Source: Vasconcelosia minhoensis LEGE 07310 (lineage in GTDB: Bacteria; Cyanobacteriota; Cyanobacteriia; Phormidesmidales; Phormidesmidaceae). Taken from it: 64,000 nucleotides of DNA. The notes below the pieces were generated by a model that saw only the letters and a program-made list of their open reading frames with translations, ran no database searches and had not been told where the DNA came from. Positions within the stretch are counted from its first letter, which is position 1, and each line of letters opens with the position of its first letter. Of this stretch, positions 1-64,000 are shown piece by piece. The position numbers and the translations under genes are program-made. The stretch covers positions 1 through 64,000 of the forward strand of contig NZ_JADEXG010000015.1 in NCBI RefSeq assembly GCF_015207255.1, given 5' to 3'.

Positions 1-261
1 TGATATTCAGTTTTGGCTCTCGCTGACTCAACTGTATGCCGCCTACTCAATCAATGCTCTCAAAACTTTAACTCATGTACTCGCACATGCTCTCAATCAA
101 CATAAAGTATTAAGCCTGAGTAGTTACCCTCACTTTTTCTAAAACCGCATGTACTTGAGCAGCAGGCAGCTTTGACATCAGAGAGTGACCGGACGAGTTG
201 CCGCCCTAACCCTCTGGAGTACGATAGCAATAGAATGCGGTAAACCAGTGCAGGGATTCCC

Positions 262-702
262 ATGCAAACGACCACACTTTACGACCAAGATTTTTACGGC
301 TGGACTCAGCACCAGGCAGAGTTGCTGCGCTCAGGTCAGCTCAGTGAACTTGATATTGAAAATCTAATCGAGGAGATGGAATCGTTGGGCAAGCAACAAC
401 AGCAAGAGCTACGTAATCGCCTTGGTGTTTTGCTGGGTCACCTCCTTAAATGGCATTACCAGCCAGGGGCGCGTTCCAAGAGTTGGGTTTACACCATCAG
501 AGAGCAGCGTCGAAAAATTCAGCGTCATCTGAAAGAAAACCCAAGTTTAAAGCCTTATCTAAGCGAAGCGATCGCGATTGGCTATGAAGACGGCCTGGAT
601 CCATTGGGTCGAGAAACACCCTTAGATCCAGATCAACTCCCCCAATCCTGCCCCTTTACTCAAGTGGAAATCTTTGAAGCGCCAGTAGACTGGCAGCCGT
701 AA
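262..702 (+). CDS. DUF29 family protein
   Basis: Encodes 146 residues matching the DUF29 family, which is very common in cyanobacteria and has no established biochemical function. The family signature is visible: an N-terminal LYDQDFYGWTQHQAELLRSG stretch, the acidic ENLIEEMESLGK segment around residues 35-47, and the GHLLKWHYQP and RRKIQRHLKENPS blocks further on. The length is normal for the family and the start ATG gives the conserved N-terminus. No signal peptide or membrane segment is visible, so it should be cytosolic. It stands alone, with no same-strand neighbour close by. DUF29 genes are often scattered in many copies, so the context does not point to a role. Confidence 0.85.
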   Translation: MQTTTLYDQDFYGWTQHQAELLRSGQLSELDIENLIEEMESLGKQQQQELRNRLGVLLGHLLKWHYQPGARSKSWVYTIREQRRKIQRHLKENPSLKPYLSEAIAIGYEDGLDPLGRETPLDPDQLPQSCPFTQVEIFEAPVDWQP

Positions 703-777
703 TCTGAAAGTTTTCCGCTTAGCTGCCTGACTGATAAGAGGTTGTTTGAAAAGGTATTGGCCGTGATGCTTTACACC

Positions 778-862
778 TTGGATCCTCCTAAATCCCCCTT
801 CTCAAGGGGGACTTTGAAGGCTTGCCCCCCCCTTTTTAAGGGGGGCTAAGGGGGGATCTAGT
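778..862. repeat. C-rich/G-rich inverted intergenic repeat
   Basis: An imperfect inverted repeat: TCCTCCTAAATCCCCCTT on the left faces AAGGGGGGCTAAGGGGGGA on the right, with an inner CCCCCTT/AAGGGGG pair. Elements of this look (AAATCCCCCTT ... AAGGGGG) are dispersed between genes in many filamentous cyanobacteria. It lies between the convergent ends of the DUF29 and AraC genes, where the folded RNA could also end transcription. It has no coding potential. Confidence 0.6.
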
Positions 863-990
863 ACGTTTTGCCACTAACAAAAGGGTTTTAAAACATACTC
901 TAAACATCTATCAAGGGCGGCTCCCCGAACTCCAGCGAGATGTCCAGTTGGCAAGTTTGTTTACAAATGACGAGGAGTAAAATGGCAAAT

Positions 991-2013
991 TTATCTGAGC
1001 TTTTCACCCGACCGACAGGCGCTGGGGGTAATGCCAAACTTGCGTTTAAAGGCGCTGGCAAACTTGGCGGCATTCGCGTAGCCCACCTCGCTGGCAACAG
1101 CCGCTACCGTCAGGTGGCCTTCGTAGAGTAACTGCCGCGCTTTTTCTAATCGACAGAGTTGTGAATACCCAAATACTGTGGTGCCAAATACCTGCCGAAA
1201 GCCCTGCTTCAGCTTGTTGTGGTTCAGGCCCACTTCTCTGGCAAGCTCCAGCACCGATGGCGGGTTATCCAGACGACTGAGCAAAATGTCTCTGGCCTGG
1301 TAGAGGCGATCGCGGCGATCGCCCGTCATACAGAGCAACGCTCGCGCTTCTGGGGCCTCTCTGATCTGGTCTAGCCGCAGCGCGATCAGTTCGATGACCT
1401 TGCCTTCCAGATACAGCCAGCGGGTTAACCCCTGGTAGGGGCAGTGCAAAATCTGATGGATGGCAGACTGCATGGCTGTTGTCGTTGGCTGCACATGCCG
1501 AAACCGATGCTGGCTAGGTTGAGGATTTTGAGCGATTTGCCTCAGGAGCGGCGGTAGTGCGTCAAACTGCTCACCCACAAACGTTTCAAACAGGTCAGCA
1601 TTGATATGAATGTCAAACTTGAGAACTCGCTCACCAGCTTGCCAATGAACCTGACAACCATCTGAGCAGCGCCATTTTGCCAAGAAGAAATTGTGGGCAG
1701 GCTGTATTTCTTCCCGACGATTATGACCCGAGAGCATGAAGCTGCTCTCCAAATACTGATAAGGATCACAGGGTTCGTCCTCGCCGTAGTCCACAACTAA
1801 GTCGTCTTGCAGCGTGTAATCATCGATTAAGACATTCAGCCCTGGCCGCAAATCTACGCTCTGCCGATAGCCCTGACTTTTTCCAGCAGCGTCGATCAAA
1901 GGAATCGTCCAGGGTTGGCGAATCGACCGGGTTTGCTCAGCTTGGGGGTGCTGACTCAAGGCTTCTGGGACAGAGAGGAATAGAGTCACGGGATGCAAAC
2001 TGTACGGGGACAC
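991..2013 (-). CDS. AraC-family transcriptional regulator, PchR-like
   Basis: A 340-residue regulator. The C-terminal 100 residues form a double helix-turn-helix of the AraC type, seen in SVLELAREVGLNHNKLKQGF and, in the second helix pair, VAAVASEVGYANAAKFASAF. The N-terminal 230 residues resemble the sensor part of cyanobacterial PchR-like regulators (GLNVLIDDYTLQDDLVV, YQGLTRWLYLEGKVIELIAL), which usually sit beside siderophore or TonB receptor genes. No such gene is next to it here. The furthest start is GTG at 2013, because a stop codon lies just upstream; a start a few codons later is possible. A 9-bp palindrome resembling a Fur box lies directly upstream, so control by iron is plausible. 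The ligand is unknown. Confidence 0.8.
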   Translation of the reverse strand: MSPYSLHPVTLFLSVPEALSQHPQAEQTRSIRQPWTIPLIDAAGKSQGYRQSVDLRPGLNVLIDDYTLQDDLVVDYGEDEPCDPYQYLESSFMLSGHNRREEIQPAHNFFLAKWRCSDGCQVHWQAGERVLKFDIHINADLFETFVGEQFDALPPLLRQIAQNPQPSQHRFRHVQPTTTAMQSAIHQILHCPYQGLTRWLYLEGKVIELIALRLDQIREAPEARALLCMTGDRRDRLYQARDILLSRLDNPPSVLELAREVGLNHNKLKQGFRQVFGTTVFGYSQLCRLEKARQLLYEGHLTVAAVASEVGYANAAKFASAFKRKFGITPSACRSGEKLR

Positions 2014-2016
2014 AGC

Positions 2017-2039
2017 TTAATGAGATTTACTCTCATTAA
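2017..2039. promoter_or_regulatory. Fur-box-like palindrome before the AraC gene
   Basis: A perfect 9-bp inverted repeat, TTAATGAGA-TTTAC-TCTCATTAA, ends four bases upstream of the GTG start of the AraC gene. Read as a 7-1-7 element it is TGAGATT-T-ACTCTCA, close to the Fur-box core TGATAAT-N-ATTATCA. PchR-type regulators are commonly iron controlled, so a Fur site is a reasonable guess. Autoregulation by the AraC protein is the alternative. Confidence 0.45.
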
Positions 2040-2333
2040 TATACCATGCCTTTATGTACCGCAGCGATCTGGTCACAAGTTGAGACTCGACATGAGTGCC
2101 ACCATCTTGCCCAGGAAACGATTCGGGAGAACGGTTACCTTGGGCATATCAATAGAGTTTTGGTGATGTGAACTGACACTCACGGGTCGCTCACTTCGAA
2201 ACGGCTTTTCAGCATTGCCTACGCTGGAATGGGGCTTCAAGTCGGAGTCCTCAGCCAACCCTAGCAGGCAGTCAATCGTTCATGGAAGTAAAGGCTATCG
2301 CCCTGCCGACAGCCAGCCTGACGCAGAACGGAC

Positions 2334-2339
2334 TAAACT
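2334..2339 (+). promoter_or_regulatory. Candidate -10 box of rnpB
   Basis: TAAACT lies 5-7 bases before the first base of the P1 helix of the RNase P RNA, which is the right place for a -10 box. No convincing -35 box is visible 16-18 bases upstream. Nothing else is recognised in the roughly 290 bases between the AraC palindrome and this point. Confidence 0.4.
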
Positions 2340-2343
2340 AGCT

Positions 2344-2738
2344 GAGGAAAGAGTTGGCGCAGCGGTTGCGGGCCAGGTTACCCTGGCCTGAGGAAAGTCC
2401 GGGCTCCCTAAAGACCAGACCTGCTGGGTAACGCCCAGTGCGGGTGACCGTGAGGAGAGTGCCACAGAAACATACCGCCGATGGCTGCGGGGCGCGATCG
2501 CGTCGCCGCTGCACAGGTAAGGGTGCAAGGGTGCGGTAAGAGCGCACCAGCAGCATCGAGAGGTGCTGGCTCGGTAAACCCCGGTTGGGTGCAAGGCCAT
2601 AGGGGCTATGGTTGGTCTTTTACCAGCCCCGATTAAGCGCGCCGCTAGAGGCGTCTGGTAACAGGCGTCCCAGATAGATAACCGCCTCGCTGCTAGGTCA
2701 GTGAGAACAGAACCCGGCTTATGTCCAGCTCTTTCCGC
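2344..2738 (+). ncRNA. rnpB: RNase P RNA (type A, cyanobacterial)
   Basis: This is the catalytic RNA of RNase P, which trims tRNA 5' ends. The universal blocks are present in order: GAGGAAAGTCCGGGCTCCC near 2391, GAGGAGAGTGCCACAGAAAC near 2454, and ACAGAACCCGGCTTATGTCC near 2707. The ends are set by the P1 helix: GGAAAGAGTTGG (2346-2357) pairs with CCAGCTCTTTCC (2725-2736) with one G-U pair. A T run at 2740-2747 right after P1 looks like the terminator. The length of about 395 nt fits cyanobacterial rnpB. The RNase III gene starts eight bases after the T run, so read-through may supply its mRNA. Confidence 0.96.
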
Positions 2739-2754
2739 CTTTTTTTGACTCAGG

Positions 2755-3495
2755 ATGATGACTGCCGAGATTGATCCGCGCCGCCAACGCGACTTAGAAA
2801 AGTTGATTGCCAAGCTGGGCCTTAGCTTAGACCTACCACCGGGAATCGCGATTGACTGGACACAGCTGCACCTGGCGCTGGTCGATGCCTCATCGGCGGA
2901 GCAAAATAATCAGCAGCTAGAGTTTCTGGGCGATGCGGCCCTGCGGCTGGCGGCGGCGGCGTTTTTGCTAGAGGCCCATCCGACCATGAGCGTCGGTGAG
3001 ATGGCGGCAGTGCGATCGCAGCTAGTCAGCGATCGCACCCTCACCGGCTTAGCCGACCGCTATGGCCTGGAACGCTACCTGCAAATTTCCAGCAGTGCTG
3101 CTGGCGACCGGCCCGGTCGTCCCCGCCGCCTGGCCGATGCGATGGAGGCAGTGCTCGGGGCGCTCTATCTCAGCGTAGATGACCTTAGCCTGATCCGGCC
3201 CTGGCTCGACCCTTTCTTTGACCACCAGACTCGGGAAATTCAGCAGGATCCGGCCCGGCAAAACTATAAGGCAGCCCTCCAGGAACTAACCCAAGCTCAC
3301 TACAAATCGCTGCCTCAGTATCAGGTGCAGGAACTGAACCAAACTCACGGCGACCCGGAACGCTTTGCAGCTGAGGTCTGGTTTCAGGAGCAATCCTGGG
3401 GGAAGGGAAACGGCCCCTCGATTAAGCAGGCTGAACAGGCGGCGGCGCGGCTGGCGTTTGGGAAGTTACAGGCAGCGTTAGAGGATGGTGGGTAG
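2755..3495 (+). CDS. rnc: Ribonuclease III family protein
   Basis: A 246-residue double-strand RNA endonuclease with an N-terminal catalytic domain (about 20-155) and a C-terminal dsRNA-binding domain (about 165-240, ending GPSIKQAEQAAARLAF). The signature LEFLGDAAL carries the catalytic Glu and Asp, and ADAMEAVLGALYL carries the second Asp/Glu pair. The usual ALTHRS motif before the signature is replaced by ALVDAS, and the conserved NERLEFLGD reads NQQLEFLGD, so this is a divergent paralogue. Cyanobacteria often have more than one RNase III. Starts at ATG 2755 or 2758 are equally possible. It directly follows rnpB on the same strand. Confidence 0.88.
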   Translation: MMTAEIDPRRQRDLEKLIAKLGLSLDLPPGIAIDWTQLHLALVDASSAEQNNQQLEFLGDAALRLAAAAFLLEAHPTMSVGEMAAVRSQLVSDRTLTGLADRYGLERYLQISSSAAGDRPGRPRRLADAMEAVLGALYLSVDDLSLIRPWLDPFFDHQTREIQQDPARQNYKAALQELTQAHYKSLPQYQVQELNQTHGDPERFAAEVWFQEQSWGKGNGPSIKQAEQAAARLAFGKLQAALEDGG

Positions 3496-3602
3496 GGGGT
3501 GATGGGTGAAAAGGCAAGAGTAAAGAGGAGTGAGTAGAGAGTAAAGAGGAGTGAGTGGATAGGGGATGGGGTAATGGCGTGATTGGGTGTTTGCGAAGTG
3601 TC
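3496..3602. repeat. Low-complexity G-rich spacer repeat
   Basis: The spacer after the RNase III gene is built of GAGTAAAGAGGAGTGAGTAG-like units repeated about twice, then TGGGTGATGGG-like runs, and ends TGTTTGCGAAGTGTCG. The same kind of text recurs at 17889-18030 (with GGTGTTCGCGAAGCGTCG), 24981-25046 and 63360-63420. It resembles the short tandemly repeated sequences known from filamentous cyanobacteria. No ORF or RNA is seen. Confidence 0.55.
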
Positions 3603-3701
3603 GCTTTACAGGATATATGTGTCCTTGGAAGCTAGCCTTGTCCTGTAAAGTAGCCTTCAGTAGAGGGGTGATTGACGCATAGCACCGGGAGGTTACTACA
3701 G

Positions 3702-4427
3702 ATGAAGCCGATTATTGAGATTTTGCCCGATCGGGAGGCGCTGATTGCGCGGACGGCTGAGCTGATGGTGGATCAGATTCGGGACGCGATCGCGGCGCGG
3801 GGCCGGTGCAGTATTGCGCTGTCGGGCGGTAGTACGCCGAAGCCGCTGTATCAGAAGCTGGCTCAGGCCGACCTGCCCTGGCAGCAGCTGGTGATCCTCT
3901 GGGGGGATGAGCGCTATGTGCCCCATGACCACGCCGATAGCAATGCCCGCATGGCTCGTGAAGCCTGGCTGAATCAGGTGCCAATTCCGCCCGAGCAAAT
4001 TTTACCGATGCCGACGGGCTCGGACAATCCCAGTCAGGATGCCGCCCGGTATGAGCAGACGCTGCGGCAGCTGTTTGACCAGCCAGCGGGAATACCTGCG
4101 GTGGATATCATTTTGCTAGGCATGGGCGACGATGGCCATACCGCCTCGCTATTTCCTCAGACAGCGGCGCTGACGGTGCGCGATCGCCTGATTACAGTTG
4201 GGAACCATGACGGTGACCCCCGGATTACGTTTACGGTGCCGCTGATCAACCGGGGCCGTCACGTGCTGTTTTTGGTGGCCGGGGCTAATAAGCAAGACGC
4301 GCTCAGCCATGTCTTTGGCAATGCCGATGCACAGCACTATCCATCTAAGCTAGTTCAGCCGCAGGGGGAACTGCGCTGGCTGCTCGACCAGGCAGCAGGA
4401 GAAGGCATTCCAGCGGGAATGCGTTAA
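3702..4427 (+). CDS. pgl: 6-phosphogluconolactonase
   Basis: Hydrolyses 6-phosphogluconolactone to 6-phosphogluconate in the oxidative pentose phosphate pathway, in the cytosol. The family motifs are present: SIALSGGSTPKPLYQ near residue 38, ILWGDERYVP near 68, and LLGMGDDGHTASLFP near 140, which holds the catalytic His. About 241 residues is the normal length. The reading frame is open from a TTG at 3672, but ATG 3702 has a good ribosome-binding site (GGGAGG at 3688-3693) and starts at the conserved N-terminus. The FHA gene starts 13 bases after the stop, so the two are probably co-transcribed. That pairing has no obvious functional logic. Confidence 0.95.
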   Translation: MKPIIEILPDREALIARTAELMVDQIRDAIAARGRCSIALSGGSTPKPLYQKLAQADLPWQQLVILWGDERYVPHDHADSNARMAREAWLNQVPIPPEQILPMPTGSDNPSQDAARYEQTLRQLFDQPAGIPAVDIILLGMGDDGHTASLFPQTAALTVRDRLITVGNHDGDPRITFTVPLINRGRHVLFLVAGANKQDALSHVFGNADAQHYPSKLVQPQGELRWLLDQAAGEGIPAGMR

Positions 4428-4440
4428 TCGAGAAAGTCCT

Positions 4441-5265
4441 ATGATTACTTGCCCAAACTGCAATCATCAAAATCCAGAAGGGGCCGTCCAGTGCGAAGCC
4501 TGCTATACGCCTTTGCCATCGCTGGTGGACTGTCCTAGCTGCGGCAGCCCGGTGCAAACCAACGTTAGCTTTTGCGGCCAGTGCGGGGCTGACCTGCGGG
4601 GTCGTCCGGGGTCGGGGTCGGAGTCTGAAGCGGCCACCGTCGATGTGTCATCGGAGCATAGAGCGCCGGACGGGGGGCTCGATGACGAGGTCGAAATTCC
4701 TGATTTGCTGCCGCCCGACCCGCTGATTGCCATCGATCCGGCGATGGATCCGATTATGAATCCAGCAGGAGATCCGGTGCCGGGGCAGGCTGAGGGGGTG
4801 ACGCCAGCGCCCAGTGGCCCAGCTGCTGAACCAGCTTCTGAGCTCAGTCCGCCTGCCCCGCAGGAACCGCCCCAGCCCACAGAACCGCCCAGTCAGCCGC
4901 CTCGCCCAAAGCCCAGCAGCGCAACGCAGCTCCAGGTTTCGCAGGCGCGGCTGCTGCATGTACAAACCGATACGCCAATTGAGCTGCCCAGACAGCGATC
5001 TGTGATTCGAATTGGGAAAGCTAACGATCGGAGGCCTCCAGACATTGACGTCTCAGGATTTCCCAATTCTGAAATCGTCTCACGGGTACATGCCGACCTG
5101 CGCGTCGAGGGTGACGTTTACTACCTAGAGGACATTGGCAGCTCTAATGGCACCTATGTCAATAATCTGCCGCTCCCCTATGGCAACCGCCATCGGCTGC
5201 GACCAGGCGATCGCTTTTCTCTAGGCAAAGGAGATAAGGTCAGCTTTATCTTTCAGGAAAGTTAG
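4441..5265 (+). CDS. Zinc-ribbon and FHA domain protein
   Basis: A 274-residue protein in three parts. Residues 1-55 hold two zinc-ribbon-like Cys units (CPNCN...CEAC and CPSCG...CGQCG). Residues 60-170 are an acidic, proline-rich, probably disordered linker. Residues 175-274 are an FHA domain, with the phosphothreonine-binding motifs IRIGK, SRVHADL and the SSNGTYVN segment. FHA domains bind phosphothreonine on partner proteins, so this is a phospho-dependent adaptor rather than an enzyme. It is followed 74 bases later by a second, minimal FHA gene on the same strand. Ser/Thr kinase partners are not in the window. Confidence 0.88.
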   Translation: MITCPNCNHQNPEGAVQCEACYTPLPSLVDCPSCGSPVQTNVSFCGQCGADLRGRPGSGSESEAATVDVSSEHRAPDGGLDDEVEIPDLLPPDPLIAIDPAMDPIMNPAGDPVPGQAEGVTPAPSGPAAEPASELSPPAPQEPPQPTEPPSQPPRPKPSSATQLQVSQARLLHVQTDTPIELPRQRSVIRIGKANDRRPPDIDVSGFPNSEIVSRVHADLRVEGDVYYLEDIGSSNGTYVNNLPLPYGNRHRLRPGDRFSLGKGDKVSFIFQES

Positions 5266-5339
5266 ACTGTCTAGGATTCAAGCGCGATCGCATCTGGTTT
5301 CATTCAGCTACTAATACCGTCCCATCTGCCAGCAGCACT

Positions 5340-5705
5340 GTGATTACTCTTTCTCTGCTCAATCCGCTCAACCAAGCTTCGATGCAGCAATGGTCGTTCG
5401 AATCGTCCTCCGTGATTCGCATCGGGCGCTCATCAGATAATGACGTTGTGCTCTATAGCGCCGTCGTTTCGCGCCACCACGTTGAAATTTGCCAGGCCGA
5501 AACCGGTTGGGAGGTGCGCAGCCTGGGGACAAATGGCACCTATGTGGACAATAAGCGAATCAGCCAGGCTCCCGTTACGGATGGAACCATCGTCCGGCTA
5601 GCTCGCTCAGGCCCGACGATCAAAATTAGCGTCCCCCCGCAGCCGAGCCGCTCGGTTTCACAGATTCAGGCTCTGCTGGCCAAGTATCAGCGGACTGCTG
5701 ATTAA
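5340..5705 (+). CDS. Single FHA domain protein
   Basis: A 121-residue protein that is almost wholly one FHA domain (residues 5-98) plus a short basic tail. The key motifs are IRIGRSSDNDVV, SRHHVEI and GTNGTYVDN, so the phosphothreonine pocket looks intact. The start is a GTG; no ATG gives the first beta strand. It lies downstream of the zinc-ribbon/FHA gene on the same strand and is likely in the same transcript. It probably recognises a phosphorylated partner; which one cannot be told from the sequence. Confidence 0.85.
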   Translation: MITLSLLNPLNQASMQQWSFESSSVIRIGRSSDNDVVLYSAVVSRHHVEICQAETGWEVRSLGTNGTYVDNKRISQAPVTDGTIVRLARSGPTIKISVPPQPSRSVSQIQALLAKYQRTAD

Positions 5706-5707
5706 CC

Positions 5708-5748
5708 TTTTACCCTATTTAACTTAATTTTTACCCTATTTAACTCAA
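5708..5748. repeat. Two-copy 21-bp tandem repeat
   Basis: The 17-mer TTTTACCCTATTTAACT occurs at 5708-5724 and again at 5729-5745, a 21-bp period, in the convergent spacer between the FHA gene and the pRiA4b ORF-3-like gene. It is AT-rich and has no obvious hairpin. Confidence 0.6.
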
Positions 5749-5757
5749 TATCGATAT

Positions 5758-6258
5758 TCAACAATCGGCCAACCGCTGATTGGCAGCGTCTAGGTCAAAT
5801 TTGGCTGGGTCAAAATCGCTGCCAACCCAGTCCCAAAGGGTGACATAGTCAGGGTCGTCAGTATCGTTGAGCCGCTCTAGCAGATCTAGGTAGCCCCAGA
5901 GGCCGCCGCTGTTTTCTGGAGGGCAGGCCATGTCGCCATCGAGGCAGAACGGCAGCGGCGGACCGCTGTCATCCGGCAGGCTGGGGTCGAACTCGACCTG
6001 GTGTAGCCAACCAGCCTGAAAGTCGTAGAGGTAGGAGAACCGAGCCGGGCAGTCCTGGAGCATCGTCTCCGGGGGTAAGATGCGTTTGCCCTGGCCGAGC
6101 TGAAAGCGGTAGTCGTGCAGGTTTTGCCAGCCCATGGCAAGCTGCAAAATGGGGTGGAGCTGTGCCAACGAGAGCTGTCCTGGAATGATCACCTGTCGCC
6201 AGATTGGCGGATCGCTATCGACCAGGGTGACCTTGAGCAGATAGGTTTCAGTCATCAT
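5758..6258 (-). CDS. Plasmid pRiA4b ORF-3-like protein
   Basis: A 166-residue protein of the pRiA4b ORF-3 family, recognised from the N-terminal LLKVTLVDSDPPIWRQVIIP segment, the LHPILQLAMGWQNLHDYRF stretch and the FSYLYDFQAGWLHQVEF block. The family is widespread in bacteria, often on plasmids, and its function is unknown. No signal peptide or membrane helix is visible. ATG 6258 and ATG 6255 are adjacent possible starts. It lies 12 bases after the stop of the LCP gene on the same strand, so it is probably the second gene of that transcript. Confidence 0.85.
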   Translation of the reverse strand: MMTETYLLKVTLVDSDPPIWRQVIIPGQLSLAQLHPILQLAMGWQNLHDYRFQLGQGKRILPPETMLQDCPARFSYLYDFQAGWLHQVEFDPSLPDDSGPPLPFCLDGDMACPPENSGGLWGYLDLLERLNDTDDPDYVTLWDWVGSDFDPAKFDLDAANQRLADC

Positions 6259-6270
6259 CGGCTGGCGGGG

Positions 6271-7638
6271 CTATAGCGCTGATCCATGCTCGACCACCCA
6301 GTCTTCGCCCAGCTGAATCGTGATGTCTGACTCCAGATTGCCGGTGCTTTCCACCCGAATTTCGCCCACGCCCAAAAAGTGCTGAATGTCGTCGGCACTT
6401 TGGACATCGCCCCGCTGGGCCACAATTCGGGTCTCGCTCAGCGGCTCGTGCCAATCATAGTCGAGAAAGACATTACGGTAGCCGCTGTCGTAGAGCGTGT
6501 CGATCAGCGACTGGATGGCGAACTCATCGCCAGTGCTGTCCTGAATGGCAATGCGCAGATAAGACGGATCGGCAGCTTCCGCCAGCTGCGCCTCGCCTGG
6601 GCCAAAATATTGGGCCACCATAGCGTCGATTTCGGCATAGTTGGGCAGCCAGTAGCTCAGCTCATACTCTTCTGGGCCGCTGAAGTCGCCCGGCAGCATC
6701 AGCATCTGGACGTTCGACCGATTGGTTTGACCGGCATAGCCGACCAGCGCGGCCAGTTCTTCTACGGTCAGATTCGTATCCACGTGGGACTGGATCACCG
6801 AGAGAATCTTGGGCAGTCGGGCAATGGTTGCAGGCGTCAGCGTCTGCTCAATCACCGCTCGCATCAGCATTTGCTGGCGCTGAACCCGGCCAATGTCACC
6901 ATTTTCGTCGTAGCGGAAGCGCAAAAACTGAAGGGCCTGGTCGCCGTCTAGCCGCTGCTCGCCTTCTTTCAAATTGATATAGAGGTGCTGGCTATCGTCC
7001 TGGTACTTCATGTCTTTGGGAACGTTGACCTCGACGCCGCCCAGCGCGTTAATCAGCTTTTCAACCCCCTGCACGTTGATTCGCACATAGCGGTCGACCG
7101 AAACGCCGCCGAGCAGATCGCTGATCGCCTCGGCGCTGGCTGCCGGGCCGCCCTCTAGATTAGCCTCGTTGATTTTAGTTAGGTAGCCATTTACCTCAGT
7201 GCGCGTATCCCGAGGAATCGACATGACTACGAGCTGATTGGTGCGCGGGTTAAACCGCAGCAGCAGCATGGTATCGGAGAGTCCTTCAAAGGAATCGACC
7301 AGGGAATGGTAGCCCAGGTCATCGTCGATTAACGTGCCGTCGTTAATGTCCGAACTGAGAACCTTGACCCCCATCACCAGAATATTGACCGAGCGAGTAA
7401 GGCGCGGCAGCCGTAGGCTATTGCCGGTCGAGATCGGCCCCTCCTGGTTGAAGACGGCTTCTTCTTCAGGCGTGAGCTCACTCTGCAGCAGCGGCTGAGA
7501 CCCCAGGGAAACCGCCAGCATCGCTCCGGCCACCGCCGAAATCGTCGCGACTCCCGCCAGCGCGATCGCGGCTCCAATCCAGCGCGGCACCCGAGCAGAT
7601 GATTTTTGAGGTTCGGAGATGGGCTTGCGTTCTGGCAT
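6271..7638 (-). CDS. LytR-CpsA-Psr (LCP) family cell-wall glycopolymer ligase
   Basis: A 455-residue membrane-anchored LCP protein. A basic cytosolic N-terminus is followed by a membrane helix (about 20-48, WIGAAIALAGVATISAVAGA). The LCP domain (about 80-300) shows DTMLLLRFNP, VVMSIPRDTRTEV with the conserved Arg/Asp, INEANLEGG and LRFRYDENGDIGRVQRQQ. A LytR_C-like domain occupies about 350-455. LCP enzymes transfer lipid-linked polysaccharides to the cell wall. In cyanobacteria the role is probably in envelope or exopolysaccharide assembly. ATG 7638 is preferred over a start 23 codons upstream because it places a short basic segment before the helix. Confidence 0.92.
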   Translation of the reverse strand: MPERKPISEPQKSSARVPRWIGAAIALAGVATISAVAGAMLAVSLGSQPLLQSELTPEEEAVFNQEGPISTGNSLRLPRLTRSVNILVMGVKVLSSDINDGTLIDDDLGYHSLVDSFEGLSDTMLLLRFNPRTNQLVVMSIPRDTRTEVNGYLTKINEANLEGGPAASAEAISDLLGGVSVDRYVRINVQGVEKLINALGGVEVNVPKDMKYQDDSQHLYINLKEGEQRLDGDQALQFLRFRYDENGDIGRVQRQQMLMRAVIEQTLTPATIARLPKILSVIQSHVDTNLTVEELAALVGYAGQTNRSNVQMLMLPGDFSGPEEYELSYWLPNYAEIDAMVAQYFGPGEAQLAEAADPSYLRIAIQDSTGDEFAIQSLIDTLYDSGYRNVFLDYDWHEPLSETRIVAQRGDVQSADDIQHFLGVGEIRVESTGNLESDITIQLGEDWVVEHGSAL

Positions 7639-7816
7639 TCTCGGGGGGGACACAGACAACCTCTGGAGACAGCGGGGCGATCGCGGACCGCCTATTTGTA
7701 GCAGCATGGTAGCAGCATTTTTCCAAAAGTTTGGAGAACTTCAGAAAAACCGGCTTTTTTTAGATTTATCCTGCAATTTCTGCTAAGAACTTTCTTCTAA
7801 TAACAAGACAACCCGA

Positions 7817-8170
7817 TCAGGGCAGCCGTCGGCTCAGCTGGGTCACGCCCGGCAGCCGCACCGACTGCTGCCGCCACACGCGCACCATTAGCCCAATATT
7901 CACGAGAAAATAGCCCGACCCGACAAAACTGCTGGCGATCAAAAACCGCAGCGACGCCGCCGAGGAGAGCTCGGCCCCGGCCCCTAACAGCACCGTCGCC
8001 ACAATCCAGCCCAGCCCTAAGGTCACAGCCAAACGGCTGACGCTGCGCTCCTGGCCGCTGACGCCCTGGTAGAGCGCCCAGGCCGCTGGAAACACGCCCA
8101 GAACAGGGATCAGATAAAAAAATAAACGCAGCTTTTGCTGCGGCTCATCGCGGTAGGAATCCTGTGTCAT
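7817..8170 (-). CDS. Small multi-pass membrane protein, conserved in cyanobacteria
   Basis: About 117 residues with four hydrophobic stretches: LFFYLIPVLGVFPAAWALY, LAVTLGLGWIVATVLLGAG, LRFLIASSFVGSGYFLV and VNIGLMV. The first two are separated by a polar GVSGQERSVSR loop. The start MTQDSYRDEPQQ is preferred to one nine codons upstream because the upstream residues add nothing. I do not recognise a named family. It lies between the LCP gene and the large TPR gene on the same strand, with spacers of about 120-180 bp, so co-transcription is uncertain. Confidence 0.7.
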   Translation of the reverse strand: MTQDSYRDEPQQKLRLFFYLIPVLGVFPAAWALYQGVSGQERSVSRLAVTLGLGWIVATVLLGAGAELSSAASLRFLIASSFVGSGYFLVNIGLMVRVWRQQSVRLPGVTQLSRRLP

Positions 8171-8288
8171 GGCAATTAATAGCCTGTGATGGCCCATAGT
8201 GGGTAAAAGGTCATCCTAAGGAATCCCAAAAAAGGACGCTAAAAATCAGGCCAGCGCTCTCAAACAACTCCCCCACTCCCTCACTCCC

Positions 8289-11204
8289 CTACCTTCCCAC
8301 TAAATCCTTAAACCAGTCATCCCCCCAGATATCCTCAAAGGTTTCATCGGCCAGCGCCTCTTGCTTATAGGACGGCTCCAGCCGCACGGCCTGCTGAAGG
8401 TTCTCCAACGCCAGGTCGGGATTACGCTGGAGGGCATAGCAGATCGCCTTGTTGTAGTAGGACTTGGCATAGTCGGGGTCGATCCCAAGGGCTTTGTCGA
8501 AGCTGTTTAGGGCATCGCGATCGCGCCCTAGCTTAACCAAAGCATAGCCGCGATTGTCCCAGGCTTTGGCCGAATCGGGGTTAAAGCGGGTGGCCTTATC
8601 AAAGGAGCTGACGGCGTCTTCGTAGCGCTCTAGCTCGGTCAGGGCCAGACCCCGGTTGAGCCAGGCCACTGCGTCATTGGCCTGAATTTCCACCGCCTTA
8701 TCAAAAGACTCGAAGGCCGACTGATGCTCCTGCAAAATGCCGTAGGCGACACCGCGATTCACCCAGGCTTCGTGGTAGTCGGGGTTGATCTGGATCGCCT
8801 GATCGAAAGCCGCGATCGCCTCTTCCCGCTTTCTTAACCGGCTCAGGGCCATGCCCCGGTTGAGCAGCGCTTTGGCGTCGTCGGGCTGGTTGGCAATCAC
8901 CCGGTCAAAGGCTGTCACCGCGTCCTCATAGCGGCGCAGCTCTCGCAGCACCAGGCCCTTCTGATACCAGGCATCGGCGTTTTCCGGGTCGAGCTCGGTC
9001 ACCTGATTGAGTGCGGCCAGAGCTTCCTCGGTTCGGTCAAGCTCGCTCAGGGCCTGGCTGCGGTTGAACCAGAGCTGGGGATTTTTGGGCTGAATGTCAA
9101 TGGCCTGGTCGTAGGCCGCGATCGCGCCTTCATACTGCCCCTGGGCCAATAGTCCATCGCCCTTCTGAATATACTCATCAGCAGTCAAGAATAGCTCAGG
9201 CCGATTTTCCTGGAGCCGACTGACTTTTTCAGACAGCGACTCAAGCCGAGCTTGAGCGCTGGAGACAAAAGAATCAGCCAGATACTGCGGCGTCACCTCG
9301 CCGAGCTGCTGCATAATCTGCGCTTTCTCGCGCTGCGCTTCATCTTGCAAGGCGGACAGCCGGGCCGCGATTTCCTGCTTCACCTGGCTCAGCTCTGCAA
9401 AGGTCGCCGCCTGCTGCTGGGCCAGCTGGGCCTGTAGCGCCTCCAGCGACTGGGCAAACTTATCCTCAATCTGGCCGAGCCGCTGCTGAGCGGACTGCTG
9501 GCGGCTGGCCGCAGACTGAGCCAGCTCGCCCACCTGGTCGCCCAGCTTAGCGTCGAAACTATCGAGCTTGTCGATCACCAGGTCGCGGCGGCCAAAGACG
9601 GTATTGCGGACTTCGGTCAGCTCCTGGGTAAAGTCAGACTCAATCTGCCGCAGCGACTGGAACAGCTGCTGCCGTTCTTCCCCCAGACCCGCCTGGAGCT
9701 GATTCAGCGATTGCAGGTATTCAGACTCGATTTGCTGGAAGCGCTCCAGCGCCTGCTGCCGCTGCTGGCTGATTGCAGACTGGAGGTTGTCTAGCTGGTC
9801 GGCAAAGTCCCGAGTGGTGGCCTCCAGCTCGCCAAAGCGCTGCGCCTTTTGCTGGTTCAGGTCGCTGCCCAGATTGATGACCTGAGTGCGGAAGCCGTCA
9901 GCCAGGGTTTGAATCTCGCTAAAAATCTGGTCACGGTTGTCGGTGAGGAGGGACTGGAGCTGATTAATCTGCGCCTTGAAGTCGCTCGCAACCCGATCCA
10001 TGTCGCCTAGAATCGTGCCCTTGCGCCCTTCCACATCGGCCCGCAGGGTGGCAAACTGGGTCAGGAAGCCGTCGGCAGACTGGCGCAGGCTCTGCATCAT
10101 GTCGGCCTTGCGAGCTTCCACCTCAGACCAAATGGCAGCAAACTGCTGATTGAAGTCCTCTGTCGAGCGACGAATGTTCTCCAGCGCCAGATCCTTATGG
10201 CCGTAGACGTTGGCCTGGGCCTCGGACATTTCGTGGGTGATTTCGGTCTCAGACTGCTTCAGGTGCTCAATCGAGCGATCGCGCTGTTGCTCAATCTCCG
10301 CCTTGGCCTCCGCCTCGACCTGCGCCAGCTGGGGGCGAAAGTCCTCTGTATATTGAGAAAGGGTATCGAAGACGCGATCGCACTCTGCCTTAGTCTCGGC
10401 CTGATAGGTGCCCAGCTCATCGGCAAAGACCGACTCCTGCTGGTCGAGCTCGCTAAAGAACGCCTTTTTGCGCTTTTGAGCCGCCTTTTGCATGCCGCTC
10501 AGCTCGTCTGAAAAATGCGTCTCGGTTTGGCCCAGCCGACTCAGTATCGCCTGCGCCTGAGATTCCGTATCGGTATGGACATCAGATAGCCGCTGCTCGG
10601 CCTGGGCATGTAATGACCTGATCAGGTTAGAAAAATCGGCTTCTGCAGCCTCTAGCTTCTGCCGCAGATTGCCCAGTTCTGCTTCCCACTCCTGGGCGGT
10701 CTTCGACTTGAGGTTGGTAATTTCCGCCACCAGCGCGTTCAGGGCATCCCGCTGAGTGGTCACTTCGCGCTTGAAGTCGCTGGTTTTGCCGGATAGGTCC
10801 CCCGACAGGTCGTCGGCCTCGGCCAGAATCCGGTTTAGGTGGCGGGTAGCATTGTGGACCTTGTTTTCCAGGTCGGTCATTTCATTCAGCTGCGATCGCA
10901 CCACCGTCGCCACTTCCTGAATGACCGAGCGTCGCAGCAGCCATAGCAATACGATTCCAACGCCGAGCAATAGTACCAGCGCTCCCAGCAGCAAGATAAA
11001 TAGCGTCGTCGCCCGGTCGAGAGCAGCTTCGGCCTGCCGCTGCTGCTCCAGCTGCTGCTCCACCAAGGCTTCCTGCTGCCGTGTCTCTACCGTGTCGATG
11101 CGAGTCTGGGCTAGCCCCCCTGACGACTGCCCCAATATCAGACAGCCCGCCAGAAAGCCGCCCCTAATCAGGGAAGAAAGCCATCGTATTTCGTTGCGCT
11201 GCAT
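8289..11204 (-). CDS. Membrane-anchored coiled-coil protein with C-terminal TPR repeats
   Basis: A 971-residue protein. Residues 1-33 look like a signal peptide ending AQT, and residues 45-72 are a strong membrane helix (TTLFILLLGALVLLLGVGIV). About 90-680 is one long, Gln- and Glu-rich coiled coil. Its units recur at about 37-45 residues with a motif like QSLRQIESDFTQELTEVRN, which suggests internal duplication. About 690-955 carries seven or eight TPR repeats (ALLNRGMALSRLRKREEAI, AWLNRGLALTELERYEDAV). TPRs bind other proteins, so this looks like a long scaffold reaching from the membrane. It is a single-gene unit with an open upstream region. The partner and role are unknown. Confidence 0.9.
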   Translation of the reverse strand: MQRNEIRWLSSLIRGGFLAGCLILGQSSGGLAQTRIDTVETRQQEALVEQQLEQQRQAEAALDRATTLFILLLGALVLLLGVGIVLLWLLRRSVIQEVATVVRSQLNEMTDLENKVHNATRHLNRILAEADDLSGDLSGKTSDFKREVTTQRDALNALVAEITNLKSKTAQEWEAELGNLRQKLEAAEADFSNLIRSLHAQAEQRLSDVHTDTESQAQAILSRLGQTETHFSDELSGMQKAAQKRKKAFFSELDQQESVFADELGTYQAETKAECDRVFDTLSQYTEDFRPQLAQVEAEAKAEIEQQRDRSIEHLKQSETEITHEMSEAQANVYGHKDLALENIRRSTEDFNQQFAAIWSEVEARKADMMQSLRQSADGFLTQFATLRADVEGRKGTILGDMDRVASDFKAQINQLQSLLTDNRDQIFSEIQTLADGFRTQVINLGSDLNQQKAQRFGELEATTRDFADQLDNLQSAISQQRQQALERFQQIESEYLQSLNQLQAGLGEERQQLFQSLRQIESDFTQELTEVRNTVFGRRDLVIDKLDSFDAKLGDQVGELAQSAASRQQSAQQRLGQIEDKFAQSLEALQAQLAQQQAATFAELSQVKQEIAARLSALQDEAQREKAQIMQQLGEVTPQYLADSFVSSAQARLESLSEKVSRLQENRPELFLTADEYIQKGDGLLAQGQYEGAIAAYDQAIDIQPKNPQLWFNRSQALSELDRTEEALAALNQVTELDPENADAWYQKGLVLRELRRYEDAVTAFDRVIANQPDDAKALLNRGMALSRLRKREEAIAAFDQAIQINPDYHEAWVNRGVAYGILQEHQSAFESFDKAVEIQANDAVAWLNRGLALTELERYEDAVSSFDKATRFNPDSAKAWDNRGYALVKLGRDRDALNSFDKALGIDPDYAKSYYNKAICYALQRNPDLALENLQQAVRLEPSYKQEALADETFEDIWGDDWFKDLVGR

Positions 11205-11380
11205 AGGCTATACCCTACTCTGGCCTCTGCTCGACTTGTAATTGGCTGCATTACCGCATTCTACCGAAAGCAGAATGAGCAATCCAGCCTTTGCAGCCTA
11301 CCGGCGATCGCGACCTATAGCTAGCATAGCCGAGGAAACTGGCCTCAGTCGCTGGAGTCGGGCGGGTTAGACATTCCTGG

Positions 11381-11542
11381 CCAGTCAATGGCCTCGCCGT
11401 CATCTTTGTGCCCAGCGTGACGCCAGCCATTCTGATTGGCCGGGAGCTAGATTTAGATCCGGTTAGCATCAGCTACATTATCGGCATGACCTGGTTTGTG
11501 TCGGGGTTTGCCACCTTTGTCCAGGTCACTTTTCCCGCCCGT
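11381..11542 (+). pseudogene. Remnant of a uracil/xanthine (NCS2) permease gene
   Basis: One frame reads NGLAVIFVPSVTPAIL then IGRELDLDPVSISYIIGMTW and FVSGFATFVQ, which resembles the first two membrane helices of NCS2 nucleobase permeases (TPPLIIG...LGL...TSYIVGMSLFVSGIATFIQ). The similarity stops near 11542, and the rest of the transporter is absent. There is no good start codon. It lies in the 470-bp gap between the TPR and Uma2 genes. The call rests on pattern memory of the family. Confidence 0.45.
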
Positions 11543-11610
11543 GGTGACCGGCACGGCGGTGGCTTTTCCCGTCTTTTGATTGTCGCGGGCTGTAGTGCCA
11601 CCTCCAAATA

Positions 11611-11624
11611 TTACAGCGTTTGTA
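11611..11624. repeat. 14-bp direct repeat, left copy, flanking a Uma2 gene
   Basis: TTACAGCGTTTGTA at 11611-11624 is repeated exactly, in the same orientation, at 12360-12373. The two copies bracket the Uma2 gene (11672-12241). The element has palindromic ends (TACA...TGTA). A direct repeat around a single gene beside a permease remnant suggests an insertion or exchange, but it could also be a dispersed short repeat. Confidence 0.5.
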
Positions 11625-11671
11625 GGGCGAAGCGTGAAACTGCTGCTCAACTCCTATCCGTTCAGGTCATC

Positions 11672-12241
11672 TCATCCTGCTACTAAAACCTGAGTCGCCA
11701 TCAAAGCCAGCTCCGGGAATGAGGGTGATAGTATCGATTGGCTTCCCTGATAGACCTTTTCTTCGTAGAGTCCATTGACCCATTCCAGTACGGTGACTTT
11801 TTGGGCAGTCGGGTCAACAATCCAATACTCAGAGATATGTCGTCCCGCATATTCAGTTCGCTTGTGGCGATAATCACGATCTTCTTGCTGGGGACTGACG
11901 ACTTCAATAACTAACGCGGGTGGTGGCATATCGTAGGTAATCAAACGCTGCTTAGACCCCTTAAGGGCAGCAGCTGACGCTTCAGACAGGACCATTAGAT
12001 CTGGCTGCCGGGCGTTGGCGAGTTTCCCGCTGACGGCAATTTGAGCTTTCATACTCAAGCGATAATAGGGAATGCCAAGTTTCAGGAAGCAGGCATATAA
12101 AAATGAAGCGATACGATCGTTGAGGTCACTCTCTGTGGGCATAGCCATCAAGTGGCCATCAACGAGTTCGTAGCGATTGTCAGTACCATCGTCGAAATTG
12201 AGGTATTCCTCAAGAGTCATAGGTTTTGTGGCGATTGTCAT
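11672..12241 (-). CDS. Uma2 family (DUF820) putative endonuclease
   Basis: A 189-residue member of the Uma2 family, a PD-(D/E)XK nuclease-like fold that is highly expanded in cyanobacteria. The motifs are MTLEEYLNFDD near residue 7, YELVDGHLMAMP, RQPDLMVLSE, PPALVIEVVSP (the core Asp/Glu strand), DYRHKRTEYAGRHISEYWIV and DPTAQKVTVLEW. All core residues are present, so the fold should be intact. The biological role of the family is unsettled. The gene is flanked by exact 14-bp direct repeats. It is about as AT-rich as other mobile-like genes here. Two related genes and one remnant occur later in the window. Confidence 0.9.
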   Translation of the reverse strand: MTIATKPMTLEEYLNFDDGTDNRYELVDGHLMAMPTESDLNDRIASFLYACFLKLGIPYYRLSMKAQIAVSGKLANARQPDLMVLSEASAAALKGSKQRLITYDMPPPALVIEVVSPQQEDRDYRHKRTEYAGRHISEYWIVDPTAQKVTVLEWVNGLYEEKVYQGSQSILSPSFPELALMATQVLVAG

Positions 12242-12359
12242 GGTGCTTCCTGCCGCCTGATTACTCTATGATATCGCCTCAGAGATTGGAGAGTGAGATG
12301 AGATACCTGCGGCTTTGCCGCCGTGGAGGGTGCGGGTAAGGTTGAGTTCCATCTGAATG

Positions 12360-12373
12360 TTACAGCGTTTGTA
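12360..12373. repeat. 14-bp direct repeat, right copy
   Basis: An exact copy of the TTACAGCGTTTGTA element at 11611-11624, here in the spacer between the Uma2 gene and the GGDEF/EAL gene. Confidence 0.5.
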
Positions 12374-12387
12374 ATGATCGGGTATCG

Positions 12388-15300
12388 CTAGAGCTGGCGG
12401 GGTTTGGCAATACCGTAACCCTGGGCATAATCAACGCCCAGGGTCTTCAGCTTTTCTAAGATGTCCTCATTTTCAACGAATTCAGCGATTGTCTGAATGC
12501 CCATCACCTGACCGACCCGATTGATCGCTTCTACCATCGCCGCATCAACCGGATTATCTACTATTTCCTTGACAAAACCGCCGTCAATTTTGATGTAGTC
12601 CACTGGCAGGCTTCTGAGATAGCCAAACGATGACATGCCGCTGCCGAAGTCGTCGAGGGCAAAGCGACAGCCCAGAACCTGTAGCTCTTGCATAAACTGA
12701 GCGGCCTTGTTGAGATTTGCGATCGCAACCGTCTCGGTAATTTCAAAACAAATCAGCTGGGGGGGAATCTGATGTAGCGCCAGCTGCTCTCGCAAAAAAT
12801 CAATAAACTGGTCGTCATTGATGCTGGCACCGGAAAGGTTGACCGTATAGAGATAGCTACATTCTGTACCGTCTTGTAAATGTTCCCAGACAGTGCGGTA
12901 GTAAGCCCCCTGTTCAGAAAACAGCGTCCGAATTACCCAGCGATCGATGAGATGCATAAGGCTATAGCGCTCGGCAGCTTGAATAAATGCGTCCGGTGAA
13001 ATCAGGCCTTCTGACTCATCTCTCAGGCGCAGCAGCACTTCATAATGTTCTCCCTCCATCTCGGGATTAGCAATCGAAATAATGGATTGGCAATAAAGAC
13101 AAAACCGATCGGCTTCTAGGGCCTGGGTTAAGCGATTCACCCACTGTAGCTGCCCTTGCTGCTGTACTAGCTCATCATCAGACGACTGGTAGATATGTAT
13201 CCGATTACGCCCGCGACGTTTGGCCGCATAGCAGGCGCCGTCGGCCTGAATCATAGCGCAATCGCCGCTCTGACAGTCGGCGTCAATGACTACAGCACCA
13301 ACACTGACGCCAATCGAAAAACTCTTGTCCTCCCATCGGAATCGGAAATCCTGCACCTGCCCTTGCAGCGACCTGATCACTCGACAGGCCTGCTCTAGGG
13401 AACACTGATAAAGCAGCAGGCCAAATTCATCTCCGCCTAGCCGCCCCAGCGTATCGGCCTTGCGAATATTGGCCTGAAAGAGCGTCACAATCTGCCGCAG
13501 AAGTTCGTCACCAGCGGTATGACCGCAGGTATCGTTGACAATCTTAAACTGGTCTAAATCTAAGTAGCATAGGACATGAGACTGATGATGCGTTTTCGCC
13601 ATTTCAATGGCGAGTTCCAAACGCCGTTCAAACTCAGGCCGATTGATGGTCTGGGTCAAGGAATCATGGGTGGCCTGCCAGGTCAGCTGCTGGGAAAGGG
13701 CCCGACTAGAAATATCTTGAAAGACGATCACTGTGCCAATCACCTGATTATTACGAGAGCGAATGGGAGCCGTCGAATCGTCAATGGGAATCTCACGCCC
13801 ATCTCGATGAATGAGGACCGTGTTGGCTGCTAGCACCGTAATGCATTCTTCTGCTAGCACCTGCTGAGCCGGATTGGGCACTGGCTCTCGGGTCGTTCCA
13901 TTCACAATCCGAAAAACCTCTGTCAGCGGCTGCCCCTGGGCTTCTGCTTGGCTCCAGCCGGTCAAAGACTGTGCGATCGGGTTGAGATACTGAATTCGAC
14001 CGCGCGCGTCGGTCGCAATCACGCCATCGCCAATCGAATTCAGCGTTACCTGGGCCAGCTCTTTTTCCTTAAACAGATCGTCTTCTGCCCGTTTCCGCTG
14101 CATCACCAGATTGAGCTGGGCGGCAGCGGCAGAGAGATTAGCCATCAGGGTTTGATCGACCTGAGCGACCTCAAGCTTACAGAAAATTAACACGGCCAAT
14201 ACTTGATCATCGGCCGTAATCGGAATGCCCAGTCTCGTTTTGAGACCACAGTCTTCAGAAACCGATCGGTATAAAAAGGCCGCTTCAGGGTCCTGAGTGA
14301 CATCGACCTGCCATTCTGGCTGCCGAGAAGCCCAGACCCGCCCCGCTAACTCCACCCCAGGACGCAAGGTTAAGGTTTCGCTAAGGCGTCGGAAGCAATC
14401 CCAAGGGGAACAGTCACAAAGCCCTGCTTGCGCCCTGCTACAGCTGTAAAATACCGGACTGCATTTCAAAAGGCCCTCTTCTGAGTCGGGTATCCAGGCC
14501 TCCGCGTAGGCCCAGCCGTAGGTTTCGCTGACCTGGCGTAAAATCAGGCTGATGGCAGCCTCAAAGTCTGCGGCCTGGCTAATGGCCAGCGCCAGGTCTT
14601 GCAGCAGCCGGATATCGGCCTGAGCCTGCTTCTCTGCGGTGATATCGGCCTGGACCGCAGCCAGAACGGTGCCGTGCTCTGGGTGCTCCAATATCACCGA
14701 AGTCGTTGCCCGGCACCAGAAGGGAGTCCCGTCCTTTTTGACATTTTTAACTTCGTAGGTCGATACCCCCTGGCGACGGATTTCTGCCATGAGCCGATCG
14801 GCAACCTCTGCCCCGCTGGCCTCCTCATCGCCATAGTTCAGGAGGGAGACATGTTTCCCCACCAGTTCTCCGGGATCGTAGCCAAAGAGCTGCTCAAACT
14901 TGGGATTGGTATAGACGATCTCGCCGGTTTTTGTACTCACCAGACAGACCCCCTCACCCATATTTTTGGCAATCAGGCCCTGCAGCCTGAGGTCGCTTAG
15001 AGCCTGTTTGCGAGCGGTAATATCTTGGGCCACAATTAACACTTGGTCGGCGGCCAGGGGTGAAAAGGTTCCCAAAAAATGCACCGTTCGCCCCCGGACC
15101 GTTAGACTGTATTCGCCTTGAATGGGCTGTCGAGCGGTCAGCGCCTCCTGCAGATAGCCCAGGATGGTGTCGGCCTGAGCCTGGGGCAGGCTCTCATGCA
15201 GCGTTTTACCGAGCATTTCAGCGGCGGGCAGGAACAGGCTGGTCGCCCGGGTAGACAAAACTTTTAAGCAGCGTCCCTGGACATCCCGAATCAGGACGAC

Positions 15301-15807
15301 ATCGGTCATCGCCTCAAACAGTGCCTGACTCTCGGCCTGATAGGCTTGGAGGTCTAACGAGATCTTTTTAGATTGGGAGATGTCCTGAATCTGAGCAATG
15401 AAATACAGCGGCCGTTGATCCTGATCGCTGACCAGAGAGACGCTTAGGAGCACCCAGACCTCATGCCCCTGCTGGTGAAAGTAGCGCTTTTCCATCTGGT
15501 AGCTGCGGATCTCACCGGCCAGCAGCTGCTGGACATAGTCTAGGTCGGCCGCTAAATCAGCCGGGTGGGTAATGTCTTGAAAGGTCAGGGCGAGCAGTTC
15601 AGACTCGGAATATCCGACAATTTCGCAGAGCGAGCGATTGACCTGAAGCCAGCGCCCATCTAAGCCCACCAAGGCCATGCCGATCGCGGCATAGTCAAAG
15701 GCGCTGCGAAATTGGGCCTCACTCTCATGCAAAGGGACTAGGACTGCCTGACAATGGGTAGATCTGTCTAAAAAATCGAAAGCGAGTCCATCACCAGCCT
15801 CGGTCAT
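12388..15807 (-). CDS. PAS-GAF-GGDEF-EAL cyclic di-GMP signalling protein
   Basis: A 1139-residue soluble sensor. Domain order: PAS1 (about 28-148), PAS2 (155-270), PAS3 (275-393), GAF (400-555), PAS4 (565-690), GGDEF (705-860) and EAL (880-1135). The GGDEF domain has an intact GGDEF motif and an RKAD inhibitory site five residues before it, so it should make c-di-GMP with product inhibition. The EAL domain shows EVLLR, NLSG, EITET, DDFGSG, IKIDGG and the final YAQGYGIAKP, so the phosphodiesterase residues are also present. Both activities may be switched by the sensors. No membrane segment is seen. It is a single-gene unit. A BdcA-like gene, a family linked to c-di-GMP, occurs near 33.1 kb. 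Confidence 0.95.
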   Translation of the reverse strand: MTEAGDGLAFDFLDRSTHCQAVLVPLHESEAQFRSAFDYAAIGMALVGLDGRWLQVNRSLCEIVGYSESELLALTFQDITHPADLAADLDYVQQLLAGEIRSYQMEKRYFHQQGHEVWVLLSVSLVSDQDQRPLYFIAQIQDISQSKKISLDLQAYQAESQALFEAMTDVVLIRDVQGRCLKVLSTRATSLFLPAAEMLGKTLHESLPQAQADTILGYLQEALTARQPIQGEYSLTVRGRTVHFLGTFSPLAADQVLIVAQDITARKQALSDLRLQGLIAKNMGEGVCLVSTKTGEIVYTNPKFEQLFGYDPGELVGKHVSLLNYGDEEASGAEVADRLMAEIRRQGVSTYEVKNVKKDGTPFWCRATTSVILEHPEHGTVLAAVQADITAEKQAQADIRLLQDLALAISQAADFEAAISLILRQVSETYGWAYAEAWIPDSEEGLLKCSPVFYSCSRAQAGLCDCSPWDCFRRLSETLTLRPGVELAGRVWASRQPEWQVDVTQDPEAAFLYRSVSEDCGLKTRLGIPITADDQVLAVLIFCKLEVAQVDQTLMANLSAAAAQLNLVMQRKRAEDDLFKEKELAQVTLNSIGDGVIATDARGRIQYLNPIAQSLTGWSQAEAQGQPLTEVFRIVNGTTREPVPNPAQQVLAEECITVLAANTVLIHRDGREIPIDDSTAPIRSRNNQVIGTVIVFQDISSRALSQQLTWQATHDSLTQTINRPEFERRLELAIEMAKTHHQSHVLCYLDLDQFKIVNDTCGHTAGDELLRQIVTLFQANIRKADTLGRLGGDEFGLLLYQCSLEQACRVIRSLQGQVQDFRFRWEDKSFSIGVSVGAVVIDADCQSGDCAMIQADGACYAAKRRGRNRIHIYQSSDDELVQQQGQLQWVNRLTQALEADRFCLYCQSIISIANPEMEGEHYEVLLRLRDESEGLISPDAFIQAAERYSLMHLIDRWVIRTLFSEQGAYYRTVWEHLQDGTECSYLYTVNLSGASINDDQFIDFLREQLALHQIPPQLICFEITETVAIANLNKAAQFMQELQVLGCRFALDDFGSGMSSFGYLRSLPVDYIKIDGGFVKEIVDNPVDAAMVEAINRVGQVMGIQTIAEFVENEDILEKLKTLGVDYAQGYGIAKPRQL

Positions 15808-16078
15808 ACCTGAATATGCTCCGATTCTCTAGGTAAATTTATAGGCAAATTCACAGAAAATACCCCTCTACTCAAGAAGTTACCCAAAAATATTCCCAGA
15901 ATTTCAAAATAGCAAAAGAATTTACGGAGTAGGGCACAGCTGGCAGGGTTTCCCAAGCAGGGTATGTGTGCGCGCTTCAGCTCCCACCGATGATCCGTTA
16001 GCTCAAACGGCTCCCCGCTTTCCAAGCCTTCAATCAGCAGTGCCTCTACCCGTGCTTGCTGAGCCAGTCACGCCTACA

Positions 16079-16150
16079 AGCCGATGGGGGGATTTGAACC
16101 CCCGACCGCTCGATTACGAATCGAGTGCTCTACCACTGAGCCACATCGGC
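16079..16150 (-). tRNA. tRNA-Thr (anticodon CGT)
   Basis: On the minus strand the acceptor stem GCCGATG (starting at 16150) pairs with CATCGGC (ending at 16080), with T as discriminator. The D arm is GCTC-AGTGGTA-GAGC, and the anticodon stem CTCGA/TCGAG encloses the loop TTCGTAA, giving anticodon CGT, which reads ACG (Thr). The T arm is GGGGG-TTCAAAT-CCCCC. The CCA end is not encoded. All four arms pair perfectly. About 270 bp upstream of the GGDEF gene and the space around the tRNA hold no other feature I can support. Confidence 0.95.
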
Positions 16151-16222
16151 AATTTCGAGAGTTAAGTATAGCAGTTCGCCGGGGAGCATGGGCAAGGCCA
16201 TCTGGGGACGGAAGCTGGCACA

Positions 16223-16573
16223 ATGGAGGCAGTCCTACCGTCCGAAAATTTGATGGCCGAACCAAATCTGAAGCGCTCTAAGTCTGCGAAGGGGACTGCC
16301 CAGGAGTCTTCCAAGGGACCGCCCGAGGGCATGAGCCAGGAAAAATATGCGCGGCTGCTGGCCGAGGCCAAAGCACCCTATAAGGGGCTGCGTAAGTTTA
16401 TCTATGGCGCGGTCGGCGCGTCAGGCTTGATTGGCGCGTTTGTCTTCTTTGGGAAGCTGCTATCGGGTCGGGATTTGGGCAATACTTTTGCTAATTTTGC
16501 CTTTCAGGCTGGGCTGGTAGCGCTGATGGTGTTTTTATTTCGGCTAGAGGACAGAGACGATCGCGCAGACTAG
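16223..16573 (+). CDS. DUF3493 family membrane protein
   Basis: A 116-residue protein (106 from the second ATG at 16253) of the DUF3493 family found in cyanobacteria and plastids. Its plant relatives include LPA-type factors linked to photosystem II accumulation. The conserved core is ARLLAEAKAPYKGLRKFIYG, followed by two membrane helices: GAVGASGLIGAFVFFGKLL and NFAFQAGLVALMVFLF. The N-terminus is basic and Ser/Lys rich. The hydrolase gene follows closely on the same strand, so they probably form one transcript. A thylakoid location is inferred from the family only. Confidence 0.85.
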   Translation: MEAVLPSENLMAEPNLKRSKSAKGTAQESSKGPPEGMSQEKYARLLAEAKAPYKGLRKFIYGAVGASGLIGAFVFFGKLLSGRDLGNTFANFAFQAGLVALMVFLFRLEDRDDRAD

Positions 16574-16595
16574 CGTAGCCAGGCGTCCAGTTCTA

Positions 16596-17144
16596 TTGGT
16601 TCATGGCCTTTGGAATACGGCAGCGATTTTTGTCCGACTGCGGGCCTATTTAGAATCGAGGGGCTGGCCCGTCTATGCCTTGAACATGACGCCCAGCAAC
16701 GGCGACGTCGGGATCGAAGTCCTGGCGCAGCAGGTGGCTGCCTTTGCCCAGGTTCACCTGAATCAACCTTTTGACCTAGTCGGCTTCAGCATGGGCGGAC
16801 TGGTCTGCCGCTACTACGTGCAGCGGCTGCGGGCCGGGCAGGTGCAGCGGCTGGTCACGGTCTCAGCGCCCCACCACGGCTCGGCATTAGCTTTATTTCG
16901 GTTCAATCCGGGCGGACGCCAAATGCGACCGGGCAGCCGTTTTCTCAGGGACTTGAACCGGGATCTATCGGTTCTAACCCAGCTCCAGTTCGTCTCCATT
17001 TGGACACCGTTTGACGCGCTAGTCGTTCCAGCCTGGAGTTCTCGGCTGCCGGTGGGGCAGGAGCAGATTGTGCCGGTGTGGAGTCATAATCGGATGGTTT
17101 GGGATCAGCGGGGGATGGGCGCGATCGCGGCGGCCTTATCCTAA
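16596..17144 (+). CDS. Alpha/beta hydrolase, lipase-like
   Basis: About 182 residues of a small alpha/beta hydrolase related to bacterial triacylglycerol lipases. The oxyanion HG motif (VHGLWNT) lies at the very N-terminus, the nucleophile elbow GFSMGG near residue 65, an Asp in TPFDALVVP near 140, and the catalytic His in VWSHNRMV near 165. The only standard start in the frame is TTG 16596, which leaves out the preceding strand RRPVLL encoded just upstream. A stop lies at 16545, so either an unusual start codon is used in the DUF3493 tail or the strand is lost. It is coupled to the DUF3493 gene. Its substrate is unknown. Confidence 0.8.
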   Translation: MVHGLWNTAAIFVRLRAYLESRGWPVYALNMTPSNGDVGIEVLAQQVAAFAQVHLNQPFDLVGFSMGGLVCRYYVQRLRAGQVQRLVTVSAPHHGSALALFRFNPGGRQMRPGSRFLRDLNRDLSVLTQLQFVSIWTPFDALVVPAWSSRLPVGQEQIVPVWSHNRMVWDQRGMGAIAAALS

Positions 17145-17578
17145 ACCGCGACGGTGTCTCCGACTTTGGAAAATTGGGTTTCGCCGAAGATGGCGCTGGC
17201 GTGGCGGTAGAATTTGAACTCTAGCAGGTTGTGGAAGGGGTCTTCTAGGAAGAAGGTGCGATGTTCGATGCGGGTGCCTTCGAACCGTAGGCGGGGCTGC
17301 TGGTAGAAGGTCAGGCCGCGTTCCTGAGCCCTTTCTAGCAACGCTTCCCAATCTGACTCTTCCAGAAAGGTAATGCCGAAATGGCGGGGGTAGATGCCGC
17401 GCTGGGGCGTCAGCGGTTCGTGGGTGAGGTGGGCAACCAGCTGATGGCCTTGGAAGTTCAGAATTAGCGAGCCGGGTCCCTGACGCCCGGCTTCGCAGCC
17501 CAGGCCGTCGATGTAGAAGTGCTTGGTGTCTTCAAGGTTGGTAATTGGGAAGGCGGCGTGGAAGATGGTGTTTTGCAT
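17141..17578 (-). CDS. VOC (glyoxalase/dioxygenase fold) protein
   Basis: A 145-residue vicinal-oxygen-chelate protein of two paired beta-alpha-beta units. Visible features are FHAAFPITNLEDTKHFYIDG at the start with the first metal His, HLTHEPL, RHFGITFLEES and the C-terminal DPFHNLLEFKFY, in which the metal-binding Glu is conserved. Cyanobacterial homologues are annotated only as glyoxalase-like, so the substrate is unknown. The gene follows the last Nit1C gene by 19 bp on the same strand and is probably part of that operon, although it is not a core member of the cluster. Its stop region overlaps the convergent hydrolase gene by a few bases. Confidence 0.88.
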   Translation of the reverse strand: MQNTIFHAAFPITNLEDTKHFYIDGLGCEAGRQGPGSLILNFQGHQLVAHLTHEPLTPQRGIYPRHFGITFLEESDWEALLERAQERGLTFYQQPRLRFEGTRIEHRTFFLEDPFHNLLEFKFYRHASAIFGETQFSKVGDTVAV

Positions 17579-17597
17579 CGGTCAGCAGGGACAAAAG

Positions 17598-17888
17598 CTA
17601 CAGGTCTCGAAAGGTCAGTACCTTAACTTTAGCATCGGCAGTTTTTGCAAACTGTTCAGCCGCGGTCTCGATTTTTTGCAGCTGTGCGAGCGCTAGGCTA
17701 CAGGGCATACCGAATTTGGCCTGGACGCGATCGCTAGCAATCCGCAATGACTCGCGCGATCGCGACACAAACTCTGTCAGCGGATAGTCCTGTCCCGGTT
17801 CGAAGTATTTTTTAACGACCAGGGAGGGGGAGTAGCAGGTTTCTTGGGTGCCGTTGGGCCATTGGATTTGGAAGTTGGTTTCGGGCAT
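17598..17888 (-). CDS. MSMEG_0570 family nitrogen starvation response protein
   Basis: A 96-residue protein recognised as the small MSMEG_0570 family member of the Nit1C cluster. Diagnostic text is FQIQWPNGTQETCYSPSLVV, then YPLTEFVSRSRESLRIASDR and QAKFGMPCSLALAQL. The family is known only from this nitrilase cluster, and its molecular function is not established. The length and start match the family. It is separated from the glycosyltransferase gene upstream by about 150 bp of G-rich repeat and is followed by the VOC gene. Expression is likely from the nitrogen-responsive promoter upstream of MSMEG_0572, unless the repeat holds another promoter. Confidence 0.93.
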   Translation of the reverse strand: MPETNFQIQWPNGTQETCYSPSLVVKKYFEPGQDYPLTEFVSRSRESLRIASDRVQAKFGMPCSLALAQLQKIETAAEQFAKTADAKVKVLTFRDL

Positions 17889-18030
17889 GGGGTGGTGGGT
17901 GGTGGGAAGAGTGATGAGGTAATGGGGTGTTCGCGAAGCGTCGCCGTAGGCGTTAGGGGGGGCGTAGGGGCATGGTTACCGTGCCCGTACAGGGATGAAT
18001 GGAGAAAGAGGGAAGAGGGTGGATGGGTGG
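17889..18030. repeat. G-rich low-complexity spacer repeat
   Basis: The spacer consists of GGTGGTGGGTGGTGGGAAGAG-like text, then GAGGTAATGGGGTGTTCGCG, a GTAGGGGCATGG...CGTGCCCGTAC inverted element and GGGAAGAGGGTGGATGGGTG. It shares TGTTCGCGAAGCGTCG-type sequence with 3570-3602. It interrupts the Nit1C operon between the glycosyltransferase and MSMEG_0570 genes. No gene is seen in it. Confidence 0.55.
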
Positions 18031-18035
18031 GGAGT

Positions 18036-19169
18036 TTATTGAGGGAATAGGAGCTGGGTGTAGAGGGTTAGGTGGAGTTGGGCGGTGTCTTGCCAGCGGT
18101 AGCGATCGCGCAGGGAGCGGCTGGCGGTGACCCAGGCGTTTACGGTTTGAGGCTGGGCTAAATTTAGCATTCCTTGGGCGATCTGATCGGTATCGTTAGG
18201 ATCGACCAGGCAGGCGGTTTGGGGTGATAGGTATTCGGTGAAGGGGGTTTGGTTTGCGGTGAGGACGGGCAGGCCAGCCGCGATCGCTTCTAGCACGACC
18301 AGGCCCCAGCCTTCCTTCAGCGACGGAAAGACAAAGCCGGCGGCGGCGTGGTAGAGGGCGGGCAGCTGGGCGTCGGGAATAATGCCGGGGAGAATCAGCG
18401 ATCGCGCATCAATCCCGAGCTCGGCCACCGCGGCAAAAAAATCGGCGCGGTAATCCTCGTAGTCAAACAGCGTGGCCCCACCGGCAATCACCAGCTGAGC
18501 TTGGGGGAGATGTGGCAGAACCTGAGCAAACGCCTGCAGCAGCCGCAGCGAGTTCTTGCGCGGCTCGATGCCGCCGACGGTGAGATAGATTGGCTGGCCC
18601 GTCAGTCCTAGCTCGGCTTTCAAATCAGAAACATTCTCTGGCGGGGCTGAAAAGCGCTGCCAGTCAACGCCGTTGAACACCCGAAAGGGCTGAATTCCAT
18701 AGCGCTGCTCCAGCTCCTTTTGCCAATAGTCGCTAACGCAGAGGCAGCGGTCGGGCAGGCGAATCGATTTCTCCTGACAGTCCTGTAAATAGGGACTCTG
18801 GAATGCCTCGATGTGATGCACCGTGCGGACGAAGTGGGGGAGCTGACCCTGGTCTCTCAGCTGGGCCAGCGCATTGGCGCTGAGGCAGTCCTGTGCATGA
18901 TAGATGTCATAGCGATCGCGATGCTGCTGAAAGTAGCGAACGAACTCCCCAATCCGCTGCTGAATCAAGGCTTCGATACCCTGATCACAGGGACTTGCTG
19001 GAACCAGCGCTACTTTACTCAAGAGAGATCGCCCAAACCCCTGCCCGGTTTTATCGAGGGCAAAAACGCAGGGCTGATGGCCCAAACGATGCAGCGCTTC
19101 TGCCAGCTCCAAGGTATGGATGACGCTGCCGCGAGGTTTGGTAGCGTAAGTGAGTAGAGCAATTTTCAA
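18036..19169 (-). CDS. MSMEG_0565 family glycosyltransferase
   Basis: A 377-residue GT-B glycosyltransferase of family GT4, the MSMEG_0565 member of Nit1C clusters. The N-terminus IALLTYATKPRGSVIHTLEL is typical of the family. The middle carries VRTVHHIEAF and CVSDYWQKEL, and the nucleotide-sugar site is seen in YLTVGGIEPRKNS and PSLKEGWGLVVLEAIAAGLP with the conserved EGWGL...E pattern. It should use a nucleotide-sugar donor; the acceptor is unknown. TTG 19169 is chosen because the frame upstream of it runs through an intergenic inverted repeat (19195-19215) that is not part of the family. It is the sixth gene of the operon. Confidence 0.9.
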   Translation of the reverse strand: MKIALLTYATKPRGSVIHTLELAEALHRLGHQPCVFALDKTGQGFGRSLLSKVALVPASPCDQGIEALIQQRIGEFVRYFQQHRDRYDIYHAQDCLSANALAQLRDQGQLPHFVRTVHHIEAFQSPYLQDCQEKSIRLPDRCLCVSDYWQKELEQRYGIQPFRVFNGVDWQRFSAPPENVSDLKAELGLTGQPIYLTVGGIEPRKNSLRLLQAFAQVLPHLPQAQLVIAGGATLFDYEDYRADFFAAVAELGIDARSLILPGIIPDAQLPALYHAAAGFVFPSLKEGWGLVVLEAIAAGLPVLTANQTPFTEYLSPQTACLVDPNDTDQIAQGMLNLAQPQTVNAWVTASRSLRDRYRWQDTAQLHLTLYTQLLFPQ

Positions 19170-19194
19170 GAAAGCAGCGGAGATAACACCGTAG

Positions 19195-19215
19195 GGGCAG
19201 GTGTCACACCTGCCC
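19195..19215. repeat. Perfect 9-bp inverted repeat inside the Nit1C operon
   Basis: GGGCAGGTG-TCA-CACCTGCCC, embedded in CGTAGGGGCAGGTGTCACAC, the form of a dispersed cyanobacterial palindrome (GTAGGGGCGGGT...ACCCGCCCC). It lies between the AIR-synthase-like stop and the glycosyltransferase start, where it could attenuate or stabilise the mRNA. There is no T run, so it is not a standard terminator. Confidence 0.6.
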
Positions 19216-19232
19216 ATGCAGAAAGTCTGAGG

Positions 19233-20198
19233 TCAGACAGCCATTTGAGTCAAGGGGGTCTGTTCCCAATTCCAAAAGAGGAAAACCTCAGGTGAGCTTT
19301 GGAGATAGATCCGAGAGCCCTCTGTAACAGCGCCGATGGGACAGCAGGTGAGGTGGCTATCCGTAGAAAACAGCGTTTGAACAGCCCGAACATTTTTTGC
19401 CGGGACGCTGAAGAGAAAGCCAAAGCTGGGAAAGCTAGTAAGCCATTTTTGCAAAGGGACATCACTAATCTGGGGAAGCGCTGCTAGATCCAGCACCGCA
19501 CCGCACCGGGAAGTCTCTGCAAGCATCAGCAAAGTTCCCACCAGTCCGCCCATGCTGATATCTTTGCCAGCCCGGCAGAGGCCGGCTTCAGCCAGCTGCG
19601 GCAGCCGGGCGAGGTCGCGGCGCAGCTGTTGCGGGTCGGCCCGGGTCGCAGCGTCCCAAAACGGATAGTCGCCATAGTACTGACCCTGAAGGTCAATCAC
19701 CAGCATTAAAGTGTCTCCTGGCTGAGCATCAAAGCTAGTCATCAGCTTCTCCGCTCGGCCTAAGATAGCGACGGCGAGGTTGCTGTGGGGACTGTGACAG
19801 TTGGTATGTCCCCCCACAATGGGAATGTTATACGCCTGGGAAGCTGCTTTCAGGCCCTGCCAGAGCGGTTCACTAGCTTCTGGAGAGCGGCTCCAGAGGG
19901 CATCGACGACCGCGATCGCGGTTCCGCCCATCGCCGCAATGTCAGAAAGATTGACCATAATGGCGCACCACCCGGCAAACCAGGGGTCTTTTTCAACCAG
20001 CTGGGGCGACATGGCTTCCGCCGCCAGCAGCAGGTAGCCATCCCGGTCGGGAATCGCAGCGCAGTCATCACCTAGCCGAATTGCGGCCCCGCCGGGTAGG
20101 TAAACTTCAGGGGAAAGCGCCCGAGTAGCGGTTTGAATATCCTGCTTGTGCAAAATGCTGAGAGACTGTTGGAGCTGGCAAACGAGTTCCTTCAGCAT
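19233..20198 (-). CDS. Sll0787 family AIR synthase-like protein
   Basis: A 321-residue protein of the PurM/ThiL/HypE (AIR synthase) superfamily, the Sll0787-type member of the nitrilase cluster. The ATP-binding part has RLGDDCAAIPDRDGYLLLA and an MVNLSDIAAMGGTAIAVVDA segment, in which the Asp and AMGG are the superfamily signature. Further on are GGHTNCHSPHSNLAVAILGR and a Gly-rich CRAGKDISMGGLVGTLLML block. Superfamily members make phosphorylated or aminated imidazole-type products from ATP, but the reaction here is not established. Start and length fit the family. It sits ten bases after the GNAT stop, clearly in one operon. Confidence 0.92.
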   Translation of the reverse strand: MLKELVCQLQQSLSILHKQDIQTATRALSPEVYLPGGAAIRLGDDCAAIPDRDGYLLLAAEAMSPQLVEKDPWFAGWCAIMVNLSDIAAMGGTAIAVVDALWSRSPEASEPLWQGLKAASQAYNIPIVGGHTNCHSPHSNLAVAILGRAEKLMTSFDAQPGDTLMLVIDLQGQYYGDYPFWDAATRADPQQLRRDLARLPQLAEAGLCRAGKDISMGGLVGTLLMLAETSRCGAVLDLAALPQISDVPLQKWLTSFPSFGFLFSVPAKNVRAVQTLFSTDSHLTCCPIGAVTEGSRIYLQSSPEVFLFWNWEQTPLTQMAV

Positions 20199-20207
20199 AG
20201 TTCTGAC

Positions 20208-20726
20208 CTAAGCCACAAATTGGCCCGACCGCAGCGGACGCGGCTCGCCGTTGGGCGGATAGCAGGCGAGGTCGGCTTCCATCAGGTGATGGGGCCGCTG
20301 GCAAATGTCTATCTCTGCCAGGCTGCACCAGTGCAGTCGGCGGAAAAATCGCACGTTCTGAGCCTGGACTGTGGCTAAAAAGCGATCGCACCCCCACTGG
20401 TTTGCCGTTGTCACTGCTTTCTGGATCAAACCACGACCGACTCGCCCGCCCTGCCGAAAGTCAGGGTGGACGCCGAGCCGCCCGCCGTACCACAGCCGGG
20501 GTTTACGCTCGTAGATACGGACAATGCCGACGATGCGCTCAGTGTTTGTTTGATCAGTGTTTGTTTGATGTGAGACTGCAACAATCGGATAGGCCGTCGC
20601 GTCGGTTGCATCGCGATCGTCTTCAAACAGCTGTTGTTCCTGACAGAAAATCTCCTGACGAAGCTGGTAGTAGGCGGCGATTTCGCGGTCGGTTTGGGCG
20701 AGTTTTAAGGTGGGGCGTGGGGGCAT
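20208..20726 (-). CDS. MSMEG_0567/Sll0786 family N-acetyltransferase (GNAT)
   Basis: A 172-residue acetyltransferase of the GNAT fold, the Sll0786-type member of Nit1C clusters. N-terminal YYQLRQEIFCQEQQLFEDDR is typical of the family. The acetyl-CoA loop is seen as GRLGVHPDFRQGGRVGRGLI around residues 100-118, matching the R/Q-x-x-G-x-G/A motif. The C-terminus reads FFRRLHWCSLAEIDICQRPH. It should transfer an acetyl group from acetyl-CoA to an amine, but the substrate is unknown. It is 26 bp after the radical SAM gene and ten bp before the AIR-synthase-like gene, so translation is probably coupled through the operon. Confidence 0.9.
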   Translation of the reverse strand: MPPRPTLKLAQTDREIAAYYQLRQEIFCQEQQLFEDDRDATDATAYPIVAVSHQTNTDQTNTERIVGIVRIYERKPRLWYGGRLGVHPDFRQGGRVGRGLIQKAVTTANQWGCDRFLATVQAQNVRFFRRLHWCSLAEIDICQRPHHLMEADLACYPPNGEPRPLRSGQFVA

Positions 20727-20751
20727 GGGTAGAGAGTAAAGAGAAGGAGGG

Positions 20752-21837
20752 TTATTCGAAGGTTGAGAGGGCTGAGCAGGCCCCGCATTTGGCGCAGCCT
20801 GCTTTCATGTCAGAGGAGCGTAGGCCGCGGCGGCGCAGTTTTTCGCCAATGACCTGGTAGAGGTCGAACATGAAGTCGCTGCTGGGCGGGGCGTGCTGGG
20901 CTAGGGGGGTGCCGCTGACGGGGACGAAGGGAACGACAAAGGGATAGACGCCGAGGTCGATCAGGCGATCGCAGGCGGTGAGCAGGCTGGCTTTGCTGTC
21001 GCCGAGGCCCGCTAGCAGATAGGTGCTTACCTGACCCCAGCCAAAGACTTTCACCGCCGCCGCAAAGGCTTCGTAGTAGTAGCTCACGGGCACTTTGGCC
21101 TTACCTGGCATAATCCGCTGGCGCACGGCGGGCTCGACGGCCTCCAGATGCATACCCAGGCTGTCTACTCCAGCAGTCCGCAGCCGCTCCAACCAAACAA
21201 AGTCATTGGGCGGCTCACACTGGGCCTGGATCGGCAGATTGACTCGGGCCTTGACGGCGCGGGCGCAGTCGCTCAGGTAGGCCGCACCGCGGTCGGTGAG
21301 ATTAGGGGTGCCGGTGGTCATGATTAAATGCTCGACCCCATCCAGGCGGACAGCGGCTTCGGCCACTTCTGCTAGCTGCTCTGGTCGCTTGCGAGCGAGA
21401 GTGCGACCGGCGGCTAGGGACTGTCCAATGGCGCAGAACTGGCAGGCGGTCTGGCGATTGTCGTAGCGAATGCAGGTTTGCAATACCGTCGTCGCCAGCA
21501 CGTTGTGGCTGTGCAGCAGGGCAATCTTCCAGTAGGGGGTGCCGTCAGCGGTGGTGAGCTGGTAGAACTGGGGCTGGGCAGGGAAGTCTACCGGCGCGAT
21601 CGCGCTACCATCCCGTTCCAGCCAGGTCTGAGAAGTCTGATCATTCGCTTGCAAACCGTAGGGCGACCGGGCTGCGCCTTCTGTAAAGACCGGCACCATC
21701 ACCGTAGTCTGGCCTACCCGCACGGCCTTGTGGTCAGAGGGACCGGCCCCGCCTTTGCGACCGGCTGCCCCGACCGGGTCGGGGCTGAGCTGGAGTCCTT
21801 GGGATTGGAGTTCGGTGATCAGCCGTTGGTGGTTCAT
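20752..21837 (-). CDS. MSMEG_0568 family radical SAM protein
   Basis: A 361-residue radical SAM enzyme of the MSMEG_0568/Sll0785 family. The [4Fe-4S] motif is [17 protein letters not shown] near residues 132-148; the Cys spacing is long (C-x9-C-x2-C), as in this family, not the textbook CxxxCxx[15 protein letters not shown] segment, the EPPNDF strand and a [15 protein letters not shown] stretch follow. The tail is Cys-rich ([13 protein letters not shown]), suggesting another metal site. The reaction is unknown. The ATG overlaps the TGA of the nitrilase gene (ATGA), a sign of translational coupling. Confidence 0.93.
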
Positions 21838-22862
21838 GTTGGCGTTGGCGAAAAATTAGCGATCGCGTCGGTGCCGTTAGCCAGCGCTTCGAGCGGCTCT
21901 GACGGCGCGGGCAGATCGGTCGGCTCCGGTTCGCTCTGGGAAAAGCCAGAGTAGGCTTTGGCATTTAGCCGCAGCTGGAGCAGGTCGGGGCGAGCATAGT
22001 GGCCGACGGCATCCATCATTCGCTTGCGCTTGGTGATTAAGGAGAAGTCGAGATCGGCGATCGCGATGCCCTCACCCTCCGTAATCGGGTCGCACAGCGG
22101 CACGCCTTCGGGGCTGATGATGGCGGTGTAGCAGCCGCCCTTCAGCACCTTTTGCAGCGGCTCGCTGGGAGCGATCTGCTCGACCTGCTCGGGCGTCAGC
22201 CAGCCAGTGGCGTTGACCACAAAGCAGCCCGCCTCCAGCGCATGATGCCGCACCGTCACTTCAGTCTGGTCGGCAAAAATCTGACCCACCATCGAGCCGG
22301 GGAACTGGGCACAGTGAATCTGCTCATGCTGGGCCATCAGGCTATAGCGAGCGAGCGGATTGTAATGCTCCCAGCAGGCCAGCGCTCCCACCTGCCCCAC
22401 CGCCGTCTCAACGACCTTGAGCCCGGCCCCGTCCCCCTGACCCCAGACCATACGCTCGTGAAAGGTGGGCGTAATTTTTCGCCGCTTCAGCAGTAATGTT
22501 CCATCGGCATCGAAGATCAGCTGACTGTTGTAAAGTGAGCCGTTGGCCCGCTCATTCACCCCCAGCACAACTACCAGCTGAAACGATTTTGCCGCCCGAC
22601 TGACGGCTTCAGTGGCAGGGCTGGGCACTTCTACCGCCTGTTCGTAAAGCTGCATGTGGGCTTTACCCATCAGTACCGGCGGCATCACAAATGAGAAATA
22701 GGGATAGTAGGGTACAAGCGTTTCTGGAAAAACAACCAGTTCTGCACCCTGATTAACGGCGTCTGCGATCGCGTCTAATACCTTTTCCAGCGTTCCTTCC
22801 CGGCTGTAGAGCACAGGCGAAATCTGCACGGCAGCGGCGCGAACGGTGCGGCTATAGTCCAT
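21834..22862 (-). CDS. Nit6803-type nitrilase (Nit1C)
   Basis: A 342-residue nitrilase that hydrolyses organic nitriles to carboxylic acids and ammonia, cytosolic. The Glu-Lys-Cys triad is visible: [17 protein letters not shown] near residue 45 (Glu), [17 protein letters not shown] near 130 (Lys) and [17 protein letters not shown] near 165 (Cys). The closest recognisable relative is Synechocystis Nit6803 (Sll0784). In Pseudomonas, Nit1C clusters have been linked to cyanide assimilation. ATG 22862 overlaps the MSMEG_0572 stop as TAATG; a TTG twelve bases upstream is less likely. The C-terminal 40 residues after the core are Pro/Glu rich and look unstructured. Confidence 0.95.
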
Positions 22863-23344
22863 TACATCGTCCAAGTATCTAAAATAAAGGCCCCTTCTTT
22901 GCGATGCACCAGCACAATATCCAGCACGTCTAGCGGGCTAATCGGGGTAATCCCAGGGATTAAAGAAGGCTCACCATGACCGTACAGGGCCTGGAGCGCA
23001 AAGCGGCAGGCATAGACTTTACCGCCCTCTTCCATAATTTTGACCAGCTGATTGTTGAGCGCCAGATGGCCAGGGAAGGCCTCATCAGCCAGCTTAGGGA
23101 AGCCCCGCTGGACACCCAAGGTGACGCCCGGACCGTAGAGCAAAACCGAAGTCTCAAAGCCCTTACGAATCAGCCGAGTGGCCTGGAGCAGGTTCACTAG
23201 ACCGATAGAGCCTTCAAAGGCAACCGTATGAAAGGTGACCAGCGCTTTCTCTCCCGGCTCGGCCTGTACGTCAGGAAAGACTTTATCCTCGTAATCAACA
23301 AAAAAGTCGCCGGCTTTGTGCGCGGGAGCAGTTACTTCAGGCAT
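22862..23344 (-). CDS. MSMEG_0572/Sll0783 family nitrogen starvation response protein
   Basis: A 160-residue protein of the Sll0783 family, first gene of the nitrilase operon. Diagnostic segments are [59 protein letters not shown] and [20 protein letters not shown]. The fold recalls DsrE-like sulfur-relay proteins (inference). In Synechocystis, Sll0783 is strongly induced by nitrogen starvation and is needed for polyhydroxybutyrate accumulation. The start is ATG 23344, 10 bp after GAGGA; a TTG two codons upstream is less likely. A -10 box and NtcA site lie directly upstream. Confidence 0.94.
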
Positions 23345-23371
23345 CTTCAATAGGTCCTCGAATTTGTTCGC

Positions 23372-23377
23372 AGCTTA
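23372..23377 (-). promoter_or_regulatory. -10 box of the Nit1C operon
   Basis: TAAGCT on the minus strand fits the TA-N3-T form and starts 22 bases after the NtcA box, the spacing of NtcA-activated class II promoters. Transcription should start near 23365, giving a leader of about 20 nt that contains the GAGGA ribosome-binding site of MSMEG_0572. Confidence 0.7.
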
Positions 23378-23399
23378 AAAGGTCTAAATCGGGAGCTCG

Positions 23400-23413
23400 G
23401 TAGTTGTTGCTAC
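23400..23413. promoter_or_regulatory. NtcA-binding site (GTA-N8-TAC)
   Basis: GTAGTTGTTGCTAC is a perfect NtcA consensus box. On the minus strand it is followed after exactly 22 bases by TAAGCT, so NtcA should activate the nitrilase operon when combined nitrogen is scarce. This agrees with the known induction of the Synechocystis homologue. On the plus strand, towards the oxidoreductase gene, no TA-N3-T box sits at the same distance. Confidence 0.8.
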
Positions 23414-23473
23414 AAACTAAACGGATCTAGTCGTTGAGACAGGTGAACAAAGCGAAAACAAAAAATTCTGGGC

Positions 23474-23501
23474 TTGACCTGTCCAAAAGGACAGGTATTA
23501 T
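23474..23501 (+). promoter_or_regulatory. Promoter with palindromic operator for the flavin oxidoreductase
   Basis: TTGACC (23474-23479) and TATTAT (23496-23501), 16 bases apart, form a good sigma-70 promoter pointing to the MSMEG_0569 gene. A perfect 8-bp palindrome, ACCTGTCC-AAAA-GGACAGGT (23477-23496), overlaps the -35 box, fills the spacer and touches the -10. A protein bound there would block RNA polymerase, so it is a candidate repressor operator. A leader of about 130 nt follows. Confidence 0.55.
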
Positions 23502-23636
23502 CCAGCAGCTGCGGGGGTTACCCAGCCCGCAGCCTGTCTATAGGGTTAAACCTGAGGATTCCGTAGCACAGACAACAAGAATTCACCGCCGCTACTTTTA
23601 TCGTTGGGAAAAGTGGACAAGACAGCCAACCCATTT

Positions 23637-24917
23637 ATGCCCGAATATTCACCGGTAATTATCATTGGCGGCGGCCAGGCCGGGCTGTCTATGAGCTACT
23701 GTCTGAAGCAAAAGGGGATAGAACATATCGTTTTTGAAAAAAACAAAATTGGCTACGCCTGGCAAGAGCAGCGCTGGGACACGTTTTGTCTGGTCACGCC
23801 AAACTGGCAATGTCAGCTGCCAGGGTTCCCCTATCCAGGTGAGCGACCCCACGGGTTTATGCCCAAAGACAAGATTGTTCGGTACCTGCAAGACTACGTC
23901 GATTTCTTTCAACCCCCGCTTCACGAAGGAATTGAGGTCTTTAAGGTTTGCCGCAGCGACACAGGCGGGTTTGAGCTGGAGACGACCCAGGGAGGCTACC
24001 GGGCTGACCAGGTGGTAATTGCCGCTGGCGGCTACCATCGGCCTAAGATTCCCGCGATCGCGCAGCGCCTGCCCGAGCACATCGTCCAGCTGCACTCATC
24101 CACCTATAAAAATCCCGAATCGCTGCCGGACCAGCCCATCCTAGTCGTAGGCACCGGACAGTCGGGCTGTCAGATTGCCGAAGACCTGCATCTGGCAGGC
24201 AAGCAGGTGCATCTGTGCGTGGGTAGCGCGCCGCGATCGCCCCGCCGCTACCGAGGCAAAGACGTGGTCGATTGGCTCGACCAGATGGGCTACTACGACA
24301 TTCCCATCGACGAGCATCCGCAAAAAGAAACCGTTCGCCACAAGACCAATCACTATCTGACCGGACGCGACGGCGGCCATGAGATTGACCTGCGCCAGTT
24401 TGCTCTGGAGGGAATGCAGCTCTACGGTCGGTTGGACAATATCAGCAGCGGCCATCTGGAGTTTCAGAACAACCTCAAAGAGAACCTGGATCACGCCGAC
24501 GAGGTGGCTGAGAGCATCAAGCAGACGATTGACGAATTTATCGCAAAAAATCAGCTCCAGGCCCCCACCGAGCCGCCCTACGAGCCGGTTTGGCAGCCCG
24601 AGAGTGAAATCCCCAAGCTCAACTGTGAACGGGCTCAGATCGGCGCAGTGATCTGGTCAATTGGCTATGGCATCGACTTCAGCTGGATAGATATTCCCAT
24701 CTTCAACGGCGATGGCTACCCCGGTCACCATCGCGGCGTCACTAACGTTCAGGGACTTTACTTTCTCGGCCTCCCCTGGCTCTACACCTGGGGCTCAGGC
24801 CGCTTCTCCGGCATTGCCCAAGATGCCAGCTACCTGTGTGACCAAATCGCCCAGCAGGCGAAAACCTTCCACCCCAATCCCACCCGTCAGCTCAACGAAG
24901 TCGCCATCGGCTCCTAG
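23637..24917 (+). CDS. MSMEG_0569 family flavin-dependent oxidoreductase
   Basis: A 426-residue flavin monooxygenase-like protein, the MSMEG_0569 member of the nitrilase cluster. The FAD-binding Rossmann motif is PVIIIGGGQAGLSMSYCLKQ at residues 6-25, followed by WDTFCLVTPNWQCQLPGF. The NADPH site is ILVVGTGQSGCQIAEDL near 168-184, and the C-terminal GLYFLGLPWLYTWGSGRFSG block completes the FAD site. The substrate is unknown. In the cluster it may oxidise a precursor to the nitrile or its product (inference). ATG 23637 starts just before the Rossmann strand; a TTG 11 codons upstream is less likely. It is divergent from the operon. Confidence 0.93.
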   Translation: MPEYSPVIIIGGGQAGLSMSYCLKQKGIEHIVFEKNKIGYAWQEQRWDTFCLVTPNWQCQLPGFPYPGERPHGFMPKDKIVRYLQDYVDFFQPPLHEGIEVFKVCRSDTGGFELETTQGGYRADQVVIAAGGYHRPKIPAIAQRLPEHIVQLHSSTYKNPESLPDQPILVVGTGQSGCQIAEDLHLAGKQVHLCVGSAPRSPRRYRGKDVVDWLDQMGYYDIPIDEHPQKETVRHKTNHYLTGRDGGHEIDLRQFALEGMQLYGRLDNISSGHLEFQNNLKENLDHADEVAESIKQTIDEFIAKNQLQAPTEPPYEPVWQPESEIPKLNCERAQIGAVIWSIGYGIDFSWIDIPIFNGDGYPGHHRGVTNVQGLYFLGLPWLYTWGSGRFSGIAQDASYLCDQIAQQAKTFHPNPTRQLNEVAIGS

Positions 24918-24980
24918 CCTCCCAACTTCACATCACCCCCAACCCCTACCGCAAAACTTCACGAACCCTCTTCCCTCTTC

Positions 24981-25046
24981 CCTCTCCACTCTTCTCCTAG
25001 CTACCCACTACCCACTACCCCACTACCTCACTACCCCATCACCCCA
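24981..25046. repeat. C-rich tandem-like repeat (CACTACCC units)
   Basis: Runs of CACTACCC, CACTACCTCACTACCCCATC and CCCATCACTCCATCACCC fill the convergent spacer between the oxidoreductase and GAF-LuxR genes. This is the complementary-strand form of the G-rich spacer repeats at 3496-3602, 17889-18030 and 63360-63420. The units are variable and are too short and irregular for a CRISPR array. Confidence 0.6.
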
Positions 25047-26165
25047 TCACTCCATCACCCACCCCCTTACCGTCGCCTGAAACACCGCCTGAATCCGAGT
25101 TCTCACCATTAGCTTGCTGAGAATATTCTTGACGTGAAACTTAACCGTGCGATCGCTAATAAACAGCCGCTGGGCAATTTCGCGATCGCGCATTCCTGCC
25201 GCCAGCAGCACCAGCACATCCAGTTCCCGTTCGGTCAGCGGTGAGTCGGCGCTGTTCTTCGCCGCCCCCTGGGCCGCAGGCAGGTAGGGCAGCTCTATCC
25301 CCACCTGAATCATCTTTGAGTCCGGTCCGGTGTAGGTTTGGAGCTGACCGCCCAGAGCCGCTGCTGCGGATCTAAATTCGTCAAGCTGATGGCCGAGGTT
25401 GGCTGGGCTCGTCTCCACGGCCAGCAGCGACTCTAGCATCACGGTGTCAGCCGCATAGACCAGACGGCAATAGTAGCAGGGGAGCTGCGCCAGACGGTGG
25501 GCCAGCTTGAGGAATAGGTCGGTAGCGGCAGCCGTCAGGGGCCGTTCAGTACCGAGCAGGCTGAGCTTTTGCTGGCCCAGGATAGCGGATATCTGCTCTG
25601 ATAAAGCGCGGCGATCGGCTTCGGTCGGCGTAGCCTGCTGATGGTTTAGGGCAGCTGCGATCGCGCCCGTCACCGACAGGCTGAGAATTTGCAGGACTTC
25701 CAAAAACTCAGCCGCCATCGCCTCCCGGCTAAACACCGCCAGCACGCCAATTGCTTCCTGCTCAACCATCAGCGGCAGTCCGGCAAAGCCCTGAATCCGA
25801 TTCTCTATGGCCCAGGCGCGGTCTTTTACCCAGTCCTCCTGGGCCAGCCGATTGCTCAAAAATGGAATGCAGTTGAGGGCAATTTTACCGACCTTGTAGG
25901 CCCCCATCGGCACCCGGCCAAAGTCCCCATCCAGCCGCGTATAGAGTCCAGATGAAGCCACCAGCCGCAGCTCGCGCCGGTCCGGCTCAACCAGCCAAAG
26001 GCGGGCAAAGACGCAGCTAAACTGCTCGACCAGGCCATCGGTGAAGCAGGCCGCGATCGCGTCTGCATCCAGCGACCCGGTAAACCGTCGCACCAAATCG
26101 CCGCCTAGCTTCAGGTCGAACAGCAGGCGGGAAGCGTCTAGGGTTTGGGCGCTTAGTTCAGTCAA
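25047..26165 (-). CDS. GAF-domain LuxR-family transcriptional regulator
   Basis: A 372-residue regulator. The N-terminal 170 residues form a GAF-like sensor (CVFARLWLVEPDRRELRLVA, GFAGLPLMVEQEAIGVLAVF), and the C-terminal 65 residues are a LuxR/NarL helix-turn-helix (LTERELDVLVLLAAGMRDRE, then ISDRTVKFHVKNILSKLMV). A Cys pair in LPCYYCRLVY lies in the middle part. There is no receiver domain, so a bound ligand or redox change probably controls it. The only in-frame start is TTG 26165. It is convergent with the last Nit1C gene and carries a GTA-N8-TAC box upstream like the one of that cluster, so it is a candidate cluster regulator. A decayed copy of its 5' end lies beyond the Uma2 gene. Confidence 0.88.
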   Translation of the reverse strand: MTELSAQTLDASRLLFDLKLGGDLVRRFTGSLDADAIAACFTDGLVEQFSCVFARLWLVEPDRRELRLVASSGLYTRLDGDFGRVPMGAYKVGKIALNCIPFLSNRLAQEDWVKDRAWAIENRIQGFAGLPLMVEQEAIGVLAVFSREAMAAEFLEVLQILSLSVTGAIAAALNHQQATPTEADRRALSEQISAILGQQKLSLLGTERPLTAAATDLFLKLAHRLAQLPCYYCRLVYAADTVMLESLLAVETSPANLGHQLDEFRSAAAALGGQLQTYTGPDSKMIQVGIELPYLPAAQGAAKNSADSPLTERELDVLVLLAAGMRDREIAQRLFISDRTVKFHVKNILSKLMVRTRIQAVFQATVRGWVME

Positions 26166-26222
26166 GCCAAAGCCGCGAGTATCCTCTTGCTTTCATTGAG
26201 GCTCAATTTTCCAAAGGACTTT

Positions 26223-26236
26223 GTAGCTCACGCTAC
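26223..26236. promoter_or_regulatory. GTA-N8-TAC box upstream of the GAF-LuxR gene
   Basis: GTAGCGTGAGCTAC read on the minus strand, 58 bases before the LuxR start and followed by AAA. It fits the NtcA consensus and also the shared form GTAG-N5-GCTACAAA seen at the nitrilase promoter. No TA-N3-T box lies 22-23 bases downstream, so binding by another factor, perhaps the LuxR protein itself, is an alternative. Confidence 0.5.
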
Positions 26237-26302
26237 TGGCCCTGCCTAACTGCCGCTTAGATCTAGCCTTACAATGAGAGCAGTCGCGAAGGCAGGGTGG
26301 AG

Positions 26303-26899
26303 ATGAGTGTCACGTCACAAAGGATGTCGCTGGCAGAATACCTAGCCTATGACGATGGCACAGAAACGCTGCATGAGCTGGTGAATGGGAAGCTAGTCGA
26401 AATGCCGCCAGAGAGTAACTTGAATCAAAGAATTGCGTCATTTCTGCTCGCTTACTTTTTACAGCTCGGCGTTCCCTATGACTATTTGAGAACAAAGATT
26501 GAGATTGCGGTCAGCGGCTCGCGGGTATCGGTGCGGCTGCCCGACCTGATGCTGCTGTCTGAGGAACTGGCCGCCGCTCTGGAAGGGGCCAGTCGTTCGA
26601 CCGTGCTGATGGAGATGCCGCCACCGTGCCTGATTGTGGAAGTGGTGTCGCCGGGGCAGCGCAATGTTGACCGCGACTATCGCTACAAGCGGTCTGAATA
26701 TGAGGCTCGGGGCGTTGCCGAATATTGGATTGTAGACCCTATGGCCCAACGAGTCACGGTACTGACATGGGTCAATGGTCTGTATGAGGAAGCGACGTTC
26801 GAGGGCGAGACCGAGATTGCCTCAGCGCTGCTGACCGAGCTCGGGCAGGCAGACGCGCTGACGGCAGCGCAGGTTCTACTCACCAGTACAAGCGACTAG
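26303..26899 (+). CDS. Uma2 family (DUF820) putative endonuclease
   Basis: A 198-residue Uma2 protein, related to the one at 11.7-12.2 kb. The motifs are MSLAEYLAYDDGTETLHELV, KLVEMPPESNLNQRIASFLL, RLPDLMLLSEE, PPPCLIVEVVSPGQ with the PD-(D/E)XK-type acidic core, and RYKRSEYEARGVAEYWIVDP. ATG 26303 is preferred to the GTG six bases upstream. The family is often considered nuclease-like, but its task in cyanobacteria is unknown. The gene sits exactly between the GAF-LuxR gene and a decayed copy of that gene's 5' end, so it may have come in with, or after, a local duplication. Confidence 0.9.
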   Translation: MSVTSQRMSLAEYLAYDDGTETLHELVNGKLVEMPPESNLNQRIASFLLAYFLQLGVPYDYLRTKIEIAVSGSRVSVRLPDLMLLSEELAAALEGASRSTVLMEMPPPCLIVEVVSPGQRNVDRDYRYKRSEYEARGVAEYWIVDPMAQRVTVLTWVNGLYEEATFEGETEIASALLTELGQADALTAAQVLLTSTSD

Positions 26900-26935
26900 T
26901 TGAAAGTCGTACTCATAGCGCTGGCTGGGTTGTGT

Positions 26936-27105
26936 CGGCATCCAGCGACCCGGTGAATCGCCGCACTAGAGCGCTGCTCAGCTCCAGGTCAAACAGCAGA
27001 TGGGACATGTCTGAGGTTGGGGGCTCAGTCAAGGCGAAGTCGCGGGTAAACCGATTACGATGGTTGAGGCTTAATTTTAAGTCAGTTTTGTAGCCAACGC
27101 TACTA
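26936..27105 (-). pseudogene. Decayed duplicate of the 5' end of the GAF-LuxR gene
   Basis: Read on the minus strand this gives a TTG start and LTEPPTSDMSHLLFDLELSS then ALVRRFTGSLDADT, against LTELSAQTLDASRLLFDLKL and GGDLVRRFTGSLDAD in the complete gene. The similarity continues upstream of the start: both have TTGAGGCTTAATTTT-like or GAGGCTCAATTTT text and the GTAGC-N4-GCTACAAA box. The copy ends near 26936 and the rest of the gene is missing. Both copies face the same way and flank the Uma2 gene. The divergence shows that it is not recent. Confidence 0.75.
27090..27103. promoter_or_regulatory. GTA-N8-TAC box kept in the LuxR remnant
   Basis: GTAGCGTTGGCTAC on the minus strand, followed by AAAA, matches the box upstream of the intact GAF-LuxR gene in position and form, while nearby bases have diverged. 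It could now serve the YnjB-like gene that starts 66 bp to the right, but no well-placed -10 box is seen. Confidence 0.4.
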
Positions 27106-27168
27106 AGGTTCGCCGTATCGGCGTCTGCCCCCTGTATGTTTTAAGTGAAACCGCTATTCCTTTGTCCC

Positions 27169-28419
27169 ATGCCTTACCTTCCCCGCCGCCGCTTCCTCTA
27201 CCTTTCTGCTACCACCACCCTGGCCACCCTGGCCGCCAGCTGTACCGGCAGCCAAAAGTCTGCAAACACGCGCTTCGACCCCGGCGCGACGACCTGGGAC
27301 GAGGTGGTCGAGCTGGCTCGCGGCACTACGGTTAACTGGGCGATGTGGGGGGGCAGCGACCAGACCAATGCCTATGTAGACAATTGGGTGGCCGACCAGC
27401 TCCAGACCAAGTACGACGTTACTCTCAATCGGATTCCTTTAAACGACACCGTGGAAGCCGTCAATAAAGTCATCGGCGAAGTGCAGGCGGGCGTGACCGA
27501 AAATGGCAGCATTGACCTGATCTGGATTAACGGAGAAAACTTCCGCACGATGAAGCAGGGCGATTTGCTGTTTGGCCCCTTCACAGACAAGCTGCCCGCG
27601 ATGCAGTACTACGACACCAGCAATGCTTCAGTTGTGAGTGACTTCGGCCTCCCCATCGATGGCTACGAAGCGCCCTATACCGGTGCCTTTTACATCATGG
27701 CGGCGAACAGCAATCAGGTGCAGAATCCGCCTCAGAACTTTGACGAGCTGCTGACCTGGGCTAAGGCCAATCCGGGCCGCTTCACCTACGTCGCCCCGCC
27801 CCAGTTCGACGGCAGCCGCTTTTTACTCACGGCCCTGTACGGCACGACTGGCGGCTACGAACAATACGCCGGAGCCGAATTTGACGAGGCGCTGTGGAAT
27901 CAAAAATCCCCGCAGGTGTTTGAATATCTCCAAGAGCTCGAACCCTACCTCTGGCGCGAAGGCTCGACCTATCCCCCTACCCAGAGCCGCCTGCAAGAGC
28001 TCTTCGCCAATGGCGAAATCTGGATGCTGCCTGCTTTCACCGCTCGGATTGCGGAGGGGATTGCTACCGGCCAGTTCCCGGAAACGACTGAAGCTTTTGC
28101 CATGCCAGGCATTTCCTTAGACGATCCCTCTTTCACGGCTATTCCAGTCAATGCCAGCAACCCCGCTGCGGCAATGGTGCTCGCCAATGTTCTCTCTAGC
28201 CCAGAGGGCCAGCTCCAGAAATTCAAGCCCGAGGTCTGGGGCGACCCGCCGCTGCTAGATCGCGCTCAGCTGCCGCCAGACCTCAAGCGCGAATTCAATC
28301 AGGTGGAAGAGCAGTACGGCATCCCGCTTCAGGAGCTGTCAAAAGATACGGTGCCGGTTGTGAATGCGGAGTATACGACTCGGCTAGAGGAAATGTGGGC
28401 GGAAAAGATTGCGGTATAG
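27169..28419 (+). CDS. YnjB-like ABC transporter substrate-binding lipoprotein
   Basis: A 416-residue extracellular solute-binding protein closely recalling E. coli YnjB. Shared text includes VNWAMWGGSDQTNAYVDNWV, LIWINGENFRTMKQGDLLFG and SDFGLPIDGYEAPYTGAFYI. The N-terminus PRRRFLYLSATTTLATLAAS has a twin-arginine-like RRRFL and a lipobox ending in Cys, so it should be exported and lipid anchored. ATG 27169 is preferred over a GTG eight codons upstream, since it places the signal peptide correctly. The permease and ATPase genes usually found with ynjB are absent here, so it is an orphan or works with a distant transporter. The substrate is unknown. Confidence 0.88.
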   Translation: MPYLPRRRFLYLSATTTLATLAASCTGSQKSANTRFDPGATTWDEVVELARGTTVNWAMWGGSDQTNAYVDNWVADQLQTKYDVTLNRIPLNDTVEAVNKVIGEVQAGVTENGSIDLIWINGENFRTMKQGDLLFGPFTDKLPAMQYYDTSNASVVSDFGLPIDGYEAPYTGAFYIMAANSNQVQNPPQNFDELLTWAKANPGRFTYVAPPQFDGSRFLLTALYGTTGGYEQYAGAEFDEALWNQKSPQVFEYLQELEPYLWREGSTYPPTQSRLQELFANGEIWMLPAFTARIAEGIATGQFPETTEAFAMPGISLDDPSFTAIPVNASNPAAAMVLANVLSSPEGQLQKFKPEVWGDPPLLDRAQLPPDLKREFNQVEEQYGIPLQELSKDTVPVVNAEYTTRLEEMWAEKIAV

Positions 28420-28468
28420 AGCGCTAGCAATCAGATTTATTACACTGGGATTCAAGAGGTGAACTGAA

Positions 28469-29110
28469 ATGGTCAACGCATCCCCAACTCTGATTGCTGA
28501 TGCTTGGGTAAAAGCGACCTGGGACGAGTTCTTAGCCCTAGCCGAGCAGCCCGAGCTAGAAAAAGCGCGGTTTTACTACGATTCTGGCCGGATGAGGATT
28601 GAAACCATGCCTATTGGGTCAGCCCATGGCCGAGACAATGGGACTTTGGCCGCTTCGGTGAGCCTATATGGAACGCTCAAAAACATTCGCTACGTCTCGT
28701 TCCTCAACAGCAGCTTTCGCAAAGCCGGTGAACGCGAGTGTCAGCCGGATCTGGCCTTTTACCTTGGACCGGAATTGCCGGATATCCCACGCAGCAATAG
28801 TCCCGTCGATGTCAATCTATACGGCCCGCCTACTTTAGTGATTGAAGTATCCGCGACGACCCTAAGTGATGACCTGGGGCAGAAGCGTCTGCTGTACGAG
28901 CGGCTAGGCATACAGGAATACTGGGTCGTGAATGTAGAAGCCGCGACGGTGATTGCGTTTGCGATCGCAGACGGCGGCAGTCGGCAAATCCAGGTTTCAA
29001 CTGTCCTACCCGACCTATCTTTATCAATTGTCGAGGAAGCCCTACGGCGCAGCCAGTCAGAGGACGACAGCGCCGTCAATCGCTGGCTATTGCAGCAGTT
29101 TAGCGCTTAG
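28469..29110 (+). CDS. Uma2 family (DUF820) putative endonuclease, second subtype
   Basis: A 213-residue Uma2 protein of a different subfamily from the two others in the window. It lacks the MTLEEYL start and instead begins with a TWDEFLALAEQPELEKARFY segment. Core motifs are RECQPDLAFYL, PPTLVIEVSATTLSDDLGQK, RLLYERLGIQEYWVVNVEAA. The Asp, Glu and Lys-type core positions are present. The gene has a GAGGTG ribosome-binding region 10 bp before ATG 28469 and stands alone between the YnjB-like and radical SAM genes. No partner or regulatory sign is visible. Function of the family is unsettled. Confidence 0.88.
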   Translation: MVNASPTLIADAWVKATWDEFLALAEQPELEKARFYYDSGRMRIETMPIGSAHGRDNGTLAASVSLYGTLKNIRYVSFLNSSFRKAGERECQPDLAFYLGPELPDIPRSNSPVDVNLYGPPTLVIEVSATTLSDDLGQKRLLYERLGIQEYWVVNVEAATVIAFAIADGGSRQIQVSTVLPDLSLSIVEEALRRSQSEDDSAVNRWLLQQFSA

Positions 29111-29213
29111 TAGGCAGCTGTGCGGATGGCTGAGGGCTTGCCATTAAGCTTGCTCTCATCCGTCATGATAGCTATTGTATTATCCTTTAAACTGCCTACC
29201 CCCCAGAGTCCCT

Positions 29214-30053
29214 ATGATCTTCAAAGAACGGCAGTCTCGTGACAAAGGCGTCATCGAAGCTGGTCGCCTGATGGAGCTACATCTGTATCCCGGCAACCAG
29301 TGCAATCGAGAATGCGACTTTTGCACCGTTTTTGGCGCGCCCAAAGGCTGGTATACCGAATATACGTCCGAGCATCTAGACGCGACGCTGCGCCAGGTGC
29401 TACTGCATGGGCAGGGGGCCGTCAAGTTTTTCGGCGGCGAGCCGACGCTAAACCATGAAAACGTGATCTGGGCGATCGCGTATCTCCGTGAGCAGGGCTT
29501 CCAGGGCGCGATTGTGATTTACTCCAACGGCATCCAGGCCGACCGGCTGCTGGAAGTTCTCGAATCTGACCCGCTGGATAAAACGACGGCGTCGCTGAAC
29601 TACTCCATTGCCACAGGGGACGGCGCGCCGCAGATGCCGCTTTCTTCCCTGCGGAAGCTAGAGGACTATGAGCAGGCAAATCCGGGCGCGATCGCGATTG
29701 GCCATCCCGACATCGTCGATTCCGGGCGCGGCGTCGATCCGTTTACCGGCGAAGAAACCCGGCCTAAGGTCGCCCACCGCTGCCCCCACTGCTACCCGGT
29801 CCTCAAAACCAACGGCCAGTTTCACGCCTGCCCCTTTGCGGTCGAAAATTCCGCGCCTCACTTTCAGATTGGCAGCATTCAGGATGACCCCGAAACCGTT
29901 GCCGATAATTTTCAGACCTTTCTAAACTGGCTCGATACGGTACATGAGCCCTTCGCCATCGAGCAAGACCTTCCAGCCTGCACGGTTTGCTGGCAGCATC
30001 TAAAATCGCTTCCGCCAGCACAGTTCAAAACCACCCAATCATCATCAGTTTAG
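29214..30053 (+). CDS. Radical SAM protein of unknown function
   Basis: A 279-residue radical SAM enzyme. The [4Fe-4S] motif is CNRECDFC near residues 27-34, followed by the GGE motif in VKFFGGEPTLNHENVIWAIA. The C-terminal third has a second Cys set (CPHCYP, HACPFA, CTVCW), pointing to an auxiliary iron-sulfur cluster of SPASM or twitch type. I do not recognise a named family, and no peptide precursor or obvious substrate gene is next to it. ATG 29214 is chosen because the preceding 13 codons are intergenic in character. It stands alone, 65 bp before the NahK-like gene on the same strand, so they could share a transcript. Confidence 0.85.
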   Translation: MIFKERQSRDKGVIEAGRLMELHLYPGNQCNRECDFCTVFGAPKGWYTEYTSEHLDATLRQVLLHGQGAVKFFGGEPTLNHENVIWAIAYLREQGFQGAIVIYSNGIQADRLLEVLESDPLDKTTASLNYSIATGDGAPQMPLSSLRKLEDYEQANPGAIAIGHPDIVDSGRGVDPFTGEETRPKVAHRCPHCYPVLKTNGQFHACPFAVENSAPHFQIGSIQDDPETVADNFQTFLNWLDTVHEPFAIEQDLPACTVCWQHLKSLPPAQFKTTQSSSV

Positions 30054-30118
30054 GATTTTGAAGATAGACAAGTCCAAGCTAAGATGTTTCTCCGAATAGC
30101 TGTTGACTGATCAACGGA

Positions 30119-31213
30119 GTGAGGAGCGGTTTGGACCTGCCATTGATAGCTGCAAAACAGTTTTGCAATACCGAAATGGTCGATGTTCAGCCCCTGGGCA
30201 ACGGCAATATTAACCGTACCTTCCTGGTGACCGCTGCTCCGACTGAGCGCTTTGTGTTGCAGCAGATCAATACGCAGGTATTTCCGCAGCCGGAGCGGAT
30301 TATGCAGAATATTCGCGTGTTTACAGAGCATGTGCGCGATCGCGTCCAGACCGCTCCTTCCGCAGACCGTTGGGAAGTCCCTCAGGTGCGCTTAACCCAG
30401 GCGCAGCAGCCCTACTGGATCGATGCTGAAGACGCTTTCTGGCGAGCCATCAGCTTTATTGAAAATACCCAGACGGTGGACCAGCTCCAGACCCTAGATC
30501 AGGCTAGTGCGGTGGGTGCTGGCTTGGGCCGGTTTCATCACCTGATTAGCGATCTGCCCCCTGCAAAACTAGCCGATACCCTCGAAGGCTTTCACATTAC
30601 GCCGCGCTACCTAGAACAATATGCGGCAGTACTGGCCAAAACCTCTCCCCCGCCGACGGCTGAAGTCACCCACTGCCTTGAGTTCATCGAGGCCAGGCAA
30701 TCCTGGGCCAGCGTGTTAGAAACCGCCAAAGCCCAGGGCAAGCTGCCGCTGCGCCCGATTCACGGCGACCCTAAAGTCAACAACGTTCTGCTCGATGCCG
30801 AGACGGGACAGGCGGTGGGCCTGATTGACCTGGATACGATTAAACCCGGGCTAGTTCACTATGACATTGGCGACTGCCTGCGCTCGGGCTGCAATCGGCT
30901 TGGGGAAGAAACCGAGCAGTGGGAAGCGGTCCGGTTTGACGCCGACTTCTGCCAGGCAATTTTGCAAAGCTACCTGGCGGCGGCCCGCTCCTTTTTTCAG
31001 CCTGCCGACTATGACTACTTGTATGACGCAATTCGCCTGATTGCCTTCGAGCTGGGGCTGAGATTTTTTACCGACTATTTAGCGGGCAACGTCTATTTCA
31101 AGGTGCACCATCCAGAACACAATTTGCTGCGGGCGCTGGTTCAGTTCCAGCTGACGCAGAGTATAGAATCGCAGGCCGAGACGCTGCACCAGCTGATTCA
31201 GGAGCTACGATGA
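30119..31213 (+). CDS. NahK-like sugar kinase (aminoglycoside phosphotransferase fold)
   Basis: A 364-residue kinase of the APH fold with a layout like N-acetylhexosamine 1-kinase NahK. Residues 27-48 are PLGNGNINRTFLVTAAP followed by RFVLQQINTQVFPQPERIMQ; the catalytic HGDPKVNNVLLD lies near residue 220, the metal-binding IDLDTIKPG near 238, and LAGNVYFKVHHPEHNLLRAL is in the C-terminal part. NahK phosphorylates GlcNAc/GalNAc at C1, so a sugar-1-kinase role is likely, but the exact substrate is not known. The start is GTG 30119. It overlaps the next gene (ATGA), a translation-coupled pair with the DOMON-like protein. Confidence 0.82.
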   Translation: MRSGLDLPLIAAKQFCNTEMVDVQPLGNGNINRTFLVTAAPTERFVLQQINTQVFPQPERIMQNIRVFTEHVRDRVQTAPSADRWEVPQVRLTQAQQPYWIDAEDAFWRAISFIENTQTVDQLQTLDQASAVGAGLGRFHHLISDLPPAKLADTLEGFHITPRYLEQYAAVLAKTSPPPTAEVTHCLEFIEARQSWASVLETAKAQGKLPLRPIHGDPKVNNVLLDAETGQAVGLIDLDTIKPGLVHYDIGDCLRSGCNRLGEETEQWEAVRFDADFCQAILQSYLAAARSFFQPADYDYLYDAIRLIAFELGLRFFTDYLAGNVYFKVHHPEHNLLRALVQFQLTQSIESQAETLHQLIQELR

Positions 31214-31758
31214 CGCAGCCCTTTCGTCTCTATCCCTTTGCTACCTCGCCCGACCTTCAGCTCACCGGCAGCATTGCCCGGGCTGGAACAAATTTCGCGA
31301 TCGCCTATCAGCTCCAGGGCGACATAGACAAGCTCGTAATGCCGCCAGCCAAGGATCACCCCTCGCGCCGCGATCGCCTCTGGGAGCATACCTGCTTTGA
31401 GTTTTTCCTAGCCAGCCCCAAGGCAAAACCCTACTGGGAATTCAACCTGTCTCCCAGCGGAGACTGGAATGCCTATCACCTTACAGACTACCGCCAAAAT
31501 CTGCGACAGGAAGAACGGATTAATACGCTGAGTTTTGTGATGGCGCAGTTCCCTTTGGAAGCGGCCCCATCAGCAGGCCAAACTTACCATCTCAGCCTCG
31601 ACCTCGACCTGACCCCGCTGATCGCACCCCATCAGCCGTTAGCAGTCGGCATCAGCGCTGTAGTCGAAACTCCTAGCGGCATCACCTATTGGGCCTTGAC
31701 CCATCCTGAACCTCAGCCAGATTTTCACCGCCGAGACAGCTTTACGCTGAGATTGTAA
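31210..31758 (+). CDS. DOMON-like domain protein
   Basis: A 182-residue beta-sandwich protein of the DOMON-like type seen in cyanobacteria. Typical features are an N-terminal FRLYPFATSPDLQLTGSIAR, the LWEHTCFEFFLASPKAKPYW block, EFNLSPSGDWNAYHLTDYR and a final THPEPQPDFHRRDSFTLRL. No signal peptide is visible, so it should be cytosolic. DOMON folds bind sugars or haem; the coupling to a sugar kinase gene (stop and start overlap as ATGA) favours sugar binding, which is inference. Length and start fit homologues as I remember them. Confidence 0.78.
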   Translation: MTQPFRLYPFATSPDLQLTGSIARAGTNFAIAYQLQGDIDKLVMPPAKDHPSRRDRLWEHTCFEFFLASPKAKPYWEFNLSPSGDWNAYHLTDYRQNLRQEERINTLSFVMAQFPLEAAPSAGQTYHLSLDLDLTPLIAPHQPLAVGISAVVETPSGITYWALTHPEPQPDFHRRDSFTLRL

Positions 31759-31912
31759 CCTTTCATCACTGGTCTTCATGTTAACAGGCAGAGTACGCCC
31801 AGATTTAAAACTTTGCTTTGGACGATAATTCTCTATCTAAAGAGCCATAGTATTGGGTACAAAATCCTTCAAATTCATCCATTACGAGATAAAACGTCTC
31901 ATTCGATACCTG

Positions 31913-32258
31913 TTACTGTTAGGTCATCTTACTAGCAGCCCCCACCCAGCTAGCCTATACCTGGCGAGAGTCGTGGATGAATCAGCCCTCAGTTGTGACC
32001 TGGAAATTAGAGGCAGCGCAGGCCGGTACGCAGCTGCACCTTTGCCACAGCGGTCTATGCATGGATACCACGAGAGCGTTTGTGAGTCCTGTTCATTTCT
32101 GGCAGGGACAGACGCAGGCGCAGATTGGCTCTCAGAATGGGGCTCGGATGACCGGATTAGCGGCTTTCGCTTTGGATTTTGAAGGCGAATGGGAGGAGCG
32201 ACTTGCCCAGCTTGCTGAAAAATTGCCAGACCTCAAATGCTACATACCTGAGCGCTAG
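31913..32258 (+). pseudogene. C-terminal remnant of an SRPBCC (AHSA1-like) gene
   Basis: The frame reads PTQLAYTWRESWMNQPSVVT, then WKLEAAQAGTQLHLCHSGL and, at the end, FEGEWEERLAQLAEKLPDLK. This is the C-terminal half of an AHSA1-type SRPBCC domain (TWR...VTWELEP...GTRLTLTHSGF...GWEERL). An in-frame stop lies upstream at about 31910, and the N-terminal half is missing. A short protein could still start at ATG 31977 (93 residues). There is no ribosome-binding site of note. Confidence 0.5.
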
Positions 32259-32370
32259 TTCTACAGCAACACCATGAATCTGATTGCTTTTCTACTGCGA
32301 TCGTCCTGGGTGACGTAATGCAGCCGAACGCCGTTGGTTTGGAGATAGTGATGCTGCATCGTGGGATGGC

Positions 32371-33003
32371 CTAATTTTCGAGCGGCTGAGCCTGACGGTA
32401 CTGCTGAAGCCGCTGCGCAAATCCGGCGGCGGCAATTTCAGCAGTGGTTTGCAGAGCCTCTGCCGTCATCCCATCGCGCGCACTGCCAGAGAGCCCCACC
32501 AGAATCGTAACGACATAGTCCGCCAGGGCATCGACCCGGGGGTCTATCAGGTCGGGGGCAGCGGCGGCAATGCGATCGCGAATCCGCTCTCGGGTCATGC
32601 GCCGAAAGCCAGCGGTCAGCGCTTGAGCCTGGGCGTCGGTGCAGTTGCGGGTGCCGTCGATAATCAGACAGCCAGGCCGCTCAGGATTGGCCGTATAGAT
32701 CTCGGCAGCGCACGCAAACATCTGGCCGATCACGACTTCTAGCCTATCTTCTATCGCCAGCACCTCGGGCAGCCAGCCCCCCGCCACCTGGGCATAGTGC
32801 TGGAGCGCCCGCTCAAACAGCTCGCACTTACTGCCAAAGGCGGAATAGAGGCTGGGCGCGGTAATCCCTATCGTCTTGCTCAGCTCGGCTACCCCAACGC
32901 CGTCATAGCCCCGCTGGTGAAATAGATCCATGGCAGTTGCGATCGCGGCCTCTAAGTCAAACCCTCGAGGCCGACCGCGTCCCAGTATTTTTTTAGTGGT
33001 CAC
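32371..33003 (-). CDS. TetR/AcrR family repressor, BdcR-like
   Basis: A 210-residue TetR regulator. The helix-turn-helix is at residues 15-62: FDLEAAIATAMDLFHQRGYD, then VGVAELSKTIGITAPSLYSA followed by FGSK. The C-terminal domain has RPGCLIIDGTRNCTDAQAQA. It resembles E. coli BdcR, and the divergent gene 60 bp away encodes a close BdcA relative, so it most likely represses that gene and itself from the shared spacer. The start is GTG 33003. No clear palindrome could be picked out in the spacer by eye. Confidence 0.88.
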   Translation of the reverse strand: MTTKKILGRGRPRGFDLEAAIATAMDLFHQRGYDGVGVAELSKTIGITAPSLYSAFGSKCELFERALQHYAQVAGGWLPEVLAIEDRLEVVIGQMFACAAEIYTANPERPGCLIIDGTRNCTDAQAQALTAGFRRMTRERIRDRIAAAAPDLIDPRVDALADYVVTILVGLSGSARDGMTAEALQTTAEIAAAGFAQRLQQYRQAQPLEN

Positions 33004-33063
33004 TAGCTTATTCTCGATTTTCCTGCTATCTTTCTATAGTAGTCGATACAAAAACGGGAAATT

Positions 33064-33777
33064 ATGGCGACGTTAACGGGCAAAAAGGCTTTAGTCCTGG
33101 GTGGCAGCCGCGGCATTGGGGCCGCCATCGTAGAGCGGCTAGCCGCAGATGGGGCCGAAACGACCTTTACCTATGGCGGTTCGGCCGAGGCAGCTCAGGC
33201 GCTAGCCGATAAAACCGGCGCGAAGACGGTTCAGGCCGACAGCGCCGATCGCGTCGCGGTCGGTAAAGTCATCGCCGACCGGGGGGCGCTGGATATTCTG
33301 GTGGTCAATGCGGGGGTTGGAGTCCTGGGTCCGGCACTGGAGCTTGACCCTAAAGCGGTCGATCGGATGATCGACATCAACGTGCGCGGCCCCTACCACG
33401 CAGCGGTCGATGCGGCGCGGCAGATGCATGACGGCGGCCGGATTGTGATTATCGGCTCGGTCAATGGCGATCGCATGCCCTTCCCCGGCGGTGCCGCCTA
33501 TGCCCTGACCAAGTCGGCGGTGCAGGGGATGGTGCGCGGCCTAGCCCGAGATTTTGGCGATCGCGGCATCACGGTCAACAGCGTGCAGCCCGGCCCGGTG
33601 AATACGGATCTCAACCCAGAGGACGGGCCGATGAAGGAGCTGATGCATTCCTTTATGGCGATTAAGCGCCACGCCCAGCCGGAGGAGATTGCTGGAATGG
33701 TGGCTTATCTGGTCGGGCCAGAGGCGGCCATTGTGACAGGAGCGCAGCACTCCATTGACGGCGGCTTTGGCGCTTAG
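33064..33777 (+). CDS. BdcA-like short-chain dehydrogenase
   Basis: A 237-residue SDR protein very like E. coli BdcA (YjgI), a c-di-GMP-binding protein that promotes biofilm dispersal. Near-identical blocks are LVLGGSRGIGAAIVERL, GALDILVVNAGVGVLGPALE, GGRIVIIGSVNGDRMPFPGG, ITVNSVQPGPVNTDLNPEDG and MAIKRHAQPEEIAGMVAYLV. The SDR Ser-Tyr-Lys triad is present (GSVNG, YALTK). A dehydrogenase reaction and c-di-GMP binding are both possible. A good start ATG follows AAATT. It is divergent from the BdcR-like regulator, just as bdcA and bdcR are arranged. Confidence 0.9.
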   Translation: MATLTGKKALVLGGSRGIGAAIVERLAADGAETTFTYGGSAEAAQALADKTGAKTVQADSADRVAVGKVIADRGALDILVVNAGVGVLGPALELDPKAVDRMIDINVRGPYHAAVDAARQMHDGGRIVIIGSVNGDRMPFPGGAAYALTKSAVQGMVRGLARDFGDRGITVNSVQPGPVNTDLNPEDGPMKELMHSFMAIKRHAQPEEIAGMVAYLVGPEAAIVTGAQHSIDGGFGA

Positions 33778-33973
33778 GACGGGCTGGAATAGGATTCAGA
33801 GATAGCAATCGGGGGACGGCTTCTGCCATCTCCCGGCTTGGGAGCAGCCCCACCCTGTCGTCATCGCGCCGCTGACGGGGCTCAAATACCTCACCCAGCG
33901 ACTCGTCCTCACCCCTGGGATACACTAGGATTCTAGACCTATAGGGTCAGCATTGCTCACCCGCTACCGCCCT

Positions 33974-34060
33974 ATGATTTTGTCAACGCTTGACCTCAAA
34001 ACCATCATCGACCTCACCGATGAGCAATTCCATCAGCTGTGTGAGGCCAACCCTGGAGGT
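33974..34060 (+). pseudogene. 5' remnant of a Uma2 gene
   Basis: MILSTLDLKTIIDLTDEQFH then QLCEANP is the typical N-terminus of one Uma2 subtype (TLDLQ...ITLTDEQFYQLCQANP). The similarity ends at about 34060, 40 bp before the antitoxin start, and the frame then runs into unrelated text. The gene has evidently been cut by the arrival of the toxin-antitoxin pair or by a deletion. Confidence 0.6.
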
Positions 34061-34072
34061 TGTATTCGAGTA

Positions 34073-34095
34073 AACCTATATATTAACTATATGGA
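34073..34095 (+). promoter_or_regulatory. AT-rich imperfect palindrome before the toxin-antitoxin pair
   Basis: CCTATATATTAACTATATGG is an imperfect inverted repeat directly before the GGAGA ribosome-binding site of the antitoxin gene. Its position suits an autoregulatory operator, as in VapBC systems. Weak evidence only. Confidence 0.3.
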
Positions 34096-34101
34096 GAAAT
34101 T

Positions 34102-34359
34102 ATGCCAACCCCAGAACAGATTCAAAAAGATATACAAGACTTGCCAGAAGAGGCACAGGCTTTGTTAGTAGACTTTATACAAATTCTCAAAAGACGTTAT
34201 TCCGAAACTGTCCAGAAGGAGCAGCCGTTAGATCAACCCATCTATGAAAAATTCAAAGAAAGCGGGCTTATAGGCTGTGTATCTGCTGAAGAAAATTTAT
34301 CAGAAACTTACAAGCAGGTGCTTTTTGAAGAATTAAATACAAAGTATGATCATCGTTGA
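34102..34359 (+). CDS. Antitoxin of a PIN-toxin pair (DUF2281-like)
   Basis: An 85-residue, mostly helical, charged protein. MPTPEQIQKDIQDLPEEAQA then LLVDFIQILKRRYSE resembles the DUF2281/VapB-like antitoxin start seen before many cyanobacterial PIN genes, with a flexible acidic C-terminus that would wrap the toxin. Its end overlaps the PIN gene by 14 bp, giving coupled translation. GGAGA lies six bases before ATG 34102. It should neutralise the toxin and repress the operon (family knowledge). Base composition is richer in A and T than the flanking dehydrogenase gene, which fits recent transfer. Confidence 0.75.
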   Translation: MPTPEQIQKDIQDLPEEAQALLVDFIQILKRRYSETVQKEQPLDQPIYEKFKESGLIGCVSAEENLSETYKQVLFEELNTKYDHR

Positions 34360-34762
34360 CACGGGCTTCTGGTTGGCCTTAGTCGATCAAAAAGACACCT
34401 ATCATCAGATCTCTAAACAGGCTCTTCAAAAATATAACGAACCCTTGATCACAACTTGGTGCGTCATGACAGAAACTTGCTACCTGCTGCTGAAACGTAA
34501 AGGGGTTCAAGCTCAAACTAACTTTATCAATGGCTTTAACCAAAACCTGTTTACAGTCTTCAACCTGGAGCCTCAGCATGGCTTGCGGATGGAACAGCTC
34601 ATGCAGCAGTATGCCAACTTACCAATGGACTTGGCTGATGCCTCCTTAGTTATCCTAGCTGAGCATTTAGGACATGGGCGTATTTTTTCAGTTGACCAGC
34701 GAGACTTCAACGCTTATCGCTGGAAAAACACCTCTCCCTTTCAAAATCTGCTGTTTGAGTAA
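34346..34762 (+). CDS. PIN domain ribonuclease toxin
   Basis: A 138-residue PIN domain protein. The acidic metal site is visible: IIVDTGFWLALVD (first Asp at residue 4), VMTETCYLL (Glu), MDLADASLVILAEHLG (Asp pair) and IFSVDQRDFNAYRW (last Asp). It should cleave RNA as the toxin of a VapBC-type pair, held inactive by the preceding antitoxin. The start overlaps the antitoxin gene. The pair lies between a truncated Uma2 gene and a frameshifted nuclease gene, an accessory patch. Confidence 0.88.
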   Translation: MIIVDTGFWLALVDQKDTYHQISKQALQKYNEPLITTWCVMTETCYLLLKRKGVQAQTNFINGFNQNLFTVFNLEPQHGLRMEQLMQQYANLPMDLADASLVILAEHLGHGRIFSVDQRDFNAYRWKNTSPFQNLLFE

Positions 34763-34974
34763 TGACATATGAAATCGATGCGCCCCTTTCGCAAGGTCTC
34801 TATACCGAAATTGCATTGATTGCAGCGGACTATCTAACCATTCCCCATGCGGCAGTGGTTGTTATGCCCCGGCGAGGACGTAATGGTGAGGAAGCCACTG
34901 GCCTAATCCTCATTGGCGGCATCGGCTTGGGTGTCTCCCCAGCGTTCTTTCATCTGGCTAATTTTTTCCGCTGA
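34762..34974 (+). CDS. Short unrecognised ORF after the PIN gene
   Basis: An ORF of up to 70 residues starting on the last base of the PIN stop (TAATG), with GLYTEIALIAADYLTIPHAA then VVVMPRRGR in its first half. I do not recognise it. Its second half runs antisense to the end of the nuclease gene, which suggests that it is a fragment fused to a new end. It could be a gene remnant carried in with the toxin-antitoxin pair, or not a gene at all. Confidence 0.3.
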   Translation: MTYEIDAPLSQGLYTEIALIAADYLTIPHAAVVVMPRRGRNGEEATGLILIGGIGLGVSPAFFHLANFFR

Positions 34975-36218
34975 CGGGGCTTTACCGTAAGTTAGGCTTT
35001 CAAAGCTTAAAACATTGTTCTCGTCGTCAAAGAAATCTGGATCGAATCGCTGTAGGATTCTCTCCACATAGAATTCCATACATTTTCTTTCAAGCGTTTT
35101 CGGCTTTAGAGATTCCATGCGATAAATCGGTTCGCCAGTATTCCGAACAGGCCTATTCTGGCTATCTCGAAAAAAGCCGAAGTGGCGCAAGCAGTTCAGG
35201 ACCTCGCTGATTTTTTCTCGCGATAACCCCAATTCTGCTTTCATCTGATCTCTTAAAGTCCTTGATATTTCGTTAAAGCTGCTCGGCACAGCTTGAGCAT
35301 CCATTAGCCTGATCAGCTGATCCAGAATGCTACTGCGATGTTCCGGCGCTAGATTGAGCCGCTGTTTTTTAAAGAAGCTTTCAAGGATATCATCGTCAGC
35401 GGCGGCTGGGATAGTCAGTTCAGCCTCTGGGTCGTCATTGTCATCGATTGAATGAAGGTCTGCGCGGACTGCCAAAGTGCTCTGGATCCGGTCTAAGAAA
35501 TTGTTTTGGTCTGCAACGGTAAAATTCCAGTTTTTATTGCGAAGATAGGCTTCTGATTCATCAATATCCAGCACCACAAAAATGGCCTGGTCAGAATCCA
35601 GTTGCAACCTTTCCCGATGCCGATTAAATTTCTCTATGCCTTGCTGGTAGTGCTGTCCGGCCTTGCACTCAATCAGCAGTGGTTTTCCATCCAACAGAAA
35701 AAACAAATCCAGCTCTGACGACTCTTCGTTTGCATATACAATTTTTGGATTTCTAAGATACTGGTAGCCAGCCCCAGCCGAATCAAGCAAATCAATGACT
35801 TTATGCGTAATGAACCGCTCAAACCAGCCCCCATCGAAAAACCCCTGTATATCTGAACGCCGATAGGAAGCAGCCAGGATATAATCTGAGCCCTCTGTTT
35901 TTTTGACAAATCTTCCGATCGATAAATAGTCGCACGACCTGAGCTTTTTAGATATTGATTGTGAATACGCTTTGCCCTTGAGTCATAGCCCTCCAGGCTG
36001 AAATGCACTCTTTTGCCGACGCTGTTTCTCAACTTCCAATGAAATTTTTTCAGGATAGAATAGTTATCTCCCAGGTAAAGGGATAGCCCGTCTAGTAAAG
36101 CATCGACTTGAGGGTCTGGCTCGTAGTAGTTCTCCTCTTCGACCTGATTGCGTTCAAACCACTCAATCACTTTCTGAGCCGCTTCCCCGGCTGAAAGTTC
36201 CTCCGGGTCTTCGGCCAT
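34903..36218 (-). pseudogene. Frameshifted PD-(D/E)XK nuclease gene (DUF1887/Card1-like nuclease domain)
   Basis: Two overlapping minus-strand frames make one protein of about 435 residues. The first (ATG 36218) gives MAEDPEELSAGEAAQKVIEW to about 35980. After a one-base loss in the A run at 35976-35982 the second frame continues with KAYSQSISKKLRSCDYLSIG, FFDGGWFERFITHKVIDLLD, ESSELDLFFLLDGKPLLIEC and on to 34903. The GGW...ELD...ECK order matches the nuclease domain of DUF1887/Card1-type proteins. The C-terminal half has helical segments of unknown type. The gene looks inactivated by a -1 shift, unless the A7 run at 35898-35904 supports frameshifting. A small membrane protein gene lies 63 bp upstream. 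Confidence 0.6.
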
Positions 36219-36281
36219 CGGCCCAGTCTGCGCCTGTGGGTTGCTGCTAGCCCGTTCTGCGCTGGCCGGTTTGCTGACCCG

Positions 36282-36710
36282 TTATAAGCTGGTGAACTGC
36301 CTTCTAATCTCTGATTCCAATTCTGCCAGCCTGGCCTCGATGCTGCTGACGTCCTCCCGATTTGAGCTGGGCTGTCCCGATAGCGATCGCAAATTTTCTT
36401 CAATCTGATCGATTTTTACCTCATGCGCCTGCGTCGTGCGCGCGATTCCTTCGATCGTTCTACTGGCTTGACCAACCAGATGGGCCGACTTAGTCCGCTC
36501 GAACTGGCGCTCGCGCTCGGCTGTTTGCTGATTGGCAGCCAGCTGTCTGAGCCGCCGATCCTGCTGAACATGTCCGGCGGCTGCGGCTGCGCCCGTGGCT
36601 GCGCCCACAATTGCGCCTTTAGCCCGATTGGGGATTAGCCAAAGCCCAGCTGCACCCAGGAGAATGCTAGAAACCAATACAGTCAGCGTGTTTTTGGTAT
36701 GATGATTCAT
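36282..36710 (-). CDS. Small membrane protein with glycine zipper and coiled coil
   Basis: A 142-residue protein. Residues 8-28 are a membrane helix (LTVLVSSILLGAAGLWLIP), followed by a small-residue zipper AKGAIVGAATGAAAAAG at 30-46. About 50-140 is a charged, Gln/Glu/Arg-rich coiled coil ending ARLAELESEIRRQF. I recognise no family. It is the gene upstream of the frameshifted nuclease gene on the same strand, with 63 bp between them, so the two may have been a unit (membrane anchor or pore plus nuclease). That is inference; nothing in the sequence proves a shared role. Confidence 0.65.
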   Translation of the reverse strand: MNHHTKNTLTVLVSSILLGAAGLWLIPNRAKGAIVGAATGAAAAAGHVQQDRRLRQLAANQQTAERERQFERTKSAHLVGQASRTIEGIARTTQAHEVKIDQIEENLRSLSGQPSSNREDVSSIEARLAELESEIRRQFTSL

Positions 36711-36794
36711 GTTTCACCAGCCGCTAGCAATCAGGTCTGCCCACTAACGTCTATTGAACTCGAACTCATCCGGTTAGGCAAATGTTACGACCCG

Positions 36795-37550
36795 CTAACA
36801 GGTTGCCAGAGCCGACTGACTCACGCCGCACCGGGAGTAGAGTTTGCCTGCCGCAACAAACGCCTTAAACAGCGCCTGGCTACAGTCGTTTGGCAGCGAC
36901 ATTTCCGGGTGCCATTGTAAGGCAATTGCCCAGGGATGGTGCTCATGCTCCAGCGCTTCAATCAGGCCATCGGCGGCGTAACCCACGGCGCGCCAGCCGT
37001 TTGGAGTCTTTTCGACCGCCTGATGATGCCATGAAACCACCTCGATGCGTTGGCTGTTGACCATTTTAGCTAGCTTGCTCTGCTCTCTTAGCTGCACAAT
37101 ATGGGTCGTTGGCTGGCTCTGGTGAACGCGGTGGGGCACCTGTTCGCCAAAGCGGTCCGGCACGTGGGGAATGAGCCGACAGCCGCCGCTCGCGATCGCC
37201 AGTACCTGGAGGCCGCGACAGATACCCAGCAGGGGAACGTTTTTTGCGATCGCGGCCCGAGCCAGCTCAATTTCAAACGCATCGCGCGTTGGATCGATCC
37301 GATAGATAGTGCTGTGACCAGCCCCGCCGTAGCGACTGGGGTCAATGTCTCCGCCGCCGGTGAATAGTAAGGCATCCACCAAACCGACCAGGGTATCAAT
37401 TTGAGTTTCTTCAGGCGGCAGCAAAATCGGGACGCCGCCCGCTTCCCGCACCGCATCCACGTAGTTGGCGTACTGGTAGTACTGCTGGTCTCCGTTCCGA
37501 CCGTAGGCCGTAATCCCGATCACGGGGGGACGATTACTTTGATTCAGCAT
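36795..37550 (-). CDS. Class I glutamine amidotransferase-like peptidase (PuuD-type, C26)
   Basis: A 251-residue protein like gamma-glutamyl-gamma-aminobutyrate hydrolase. N-terminal PPVIGITAYGRNGDQQYYQY, the LLFTGGGDIDPSRYGGAGH block, the nucleophile elbow PLLGICRGLQVLAIASGG (Cys near residue 115) and the final His/Glu in IALQWHPEMS are all present. Such enzymes cleave gamma-glutamyl amides. Here it overlaps the preceding aldo/keto reductase gene by 17 bp, so the two are coupled. It lies about 1.1 kb downstream of the type II thioesterase on the same strand, and a link to the PKS/NRPS locus is possible but unproven. Confidence 0.9.
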   Translation of the reverse strand: MLNQSNRPPVIGITAYGRNGDQQYYQYANYVDAVREAGGVPILLPPEETQIDTLVGLVDALLFTGGGDIDPSRYGGAGHSTIYRIDPTRDAFEIELARAAIAKNVPLLGICRGLQVLAIASGGCRLIPHVPDRFGEQVPHRVHQSQPTTHIVQLREQSKLAKMVNSQRIEVVSWHHQAVEKTPNGWRAVGYAADGLIEALEHEHHPWAIALQWHPEMSLPNDCSQALFKAFVAAGKLYSRCGVSQSALATC

Positions 37551-38649
37551 GGGTTCCCTGGAGGATAGTTTTGACGACCGCGGGTTCTAATGCTGGGACA
37601 GACACGAGCTTGAGATTAGCTTCCACGTGCTCTGGTTTTTTCATCCCGACAAGCGCCGTTGCTATGCCCGGGACGCTGCGGGTAAACTGTAGCGCCTGCT
37701 GGCCTAAGGTCAGAGGATAGTCCCTCGCGAAATCCAGAAAAGGCAGCATTTTTTCGAATTCGTCTCCCTGCGCGATCGCGGCGCTGGCAATCGGCGTCAG
37801 CCCTAATGTTTCAGCCGCTTGAATTGTGGTAACGCTCTGACCATCAATGGTCTGAGTCGCCTGGTTAGCCCCTTCTAGCATTAGCAGATTGAGCGGCAGC
37901 TGAATGTATTCAAAGGCGCTTTTCTCGCTTTTGGAACCCGCCTGAGCGATGGACTGCGCTTTAGCCAAATCAATATGAGCGGGTTGAGTGGAAGGAACGC
38001 GAAAAGCATCCCAGGTGGCAATTCCGTAAGCCCCAATTTTGCCCTCGACAACCGCGTTTTCTAGCACGGCAAAGGCTGCCTCCAGCCGTTCATAGAAGAC
38101 CTCTGGAGAAACCGCTGAAAGCTGGGCTTCTGGATTGTGCAGATAGTAAATATCGATGGTTTCTAACCCCAGATTCTCCAAGCTGCGATGCAGCTGATCC
38201 CGGAGGTATTCAGGGTGCATACAGTGCCGCTGCTCAGCTAGGTCAGCCATCGCGATCGCGGCGTTGGGCTGCTCAACATAGGTTTCACGAAACCAGGCTA
38301 CCCGGTCAGGATGCGGGACAAACCCACCCTTCGAGCAAACAATGATTTCCTCGCGAGCGGCGATTCCCTCATTGAAAACCCGCTGAAGTGCCTGCCCGAC
38401 GGCGCGTTCGCTGCGCTGGTGGCGGTAGTTAATGGCGGTATCTACGACGTTGATGCCCTGCGCGATCGCGTCTACAATCGCCTGACGCATCAGCCCGTCG
38501 GTCTGGTCGTCTATCGGCCCCAGATAGGTGCCAATGCCAATGGAGCTTGCCGTCAGCACCGCCGACTTGAAATGAGACGGGTCACATTGCTGCTGCCGCC
38601 GCTGATAGCCCATTGTCCCCTCAGGGGTCGCCCGACCTGAAATTACCAT
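37534..38649 (-). CDS. Aldo/keto reductase
   Basis: A 371-residue NAD(P)H-dependent aldo/keto reductase. The tetrad is visible: Asp and Tyr in VVDTAINYRHQRSE near residues 70-76, Lys in IIVCSKGGFV near 106 and His in DIYYLHNPE near 170. The C-terminal ARDYPLTLGQQALQFTRSVP and GIATALVGMKKPEHVEANL complete the NADP site. It is longer than usual because of inserts after the Lys strand and around 210-260. A start at ATG 38613 (MGYQRRQQQ) is an alternative. It begins 34 bp after the thioesterase stop on the same strand, so it may be a tailoring gene of the PKS/NRPS cluster, or part of a separate two-gene unit. Confidence 0.9.
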   Translation of the reverse strand: MVISGRATPEGTMGYQRRQQQCDPSHFKSAVLTASSIGIGTYLGPIDDQTDGLMRQAIVDAIAQGINVVDTAINYRHQRSERAVGQALQRVFNEGIAAREEIIVCSKGGFVPHPDRVAWFRETYVEQPNAAIAMADLAEQRHCMHPEYLRDQLHRSLENLGLETIDIYYLHNPEAQLSAVSPEVFYERLEAAFAVLENAVVEGKIGAYGIATWDAFRVPSTQPAHIDLAKAQSIAQAGSKSEKSAFEYIQLPLNLLMLEGANQATQTIDGQSVTTIQAAETLGLTPIASAAIAQGDEFEKMLPFLDFARDYPLTLGQQALQFTRSVPGIATALVGMKKPEHVEANLKLVSVPALEPAVVKTILQGTHAESK

Positions 38650-38683
38650 TTGATGACTGAGTTTATCTAAACAACTGTCTCCG

Positions 38684-39469
38684 CTATCCTATCTCAGCCA
38701 TCAATGCAGGCTGATCGGTTAAAGCGGCAAGAGACTGGATCAGGGTCTGTAGAAAAGGCTGGGGCTGATGGTGCAAAAAGAAATGATTGCCCTGAAATAT
38801 CTTCAGGTCAAAGCAGCCGCTGGTATGGTCGCGCCAGCCCGCTAGGTCTAAACTGCTCACGGCGTTGTCCTGCTGGCCGGCATAGACGCTAATCGGACAG
38901 TCCAGCGGCCGATCTGGAACATAGATATAGGTTTCCAGCAGGGTGAAATCTGCCCTCAGGCTGGGGAGAAAGAGTTCCAGAATGCTACGGTCTTGCTGGA
39001 TGGAGGCTGGAATGGCTTCGTAGCGGCGGTTGAGCTCGGTGATAAAGGCTTGCTCCGGCAGCGGATGAATGTGGGGCGTTGCAATCGGGATCTGAGGAGC
39101 GGGGCAGCTACAGCAAAAGAGCTGCATTGGCCCCGGTGGCTGCCGCTGTCGCAGCGCTCTCGCTACCTCAAAACCGAGAACAGCACCCATGCTGTGGCCC
39201 AGGAAAGCAAAAGGTATATTCAGACAGGGCTCCAACGCCTGAGTTAGCACCGGTAGCAATTGTGCTAAACGAACATAGGGATTTTCCGCAATCCGCTTGC
39301 CTCGACCTGGCAGATGAATGACGCAGAGCTCCACCCCGGCAGGCAACAGCGTAGCCCAGCGGCTGTAGGCAGACACCATCCCGCCTGCACAGGGAAAGCA
39401 GAACAGCCTCAATCGAGCTTCTGGTCTTGGCTTAGGACACACTATCCAACTGGCGGCTCCCTGGGTCAT
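38684..39469 (-). CDS. Type II thioesterase of the PKS/NRPS locus
   Basis: A 261-residue stand-alone thioesterase. The alpha/beta hydrolase motifs are LRLFCFPCAGGMVSAYSRWA at the start, the nucleophile in FAFLGHSMGAVLGFEVARAL near residue 90, an Asp in YAGQQDNAV near 200, and the catalytic His in FQGNHFFLHH near 228. Such enzymes clear stalled or wrong acyl groups from carrier proteins. ATG 39469 has GAAGG nine bases before it and is preferred over ATG 39475 and a TTG. It reads in the same direction as the PKS genes but is separated from them by about 6 kb of other genes, so it may have its own promoter. Confidence 0.92.
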   Translation of the reverse strand: MTQGAASWIVCPKPRPEARLRLFCFPCAGGMVSAYSRWATLLPAGVELCVIHLPGRGKRIAENPYVRLAQLLPVLTQALEPCLNIPFAFLGHSMGAVLGFEVARALRQRQPPGPMQLFCCSCPAPQIPIATPHIHPLPEQAFITELNRRYEAIPASIQQDRSILELFLPSLRADFTLLETYIYVPDRPLDCPISVYAGQQDNAVSSLDLAGWRDHTSGCFDLKIFQGNHFFLHHQPQPFLQTLIQSLAALTDQPALMAEIG

Positions 39470-39593
39470 ATTCATCAACCTTCACATTCTTAGGTAGTAA
39501 ATAGACAATCCTCTAAGGGATGATCTAGTTATGCAATTCAAAACATATTTGAAGTCTACATAGCTGCTTTTGCTGCTTCCATGTATTCTGATC

Positions 39594-40211
39594 TCACCAT
39601 AGCTTCGGATAGCTCAAAATAAGGGATTTTTGGCTCCTTCCGAGAAGATGAGCATACGCTACAAGGGCTCCTCTATGATGAGCAATATAATCGATCATGC
39701 AATCAAGAATGTCTACATGGGTATAGTCAGCAGGTACAACGGGACTTTCTGGTGAGAAAGACTTCTCAATCTCTTCAACTGTTCTGCTCCCAAACATTTC
39801 CACAGCAGCATCCATAACGCCATCGAACAGGACTAAGGCTTTTCTCAAAGAAGTCGAAGCAGCAGCAGCCAAAGGCCACCTCTGAACATCAATGACTGCT
39901 CCTAGCGCTCTTTCGTCAGCCATAGTTATCCAAGTCATATCTTTAACTGCTTCGCGTTCGCATAGCGGAGCATAGCCTTCATAAGGGCCAAACATGCCTG
40001 AAAGGAAATATTCATTTGCGATGACGACATGTAGAACTTGACTTGCAACGGTCAACGTATCTTCTGTTGGCTTAAAATCGGAATCTTCTTCCTTGAAAGA
40101 ATCAATCGCTCGATGAAAGCATACTTGATGATCGCGAATTTTCTGCACAAAAGGGTTGGAAAACGATTTAATGGGTGGCAGCGGAGGGACTAAAATTTCT
40201 GCAAAGCTCAT
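39594..40211 (-). CDS. DinB family protein
   Basis: A 205-residue four-helix protein of the DinB family. The metal-binding His residues appear in TLTVASQVLHVVIANEYFLS near residue 60 and in DYIAHHRGALVAYAHLLGR near 180, as in DinB/DUF664 proteins. Family members are thiol transferases or of unknown activity. No signal peptide is seen. It starts an AT-richer block (39.5-44.6 kb) whose composition differs from the PKS genes. It is followed on the minus strand by the thioesterase gene at 125 bp. It could act on thiols or intermediates of the cluster, which is speculation. Confidence 0.78.
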   Translation of the reverse strand: MSFAEILVPPLPPIKSFSNPFVQKIRDHQVCFHRAIDSFKEEDSDFKPTEDTLTVASQVLHVVIANEYFLSGMFGPYEGYAPLCEREAVKDMTWITMADERALGAVIDVQRWPLAAAASTSLRKALVLFDGVMDAAVEMFGSRTVEEIEKSFSPESPVVPADYTHVDILDCMIDYIAHHRGALVAYAHLLGRSQKSLILSYPKLW

Positions 40212-40350
40212 TTCTGTTCCTTTTCCGGACTAGCTGATTACTTTTAACATTAAGAGAAAATATAATGTATTGCATTAGATCTTTTTTTCTTTGATTAGGA
40301 GATTCTTTATCTGTAAGTAGCCTGCAGCAGATTCAGGTAGTATATAAATA

Positions 40351-41298
40351 CTAAGATCGGACTCGAAACCATTTCAGGGTTGCTGAAATAGCTTTCGATA
40401 AAGGCGTTGCCAGATTGTAAAATACATTGGAAAACTTATCATGGTTTACAACAAAGGGCTCTTCAAATTCGTAAAGCATCTCTACTAACTCCCCGGCAGA
40501 CTTATTGAACAGGCCAAGTAGTCTCAACATCGGTTTGGAAACGACCTGATATTGAGGATTAGTACCAGCCTGTATGAAAATTTGATTAATAAACTGGCGA
40601 GTAGTCAACGTTTCTGCATTCGGTATATGCCAAACTTGTCCCAAAGCGGTCTCTTCCTCTGCTAATAGAACAAGAGCAGCCCCCACATCTACGATGTAAG
40701 TAAACGTGTGTGGCTGATCAAGGTCTCCGAACACTTGGGCAGCGCGTCCCTGTAAGGCTGCTTGAAAGATTTGCTCGCCTACAGCAGAAACTCGCACCCG
40801 AGGGCCAAAAAAATCAGATGCCCGCCCAATAGCAACCCGCACTTTACCGGCTCGGTGAGCATCAAGTAAATCGGTCGCCATCCTGGCACGTACTCTACCT
40901 TTACGGGTATGAGCCATGTAAGGTAGGTCTTCAGTCATAGGTTCACCCTGCGTTTTTCCATACATATAAAGGTTATCCATGACGACTAACTTGGCCTCAG
41001 TGGCTGCGGCTGCTTCTAAAACACTATGCTGAATTGCCGGAAAGAGCTCTGGCCAACGATGATAAGGTGGGTTAAGGGCGTTGTAGACAACATCTGTGCC
41101 CTTAATAGCTTCCCTCGCAAAATTGAGGTCGGTAATGTCACCTGCCAAAACTTCGACTGACGAAGGTACTTGCGCTCGACCACTGCGACTGATTAGCCGA
41201 ACACGCTGCTGTTTGGCCAGCAGATGATCCATAACTGACAGCCCTACTGGACCGGCACCGAGAATAGTATGAAAATTGGAAATAACAGTATCAGGCAT
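40351..41298 (-). CDS. NAD-dependent epimerase/dehydratase family protein (extended SDR)
   Basis: A 315-residue protein of the extended SDR family. The nucleotide-binding motif is TILGAGPVGLSVMDHLLAKQ near residues 11-30, a variant GxGxxG. The strand AGDITDLNFAREAIKGTDVV follows, and YMYGK near 111-115 carries the Tyr-Lys pair. Later parts include FFGPRVRVSAVGEQIFQAAL and HIPNAETLTTRQFINQIF. The normal Ser of the triad reads VVMDNLYMYG, as in some atypical SDRs, so catalysis is uncertain. It lies 140 bp upstream of the DinB gene on the same strand. Confidence 0.85.
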   Translation of the reverse strand: MPDTVISNFHTILGAGPVGLSVMDHLLAKQQRVRLISRSGRAQVPSSVEVLAGDITDLNFAREAIKGTDVVYNALNPPYHRWPELFPAIQHSVLEAAAATEAKLVVMDNLYMYGKTQGEPMTEDLPYMAHTRKGRVRARMATDLLDAHRAGKVRVAIGRASDFFGPRVRVSAVGEQIFQAALQGRAAQVFGDLDQPHTFTYIVDVGAALVLLAEEETALGQVWHIPNAETLTTRQFINQIFIQAGTNPQYQVVSKPMLRLLGLFNKSAGELVEMLYEFEEPFVVNHDKFSNVFYNLATPLSKAISATLKWFRVRS

Positions 41299-41894
41299 CT
41301 TTCTATACTCTATATGACACAGTGACAGGTACTAAATTCAATCAGTGATAGCAATCTCCTTGTTGCAAAGGGCTTGTGTCTGTCGAAATAATGGCAGTCT
41401 AATCTAGGCAAAGCTTCGAGGACGGATCCGTTCTTCGATTAGCAATCAAGTTTCCTTATCTGCTCAATTAGGAAGAATCTCGCTAGCGCACCACGAAAAA
41501 TTTAAGTCCTGTCTAAAATATCAAGGCGATTTTGGGATTGCGACCCTCGACAATGAGCGATATGGCAGCCGCTCGAAGTGTCTATTGGTAAAAGTAAAAT
41601 CTCTGAGCTTGAAGCATATATTCGCCAGTTTGGGGCTCTCTAAATTAAGTTTCATAGTTTAACACCTGCGGCTTCATTTTCCTGTATAGAACAAGACACT
41701 GCTGTATCTTTAATGATCATCTTCATGATAAATTAATACAGTTTACTTATCTCCATTGAAAAAACGAAATGTTTTGGTTTAAATGAAACTCACAGCCTAT
41801 GAGCTTAATAGTCCTAAACTTTCACACAGAAAGAACTATATGCGCTTAGGATTTTAGCAAATTAAGCTAGAAGTATTTATTTGGTAACGATGCA
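41299..41894. other. AT-rich 596-bp spacer between divergent genes
   Basis: This spacer separates the epimerase-like gene (minus) from the secreted PEP-CTERM-like gene (plus). It must hold both promoters. I see only AT-rich text, no tRNA, no riboswitch-like conserved block, no hairpin with a T run and no coding frame worth reporting. Confidence 0.5.
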
Positions 41895-42698
41895 ATGAAA
41901 GCAACTCAGCTATTATCAGCTTGCACCATTTTGTTTAAGCCTCATGGCTGGGCACCCTTCTGCCTGATTACGGCTGCCTCCGTTTTTGTAAAGCCAACTC
42001 CCCCTGCCTACGCTCAAACTTTTTTAGAAGTAGATGGACGCGAAAGCATTCGTTTCGTTCCCGAAACAGTCGATATTTTAGAAAATTTGGGGTTGGACTT
42101 GCTTCCGCCTATTTCTACTGCTACGCCAGCTCAGGGCTTCGACTTTGGATTTCAATTTATCCCTCCAGATTCAAATACTTTACGACGCAGCAATTTAGCC
42201 TTTGAAGTAATTGAGATAGAGGGAGCTCTCTCTACAGTCCCACTAGGGGGAATAGAATCTTTTGACGCAAGCTTCGAATTTATCGTAAACACTGAGCGAC
42301 TTGATTTAGATCCGATATTAAGGTTTGATAACTTTTCAACTTTTGTGCCGTCCAACTTTTTTAGCCCAGAGTTTCAAATTTTTATTGCTCAAGAAGATGA
42401 GCAGCGCTTTCCCGAGTTCCGCCTATTTGATGTTTCGGTTCTAGGCCCTATCACGTTAGACCCATCGACTCAAATGCTAGTGTTGGAAAACGTTGATTTG
42501 AATATTTCTCAAGAGTTTAGTGACTTTCTTCAATCTGCCGGTGCCGAAGTCGATACCACTGGCTTAAAATTTATTGAGGCACGCGGAGATAGAGAGCTTC
42601 TAGAAATTTCGACTACAGAGGTCCCTGATCTAAGCAATAGCTTAATTGGAATATGCTTAGTTGGATTTGGACTATTAGTCTCCAAACTGCGCTCGTAA
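41895..42698 (+). CDS. Secreted protein with PEP-CTERM-like C-terminus
   Basis: A 267-residue protein. The N-terminus has a hydrophobic segment (WAPFCLITAASVFVKPTPPA ending YAQ) that works as a signal peptide, although it is longer than usual. The body is beta-strand rich and acidic without a recognised domain. The C-terminus is VPDLSNSLIGICLVGFGLLV then SKLRS: a Pro-containing motif, a membrane helix and a basic tail, the layout of PEP-CTERM sorting signals with the motif altered to VPD. An exosortase would cut and sort such proteins to the envelope. It faces a second PEP-CTERM gene. Confidence 0.65.
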   Translation: MKATQLLSACTILFKPHGWAPFCLITAASVFVKPTPPAYAQTFLEVDGRESIRFVPETVDILENLGLDLLPPISTATPAQGFDFGFQFIPPDSNTLRRSNLAFEVIEIEGALSTVPLGGIESFDASFEFIVNTERLDLDPILRFDNFSTFVPSNFFSPEFQIFIAQEDEQRFPEFRLFDVSVLGPITLDPSTQMLVLENVDLNISQEFSDFLQSAGAEVDTTGLKFIEARGDRELLEISTTEVPDLSNSLIGICLVGFGLLVSKLRS

Positions 42699-42724
42699 TT
42701 CTATAGAGAGTACAGTATTTCAGC

Positions 42725-42774
42725 CTATTAATGATTAACGCTTGGTCTACAAACTAAGAGCTAATCACTAATAG
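42725..42774. terminator. Hairpin between the two convergent PEP-CTERM genes
   Basis: CTATTAATGATTAAC (42725-42739) pairs with GCTAATCACTAATAG (42760-42774) over 15 positions, with an 18-20 base loop. Read on the minus strand the two irregular positions become G-U pairs, so the fold is best in the transcript of the gene at 42794-43777. No T run follows, so it may be a bidirectional hairpin terminator of weak type. Confidence 0.45.
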
Positions 42775-42793
42775 ACTACATTATTTTGCTCTT

Positions 42794-43777
42794 CTATGAT
42801 GGCCAAGCTTTGCCTCTGTAGCTAGTGACAGTCCAAACATATAGTAAAGCAAGTCCTAATATGCTTGAAGGCTCAGGCACTTTCTCTGCTTCTAAAGGAA
42901 CAGCTCTTAAGCTTACCGGAAAGGGGAAAGATACAACCCCATATCCATTGCCTACTGAAAAAATAGGATCTTGCACCTGACCTTCTTCATAGACAGCCTG
43001 AATGCCTCCGCCAGCATTTTCAACATCTCTCAGGAACGAGCTAGCCAAGCCTGAGAGTAAAGGTGACAGATCGTCTTCTTGCGAAGCAGAGAAAGGATCT
43101 GAAAAAATTGCATCGAAATCATCTTCAATGGCTGTCGTGCTGCCATACTCTAAAACATTATAGAAGTCAGAATAGCCGAAGTCGATGAACTTAGTATCTT
43201 CGTAAATCAGAAAGATTTCAACATCTTCTGGCTTAGCACTGTAAATTCTTTCCTCTACAGTTGAGTCAGGACTTGCAAACCAGTTTTGGCCTAGCAGATC
43301 AGTACCCAAATTCCAAGTTTCTGTGAGGTCACGATCCGTTTTTTGTCCGTAACTTATACCGATCTTGTCCAAGGAAAGATTGTTGCTATTCAGAAAAGTT
43401 GAAAAGTTTGCAAATCCAAGAATGTCAGTCAAGCTAGCTGAACGAGTTGCCCCACTAGGAGGTAATTCTGGGCTCGCGTGCTTGCCCGTTGTGTAGTACG
43501 GAGCAATATTGCCAGGAGCGTTTTTGCTGATTTCGATATGGCCAACGTCTGGAGCTGAAAAGTCTAGATTGAAAAAAGCGGTAAATCCCTGATTTTGGCT
43601 AGGGTCGCCCGTTAGCAACAGTTGATTATCTGACTGTAGGGGACGAGCAGAAATGTTCTTTAGTTGGGTATAGTCATACTGGCTCAGATCAAGATTAGCA
43701 GCTTTAGCTGGCAACGATACCGAGATTGCTACGGTACTGCCTAAGGCCAGAGAAGTAAAGACAATTTTCTTTCTCAT
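42794..43777 (-). CDS. PEP-CTERM sorting domain protein
   Basis: A 327-residue secreted protein. The signal peptide is RKKIVFTSLALGSTVAISVS with cleavage after AKA. The C-terminus carries a clear sorting signal, VPEPSSILGLALLYVWTVTS followed by a basic RGKAWPS tail, so an exosortase should process it. The body is rich in Asp and Ser without a recognised catalytic domain. ATG 43777 is chosen because AAGGA lies nine bases upstream and it begins the signal peptide; a start 11 codons upstream would spoil it. The gene may encode an extracellular matrix or envelope protein. It faces the other PEP-CTERM-like gene. Confidence 0.88.
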   Translation of the reverse strand: MRKKIVFTSLALGSTVAISVSLPAKAANLDLSQYDYTQLKNISARPLQSDNQLLLTGDPSQNQGFTAFFNLDFSAPDVGHIEISKNAPGNIAPYYTTGKHASPELPPSGATRSASLTDILGFANFSTFLNSNNLSLDKIGISYGQKTDRDLTETWNLGTDLLGQNWFASPDSTVEERIYSAKPEDVEIFLIYEDTKFIDFGYSDFYNVLEYGSTTAIEDDFDAIFSDPFSASQEDDLSPLLSGLASSFLRDVENAGGGIQAVYEEGQVQDPIFSVGNGYGVVSFPFPVSLRAVPLEAEKVPEPSSILGLALLYVWTVTSYRGKAWPS

Positions 43778-43855
43778 TTTGAGAATCCTTGATAAAATGT
43801 CATAACTCAATCAATGCGAATCCCTGATTTTGGTCATTCTTACCTATTACTACCC

Positions 43856-44581
43856 TTAGCGATGCCCTTTGACCAAGACAATCGCTAGGGTCAAATACCA
43901 AAAGTTAAGCAGTGTAGTGCTAATAAAGACAGCTGATTCAAACAAGCTTATGCCTGAATCACCTAGCAAACTGAGCAGCCACGCGATCGCAACTACAATA
44001 CCAAACCCGCTAAGCCAAATAGGCAGCTGCCGAGAGCGCAAAACTGCGAGCGATAATAGCCCGACCCAAAGAGCGGTGAACATTTGAACACCGATATACT
44101 CACCGACCTTGCCAGCATAGAGGTTAAACGTATCGTATAGAAGTGAGATAGTCTCCTGAAGTGCTGGTGAATTGTCTGATACAACGTAACGATTAGCCAA
44201 GTATGGCATTAAAAAGAGCCAGCGTATAATTCCCAGGCTTTTCATAGCGCCGCTTATGATGCCAAAGGCAGTTGCGCTCAGTAAAAGTGGGTTCTGCTTG
44301 AGACCAAAATAGCAGTGCAAAACGATTGCAAGTGGTACTAGCAAAATTGCTGATAGAAGGTAGCTATAGTAGCCAAAAACAACGGAGCCCTGATGGGCAA
44401 CCAATCGTGGTAATACAACAGAAGCTGGCTCATCTAAGCTAGCGGGCCAATCGATAGCCTGACCTAGAACCACAAACGCGGTCATAAAGAAAACAATTTC
44501 TAGAACCAGCAGAACGGAAGCAATTTGAGGAAGGTTATTGACGCCAGTCATCACCTGTTTTTGCGAAAAACTTGTGTTCAT
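43856..44581 (-). CDS. Multi-pass membrane protein, DUF4386-like
   Basis: A 241-residue integral membrane protein with about seven hydrophobic helices, for example IASVLLVLEIVFFMTAFVVL, YYSYLLSAILLVPLAIVLHC and FGIVVAIAWLLSLLGDSGIS. The spacing recalls DUF4386 proteins, whose function is unknown. ATG 44581 is preferred to a TTG three codons upstream. It follows the MFS gene by 83 bp on the same strand and may be in its transcript. It has no recognised enzymatic motif. Confidence 0.68.
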   Translation of the reverse strand: MNTSFSQKQVMTGVNNLPQIASVLLVLEIVFFMTAFVVLGQAIDWPASLDEPASVVLPRLVAHQGSVVFGYYSYLLSAILLVPLAIVLHCYFGLKQNPLLLSATAFGIISGAMKSLGIIRWLFLMPYLANRYVVSDNSPALQETISLLYDTFNLYAGKVGEYIGVQMFTALWVGLLSLAVLRSRQLPIWLSGFGIVVAIAWLLSLLGDSGISLFESAVFISTTLLNFWYLTLAIVLVKGHR

Positions 44582-44664
44582 AGCTTTCAAAGAGAATCCA
44601 TCATTGACGATTAAAGTATAACTGCGATTTGGAATGTGAATTCTATTTTTTGGTCTGGCTTTGT

Positions 44665-45810
44665 CTATCGTTTCTCAAAAAACAATAGACAGAAAGCTAG
44701 GATCAGGAATGTGAATAGGATAGGCGCAAACAAATAGCGGTTGCCCAAATAGTGCATCGAAATCGCCGATAGGATCGGACCTGCTGTACAGCCAACGCTA
44801 TAGGCAGCCGTGAATAGGCTACTTCCCGAAGGCAGATCGCGATTCGCAATTTGGCCGCCAATAATTGCTAGGGCCAGAGGAAAAATTGGGCTCATGGCTG
44901 CACCCGTAGCAAAAGCGATTAAATATACTACTGGGATGGTATCAACAAAAGATAATCCCAAAATAGAGAAAATAATTACACTTATGCTTACCTTAAGGAG
45001 ATGAAGTTTGCCTAAACGATCGGCTAGATAGGTAACAGGCAGGGTTGCCAGCAGCCCACCTAAAATAAATGCGCTAAAGGTATAGCCAATTTGGGAAATG
45101 GGGTATCCTTGCCGCAGTAAGTAAACTGGATAAAGTGATACCAAAGTAGCAATGGCCACTCCATAGGAAAAAGCGCCCTGTAGAGGTAATTTTATCCGTT
45201 TATAGACACCCAAGCGTAAGGGCTGAAAGCGAATTTTTTTCTCTGGCAGGCCAAATAAGATGAATAAGACGCCGCTTAAGATCAGTAAGCTGCCTAGGCT
45301 GAATGTAATCTTTGGGGAGTAATCGTAGGCTATAGCGCCAATCAGCGGACCTAGACCAAACCCTAAACTGAACGAGAGGGCATCAATCCCGTTGACTATG
45401 GCACGATTGCTGTCTGTGCAAAAGTAGTTAATTGCGGTTTGTCCCGAAACCAGGTACAAACAGACTGCACCGCCCATTACCGCTCGCAGGATGAACCATA
45501 GCAACAAGTCATCTGTCCATGGAAACAAAGGAGCTGTTGCAGCCATAAGAGTAAAGCCAGCGATCATCGTTTTGCGTAGCCCAAAATGTTGAAGCAGTTT
45601 AGCAACAATGGGAGTGCCGATGGCAATTGTCAAAAAATAAAGTGTTGAGTTTGCACCTATCCAAAGGTCTGAAATCCCCTGCTGAGCCATTAGTGTTGAA
45701 ATAAACGGATTGAATAAGCCGAGCGAAATTCCTGACAGGAAAGCAACAGCATAGAGAGCGGGTAAACCGCTTGAAAAGGGAGATGTAGAAGAGGAAGCTA
45801 TTCTTTGCAT
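44665..45810 (-). CDS. MFS transporter, probable exporter of the PKS/NRPS product
   Basis: A 381-residue major facilitator protein with about 11-12 hydrophobic helices. N-terminal ALYAVAFLSGISLGLFNPFI, the loop motif region LLQHFGLRKTMIAGFTLMAA and the helix GAVCLYLVSGQTAINYF are typical of drug/proton antiporter-like MFS proteins. A central loop KKIRFQPLRLGVYKRIKLP separates the halves. It begins 12 bp after the NRPS stop on the same strand, so it belongs to the biosynthetic operon and probably exports the product or confers self-resistance. Confidence 0.88.
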   Translation of the reverse strand: MQRIASSSTSPFSSGLPALYAVAFLSGISLGLFNPFISTLMAQQGISDLWIGANSTLYFLTIAIGTPIVAKLLQHFGLRKTMIAGFTLMAATAPLFPWTDDLLLWFILRAVMGGAVCLYLVSGQTAINYFCTDSNRAIVNGIDALSFSLGFGLGPLIGAIAYDYSPKITFSLGSLLILSGVLFILFGLPEKKIRFQPLRLGVYKRIKLPLQGAFSYGVAIATLVSLYPVYLLRQGYPISQIGYTFSAFILGGLLATLPVTYLADRLGKLHLLKVSISVIIFSILGLSFVDTIPVVYLIAFATGAAMSPIFPLALAIIGGQIANRDLPSGSSLFTAAYSVGCTAGPILSAISMHYLGNRYLFAPILFTFLILAFCLLFFEKR

Positions 45811-45822
45811 AATAATTAAGAG

Positions 45823-48750
45823 CTAGGGACTGGAGGCTGATTTGATAGATTTCAAGAGCAGGTTCTGCATCTGGTCAACATATTGCCGGGCAAGCTGTTG
45901 AATGGTATCTGCGCGATAGAAATTTCGTGAATATTCGATTTCTAGTTCCATCACGCCTTCGCTGATTGAGAAAAAGAATTCCAGCAGGGTAGTGCGCTTT
46001 TGTTCCGGCAGGGCTAAACGGCGATCGCGGTCGGCTTGGATAAACTCAAAGACCTCAGAGCCGGGGAGGGAGCGATTGCCCAGATAGTTTGCCCTGACCG
46101 GGGTAAGCTTTTCATCGGGGTAGAGATGGTCGGGCAGCAGTTCCCCAATCCAGTCGTAGGTGACGCCATTCATGGGCAGAGCGGCAAACTGCTGCCCAAT
46201 TTGGGCAACTAAGGTCTGCCAATGATCGCCGGAACTCACCTGGAGACCCACTGGAAAATTGACGGCGAAGTTACCGAAGCTCTGCCAGAATACCTGACCC
46301 TGGCCCAGGTCTCGGCCATGACTGCGATGGCTGACCACAATCCATTCTTTTTTTGACCAGTCAGCAAGCAGCTGGTAAAGAGGCGCAAGCAATAGCCAAT
46401 AGACATTGCACCGATAGCGCTGCTTGGCGTCCTGAAGTAAGCGATTCGTTTCAGCCGGCGTTAGCTGAATCTGCTCGCTCGCGGTAGAGGCTTCGATATT
46501 TGCCCCTTTGACATAGTCGAACGGGGGTTGAAAGGCGGATGCCTCGGAGGGAAACTGGGCCTGCCAATAGTCGATGTGGCTGTTCAATTCGCCCTGCTGC
46601 TCAGCGGTCTGCAGCCGTTGGATGTAGCTGAGATAGTTCGCCGATACCGTCCCATCAGGAGCCGGACCCTCCGACAGCAGCCGATCGTAGGTTTGCCAGA
46701 GATCGCGAAATAGGACGCTGCCCGCCAGCAAATCGGCAATCATGTGGTGGGCTACTAAGGTAATGTCGTAGCAGGTTTCATGCACCTTGACGACGACTAA
46801 CGCAAACAGGGGCCACCGATCTAGGCGCAGCTGCTGAAGGGTCTGTTGAATTTTGAATTCGACGTAGCGATCGCGATCTTCGGGTGCAAAGCAGCTACCG
46901 TCGCAGAGGGCAATCTCTAAGGGCGGCGGCTGGAGCAGCTGCTGCCGCCATTGGCCATCCTGCATTTCAAACACCATGCGCAGAGCCGAATGTCGAGCAA
47001 TCACCTGGTTGAAGGCCAGACTGAATCGGCCCATATCCAGCGCCTTTTGGTAGCGAAATCGGCTACAGCCTGCCCACTGGTAGGGCGGGTCAAAGTAGGT
47101 GACAATCCAGCGCTGAGCCGGGGCCAGCGGAAAGGATGTAGCGGCTGACGGCGCATCCGCTATGACAGGCTGAGGGGCGACAGGCTGAGGGGCTAGCAGC
47201 GCTTTGCGATCGAGCTTGCCGTTGTGATTTTTGGGCAGCCCAGGCAGCCACTCGATCCGCTGGGGAATCATATAGTGGGGCAGCTTCTCAGCCAGAAACT
47301 GTTTCAGCTCTCGGGCGGCGATGGTTTGGCCCGCAAGCCAGGCAACCAGACGCTTTTGCCCAGCTTCATAATCCATCGCGAGGACAGCGGCTTCCTGAAC
47401 GGCAGGATGGAGGATGAGCGCATTTTCAATCTCGCCTAGCTCTACCCGGAAGCCGCGAATTTTTACCTGGTGGTCGATTCGACCGTGATATTCAAAGTTG
47501 CCGTCGGGCAGTTCTTTCGCCAGGTCACCAGAGCGGTAAAGGGTCTCGCCCGGAATGTCGGCAAACGGGTTGGGCTGAAACGTAGACGCCGTGCGTTCGG
47601 GGTCTTTAAGATAGCCCTTCGCCAGCTGCACGCCGCCGATCCAGAGTTCGCCCAGCTCACCGGGCGGCACTGGCTGCATCTGCGCGTCTAAGATGCGGAT
47701 ATAGACATTGTCAATGGCTTTGCCAATGGGGATACTGCGCTCTGGCCGAGATTCGATCAGGTGAGCCGTGACATCGATTGAGGCTTCGGTCGGACCGTAA
47801 AGATTAGCCAGACCCGTCTTTAATCCATGGCGATCGATCCACTGTCGAATAAAGTCGGCGGGCAGCGCTTCGCCGCTAAAGATCAGCCAGCGCAGGTCAG
47901 GAAAGCGCCAGGACTGGTTCGCTAGGGCATTGATGAACTCGCCAAACAGTGAAGGCACAAAATGCATCACCTGAATGCGCTGGGTCTGCATCCATCGAGC
48001 GAACTCCCAGGGGTTGAGGACGATTTCTCTCGCTACCGGACAGATGCTTGCCCCTTCCATCAGGGTCCAGAAGAGTTCCCAGACCGAAATGTCAAAGCAA
48101 AAAGAGGTTTTCTGCGCCACGCGATCGCCCGGTCGCAGCTGAAAAGTTTTCTGCATCCAGTCCAGTCGGTTCATATAGCCCCGGTGGCTGAGCATCACCC
48201 CCTTGGGCCGCCCGGTCGAGCCTGAGGTGTATAGAACGGTCATCAGATCGTCTGGATTAGGCTCAATCGCTGGTCCCGTATCAGCACTTTTAGACCAGAT
48301 TTCTGGAAAGATTTGCGCGATCGCGCCTGCAAGCTCAAGGGGAGTTCCTATATCCAGAAATAACAGCTGTTGCAGGGACAGCGGTGGCACCAGACAGGTG
48401 GACAACGCAGCCGCAACCTCTTGCTCGCTCAGCAGAATTTGAATCTCGGCATGGTCAAGAATGTAGCGAATGCGCTCAGCCGGGTAGTCCGGGTCTAAAG
48501 GTACATATGCCCCACCCGCCTTGAGAATGCCCAGGATGCCAATCACCATCAGCGGGCCGCGCTGGGTCATGATGCCGACCCGCGAGTTGGGCTCGACGCC
48601 CTGGCTGCGCAGGTAGTGAGCCACCTGGTTGGAGCGGCGGTCGAGCTGGGCATAGGTTACATGCTGACTGTTTTGTAAGACCGCGATCGCGTCGGGGGTC
48701 TGTTGGGCCTGCTCAACGATCTTCAGGTAGGGAACTTCAAGTCTTGACAT
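45823..48750 (-). CDS. NRPS: serine-activating adenylation domain plus C-terminal condensation domain
   Basis: A 975-residue protein with architecture A-C and no carrier domain. The A domain (about 10-520) has all core motifs: LYTSGSTGRPKG, FDISVWELFW, NLYGPTEAS, YRSGDLAKELPDG, RIDHQVKIRGFRVELGEIE and NGKLDRKAL. Aligned by eye to GrsA/EntF positions, the pocket is D-I-W-H-I-S-L-I-D(-K), which matches the serine code. The C domain (about 545-960) has HHMIAD near 669, so the catalytic His is present. With no PCP in cis, the A domain must charge another protein's carrier, most simply the PCP that ends the preceding PKS protein. The last C domain could release the product. It is between that PKS gene (95 bp) and the MFS gene (12 bp). 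Confidence 0.93.
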   Translation of the reverse strand: MSRLEVPYLKIVEQAQQTPDAIAVLQNSQHVTYAQLDRRSNQVAHYLRSQGVEPNSRVGIMTQRGPLMVIGILGILKAGGAYVPLDPDYPAERIRYILDHAEIQILLSEQEVAAALSTCLVPPLSLQQLLFLDIGTPLELAGAIAQIFPEIWSKSADTGPAIEPNPDDLMTVLYTSGSTGRPKGVMLSHRGYMNRLDWMQKTFQLRPGDRVAQKTSFCFDISVWELFWTLMEGASICPVAREIVLNPWEFARWMQTQRIQVMHFVPSLFGEFINALANQSWRFPDLRWLIFSGEALPADFIRQWIDRHGLKTGLANLYGPTEASIDVTAHLIESRPERSIPIGKAIDNVYIRILDAQMQPVPPGELGELWIGGVQLAKGYLKDPERTASTFQPNPFADIPGETLYRSGDLAKELPDGNFEYHGRIDHQVKIRGFRVELGEIENALILHPAVQEAAVLAMDYEAGQKRLVAWLAGQTIAARELKQFLAEKLPHYMIPQRIEWLPGLPKNHNGKLDRKALLAPQPVAPQPVIADAPSAATSFPLAPAQRWIVTYFDPPYQWAGCSRFRYQKALDMGRFSLAFNQVIARHSALRMVFEMQDGQWRQQLLQPPPLEIALCDGSCFAPEDRDRYVEFKIQQTLQQLRLDRWPLFALVVVKVHETCYDITLVAHHMIADLLAGSVLFRDLWQTYDRLLSEGPAPDGTVSANYLSYIQRLQTAEQQGELNSHIDYWQAQFPSEASAFQPPFDYVKGANIEASTASEQIQLTPAETNRLLQDAKQRYRCNVYWLLLAPLYQLLADWSKKEWIVVSHRSHGRDLGQGQVFWQSFGNFAVNFPVGLQVSSGDHWQTLVAQIGQQFAALPMNGVTYDWIGELLPDHLYPDEKLTPVRANYLGNRSLPGSEVFEFIQADRDRRLALPEQKRTTLLEFFFSISEGVMELEIEYSRNFYRADTIQQLARQYVDQMQNLLLKSIKSASSP

Positions 48751-48806
48751 GGGTCTTTATCTCAGTAAATAAATTTAATTCGCTAGCCGCTCGGAGCGCC
48801 CCCCAG

Positions 48807-48822
48807 CCCCCAATTCTGGGGG
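48807..48822. repeat. CCCCCA-ATTC-TGGGGG hairpin between PKS and NRPS genes
   Basis: A perfect 6-bp stem (48807-48812 and 48817-48822) with an ATTC loop, within AGCCCCCAATTCTGGGGGAG. It resembles a short palindrome dispersed between cyanobacterial genes. It lies in the 95-bp spacer of an operon, where it might modulate read-through or mRNA stability. No T run follows. Confidence 0.5.
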
Positions 48823-48845
48823 AGCCCGGAGACTGGCTTCCTCTT

Positions 48846-51800
48846 TTAACCCACTACAGCCGTTGTTGCCTGTAGACTCTGCCCCATCTCTTGCAAACTG
48901 CGACAGCTGAGCAGTGCTTTACGATTGACAGAACCCCACTGTTTCTCTAGCTGGGTGACGATACGGATGCGCTCAAGCGAATCGAATCCCAGGTCGGCTT
49001 CTAAATCGAGATTCAGATCTTGCAAGCCGATCGGCGTATGACAAATGTCGGCGGCTACCTGTTGTAGGAGGGCAGCAATCTCCCCGTCAATCGGTTCTTC
49101 CATCTGGGGGGCTACGGTCGGCGGGCTGACCTCTGCCAGAGCCCTAAGCTCGGCCTGGTAGGCCTGCATCAGCTGATCGATAGACGCGGCGGCGAAGAAG
49201 CTGCTGTCATAGCTGGCAAACAGATGCAGCCGATCGTCAAAAATCTCCTGTAAAACATCGAGAATACCCGCCGCGTTGATGCCCCCCGCCTGATAGTCGG
49301 TTACGCTGAGCGGCCCGTACTGAGTTTGCAGCGGCAGATGTCCGGTGTAGGGAAGGTAAACATTCGACTTAATCGCCTCATGAAAAATGGAGAGGCTATA
49401 GGATGGCACTTGGCCCGACTCTAAGGGGAGATGATCGCGGAAGGTCAGCCCCATTTTGTAAGTTTGCGCCCGGTCTAGACCGCTGGTTAAGGGACCTTGA
49501 ATCGCCTGCTGTACCCGCTGTAAAAGACACTCCCAGGACTCCTCGGGCTGAACGCGCTCAAAGCTCAGGGCCAGATTCTGGGCAAAGCTGCTGACCTGCG
49601 TAGAGGCATCTACCTGAGGATAAACGCGGCCGCCAGTCGGCATTTGCAAAATCATCTGGGCGCTTTCGCGATCGCACTGACTCAGCGCCCGCAGAAAAGC
49701 GCCGGTCAGCAACGTATTCAACGGCAGCCGCCATTCCCGGGTTCGCGCGATCAGCTGCGTCGTAATCCGGCGGTCGAGCTGATAGGGCTGGCTGTGATAC
49801 TGCGGCAGGGCAAAGCGAAAGGGCTGGCTGTCGGGATTCCAAGAGTAGGTGGTCTGTCCCTGCTGATGGATATACTCGTTCAGGGCCTGGTTCGCGCTTG
49901 GCTCGGGTGCGGCGTTCATGGCGGTGACCGTAGCGGCATAGTCCGCTAGGCTTGTGGCCTCAGGCAGGTCAGGCACTTGCCCCTGACAGCGAGCGTGATA
50001 CAGTTCCAAGAATTCGTGCAGAATAATGTGATTGCCCAGGCCGTCGGAGATGATGTGCTCATTGCCTAAAAAGAGCTGATAAACAGAGTCCTGGAGCTGC
50101 ATCACCGAGAACTCGTGCAGCGGCCACTGGGTCAACGACCAGGCGTAGTTGAGACAGCGCTGACGTTCTTCTACCAGAGAACTGGCCTGGGCTTCTGGAC
50201 TGAGCGGACGCAGATCGGTAAAGGCAATCTCTGGCAGCGACGGCTGGGTTAATACCTCCAGACGGAAGTCGCGGAAGCGCTCGGCCTGGGGCGGGATGTG
50301 GAAGCGCGATCGCAGCATCGGATGGCGCTCAATCAGGTCCTGCCAGCTCTGCTGAGCAATCTCTAGGTCAAATGGGCCTTCTAGCCGTACGGTGGCAAAT
50401 AGACTGTTGGAATTGACTAGCCAGTGACCAATCAGGTGAAAGTACTGGCCGTGCAAAAGCTCGACGGGCTGGGCGTCTGTTGTCTCGATCGAAGTCTCGA
50501 TTATAGGTGACAGTGAAGCTGGTAAGGGTTCTGGCTCAGACTGCCCCTGCCAGGGTTCCAACAGCTCAATCACCGCCTGCAAATGGGGTAGCTGGAGCAG
50601 GTCACGTAAGGAAACCTCTTGCTGGAAAGCCTGCTGGGCTGCGGTGGGAATCAGCTTCATCAGACCGTTCATCAGCTGCGTCAGCATGATTGAATCGAGA
50701 CCTAGTTCACCTTCCAAGGTTTGGGTTAATCCAATCTGCGACGGCTGTAACCCGGTGATTTTTGCTGTAAGTGACAAAACGCGCTGTTCTAGGTCCTGGG
50801 CTTCCAAATCGGTCGAATTGTCTGTGGTGGCTTGGCTCAGCAGCTCAGCGGCAGACGTGGCCTCAGCCGGTAAACGGGTAGGCAGCTCGACCCAAAACCG
50901 CTGGCGCTGGAACGGATAGGTCGGCAGGGATAACCGCTGGCGTGGATAGTCCCGGTCAAATCCGCGCCAGTCAATCTCGACTCCCTGAGTATTTAGAACC
51001 GCAGCACTCTCCAGTAGGGTTGTCCAATCTGGCTGTCCGCTACGCAGAGACGGGAGCCAGCTGCCGGCCAGACCGAGATGGTTGTTTCCCTGATTGATTA
51101 AGTTAGGGTCAGGACCCACTTCAACAAAGATCTGACAGCCCTGTCGCTGGAGGGTTTCCATGGCGACTTCGAGGGACGCTGACGACTGTAGCTGCTGGCT
51201 CCAATATTGACGCTGAGAGAATTCTTGATCACTGGCAATCTGGCCGGTGAGACTCGATACTAACCCTCGCTGAAGCGGACGGTAGCCGATCTCGGCGGCG
51301 CGGCGCTCAAAAGCGAGCATTGCCTCAGCAGCGTTCTCGGCGGACTGCTGCATTAACTGGCCCCGCTCGGCTGCTAGCAGAAGCCCTGCTTCTAGGCTGT
51401 AAAGCCCGGCAGCACAGGCAGCGGCATATTCACCCACGCCCTGGCCAAAGACCCAGTCGGGCTGGACCCCCCAGGACTGCCAGAGCTGGGAAAGGGCGTA
51501 CTCCACTGCGAACAGAGCGGGCTGAGCGTAGGCCGGTTGATCAATTAGCCGAGCCTGCTCTGGCGAGGTGGGATAGAGAATGGCTAAGAGGGGGATGGAG
51601 AGGCGCGATCGCAAAATCTCCTCACAGTCCAACAGTACCTGTCTAAAGGTGGGCTGGCTCGCATAGAGCTGACGGCCCTGCTGGACCAGCTGTGAGCCTT
51701 CCCCAGTGAACAGAAACGCGACCTTAGGCAGCTGGGATTCTGTCCCACACCAAAGCTCTGGACTGGCCTGACCGGCGCTGAAGTCGGCAAGCTGCTGGCT

Positions 51801-53414
51801 GAGCTGTTCTGCGGAGCTGGCAACCGCGCTGAGCCGATGCTTAAACCGGGCTCGGGTGGTATTGGCTGTAAAGCAGAGGTCGGCCAGGTTTGTATCTGTA
51901 TGGGTGAGCAGGTAGAGCTCATAGCGGCTGGCGAGCTGCCGCAGGGCGGTTTCACTTTTTGCAGAAAGGGTCAGCAGATGCAGCGGTCGATCGACTTCAG
52001 CCGCAGCTAGGGGCTGGGAAGTCGCCTCTTCGACCACGATATGAGCGTTGGTACCGCTGACGCCAAAACCGCTGAGGCCAGCCCGGCGCGGCTGATTGTC
52101 AGCTGGCCAGGGGGTGAGCTGAGTGGGAATAGCAATCGGCAGCCGCGCCCAGGGAATATGAGGGTTTGGCTGGTTAAAGTTCAGGTGGGGAGGGAGGGTC
52201 TGATGCTGGAGCGAGAGCACTAGCTTAATGAGGCCAGCGATCCCAGCGGCTGATTCCAGATGGCCTAGGTTAGTCTTGGCAGCGCCGACAAAAAGCGGCT
52301 GTTCTGTCGATCGATTCCGGCAAAGTTCCGCCGCTAAAGCTTCAATCTCGATTGGGTCGCCCAGAGCCGTACCGGTGCCGTGGGCTTCAACATAGCTGAT
52401 CTGCTCTGCCTGCACGCCACTGTTGGCCAGCGCCTGACGAATCACAGCCTGCTGGGCCGGACCGTTGGGCACCGTCAGGCCGCTGCTGGGGCCGTCCTGA
52501 TTGACGGCAGAACCGCGAATTAGAGCTAAGATGGGGTCGCCCTGCGCGATCGCGTCGCTCAGACGCTTCAGCACCACCAGCCCGCAGCCTTCACCCCGGG
52601 CAAAGCCATCGGCCTCAGCATCAAAGGTTTTGCAGCGGCCGTCTCGGGCTAGCATCCGCGCCCGACTAGTGGCCACGAACCCATCCGGCGATAGAGCCAG
52701 ATTCACCCCGCCCGCCAGCGCCAGATCGCATTCCCGTTGGCGCAGGCTCTGGCAGGCCAGATGCACCGTCACCAGCGAAGACGAGCAGGCCGTATCCACC
52801 GCCATACTCGGCCCTTGCAACCCTAGCGTATAGGACAGCCGCCCCGCCGCCGCGTTCAGATGATTGCCGGTGGTGCTGTAGGCGTCGATTGCCGTCAGGT
52901 CGCCTGCCCGCGTTTGCAGCTGCAAGTAGTCGTTAACGGTAATGCCGATGAAGACGCCGGTACGGCTGCCGCGCAGCTTTTCCGGCTGGAGTCCGGCATG
53001 TTCAATCGCTTCCCAGCCGACTTCGAGCAGCAGCCGCTGCTGCGGGTCGAGATGGATGGCTTCGCGCGGCGGAATGCCGAAGAAAGCCGCGTCAAACTGG
53101 TCTACGTTACGCAGGAAGCCGCCCTTAGAAACATATAGCTTGCCCGGCTGATCGGGGTCATCCGAGTAGAGGTTTGCCAAATCCCAGCCGCGCTCAGCCG
53201 GGACCCCCGTTGTCGCATCTATTCCACGGCGCAGCAGCGACCAAAACATTTCGGGGCTGTTGACGTTGCCGGGAAACCGACAGCCCATCCCAACTACTGC
53301 GAGCGGTTCGGTCTGTGCCTGCTCCAGGGACGTAAGCTTGGCCCTGAGCTCTCGCATGGCTATCAGCGCACTCTTCAGCCGCTCTTTTTGATCGCTGGAC
53401 GGGGAGGTATTCAT
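48846..53414 (-). CDS. Hybrid PKS/NRPS: KS-AT*-ACP-C-PCP (AT decayed)
   Basis: A 1522-residue megasynthase. KS (about 37-465) has the Cys in VDTACSSSLV, EAHGTGTALG and AKTNLGHLES. The AT region (about 565-800) is degenerate: FTGEGSQ replaces FTGQGSQ, GQGVGE replaces GHSxGE (the nucleophile Ser is lost), and the segment with the HAFH motif is deleted. ACP (about 870-950) keeps its Ser in ELGLDSIML near 906. The condensation domain (about 985-1420) has EHIISDG near 1121, keeping the catalytic second His. PCP (about 1440-1515) has LGFDSLERI near 1476. No A domain is present. Without KR/DH the third extension should stay a beta-ketone. The C domain then needs an aminoacyl-PCP charged by the A domain of the next protein. 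Confidence 0.93.
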   Translation of the reverse strand: MNTSPSSDQKERLKSALIAMRELRAKLTSLEQAQTEPLAVVGMGCRFPGNVNSPEMFWSLLRRGIDATTGVPAERGWDLANLYSDDPDQPGKLYVSKGGFLRNVDQFDAAFFGIPPREAIHLDPQQRLLLEVGWEAIEHAGLQPEKLRGSRTGVFIGITVNDYLQLQTRAGDLTAIDAYSTTGNHLNAAAGRLSYTLGLQGPSMAVDTACSSSLVTVHLACQSLRQRECDLALAGGVNLALSPDGFVATSRARMLARDGRCKTFDAEADGFARGEGCGLVVLKRLSDAIAQGDPILALIRGSAVNQDGPSSGLTVPNGPAQQAVIRQALANSGVQAEQISYVEAHGTGTALGDPIEIEALAAELCRNRSTEQPLFVGAAKTNLGHLESAAGIAGLIKLVLSLQHQTLPPHLNFNQPNPHIPWARLPIAIPTQLTPWPADNQPRRAGLSGFGVSGTNAHIVVEEATSQPLAAAEVDRPLHLLTLSAKSETALRQLASRYELYLLTHTDTNLADLCFTANTTRARFKHRLSAVASSAEQLSQQLADFSAGQASPELWCGTESQLPKVAFLFTGEGSQLVQQGRQLYASQPTFRQVLLDCEEILRSRLSIPLLAILYPTSPEQARLIDQPAYAQPALFAVEYALSQLWQSWGVQPDWVFGQGVGEYAAACAAGLYSLEAGLLLAAERGQLMQQSAENAAEAMLAFERRAAEIGYRPLQRGLVSSLTGQIASDQEFSQRQYWSQQLQSSASLEVAMETLQRQGCQIFVEVGPDPNLINQGNNHLGLAGSWLPSLRSGQPDWTTLLESAAVLNTQGVEIDWRGFDRDYPRQRLSLPTYPFQRQRFWVELPTRLPAEATSAAELLSQATTDNSTDLEAQDLEQRVLSLTAKITGLQPSQIGLTQTLEGELGLDSIMLTQLMNGLMKLIPTAAQQAFQQEVSLRDLLQLPHLQAVIELLEPWQGQSEPEPLPASLSPIIETSIETTDAQPVELLHGQYFHLIGHWLVNSNSLFATVRLEGPFDLEIAQQSWQDLIERHPMLRSRFHIPPQAERFRDFRLEVLTQPSLPEIAFTDLRPLSPEAQASSLVEERQRCLNYAWSLTQWPLHEFSVMQLQDSVYQLFLGNEHIISDGLGNHIILHEFLELYHARCQGQVPDLPEATSLADYAATVTAMNAAPEPSANQALNEYIHQQGQTTYSWNPDSQPFRFALPQYHSQPYQLDRRITTQLIARTREWRLPLNTLLTGAFLRALSQCDRESAQMILQMPTGGRVYPQVDASTQVSSFAQNLALSFERVQPEESWECLLQRVQQAIQGPLTSGLDRAQTYKMGLTFRDHLPLESGQVPSYSLSIFHEAIKSNVYLPYTGHLPLQTQYGPLSVTDYQAGGINAAGILDVLQEIFDDRLHLFASYDSSFFAAASIDQLMQAYQAELRALAEVSPPTVAPQMEEPIDGEIAALLQQVAADICHTPIGLQDLNLDLEADLGFDSLERIRIVTQLEKQWGSVNRKALLSCRSLQEMGQSLQATTAVVG

Positions 53415-53490
53415 GGCGTTGTTCAGGGAATAATGGGTTCAACAGAGATGAAGCTAAACGGGACAGTCCGCAGCCTGGGCTATAGCGAGA

Positions 53491-56400
53491 TTAGGGAGAA
53501 CCGACAGCCGCTAGCTCCTGGTCTAACAGCGCGGCCAGATCGTCTTCGGAAAGGGCTTCCAGTTCGGTAGCAGGCTCGGGAACTTCAGCTGCTGCGGCAG
53601 ATTCAACTGGCTCAATTTCAAGCACTGCTTGAGCCAGATAGTCTGCCAGCGTCTCGAGATTGGGATAGTTAAATGCCAGCGTAGAGCTCAGGGTTTTTCC
53701 CAGTCCGGCTTCTAACCGACCTTTCAGATCGACCGCCATCAGTGAGTCCAGACCCAGCTCGGTGAAACCCTGGCGTAGGCTGAGAGTTTCTGTCGGAGGC
53801 AGCCCGAGAACCTGGGCGACCTCTGCCTTGAGATAGGCAATCAGGTAGGCTTTACGCTGGGCCTGCGGTGTCGTGGTAAGACCTGCCAAAAAGTCTGAGG
53901 GGCCATGGTCGGATTGCTTTAGCTCGGCAGCTGGGGTGCCGAGATCGGCCAGCAGCGATCGCGCTCCTTTAATTTCATAAACTGACTTAAAGCGCGACCA
54001 GTCAACCCGAGCAGCGGTGATTTGGGCGGTTGCCTGGGACATCAGCATTCCCAGCAAATCCAGGGCGGTCTGGGGCTGCCAGGTCTCTATCCCAACCCGC
54101 TTGAGCAAAGCTTGAATCTCGTCAGAAGCCATACCGCCCTCAGCCCAGGGTCCCCAGTTGATGCTGAGCGCGGGCAGTCCTAGAGCGTGGCGGTGATGCG
54201 CGATCGCGTCCAAAAAGGCATTGCCAGCCGCATAGTGGCCCTGGCCAAAGGAACCCCAAATTGAAGCAATCGAAGAGAAACAAACAAACTGTTCCAGCGG
54301 CATTTTCTGAGATAGCTGCCGAGAGAGCTGATGCAGGTACCAGGTTCCCAACAGCTTAGGCCGCATGATGGTCTGTAGCTCAGCCTGGCTCATCTCAGCC
54401 AGCGGCTGTTCGGCCACCAGGCCCGCCGCGTGAAAAATGCCCTTCAGCGGCTGTGCCGAGCCTTGTAGCTGGGCAAAGGCCGCCGTCATCTGCTCCCAAT
54501 TGCTGACATCGGCCTGCAATACTTCAACCTGGGCACCTTTCGCTTCCAGGGCCTGAACCGCCTGCACGCGCTGAGCAACTTTGCTGTCAGCAGGTAGGTT
54601 CGGCCACTGCGATCGCGTCGGTAGCGCCGTCCGACCCAGCAGAGTCAGATGGGTAGCGCCCTGTTCAACCAGCCAGTGGGCCAGGCTCAGTCCCAGGCTG
54701 CCAAAGCCGCCGGTAATCAGATAGCGACTGTCGTTTTTGGGCTTAAAGGGAACCACGGCAGACCGTTGGGTAGGTGCCAGGCGAGCGGTATAGATTTGGC
54801 GATCGCGAACCGCTAAATAGTCTTCTGCCGCAGCAGTTTGCATTAGCCGCAGTACGATATCGGCCTGGGCCATTGGTGAGTTATCAGCGGGGTCCAGGTC
54901 AATTAGCCCGCCCCACAGCTCTGGGTGCTCCAGCGGTAGCACCCGACCTAGACCCCACAGAGGAGCCTGAGCCAGGGCGACAGGCCGTTCAGAAAGGGCT
55001 TGGGCTCCCTGAGTGGCTAGCCAAAGCCGAGGCGTTGCCGCCTGCTGCCGGACGGCCTGCACTAGCTGTAGGACACTGCCGCTGCCCAGTCGCTGAGCCG
55101 CTTCCATATCAGCCCAACTTTCTTCGGTCAGGTCTAAACTCCACAGATGAACGATGCCCTGACAGGGTTGGGCTGCCAGCAGCGACCGCAGCTGAGTCGA
55201 AAAGATCTCGGGCTCAGCCGGATTGAGCACTTGGCCAACCGTCTGAGGGGAGCGATAGGCATAGACGAGTTCGCAGGTTGTTCCCGGTTCGCTAAGGCGC
55301 TGGGCTAGGGCCTGACCGACGCCCTGCTGATCGGCAAAGATCAGCCAGTGGCCTGCTGTGGACTGATTTTCTGCTGCTTCAAATTCTGTTGGAACAATCT
55401 GCCACTGCACCTCGTAAAGTGCATCTGAGGCTGCGATTGGGCTGGAGAGTTCAGTAGGAGACTGGACTGGGGACTGAGCTGCCCAACGGGAATTTTCCGA
55501 CTTGACCCAGTAGCGGCTGCGCTGAAAGGGATAAGTTGGTAGGCTCACCCGCGATCGCGGAGTTGGCTCGACGGCTGCCCAGCGAATTGGGGTGCCCTGG
55601 GTCCAAAGCATGCCTAAGCTGGTGAGCATCTGCGTCCAGTCCGGCTGGCCCCGGCGCAGGGAAGGTAGCCAGGTACCGCTGCCCGGCGTCCGGCACTGTC
55701 GCCCCATCCCCAGCAGCACCGGATGCGGTCCCACTTCTAAGAACAGCTCGTAGCCCTGGTCGGCCAGCGTCTGCATAGCTTTGGCAAAATTGACGGAATG
55801 GCGCACCTGGCGTCGCCAGTAGTTGGGCTGGGTGACCTCATGGGTCACTATTTCGCCTGTGACGCTAGAAACGATTGGTACCTTAGGCGGCCTCAGAGCA
55901 ATGGCGGCGGCCTGCTGCTGAAACGCTGCCAGCATCGGCGTCATCAGCGGCGAATGAAACGCATGGGAGACATGTAGAGGGTGAACGTCGATGCCGTCCG
56001 CCTCAAGCTGTCTGAGCACTGACTGTACCGATTCTCCGACACCCGAGATAACCGTATTTTGAGGGCCGTTGATCGCCGCGATCGCAACCGCATCGCCATA
56101 GGGCGCGATTGCCTTGCTGACCTGTTCATAGCTCGCAATCACCGCCGCCATCTGCCCTCCAGCGGGTAGCGCCTGCATCAGGCGTCCGCGTTCGACAATC
56201 AGCTTCAGCCCGTCTTCCAGGCTATAAACTCCGGCCACACAGGCCGCCACATATTCACCAATGCTGTGGCCCAGCACAATATCTGGTTTCACGCCCCAGG
56301 ATCGCCACAGCTCAGAAAGGGCATACTCAATGGCAAAGAGAGCAGGCTGCGTATAGGCCGTCTGGTTGAGCGGCGAATGCCCTGTGGGTGGATAAATCAC

Positions 56401-58212
56401 ATCAAGAATGGACTGACCCAGCAGAGGTTGCAAAATGCGATCGCACTGTTCCAGCGTCTCTCGGAAAACCGGCTGAGTTTCGGAGAGCTGTCGCCCCATA
56501 TTCAGCGACTGAGAGCCCTGGCCGGTGAACAAAAAGGCGATTTTTGGCCGACCGGTTTCGGCGATTTGACGACAGACAATCGAAGGTGCTTGGGGAAATG
56601 CCTCCAGCTGTTGGCGTAGACCCTCGGCTGAATCTGCCACTGCTGCCAGGCGATGGTCATAGGCCGTGCGCCCCGTATTAGCCGTATAGCAAATATCTGC
56701 TAGGGATTGTTCTGGATGGGCCGACAGATGATGAACATAGGACTGCACTAGCTCGTTCAGGGCAGCTTCACTTTTGGCAGAGAGCGTCAGCAGCTGACTC
56801 TCGCGATCACAGGCAACCGGCTTCGGTTCGGGGGCTGCCTCCACTAGAAGATGGGCGTTGGTACCGCTAAACCCGAAGGAGCTCAGCCCGGCGATGTGCT
56901 TGTCATGCAGCGGCTGCCAGGGCGTGGGCTGGGTAGGAATCTGGATCGGCAGCTGCTCCCAGGGAATGTGAGGATTGGGAGTCTCAAAGTTGAGATGGGG
57001 AGGAATCTCCAGATGTTGCAGGGAAAGCACCAGCTTGATCAGTCCGGCGACGCCTGCCGCCGATTCCAAATGGCCGAAGTTGGTCTTCACCGACCCGACG
57101 ATTAGCGGGCGATCGGCAGGGCGATTGGCCCCAAACACCGCCCCTAAAGCTCTGAGCTCAATCGGGTCGCCGAGGGCAGTGCCGGTGCCGTGGGCCTCTA
57201 CGTAGCTCACCTCTTCGGGTTTTACGCCGCCATTCTCTAAAGCCCGGCGAATCACCGTCTGTTGAGAGGGGCCGTTTGGCACGGTCAGGCCGCCGCTGCG
57301 ACCGTCCTGATTCACCGCTGAGCCACGAATCACCGCCAGTATCCGGTCCCCATCGGCCTCAGCATCGCTTAGTCGCTTCAGCATCACCACGCCGCAGCCT
57401 TCGCCTCGGGCATAGCCATCGGCCTGGGCATCAAAAGTTTTGCAATGACCATCGGGGGCCAGCATTCGGGCCTGACATTCGTTGATGGTGCCGACCGGTG
57501 TGAGAATCAGATTGACCCCGGCTGCCATGGCCAGGTTACATTCTCGCGATCGCAAACTCTGACAGGCCAGATGTACCGACACCAGGGACGAAGAGCAGGC
57601 GGTATCGACCGCCATGCAGGGACCCTGAAAGCCAAAGGTATAGGCCAGCCGACCGGCGGTGACGCTAAAGGCATTCCCTGTCGCGGTGTGCGGGTCGATC
57701 AGGCTGAGCTCGGTGGCCAGCTGGAAGTAGTCCAGGTTCATAATCCCGACAAACAGGCCGGTCTGACTGTTGATCAGGCTTTGAGGCACGTAGCCCGCCT
57801 GCTCCAACGCTTCCCAGCCCACCTCCAGCAGCAGCCGCTGCTGGGGATCCATGCTGACTGCCTCGCGGGGAGAGATGCCAAAGAACAGCGGATCGAACTG
57901 GTCCACCTGGTCTAAATAGCCCCCGGCTCTGGCATACAGCTTTCCTGGCGTACCCGGTTCGGGATGGTAGACCTGAACCATCGACCAGCGGTCGTCAGGC
58001 GTTTGCCCAATCGCGTCAGTGCCGCTGTGCAACAGCTGCCAGAACTCGTCTAGCGTATTGCTCCCCGGGAAGCGACAGCCCATGCCGACAATGGCGATCG
58101 GTTCGACGCGATCGCGTTCGCTGGCCTCTAGCTTTGCCTGCATATCCTTGAGCGCAAGCAGGGCACGTTTAGTCGGGGAGAGGGCGGTTTTGGGGTCCTC
58201 AGTATGGCTCAT
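53491..58212 (-). CDS. PKS: KS-AT-KR-ACP with the only intact AT
   Basis: A 1573-residue type I PKS module. KS (about 37-460) has TACSSS near 206, EAHGTGTALG and VKTNFGHLES. AT (about 560-850) is complete: FTGQGSQ, GHSIGEY near 649 and HAFHSP near 751, the malonyl-CoA type signature. KR (about 1165-1380) has the NADPH motif GGFGSLG and Tyr in GHYAAGN near 1326; it lacks LDD and has a Trp eight residues before the Tyr, which marks an A-type ketoreductase (L-hydroxyl). ACP (about 1450-1530) has LGLDSLMAV near 1488. There is no DH or ER, so it should leave a beta-hydroxyl. It is in an operon with PKS genes on both sides. Confidence 0.95.
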   Translation of the reverse strand: MSHTEDPKTALSPTKRALLALKDMQAKLEASERDRVEPIAIVGMGCRFPGSNTLDEFWQLLHSGTDAIGQTPDDRWSMVQVYHPEPGTPGKLYARAGGYLDQVDQFDPLFFGISPREAVSMDPQQRLLLEVGWEALEQAGYVPQSLINSQTGLFVGIMNLDYFQLATELSLIDPHTATGNAFSVTAGRLAYTFGFQGPCMAVDTACSSSLVSVHLACQSLRSRECNLAMAAGVNLILTPVGTINECQARMLAPDGHCKTFDAQADGYARGEGCGVVMLKRLSDAEADGDRILAVIRGSAVNQDGRSGGLTVPNGPSQQTVIRRALENGGVKPEEVSYVEAHGTGTALGDPIELRALGAVFGANRPADRPLIVGSVKTNFGHLESAAGVAGLIKLVLSLQHLEIPPHLNFETPNPHIPWEQLPIQIPTQPTPWQPLHDKHIAGLSSFGFSGTNAHLLVEAAPEPKPVACDRESQLLTLSAKSEAALNELVQSYVHHLSAHPEQSLADICYTANTGRTAYDHRLAAVADSAEGLRQQLEAFPQAPSIVCRQIAETGRPKIAFLFTGQGSQSLNMGRQLSETQPVFRETLEQCDRILQPLLGQSILDVIYPPTGHSPLNQTAYTQPALFAIEYALSELWRSWGVKPDIVLGHSIGEYVAACVAGVYSLEDGLKLIVERGRLMQALPAGGQMAAVIASYEQVSKAIAPYGDAVAIAAINGPQNTVISGVGESVQSVLRQLEADGIDVHPLHVSHAFHSPLMTPMLAAFQQQAAAIALRPPKVPIVSSVTGEIVTHEVTQPNYWRRQVRHSVNFAKAMQTLADQGYELFLEVGPHPVLLGMGRQCRTPGSGTWLPSLRRGQPDWTQMLTSLGMLWTQGTPIRWAAVEPTPRSRVSLPTYPFQRSRYWVKSENSRWAAQSPVQSPTELSSPIAASDALYEVQWQIVPTEFEAAENQSTAGHWLIFADQQGVGQALAQRLSEPGTTCELVYAYRSPQTVGQVLNPAEPEIFSTQLRSLLAAQPCQGIVHLWSLDLTEESWADMEAAQRLGSGSVLQLVQAVRQQAATPRLWLATQGAQALSERPVALAQAPLWGLGRVLPLEHPELWGGLIDLDPADNSPMAQADIVLRLMQTAAAEDYLAVRDRQIYTARLAPTQRSAVVPFKPKNDSRYLITGGFGSLGLSLAHWLVEQGATHLTLLGRTALPTRSQWPNLPADSKVAQRVQAVQALEAKGAQVEVLQADVSNWEQMTAAFAQLQGSAQPLKGIFHAAGLVAEQPLAEMSQAELQTIMRPKLLGTWYLHQLSRQLSQKMPLEQFVCFSSIASIWGSFGQGHYAAGNAFLDAIAHHRHALGLPALSINWGPWAEGGMASDEIQALLKRVGIETWQPQTALDLLGMLMSQATAQITAARVDWSRFKSVYEIKGARSLLADLGTPAAELKQSDHGPSDFLAGLTTTPQAQRKAYLIAYLKAEVAQVLGLPPTETLSLRQGFTELGLDSLMAVDLKGRLEAGLGKTLSSTLAFNYPNLETLADYLAQAVLEIEPVESAAAAEVPEPATELEALSEDDLAALLDQELAAVGSP

Positions 58213-58252
58213 GATGACGATCTCTTCGGTGAGTAAACAGCAGACAAAAAGA

Positions 58253-61200
58253 TTAATAGCGGATGGCTTCTAGCGCGCTCAAAAGAAGAGATTCAGCCTC
58301 TTTTTCAGAAAGCGTTTCGACAGATTCACTCGACACCCCGATGGGCTGGGGGATTGGTGCTGAAACCGTCGGTGGGCTGGCAGCAGGTTCCTCCTCAGCC
58401 GGGAACAGCGTTTGCACTAGGTGGCCGCCCAGCGCATCCAGGGTGGGATAGTCAAACACCAGGGTGGAGGCTAGCGGCTGCCCTAAAGACTTTTGCAGAG
58501 TGTTGCGCAGCTCCACCGAAGTAAGCGAATCCATCCCCAGGTCAAAGAAACCCTGATGCAGGTCAAAGGAATAGGTCGGACTTAGCCTCAGTAGGGTTCT
58601 AAGCTGATCCTGGAGGTATTCAAACAGTCCGGCAGCGCGTTCATCTGCGGGCAGTGCTGCTAGCTGAGTGACAATTTCTGCGGCCGAGCTAGTATCGGTT
58701 TCTTCAGCAGTCACCAACTCTGACAGCAGCGGCGGCAGGGCTGGAGCCTGGGTCACAAACTGTTCCCACCGCACCGGCACCACGCCTACCTGGGCGGCGG
58801 GCTGCTGGAGCAGCTGATCTAGGGCCTGGAAGCCAGATTCGGGCGCGATCGCGTCCAGCCCCAGAGCCATCAGCCGCTGCTGTTCGCGTTCGCCCAGCCG
58901 GTCGGCCATACCACCGTCGGCCCAGCTGCCCCAGTTGACGCTGAGGCCGGGCAGCCCGCGCCCTTGGCGGTAGTGGGCTAGGCTGTCTAGAAAGCTGTTG
59001 GCCGCCGCGTAGTTGGCCTGGCCGGGGGAGCCCAGCATCGCCGCCACCGAGGAGAACAACATAAAGTGATCCAGGGAGAGATCCTGGGTGAGCTGGTGCA
59101 GATTCCAGGCCCCGGCGACTTTGGGAGCCATGACCCGATCGAACCGGATGGGGGTTTGCTGAATCAGCAGACCGTCATCAAGCAGTCCGGCAGCGTGGAA
59201 GATGCCCCGCAGGGGCGGCAGCGTGGCCTGAATTTCGGTCAGCACCCGAGCCAGGTCGCCCATGCGGGTGACGTCGCCCTGCAGGACGCGCACTGTAGGG
59301 TTGGGGTAGTCGGGGAGGACAGCAGTTTTGGGATCGCGGCGGCTGACCAGCACCAGATGCTTGGCTCCCTGGTCGATTAGGTGCTGGGTCAGCTGCTGGC
59401 CCAGACTGCCCAGCCCGCCCGTAATCAGATAGGTGGCGTTGGCCTTCAGGGCCAGCGGTGGGGACTGCTGGAGGGTAGTGCGGGTTAGGCGCGCGACCTG
59501 GCGCTGCTGACGGAATGCGATCGCGTCTCCCATCGGCGCTTGCAAATCCGACAGCAGCTGCTCGGCTTCTTGGGGTTGAGGGTCTGCGGCCAGGTCAATT
59601 AGGCCGCCCCAAATTTCCGGCTGCTCCAGGGCAATCGCCCGTCCCAGTCCCCAGAGCGGAGCCGCACCCACCTGGGCGACAGATGTCTCGACGGCCTGGG
59701 TGCCCCGGGTCACAAACCAGAGCTTACCGCCTACCGCGCCGAGGGATTCTGCCAGGCCCTGAGTCAGCATCAGGCCGGTCTTTACACCAACTGTCTGGGC
59801 GGTTTGCAGGGCGTCTGAGCTGCCTTCCTGGGGGATGTCTGCGCCCCAGAAATGAACGACGCCGCGCAGGGGCTCTCCTTGGCAAATCACCGCTTCACAC
59901 AGCTGCTGCCAGTCCTCAGAACGCTGGGGATTGATCTGCCAAGCTGAGCCCGTCAGCTGCAAAGTCTCCCCGACGCTGACCTGAGTGCAGGTATTGCCCT
60001 GCTGAACCAGCTGGCGGGCCAGACCGGCGGCGACACCGCCTCGATCGGCGAGCAAAAGCCATTGTCCGGTGCCATGACTGGCCGCTGCTTCGCGGCTGGC
60101 GACCGGCTGGGGCCGCCAGGCCACGCGGTAGAGCCAGTCCTGCCAGGCCGGGCGGGCCAGCTGCCGTAGCGCATCCCGCTGAATGCGTCTGACCTGGAGA
60201 TCTTGCAAGCGGGCCAGGCACTGTCCGGCCTGGTCGAATATATGCAGGTCGGCCCGGCGAATCGGCTGCCCGGCTTCGGCGGAATGAATTTTGCCGTGAA
60301 TCCAAATCGGCGATCGCACCGGCTGAAGCAGCTGGAGCTGGCCCACGCCGACCGGCAGGTAGGTCTCCTCACCGTCATCGGGCAGCGTCGCGAACAGCAG
60401 CTGAAAACCGGCATCCATCAGCACCGGATGGAGCTGATAGGCGTCTGCCGTATTGGCTGGGACGACTTCGGGTAGCTGTACCCGGGCCAGGGCCTGATTC
60501 CCCTGTCGCCAGAGCTGCTGGAGTCCCTGGAAGCTGTCGCCGTACTCCAGACCGCGCGATCGCAGCTGCTGATAGTAGGCTTGGCAATCCACCGACTCCG
60601 TACAGCCAGCCTGGGCCGCTGCCAAGGTCAGGGCTGGCGTTACTGCGGCAGCTGGGGCCAGGGTTCCAGCCGCGTGCTGCACCCAGTCTGTCTGGGATTC
60701 TGACGAAGCATCAGCGCTGACAATCCGAAACTCACCGGTCGGGGAAACAATCATTTGCACCTGCCGCCTGTCCGACTCGGGCAGCACCATCGCCGCTTGA
60801 ATCGAGACAGCTTTCAGGCAGCGCCCCGGGGTCTGGGCCGCTGCCGCTAGCGCCATTTCTAGAAAAGCCGCTCCCGGTAGAACGGCAAGCCCGCTGACCC
60901 GATGGCCACCGAGCCAGGGCTGCTGCGCCAGGCTGAGCTGCGCGGTAAAGACGGTGTCCTCAATCGCCAGCGGCACCGGCTGACCGATGAGAGGATGTCC
61001 TGGATTGGTTACAACTTTCGCCTTGGCTGTTTTCTCGACCCAGTAGCGATCTCGCTGCCAGGGAAACAGCGGCAGCGGCAGCACCCGGCAGCCCGGTGAG
61101 AACAGTCCTGCCCAGTGGATCGGCTGACCTTGCGTATAGAGCCGACCAAGAGCGGCCAGTAAAGTCGCTCGCTCAGGCTGGTCTGGCCGCAGGGAGTCCG

Positions 61201-63355
61201 TCGCGTCAGAAAGCTGGGGCGTCGGACTAATTTCGAGCAGGGTGGCATAGCCCGCTTCGGTGAGGGCCGCTAGCGTTGAGGCAAGATCGTTCGGTGCGGT
61301 GAGCGTCTGGCCCCAGTGAGCGGCTGTAATATCAGTCTCGGTAATCCAATCAGCAGCAGCAGTTGAAAACAGAGGCAGCTTAGCTGGGTAGAGTTCGTAA
61401 CGCCGTTCGATGGTGGTAATAAAGGCGTCGGGCGACTGGGCGCGATCGCATACCAGCCGCACCGCATCGCGCAGCCGCAGTCTGCCCGCCACATAGGCCG
61501 CAGCAATTTCTCCCAAACCGTGACCGACCACGGCCTTGGGCTCAATTCCCCAATGCCGCCAAAGGTGGGCCAGCGCGACCTGGATGGCAAAGATGGTAGG
61601 CTGCGCGATCGCGGCTTCTGGCAAACGAGACTGTTCCCGATCGGCGGTCAGCTCTGCTAGCAAAGACCAGTCGGCATAGTCGCGAATCAGCGCGTCGCAG
61701 TCCTGAATCATGCCGCGAAAAACGGGTTCGCTTTGCAAAAGGGTTTGTCCCATGCCCAGCCACTGAGCTCCGTCGCCCGTGAACACAAAGGCGACCTTGG
61801 GACTGCGCCGTTTAATCGGTGAATCTGGCACCTCGTCTAACCGGCTGAGCCGCTGTTGTAAATCCTCTAGTGAATGCGCGACAAGGGCTAGCCGGTACTT
61901 GTGATGGGTACGCCGGGCGCTAGCCGTATAGCAGAGATCTTTCAGAGAGACGTCGGGATTCTTCTTCAGCCAGTTCCCATAGGATTGCACTAAAGCCTGG
62001 AGCGCCTCTGGCGTATGGGCGGACAGCGGCAGTAAGTAAGCTTCTTTTGAGGGCGAAGAGCAGGGAATCTCAGCCGGGGCCTGCTCTAGCACCACGTGAG
62101 CGTTGGTGCCCGCGAACCCAAAGGCGCTAACTCCGGCCTTGGCCAGGCCCGAGGTTTTAGGCCAGAGAGTGAGCGCAGTCTGTACCCGCAGCGGCAGCTG
62201 CTCAAAGGGGATATGGGGATTCGCCTGTTGAAAATGGAGGCTAGGGGGAATCTGGCCGTGCTTCAGCGACAGCACTACCTTAATCAGGCTGGCGATGCCG
62301 GCCGCGGCTTCTAAATGACCGATGTTGCTCTTCACCGCGCCTAGGGCGCAGACCGAATCGGTGCGCCGCTGCTCCTTTAGCACTTCCGCCAGCGCCATCA
62401 CCTCAATCGGGTCGCCTAGCCCCGTCCCCGTGCCGTGGGCCTCAATGTAGCTGACCTCTCCCGGACAGACCTTCGCCTTAGTCAAAGCGTCTCGGACTAC
62501 CGCCGACTGGGAGGGACCGTAGGGCACCGTCAACCCCTTACTGCGACCGTCGTGGTTGATCGCACTGCCGCGAATGGTGGCATAGACCGGGTCGCCGTCG
62601 GCCAGGGCCTGGGAGAGCGGCTTGAGCACGACGCAGCCTGCCCCTTCGCTACGCACATAGCCGTTAGCGCTAGCGTCGAATGCCTTGCAGCGACCGTCGG
62701 GGGAGAGCGCCTTGAGCTTGGTCAGTCCCAGGGTGCCAATCGGCGAGAGAATAATGTTGACCCCCCCGGCTAGGGCCATGGTCGCTTCCTGATTCCAGAG
62801 GCTTTGGCAGGCCAGGTGAACAGCGACCAAAGAAGACGAACAGGCCGTATCCACGACCATGCTCGGCCCGCGCAGGTTGAACGAGTAGGAGAGCCGTCCG
62901 GCGACAATGTTTAAGGCATTGCCGGTGAGGTCATAGCCCTGGGGCTGGGTCGCATAGTCTGACTCCACTCGGCTGTAGTCATTAGTCGAAATGCCGATGA
63001 AGACACCTGTCTTTGACCCAGCCAGAGTTTCTCTCACCTGCCCGCCATCTTCCAGTGCCTCCCAGGCCACTTCCATCAGCAGCCGCTGCTGGGGATCCAT
63101 TGAGACTGCTTCCCGAGGAGAGATGCCAAACAGGTGCGGGTCAAAGCGATCGACCTGGTCCAGAAAGCCGCCGTAGCGAGAAGACATTTTACCTGGAACA
63201 TCCGCATCGGGGTGATACAGCTGAGAGATTTCCCAGCGGTCGGCGGGAACTTTAGTGATGGCATCGACGCCATTACAGAGTAGCTGCCAAAATTCCTGAG
63301 GATTAGGCGCTTGCGGGAAGCGACAGCCGATACCAGTGATTGCAATGGGTTCCAT
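58253..63355 (-). CDS. PKS: KS-AT*-DH-KR-ACP (AT decayed)
   Basis: A 1700-residue type I PKS module. KS (about 1-425) has TACSSS near 172, EAHGTGTGLG and VKSNIGHLEA. The AT region (about 525-740) is degenerate: FTGDGAQ replaces FTGQGSQ, GHGLGE replaces GHSxGE, and the small subdomain with HAFH is missing. DH (about 790-1040) keeps GHRVSGLAVLPG (HxxxGxxxxP) near 816 and the DxxxQ-type Asp in LMDAGFQ near 979. KR (about 1300-1520) has GGLGSLG, the LDD motif near 1392 (B-type) and Tyr in GQANYAAAN near 1448. ACP (about 1560-1640) has LGMDSLTSV. It should give a 2-enoyl product. ATG 63355 is preferred: the upstream frame is repeat text with a TTG start. Confidence 0.95.
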   Translation of the reverse strand: MEPIAITGIGCRFPQAPNPQEFWQLLCNGVDAITKVPADRWEISQLYHPDADVPGKMSSRYGGFLDQVDRFDPHLFGISPREAVSMDPQQRLLMEVAWEALEDGGQVRETLAGSKTGVFIGISTNDYSRVESDYATQPQGYDLTGNALNIVAGRLSYSFNLRGPSMVVDTACSSSLVAVHLACQSLWNQEATMALAGGVNIILSPIGTLGLTKLKALSPDGRCKAFDASANGYVRSEGAGCVVLKPLSQALADGDPVYATIRGSAINHDGRSKGLTVPYGPSQSAVVRDALTKAKVCPGEVSYIEAHGTGTGLGDPIEVMALAEVLKEQRRTDSVCALGAVKSNIGHLEAAAGIASLIKVVLSLKHGQIPPSLHFQQANPHIPFEQLPLRVQTALTLWPKTSGLAKAGVSAFGFAGTNAHVVLEQAPAEIPCSSPSKEAYLLPLSAHTPEALQALVQSYGNWLKKNPDVSLKDLCYTASARRTHHKYRLALVAHSLEDLQQRLSRLDEVPDSPIKRRSPKVAFVFTGDGAQWLGMGQTLLQSEPVFRGMIQDCDALIRDYADWSLLAELTADREQSRLPEAAIAQPTIFAIQVALAHLWRHWGIEPKAVVGHGLGEIAAAYVAGRLRLRDAVRLVCDRAQSPDAFITTIERRYELYPAKLPLFSTAAADWITETDITAAHWGQTLTAPNDLASTLAALTEAGYATLLEISPTPQLSDATDSLRPDQPERATLLAALGRLYTQGQPIHWAGLFSPGCRVLPLPLFPWQRDRYWVEKTAKAKVVTNPGHPLIGQPVPLAIEDTVFTAQLSLAQQPWLGGHRVSGLAVLPGAAFLEMALAAAAQTPGRCLKAVSIQAAMVLPESDRRQVQMIVSPTGEFRIVSADASSESQTDWVQHAAGTLAPAAAVTPALTLAAAQAGCTESVDCQAYYQQLRSRGLEYGDSFQGLQQLWRQGNQALARVQLPEVVPANTADAYQLHPVLMDAGFQLLFATLPDDGEETYLPVGVGQLQLLQPVRSPIWIHGKIHSAEAGQPIRRADLHIFDQAGQCLARLQDLQVRRIQRDALRQLARPAWQDWLYRVAWRPQPVASREAAASHGTGQWLLLADRGGVAAGLARQLVQQGNTCTQVSVGETLQLTGSAWQINPQRSEDWQQLCEAVICQGEPLRGVVHFWGADIPQEGSSDALQTAQTVGVKTGLMLTQGLAESLGAVGGKLWFVTRGTQAVETSVAQVGAAPLWGLGRAIALEQPEIWGGLIDLAADPQPQEAEQLLSDLQAPMGDAIAFRQQRQVARLTRTTLQQSPPLALKANATYLITGGLGSLGQQLTQHLIDQGAKHLVLVSRRDPKTAVLPDYPNPTVRVLQGDVTRMGDLARVLTEIQATLPPLRGIFHAAGLLDDGLLIQQTPIRFDRVMAPKVAGAWNLHQLTQDLSLDHFMLFSSVAAMLGSPGQANYAAANSFLDSLAHYRQGRGLPGLSVNWGSWADGGMADRLGEREQQRLMALGLDAIAPESGFQALDQLLQQPAAQVGVVPVRWEQFVTQAPALPPLLSELVTAEETDTSSAAEIVTQLAALPADERAAGLFEYLQDQLRTLLRLSPTYSFDLHQGFFDLGMDSLTSVELRNTLQKSLGQPLASTLVFDYPTLDALGGHLVQTLFPAEEEPAASPPTVSAPIPQPIGVSSESVETLSEKEAESLLLSALEAIRY

Positions 63356-63673
63356 GGGAGATTTTGCACAAGGGTGGGTAAGGGGAGTATGGGAGTGATG
63401 GGGTGTTGGGGTAAGGGAGTGAGTTTTAGGCAAAAGTAGATAAGTAGATCATCCTAATCATTTGTAGGACTATGTCATGCTGAGCATTGCGCTAGCGCAG
63501 CCATGCCCCTTGGGCTATAGCATTTCACGGGAGCCTTTACATATCAAGAGATTCCTCGGCTTCGTTGCTCCTCTGGAGCCGCTTCGCGAACGGAATGACA
63601 TCCTTGGGCTTAATTGTGCCGACCTACTTAGGTTATTTCGCAGATTTAGAGAATCACGCGAAATGACAAACTT
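63356..63673. repeat. 318-bp spacer with dispersed-repeat-like sequence
   Basis: Between the ACP gene and the first PKS gene. The left part is G-rich spacer repeat (GGTGGGTAAGGGGAGTATGG, GATGGGGTGTTGGGGTAAGG). The right part has a GCGCTAGCGC palindrome and TCAAGAGATTCCTCGGCTTC ... GCGAACGGAATGACATC, a form common in dispersed bacterial intergenic repeats. No CDS is supported. It may hold a promoter for the PKS operon, but none is clear. Confidence 0.5.
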
Positions 63674-63943
63674 TTAAGCCTGAGTTTCTTCGGCCAGACG
63701 CTCGGCTAGTTCGGCAATGGTGGGATAGTTAAAGATTAAAACCGGGTTGAACTCGTAACCCAGCCAGGTTTCTAACTGACCCAACATGCCCATCGCCTGG
63801 GCGGAGTCTAGGTCGTAGTTGTCAAAGGGTTCGTGGATGTCGATCTCGTCGGCGTCGTAGTCGAGACGCTGGGCCATTTGGGCGATCAGCCAGTCTTGAA
63901 TGGCTTCGGCGGAGTGGGATTGAGTGGTTTTAGTGGGATTCAT
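63674..63943 (-). CDS. Stand-alone acyl carrier protein (FAAL-partner type)
   Basis: An 89-residue acyl carrier protein. The phosphopantetheine Ser lies in YDLDSAQAMGMLGQLE near residue 47, and the rest is a typical four-helix ACP (WLGYEFNPVLIFNYPTIAEL). The DSAQA context and the LGYEF...IFNYPTIAEL end recall ACPs paired with fatty acyl-AMP ligases at the start of cyanobacterial lipopeptide or polyketide lines. It should carry the acyl starter to the first KS. The gene is upstream of the PKS operon on the same strand. A ligase gene would be expected further upstream, beyond the window edge. Confidence 0.88.
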   Translation of the reverse strand: MNPTKTTQSHSAEAIQDWLIAQMAQRLDYDADEIDIHEPFDNYDLDSAQAMGMLGQLETWLGYEFNPVLIFNYPTIAELAERLAEETQA

Positions 63944-63955
63944 AGGAGTGTGGTT

Positions 63956-64000
63956 CTAAATAACAAGAGGAACAACAGCAAACAGAGCTGCCCAGGTTAG
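63956..64000 (-). CDS. Possible C-terminal end of an upstream gene (cut by the window edge)
   Basis: One minus-strand frame is open from the edge and reads LTWAALFAVVPLVI followed by a TAG stop 13 bases before the ACP start. The end is hydrophobic. The fragment is too short to name. It could be the tail of a loading enzyme, a transporter or chance. Confidence 0.25.
   Translation of the reverse strand, partial: LTWAALFAVVPLVI

Follow-up and report, generated by a model that had tools for sequence, protein, structure and literature searches.

Several described systems share parts of the architecture reported here. The cyanobacterial 'clade II' clusters, which are PUFA-synthase-like/PKS/NRPS hybrids, have been published but are uncharacterised, with their product unknown, and their pfaA is divided between two genes that flank one for a Rossmann-type protein (PMC13291983). 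Canonical NRPS modules with the order C-A-T-E, such as those of the gramicidin S and tyrocidine synthetases, contain the same four kinds of domains as the module studied here, with C placed ahead of the loading parts and E behind them. Streptothricin biosynthesis employs a C-PCP protein (ORF18) whose A domain is encoded separately as a stand-alone protein (ORF19) (PMC11546977). Finally, there are assembly lines ending without a TE in a C-superfamily release domain, i.e. fungal CT domains and the hydrolysing CT domain of IvoA (PMC11546977).

The window that we analyzed is a stretch of 64,000 nucleotides, bases 1-64000 of a 90.9-kb contig of Vasconcelosia minhoensis LEGE 07310, and the operon of interest runs on past its end. 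By gene content and order, this cluster fits the clade II group. As in clade II, the cluster has a fused pfaBC, a pfaD, a single NRPS module, and, like some Nostoc and Scytonema clusters, three PKS modules; its pfaA appears to be split as well, around an additional protein (PMC13291983). The pfa-like genes lie directly beside the PKS-NRPS genes, at positions 63997-76949 of the contig, and encode PfaD, a large KS/AT/FabA-type DH protein, a KR-DH protein (contig 70553-72319), a 263-aa protein (contig 72362-73153), and a KS-AT-ACP protein (contig 73044-76949). The last three (contig 70553-76949) fit the split pfaA of clade II, although the 263-aa protein has no Pfam match. On the other hand, the C-T // A-E* order presented below, an epimerization (E)-family terminal domain, and FAAL-type sister clusters are absent from the main text of that report, and two dead AT domains in the window are a further difference (PMC13291983).

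The NRPS module is distributed over two genes, both on the minus strand. PKS3 (48846..53414, 1522 aa), as defined by its open reading frame and Pfam, has the order KS-degenerate AT-ACP1-C1-ACP2. Pfam detects the KS, a truncated AT, two PP-binding stretches, and a Condensation domain at residues 1005-1305, with no AMP-binding domain in the protein. ACP1 (50550..50810, minus strand, motif LGLDSI) is the donor carrier for C1 (49110..50462, minus strand), a divergent condensation domain, which is followed by ACP2 (48849..49094, minus strand, motif LGFDSLER), the proposed serine carrier. The next gene (45823..48750, 975 aa) encodes a protein that we name A-E*, which consists of an A domain (47176..48750, minus strand) and an E-family domain, E* (45826..47160, minus strand). 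Its Pfam matches are AMP-binding (E=1e-91), AMP-binding_C, and Condensation (PF00668, E=5e-46), and no PP-binding domain is found in it. The spacing between the NGKLDR motif (residues 510-515) and the next domain, which starts at about residue 539, is only ∼24 residues, too few for a PCP to be hidden there. The module thus has the order C-T-A-E*, broken between T and A, instead of the canonical C-A-T-E. An earlier note on this DNA had claimed just this arrangement, a PKS protein ending in ACP-C-carrier without an A domain, followed by a gene for a complete A domain without a carrier, in the unusual order C-carrier // A-last domain, and it was correct on these points. In contrast to canonical C-A-T-E modules, the carrier precedes the A domain and is of the ACP type, E* lacks the Glu of the EGHGR motif, and there is no downstream C domain or TE. 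Unlike in the streptothricin system, the C-carrier unit is fused to a PKS and the A protein ends with an E-like domain (PMC11546977). We see no evident docking domain where PKS3 and A-E* are separated. The 95-base gap between the two genes (48751-48845) contains a GC-rich palindrome-like stretch, CCCCCAATTCTGGGGG, which occurs once in the contig.

The pocket code of the A domain was read as D-I-W-H-I-S-L-I-D, which is close to the serine reference DVWHLSLID. The code is D-I-W-H-[IVM]-S-L-I-D in all 28 copies (the window and 27 others), with variation limited to the fifth residue, which supports the serine specificity that the earlier note had read from it. The closest solved relatives of the domain are ordinary NRPS A domains, serine-loading EntF among them. 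Genome-wide domain searches were performed on the assembly, which is rated 100% complete. A single A domain scores over the amino-acid cut-off (435 bits, with the runner-up at 165 bits), and there are exactly two PF00668 domains, encoded by the PKS3 and A-E* genes. The 165-bit domain belongs to another megasynthase elsewhere in the genome (open frame of 2785 aa; G000:C95, about 6812-8071), in which a KS follows it and which is possibly an olefin synthase. A second A-PCP protein that would complete a normal module is therefore ruled out, none being present in the whole genome, and a PCP hidden in the A protein is ruled out by Pfam and the spacing given above. These were the two findings that, according to the earlier note, would have spoken against charging in trans.

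To place this module in a wider context, we searched for orthologues of C1-ACP2. Within the family of the window, only its own genome out of 63 has this stretch. In another family (f28, to which G421 belongs), 26 of 217 genomes possess it. Mapping the domains of the fetched regions provided 27 other systems with the module. Ten are split and 17 have the order ACP1-C1-ACP2-A-E*, on one polypeptide in 16 cases and with a frame broken inside C1 in the remaining one (G586). In PUFA-type clusters, PKS3 and A-E* are separate genes, as in the window; both genes were read in 10 such systems, where A-E* adjoins PKS3 in each and the gene order is that of the window in eight. The non-split systems are of the FAAL type in every case in which the beginning of the cluster was read. 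ACP2 is situated between C1 and A in all modules read whole, with no carrier after A, so that the carrier-before-A order is kept in the 27 other modules. In one split system (G595), ACP2 is doubled. This is a stable and widely shared exception to the C-A-T order, and its natural fused and split forms are direct material for studying, or engineering, the recognition of a carrier by an A domain in trans.

By a Rosetta-stone argument, the fused order ACP1-C1-ACP2-A-E* implies that the A domain serves ACP2. Together with the findings that the genome encodes no further amino-acid A domain and that the A protein itself bears no carrier, this strongly suggests that in V. minhoensis the A domain of A-E* charges ACP2 of PKS3 with serine in trans, as the earlier note had proposed. 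That it instead serves another carrier, ACP0 or one elsewhere in the genome, is very improbable. ACP0 (63674..63943, minus strand) is indeed free-standing and ACP2 is ACP-like, but homologues of ACP0 are fused to FAAL as a starter carrier in several FAAL-type clusters, which makes it an unlikely serine carrier, and the position of A directly behind ACP2 in the fused proteins and the tandem ACP2 of G595 also argue against this possibility.

Besides the apparent lack of a docking domain, several observations count against this reading of the module. The first concerns ACP2, which the earlier note had labelled a PCP. Using carrier profiles built from 21 PCPs, 19 PKS ACPs, and 3 Pfa ACPs, all from fetched loci, we found that ACP2 of the window (DLEADLGFDSLER, with an LGxDSLE motif) scores 31 bits against the Pfa ACP profile, 15 against the PKS ACP, and 13 against the PCP. 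None of the 29 orthologous ACP2s scores best against the PCP profile. ACP2 is thus an ACP-type carrier, for which the term PCP should be dropped, and its sequence does not make it obvious that an NRPS A domain would recognize it. Second, C1 is a very divergent condensation domain (tree branch of 2.66). Its motif, EHIISDG in the window, has Glu in place of the first His of HHxxxDG; most orthologues show EHxxSD. This too counts against the reading, though three orthologues keep NHHxxSDG. Third, one PUFA-type system (G443a; L065, G443:C12:1-11727) contains PKS3, but the 11.7 kb behind this gene lack A-E*. A fused system is present elsewhere in the same genome (C57).

Next, the relationship between the split and fused forms was assessed phylogenetically. 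The split systems form a clade both in the C1-ACP2 tree (support 96/95) and in the A-domain tree (98/100). When outgroup A domains are included, the split clade falls inside the fused systems, though at a poorly supported deciding fork (89/77), which makes a single fission of a fused ancestral gene no more than possible. The unrooted A-E* tree unites the fused systems in a single group (100/100), the remainder being the split ones, and midpoint rooting of this tree does not recover the split systems as one group, a point against our reading of the module. Beyond these genomes, a genome contig collection contained one distant match to related loci and viral contigs none; among the matches listed for plasmid records there were only ordinary NRPSs, with about 33-35% identity.

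The earlier note had described the last domain of A-E* as an extra condensation domain with an HHMIAD motif. The motif is there, at residues 668-673, but the domain belongs elsewhere. Its best matches of solved structure are E domains (from PvdL and the tyrocidine, gramicidin S, and bacitracin synthetases), with 88-110 bits for single-E chains compared with 42 bits or less for C domains outside PvdL. It also matches NCBIfam TIGR01720, below its cut-off, and the E signature EGHGR is found in six of the eight genome matches nearest to it once the orthologues are set aside. In the tree, E* joins E domains (97/94), apart from C domains. Tree and solved-structure scores rule out an LCL, starter, or offloading C domain. 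Judged by these relationships, the last domain is an epimerization-family domain, in which the Glu of EGHGR is replaced, and not an ordinary C domain. For the same reason, it differs from fungal CT domains and that of IvoA, which are CT domains (PMC11546977).

We aligned twelve diverse E* copies with nine E domains. The two His and the Asp of HHxxxD (H668, H669, and D673) are kept in all twelve copies. The Glu of EGHGR, present in 9/9 E domains, is Arg (R809) in 12/12 E* copies, and the preceding residue is a new His (H808), invariant in the aligned set. The GR of HGR and the NYLG motif are also kept, whereas GWFT has become GNFA and the Asp after NYLG is Asn. In five pairs, dN/dS over E* is 0.11-0.19, indicative of purifying selection (0.07-0.14 for C1 and 0.05-0.12 for A). 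E* is present in all 28 modules read, and in three fused ACP1-C1-ACP2-A-E* proteins (L090 (G434), L123:4661-10384, and L128:11021-16762) an SDR lies C-terminal to it. An AlphaFold2 model of E* alone was unusable (pLDDT 34). Because of the low dN/dS and motif conservation, E* is taken to be maintained, although probably not as a standard epimerase.

What would such a domain act on? In none of the systems read was a KR found in the last PKS module, so a β-ketoacyl group is expected on ACP1, which C1 would convert to a β-ketoacyl-seryl thioester on ACP2. In the pathway suggested by domain order, a fatty chain assembled by the Pfa-like proteins (contig 63997-76949) would pass to ACP0 and then through PKS1, PKS2, and PKS3, whose KS would give the β-ketoacyl-ACP1. 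The A domain would activate l-serine and, most probably, load it on ACP2 in trans, C1 would couple the β-ketoacyl chain to the serine amine, and E* would act on β-ketoacyl-seryl-ACP2. Since it is the last domain of a line without a TE in cis, E* has most likely taken on a different role, in release, cyclization, or stereochemistry, and probably helps finish or release the product. The proposal in the earlier note that the last domain acts on the finished chain is plausible for acyl-serine on the carrier; by tree and sequence, what acts is not an extra condensation domain. As a whole, we put the probability at roughly three in four (about 0.77) that the line, a PUFA-synthase-like/PKS/NRPS hybrid, ends in a serine module with the order C-T-A-E*, split between T and A in the lineage of the window. 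One chemical core, β-ketoacyl-serine, is thus predicted for two uncharacterised types of clusters in many Nostocaceae-type genomes.

A β-ketoacyl-seryl thioester is the classical tetramate precursor, which makes its cyclization by E* attractive. Release by a Dieckmann-type cyclization, giving a 3-acyl-5-hydroxymethyl tetramic acid, is a tentative reading. It draws on the missing KR, which leaves the β-ketoamide required for closure, on the absence of a TE in cis after E*, on the presence of E* in every module read while no type II thioesterase was found beside the PUFA-type Nostocaceae systems read, and on the combination of an invariant HHxxxD with a lost Glu. However, no E-family Dieckmann cyclase was found in the literature, the known bacterial enzymes being thioesterase-like (PMC10956176), and the SDR after E* in three fused homologues could reduce the keto group instead. 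Our literature search returned nothing usable on serine tetramates from cyanobacteria, on release domains resembling E, or on unusual orders of domains.

E* might also still be an epimerase that turns acyl-l-Ser-ACP2 into its d form by means of a rearranged acid/base pair (H669 with H808 or R809), release being left to a type II thioesterase or hydrolysis. This seems possible but doubtful. E is the closest family, the HH and D are invariant, the new His stands beside the lost Glu, and there is a type II thioesterase gene 5 kb downstream in the window (38684..39478, minus strand), as also beside FAAL-type relatives; yet the Glu is Arg in every copy, and the GNFA and Asn changes affect the E signature further. 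Mutagenesis of gramicidin S synthetase has reportedly shown that this Glu matters. Homologues of the thioesterase occur in 11 orthologous regions, FAAL-type where shown, and its membership of the cluster is uncertain. An inactive remnant that scaffolds the A domain, with release by the type II thioesterase or spontaneously, is unlikely. The catalytic Glu is lost, and inactive E domains have been reported in glycopeptide synthetases (PMC1894796), but in a mere remnant one would hardly expect HHxxxD and numerous further positions to be invariant across 12 diverse copies, dN/dS to be so low, or the domain to be present in all 28 modules read. An E-family domain with its His motif kept and its epimerase Glu lost, in a line without a TE in cis, could represent a new route for finishing lipopeptides. 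That an epimerase-derived domain has been repurposed for release or ring (tetramate) formation of cyanobacterial lipid-serine products, in a carrier-before-A module common to PUFA-synthase and FAAL starter systems, is conjectural and would not be our safest expectation.

The genes upstream of the serine module complete the PKS part of the line. PKS2 (53491..58212, minus strand) is KS-AT-KR-ACP with an intact AT (GHSIGE), and PKS1 (58253..63433, minus strand) is KS-AT-DH-KR-ACP with a truncated AT (GHGLGE). The AT of PKS2 is the one intact modular AT in the window, the other two of three being dead (61256-61795 in PKS1; 50955..51734, minus strand, in PKS3, with GHSxGE changed to GQGVGE). Both carry two lesions, i.e. 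replacement of the active Ser by Gly and deletion of the catalytic-His stretch, in intact frames. For this reason, malonyl is probably supplied in trans, in a line of the cis-AT type; for PKS3 a different AT would have to provide it, the simplest candidate being the one in PKS2. PUFA-type orthologues keep GHSxGE in the AT, and G469 also has a deletion in the AT of PKS3. In the fused type examined (G421), the matching AT is degenerate too.

Several neighboring genes travel with the cluster. An MFS transporter gene (44665..45810, minus strand) has homologues in 20 orthologous regions. So does a gene at 42794-43810 for a secreted protein with a PEP-CTERM-like C terminus and no Pfam family, whose homologues (up to 56% identity) are found in PUFA-type and FAAL-type regions alike. 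A DUF4386 membrane protein (43856-44590) and an NAD-dependent epimerase-like protein (40351-41298) accompany the cluster in 16 and 8 orthologous regions, respectively. Outside the window, at contig 80898-82178, lies a gene for a flavin amine-oxidase-like protein, likely a tailoring enzyme. It shares 66-69% identity with a protein encoded in three orthologous regions, whose gene in G437 is located between PKS1 and PKS2. In V. minhoensis, the oxidase gene is followed by a PPTase gene (contig 82365-83072).

Follow-up and report, generated by a model that had tools for sequence, protein, structure and literature searches.

Two modules of a cyanobacterial PKS line with trimmed AT domains, and similar trimming in other cyanobacteria

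How a PKS module whose own AT has lost its catalytic residues comes by an extender unit, or whether it extends the chain at all, is the question raised by three neighboring PKS genes of Vasconcelosia minhoensis LEGE 07310. The window, that is, the whole 64,000-nucleotide stretch of DNA that was analyzed, comprises the leading 64 kb of a contig 90.9 kb long, and its three PKS frames and all other features given below with window coordinates are on the minus strand. The order of the genes is hgl/PUFA-type genes, a free ACP, PKS1 to PKS3, an A-C protein and an MFS transporter.

AT loss in PKS1 and PKS3

Based on open reading frames and Pfam, PKS1 (58253–63433) was assigned the domains KS - trimmed AT - DH - KR - ACP, PKS2 (53491–58212) the complete set KS - AT - KR - ACP, and PKS3 (48846–53414) the domains KS - trimmed AT - ACP - C - ACP. 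The open frame of PKS1 starts at a TTG at 63433, and position 63355, given as its end in the initial annotation, is an internal ATG. A free-standing ACP (63674–63940) is located between PKS1 and the hgl/PUFA-type genes, which are outside the window. The next gene after PKS3 encodes the A-C protein (45823–48750), which is without a carrier domain and has the C motif HHMIADL; it may place its amino acid on the last ACP of PKS3. In the condensation-type domain of PKS3 (49500–50402) the motif is EHIISDG.

The trimmed ATs of PKS1 (61064–61795; FTGDGAQ, GHGLGE) and PKS3 (50910–51722; FTGEGSQ, GQGVGE) have both lost the oxyanion Gln, have Gly in place of the nucleophile Ser and are without ~70–80 residues of the small subdomain, including the HAFH motif, whereas the AT of PKS2 (55606–56535), a candidate shared AT, is intact (FTGQGSQ, GHSIGE, HAFHSP). 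In Pfam, the AT family (319 positions) was matched over positions 2–118 by PKS1, 2–134 by PKS3 and 2–311 by PKS2. A custom-built AT profile, used to map which segments PKS1 and PKS3 retain, was matched by them at ~1–122/131 and again from 206/213 to 288/301 (the C-terminal piece covers model positions 213–288 and 206–301 in the two remnants), and the middle of the profile, with the small subdomain and HAFH, is a gap in both. Both deletions are in frame. Sequence, Pfam and the custom profile thus bear out the motif losses that had been reported for PKS1 and PKS3, as well as the intact state of PKS2. The GHSxG nucleophile and catalytic His of an active malonyl/methylmalonyl AT are lacking in both proteins, whose ATs, judged by these residues, must be inactive.

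No other active site has been lost and the PKS frames are open across 1522–1726 codons. The KS of PKS1 (62090–63367) and that of PKS3 (52035–53390) retain Cys-His-His, and in PKS1 the DH (60164–60997; HxxxGxxxxP), the KR (58916–59437; GGLGSLG and YxxxN) and the Ser of the ACP (58418–58618) are intact, in agreement with the initial annotation, which had described the remaining sites of the AT-damaged proteins as unharmed.

The AT losses of PKS1 and PKS3 are independent events. In a tree of AT columns the PKS1 remnant groups with intact ATs (support 100), and a common origin of the two losses was ruled out by an AU test on the shared AT columns, which rejected the PKS1 and PKS3 remnants as one group (p = 0.001). 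The PKS1 remnant is also the more diverged, its N-terminal half having 43% identity to intact ATs versus 65% for PKS2. AlphaFold2 models of linker plus remnant reached a pLDDT of 86.4 and pTM of 0.85 for PKS3, and 79.7 and 0.80 for PKS1. The PKS3 remnant is predicted to have the fold of the AT large subdomain, and the best fold match of its model was the CurL KS-AT didomain of the curacin PKS (4mz0, 36% identical).

Trimmed ATs in other cyanobacteria

A change of a cis-AT line to shared- or trans-AT use had been thought unusual; rarity of the trimming itself is not supported, since it is present in ~20 other cyanobacterial genomes. A trimmed-AT profile run against 386 genomes of the phylum gave short matches in at least 14 of them, the window's own included, and pooling this profile scan with a search of relatives, a search of 65 genomes of the order and a scan of named genomes gave 25 distinct trimmed ATs, two of which are those of the window. 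None of the 25 contains HAFH. At the nucleophile position they have Gly (15), Asn (five), Asp (two) or Ser (two), with one unread, versus Ser in 74/74 readable intact ATs. The breakpoints vary, from ~115–156 on the left and ~194–218 on the right of 303 positions. In the orthologs G124 and G203, whose KSs are 96% identical, the AT is whole in G203, and that of G124 is without the segment and has kept its Ser. The ortholog pair at L086:8835-13679 and L077, in which an in-frame AT deletion of ~80 residues stands against a whole AT, is a recent natural deletion.

Thirteen changes of the trimmed label are needed on the KS tree, whose trimmed rows exclude PKS1 (its KS, present there in truncated form, being labelled 'end'), and at least 10 of them are forced by supported branches; on the AT-column tree, nine are needed and at least seven forced. 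The recurrence of the pattern elsewhere in clean open frames argues strongly against assembly error as its cause. The losses are in frame, are accompanied by matching point changes and recur in independent genomes, so that the probability of a sequencing or assembly error is negligible. A close ortholog of the window cluster was found neither among 59 relatives or 65 genomes of the order nor, by the C-terminal part of PKS3, among 390 genomes of the class. No paper on recurrent AT trimming in cyanobacteria was found in the open literature, a scope outside which most subscription papers lie.

The ATs of the two modules had also been thought to be free of selection. Contrary to this, in four sets of close relatives (kin of the window genes, for which themselves no close ortholog was found in the genomes searched) dN/dS was 0.08–0.40 for the N-terminal half of the trimmed remnant and 0.20–0.54 for its C-terminal half, compared with 0.08–0.19 for the KS; in the G124/G203 set a trimmed AT is compared with an intact one. 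Selection on the AT remnants of kin is relaxed yet present, and modelling predicts a compact large subdomain for the PKS3 remnant. Neutral decay is unsupported in the kin, where dN/dS is mostly 0.1–0.4. At matched KS identity, the N-terminal half of trimmed ATs is 54% identical to intact ATs and that of intact ATs 64%, a difference of ~10 points, and an invariant core is present in the trimmed ATs across 19 sequences.

Two classes of trimmed modules

The His of the KS motif HGTGT is Gln or Asn in 10/24 trimmed-AT modules versus 0/76 intact ones (Fisher p = 1e-7, uncorrected for kinship), and with the module of G032 added the count is 11/25. Decarboxylative condensation requires this His, and its absence is the hallmark of non-elongating KS0 domains (PMC4661987; also PMC6855096); the His-less trimmed modules, going by this residue, probably do not extend the chain. 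Because close to half of the known trimmed modules have a KS without this His, trimming by itself does not imply trans-loading. Both PKS1 and PKS3 keep EAHGTGT and are in this respect unlike KS0 domains, which rules out that all trimmed modules are KS0 pass-through modules.

The two classes differ in further ways. All five KR-bearing trimmed modules have kept the KS His (0/11 His-less modules carry a KR versus 5/15 with His; Fisher p = 0.05), and an intact cis-AT is present in the examined neighborhood of 11/12 His-keeping loci versus 5/11 His-less ones (p = 0.03, uncorrected for kinship), an intact AT being absent from the stretch examined at 6/11 His-less loci. The loss of the His is restricted to about two clades. 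One His-less module, that of G334, is located at a PKS/NRPS junction like PKS3. One His-less group consists of FAAL-started clusters of Sphaerospermopsis, Anabaena and Trichormus that resemble the chlorosphaerolactylate/nocuolactylate type, and in the chlorosphaerolactylate-like clusters KS(His to Gln) - trimmed AT - ACP is the sole PKS module within the 20 kb examined. The C domains of these pathways are reported to link fatty acids with hydroxy acids (PMC12184294) and a C12 starter is listed for the chlorosphaerolactylate-type pathway (PMC11837247), which together imply that extension is absent in such pathways. A pass-through module fits the fatty acid-hydroxy acid chemistry of the FAAL-started clusters, whose link to the named products is drawn from cluster architecture and secondary sources.

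Supply of malonyl units and the role of the trimmed modules

Eight AT matches were identified in the whole assembly, and the sole stand-alone AT among them is FabD. A dedicated trans-acting AT gene near the cluster but outside the window had been named as a finding that would make this a normal trans-AT system; the search of the whole assembly gave none apart from FabD. Of 17 genomes searched in the same way, 16 carrying trimmed ATs and one being that of the intact ortholog, G203, 14 likewise have FabD as their sole stand-alone AT. Just past the right end of the window are genes for KS-AT-ACP, KR-DH, KS/CLF with FabA-type dehydratases, and PfaD, which are like those of PUFA synthases or heterocyst glycolipids, and farther right is a protein that, judged by its sequence, is 4'-phosphopantetheinyl-transferase-like. 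Possible malonyl donors are the AT of PKS2, which is the nearest, the AT of the PUFA/hgl (HglE)-type synthase, and FabD. The PUFA-synthase/heterocyst-glycolipid-like genes with PfaD to the right of the window (L009:1997-14949, contig C46) adjoin a type I PKS/NRPS line. In another genome, G047, the gene order is the same: hgl/PUFA-type genes, PfaD and an ACP are followed by a PKS1-like KS-AT-DH-KR-ACP module with an intact AT, from which it follows that this module position is an extending one there. The same genome has a second partial copy of the arrangement of hgl/PUFA-type genes and PKS1 homolog (L041, L042), and two KS proteins in which the post-AT linker follows the KS-AT linker without any intervening AT (L040:4883-11297).

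AT catalysis has been lost independently in the two cis-AT modules, and on balance we think it probable, by a small degree, that PKS1 extends with malonyl supplied in trans and that PKS3 works in either of two ways. In each module the segment with the small (ferredoxin-like) subdomain and the catalytic His was excised in frame and the nucleophile Ser changed to Gly, with the large subdomain kept, as predicted, as a folded scaffold between the KS and the remainder of the module. The ACP of PKS1 would receive malonyl in trans, most economically from the AT of PKS2 and otherwise from the hgl/PUFA-type synthase AT or FabD. Extension by PKS1 with malonyl supplied in this manner is most likely, and is favored because its KS, DH and KR are intact and because the homologous module of G047, in the same gene order, has a complete AT. 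PKS3 may either extend likewise or pass the chain from PKS2 to its condensation domain, and these appear about equally likely. Of the earlier proposal that a trimmed AT signifies trans-loading, the part that stands is supported by the absence of a dedicated trans-AT and the intact other sites of PKS1; as a general rule it is weakened by the many such KSs that have lost their His, and a trimmed AT can instead mean, as these sequences suggest, that the module stopped extending. It also counts against trans-loading that an intact AT nearby is to be expected in any multimodular cluster, and that the divergence of the PKS1 remnant fits slow decay of an unneeded module as well.

The principal competing explanation, which we regard as somewhat unlikely, is that the trimmed modules no longer extend, with each KS handing the chain to its own ACP without malonyl, in the manner of the KS0 modules of trans-AT lines, and PKS3 bridging PKS2 and the condensation domain. 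It draws on the replacement of the HGTGT His described above, on the chlorosphaerolactylate-like clusters with their single PKS module, and on PKS3 being without a reductive domain at a PKS/NRPS junction, as is the His-less module of G334. It draws also on G038, where KS-AT-ACP, KS-trimmed AT-KR-ACP and KS-no AT-DH-ACP stand in series (L039:8221-19791), as if three modules shared the processing of one extension. However, both window KSs retain Cys-His-His, the intact DH and KR of PKS1 would be left without a substrate unless the incoming chain already bears a beta-keto group, and the His loss is confined to about two clades, with the product link drawn from cluster resemblance. That the cluster is dying, its AT losses being early pseudogene formation, is very unlikely: two of three module ATs are inactive, the PKS1 remnant is strongly diverged and the close orthologs that would show conservation were not found in the searches made, but all frames are open, the remaining active sites are intact, the in-frame deletions share their structural boundary with ~20 other genomes, and the remnants of kin are under purifying selection. 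As a special case of the explanation that we prefer, the remnant may have turned into a site that actively docks a trans-acting AT, an early form of the AT-docking segments seen in trans-AT PKSs. Its large subdomain is retained, predicted to be folded and selected in kin, with an invariant core; yet a purely structural spacer fits equally well and the partner AT is hypothetical, and we consider docking unlikely. For the trimmed ATs as a whole, we tentatively propose, as a possibility short of an even chance, that they are a recurrent intermediate in which loading was ceded to a shared or housekeeping AT and the shell kept as an adaptor, with the His-less pass-through modules as a side branch. 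If this is true, the conversion of cis to trans has been caught at many stages.

Comparison with known systems

PKS1 and PKS3 have the KS, the linker and the AT large-subdomain fold of canonical cis-AT modules (CurL-type KS-AT), and their KSs group with cyanobacterial cis-AT KSs in best matches and in a KS tree built without trans-AT KS references. They differ from such modules in the absence of the nucleophile, oxyanion Gln, small subdomain and catalytic His from their ATs, and a functional AT within an extending module is found in PKS2 alone. If they extend the chain, they resemble trans-AT PKSs in depending on an external supply of the extender, but a discrete cluster AT is absent, the KSs have cis-AT kin and one module keeps its own AT; by the tests made, the window lines would not be classed as trans-AT PKSs. 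An AT fragment is present after the KS linker and is predicted by modelling to be folded; it would correspond to the AT-docking remnant of trans-AT PKSs if it bound a trans-acting AT. The KS His lost in 11/25 trimmed modules is a likeness to the KS0 modules and dehydrating bimodules of trans-AT PKSs, although the window modules keep the His and elsewhere its loss occurs in cis-AT lines alongside AT trimming.

How trans-AT lines arose from modules that carry an AT has long been debated, mostly on the basis of trees. Here, the same structural unit of the AT has been excised in several independent events, although the remaining ATs of these lines still look functional, and the stages available range from a retained Ser (G124) to an AT that is wholly absent (the G038 module), plus an ortholog pair differing by the deletion. 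They form a natural series for how assembly lines become dependent on a shared loader or make a module pass-through. For genome mining, the series is a warning that what is annotated as an AT in a PKS of a cyanobacterium can be an empty shell, and that a unit may or may not be added by modules of this kind.

Comparable modules are known from one described pathway and from look-alikes of another. In the pepstatin cluster, PepC is described as a PKS whose AT domain is truncated, and has been proposed to install malonyl units (PMC12081711); going by its description, it is alike in having KS - truncated AT - ACP and differs in being actinobacterial and the sole PKS of its cluster. Look-alikes of the chlorosphaerolactylate/nocuolactylate-type clusters (ClyF/NocQ; PMC12184294) share KS - trimmed AT - ACP before an NRPS and differ from the window in the change of the KS His to Gln and in belonging to a different, FAAL-started pathway. 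At two loci (L092:10202-15801 and L108:394-6222), KS(His to Gln) - trimmed AT - ACP is followed by a downstream SDR/KR-like gene, and at L092 the PKS module and that gene are separated by the gene of a protein of 635 aa whose sole Pfam match is a TubC_N docking domain.
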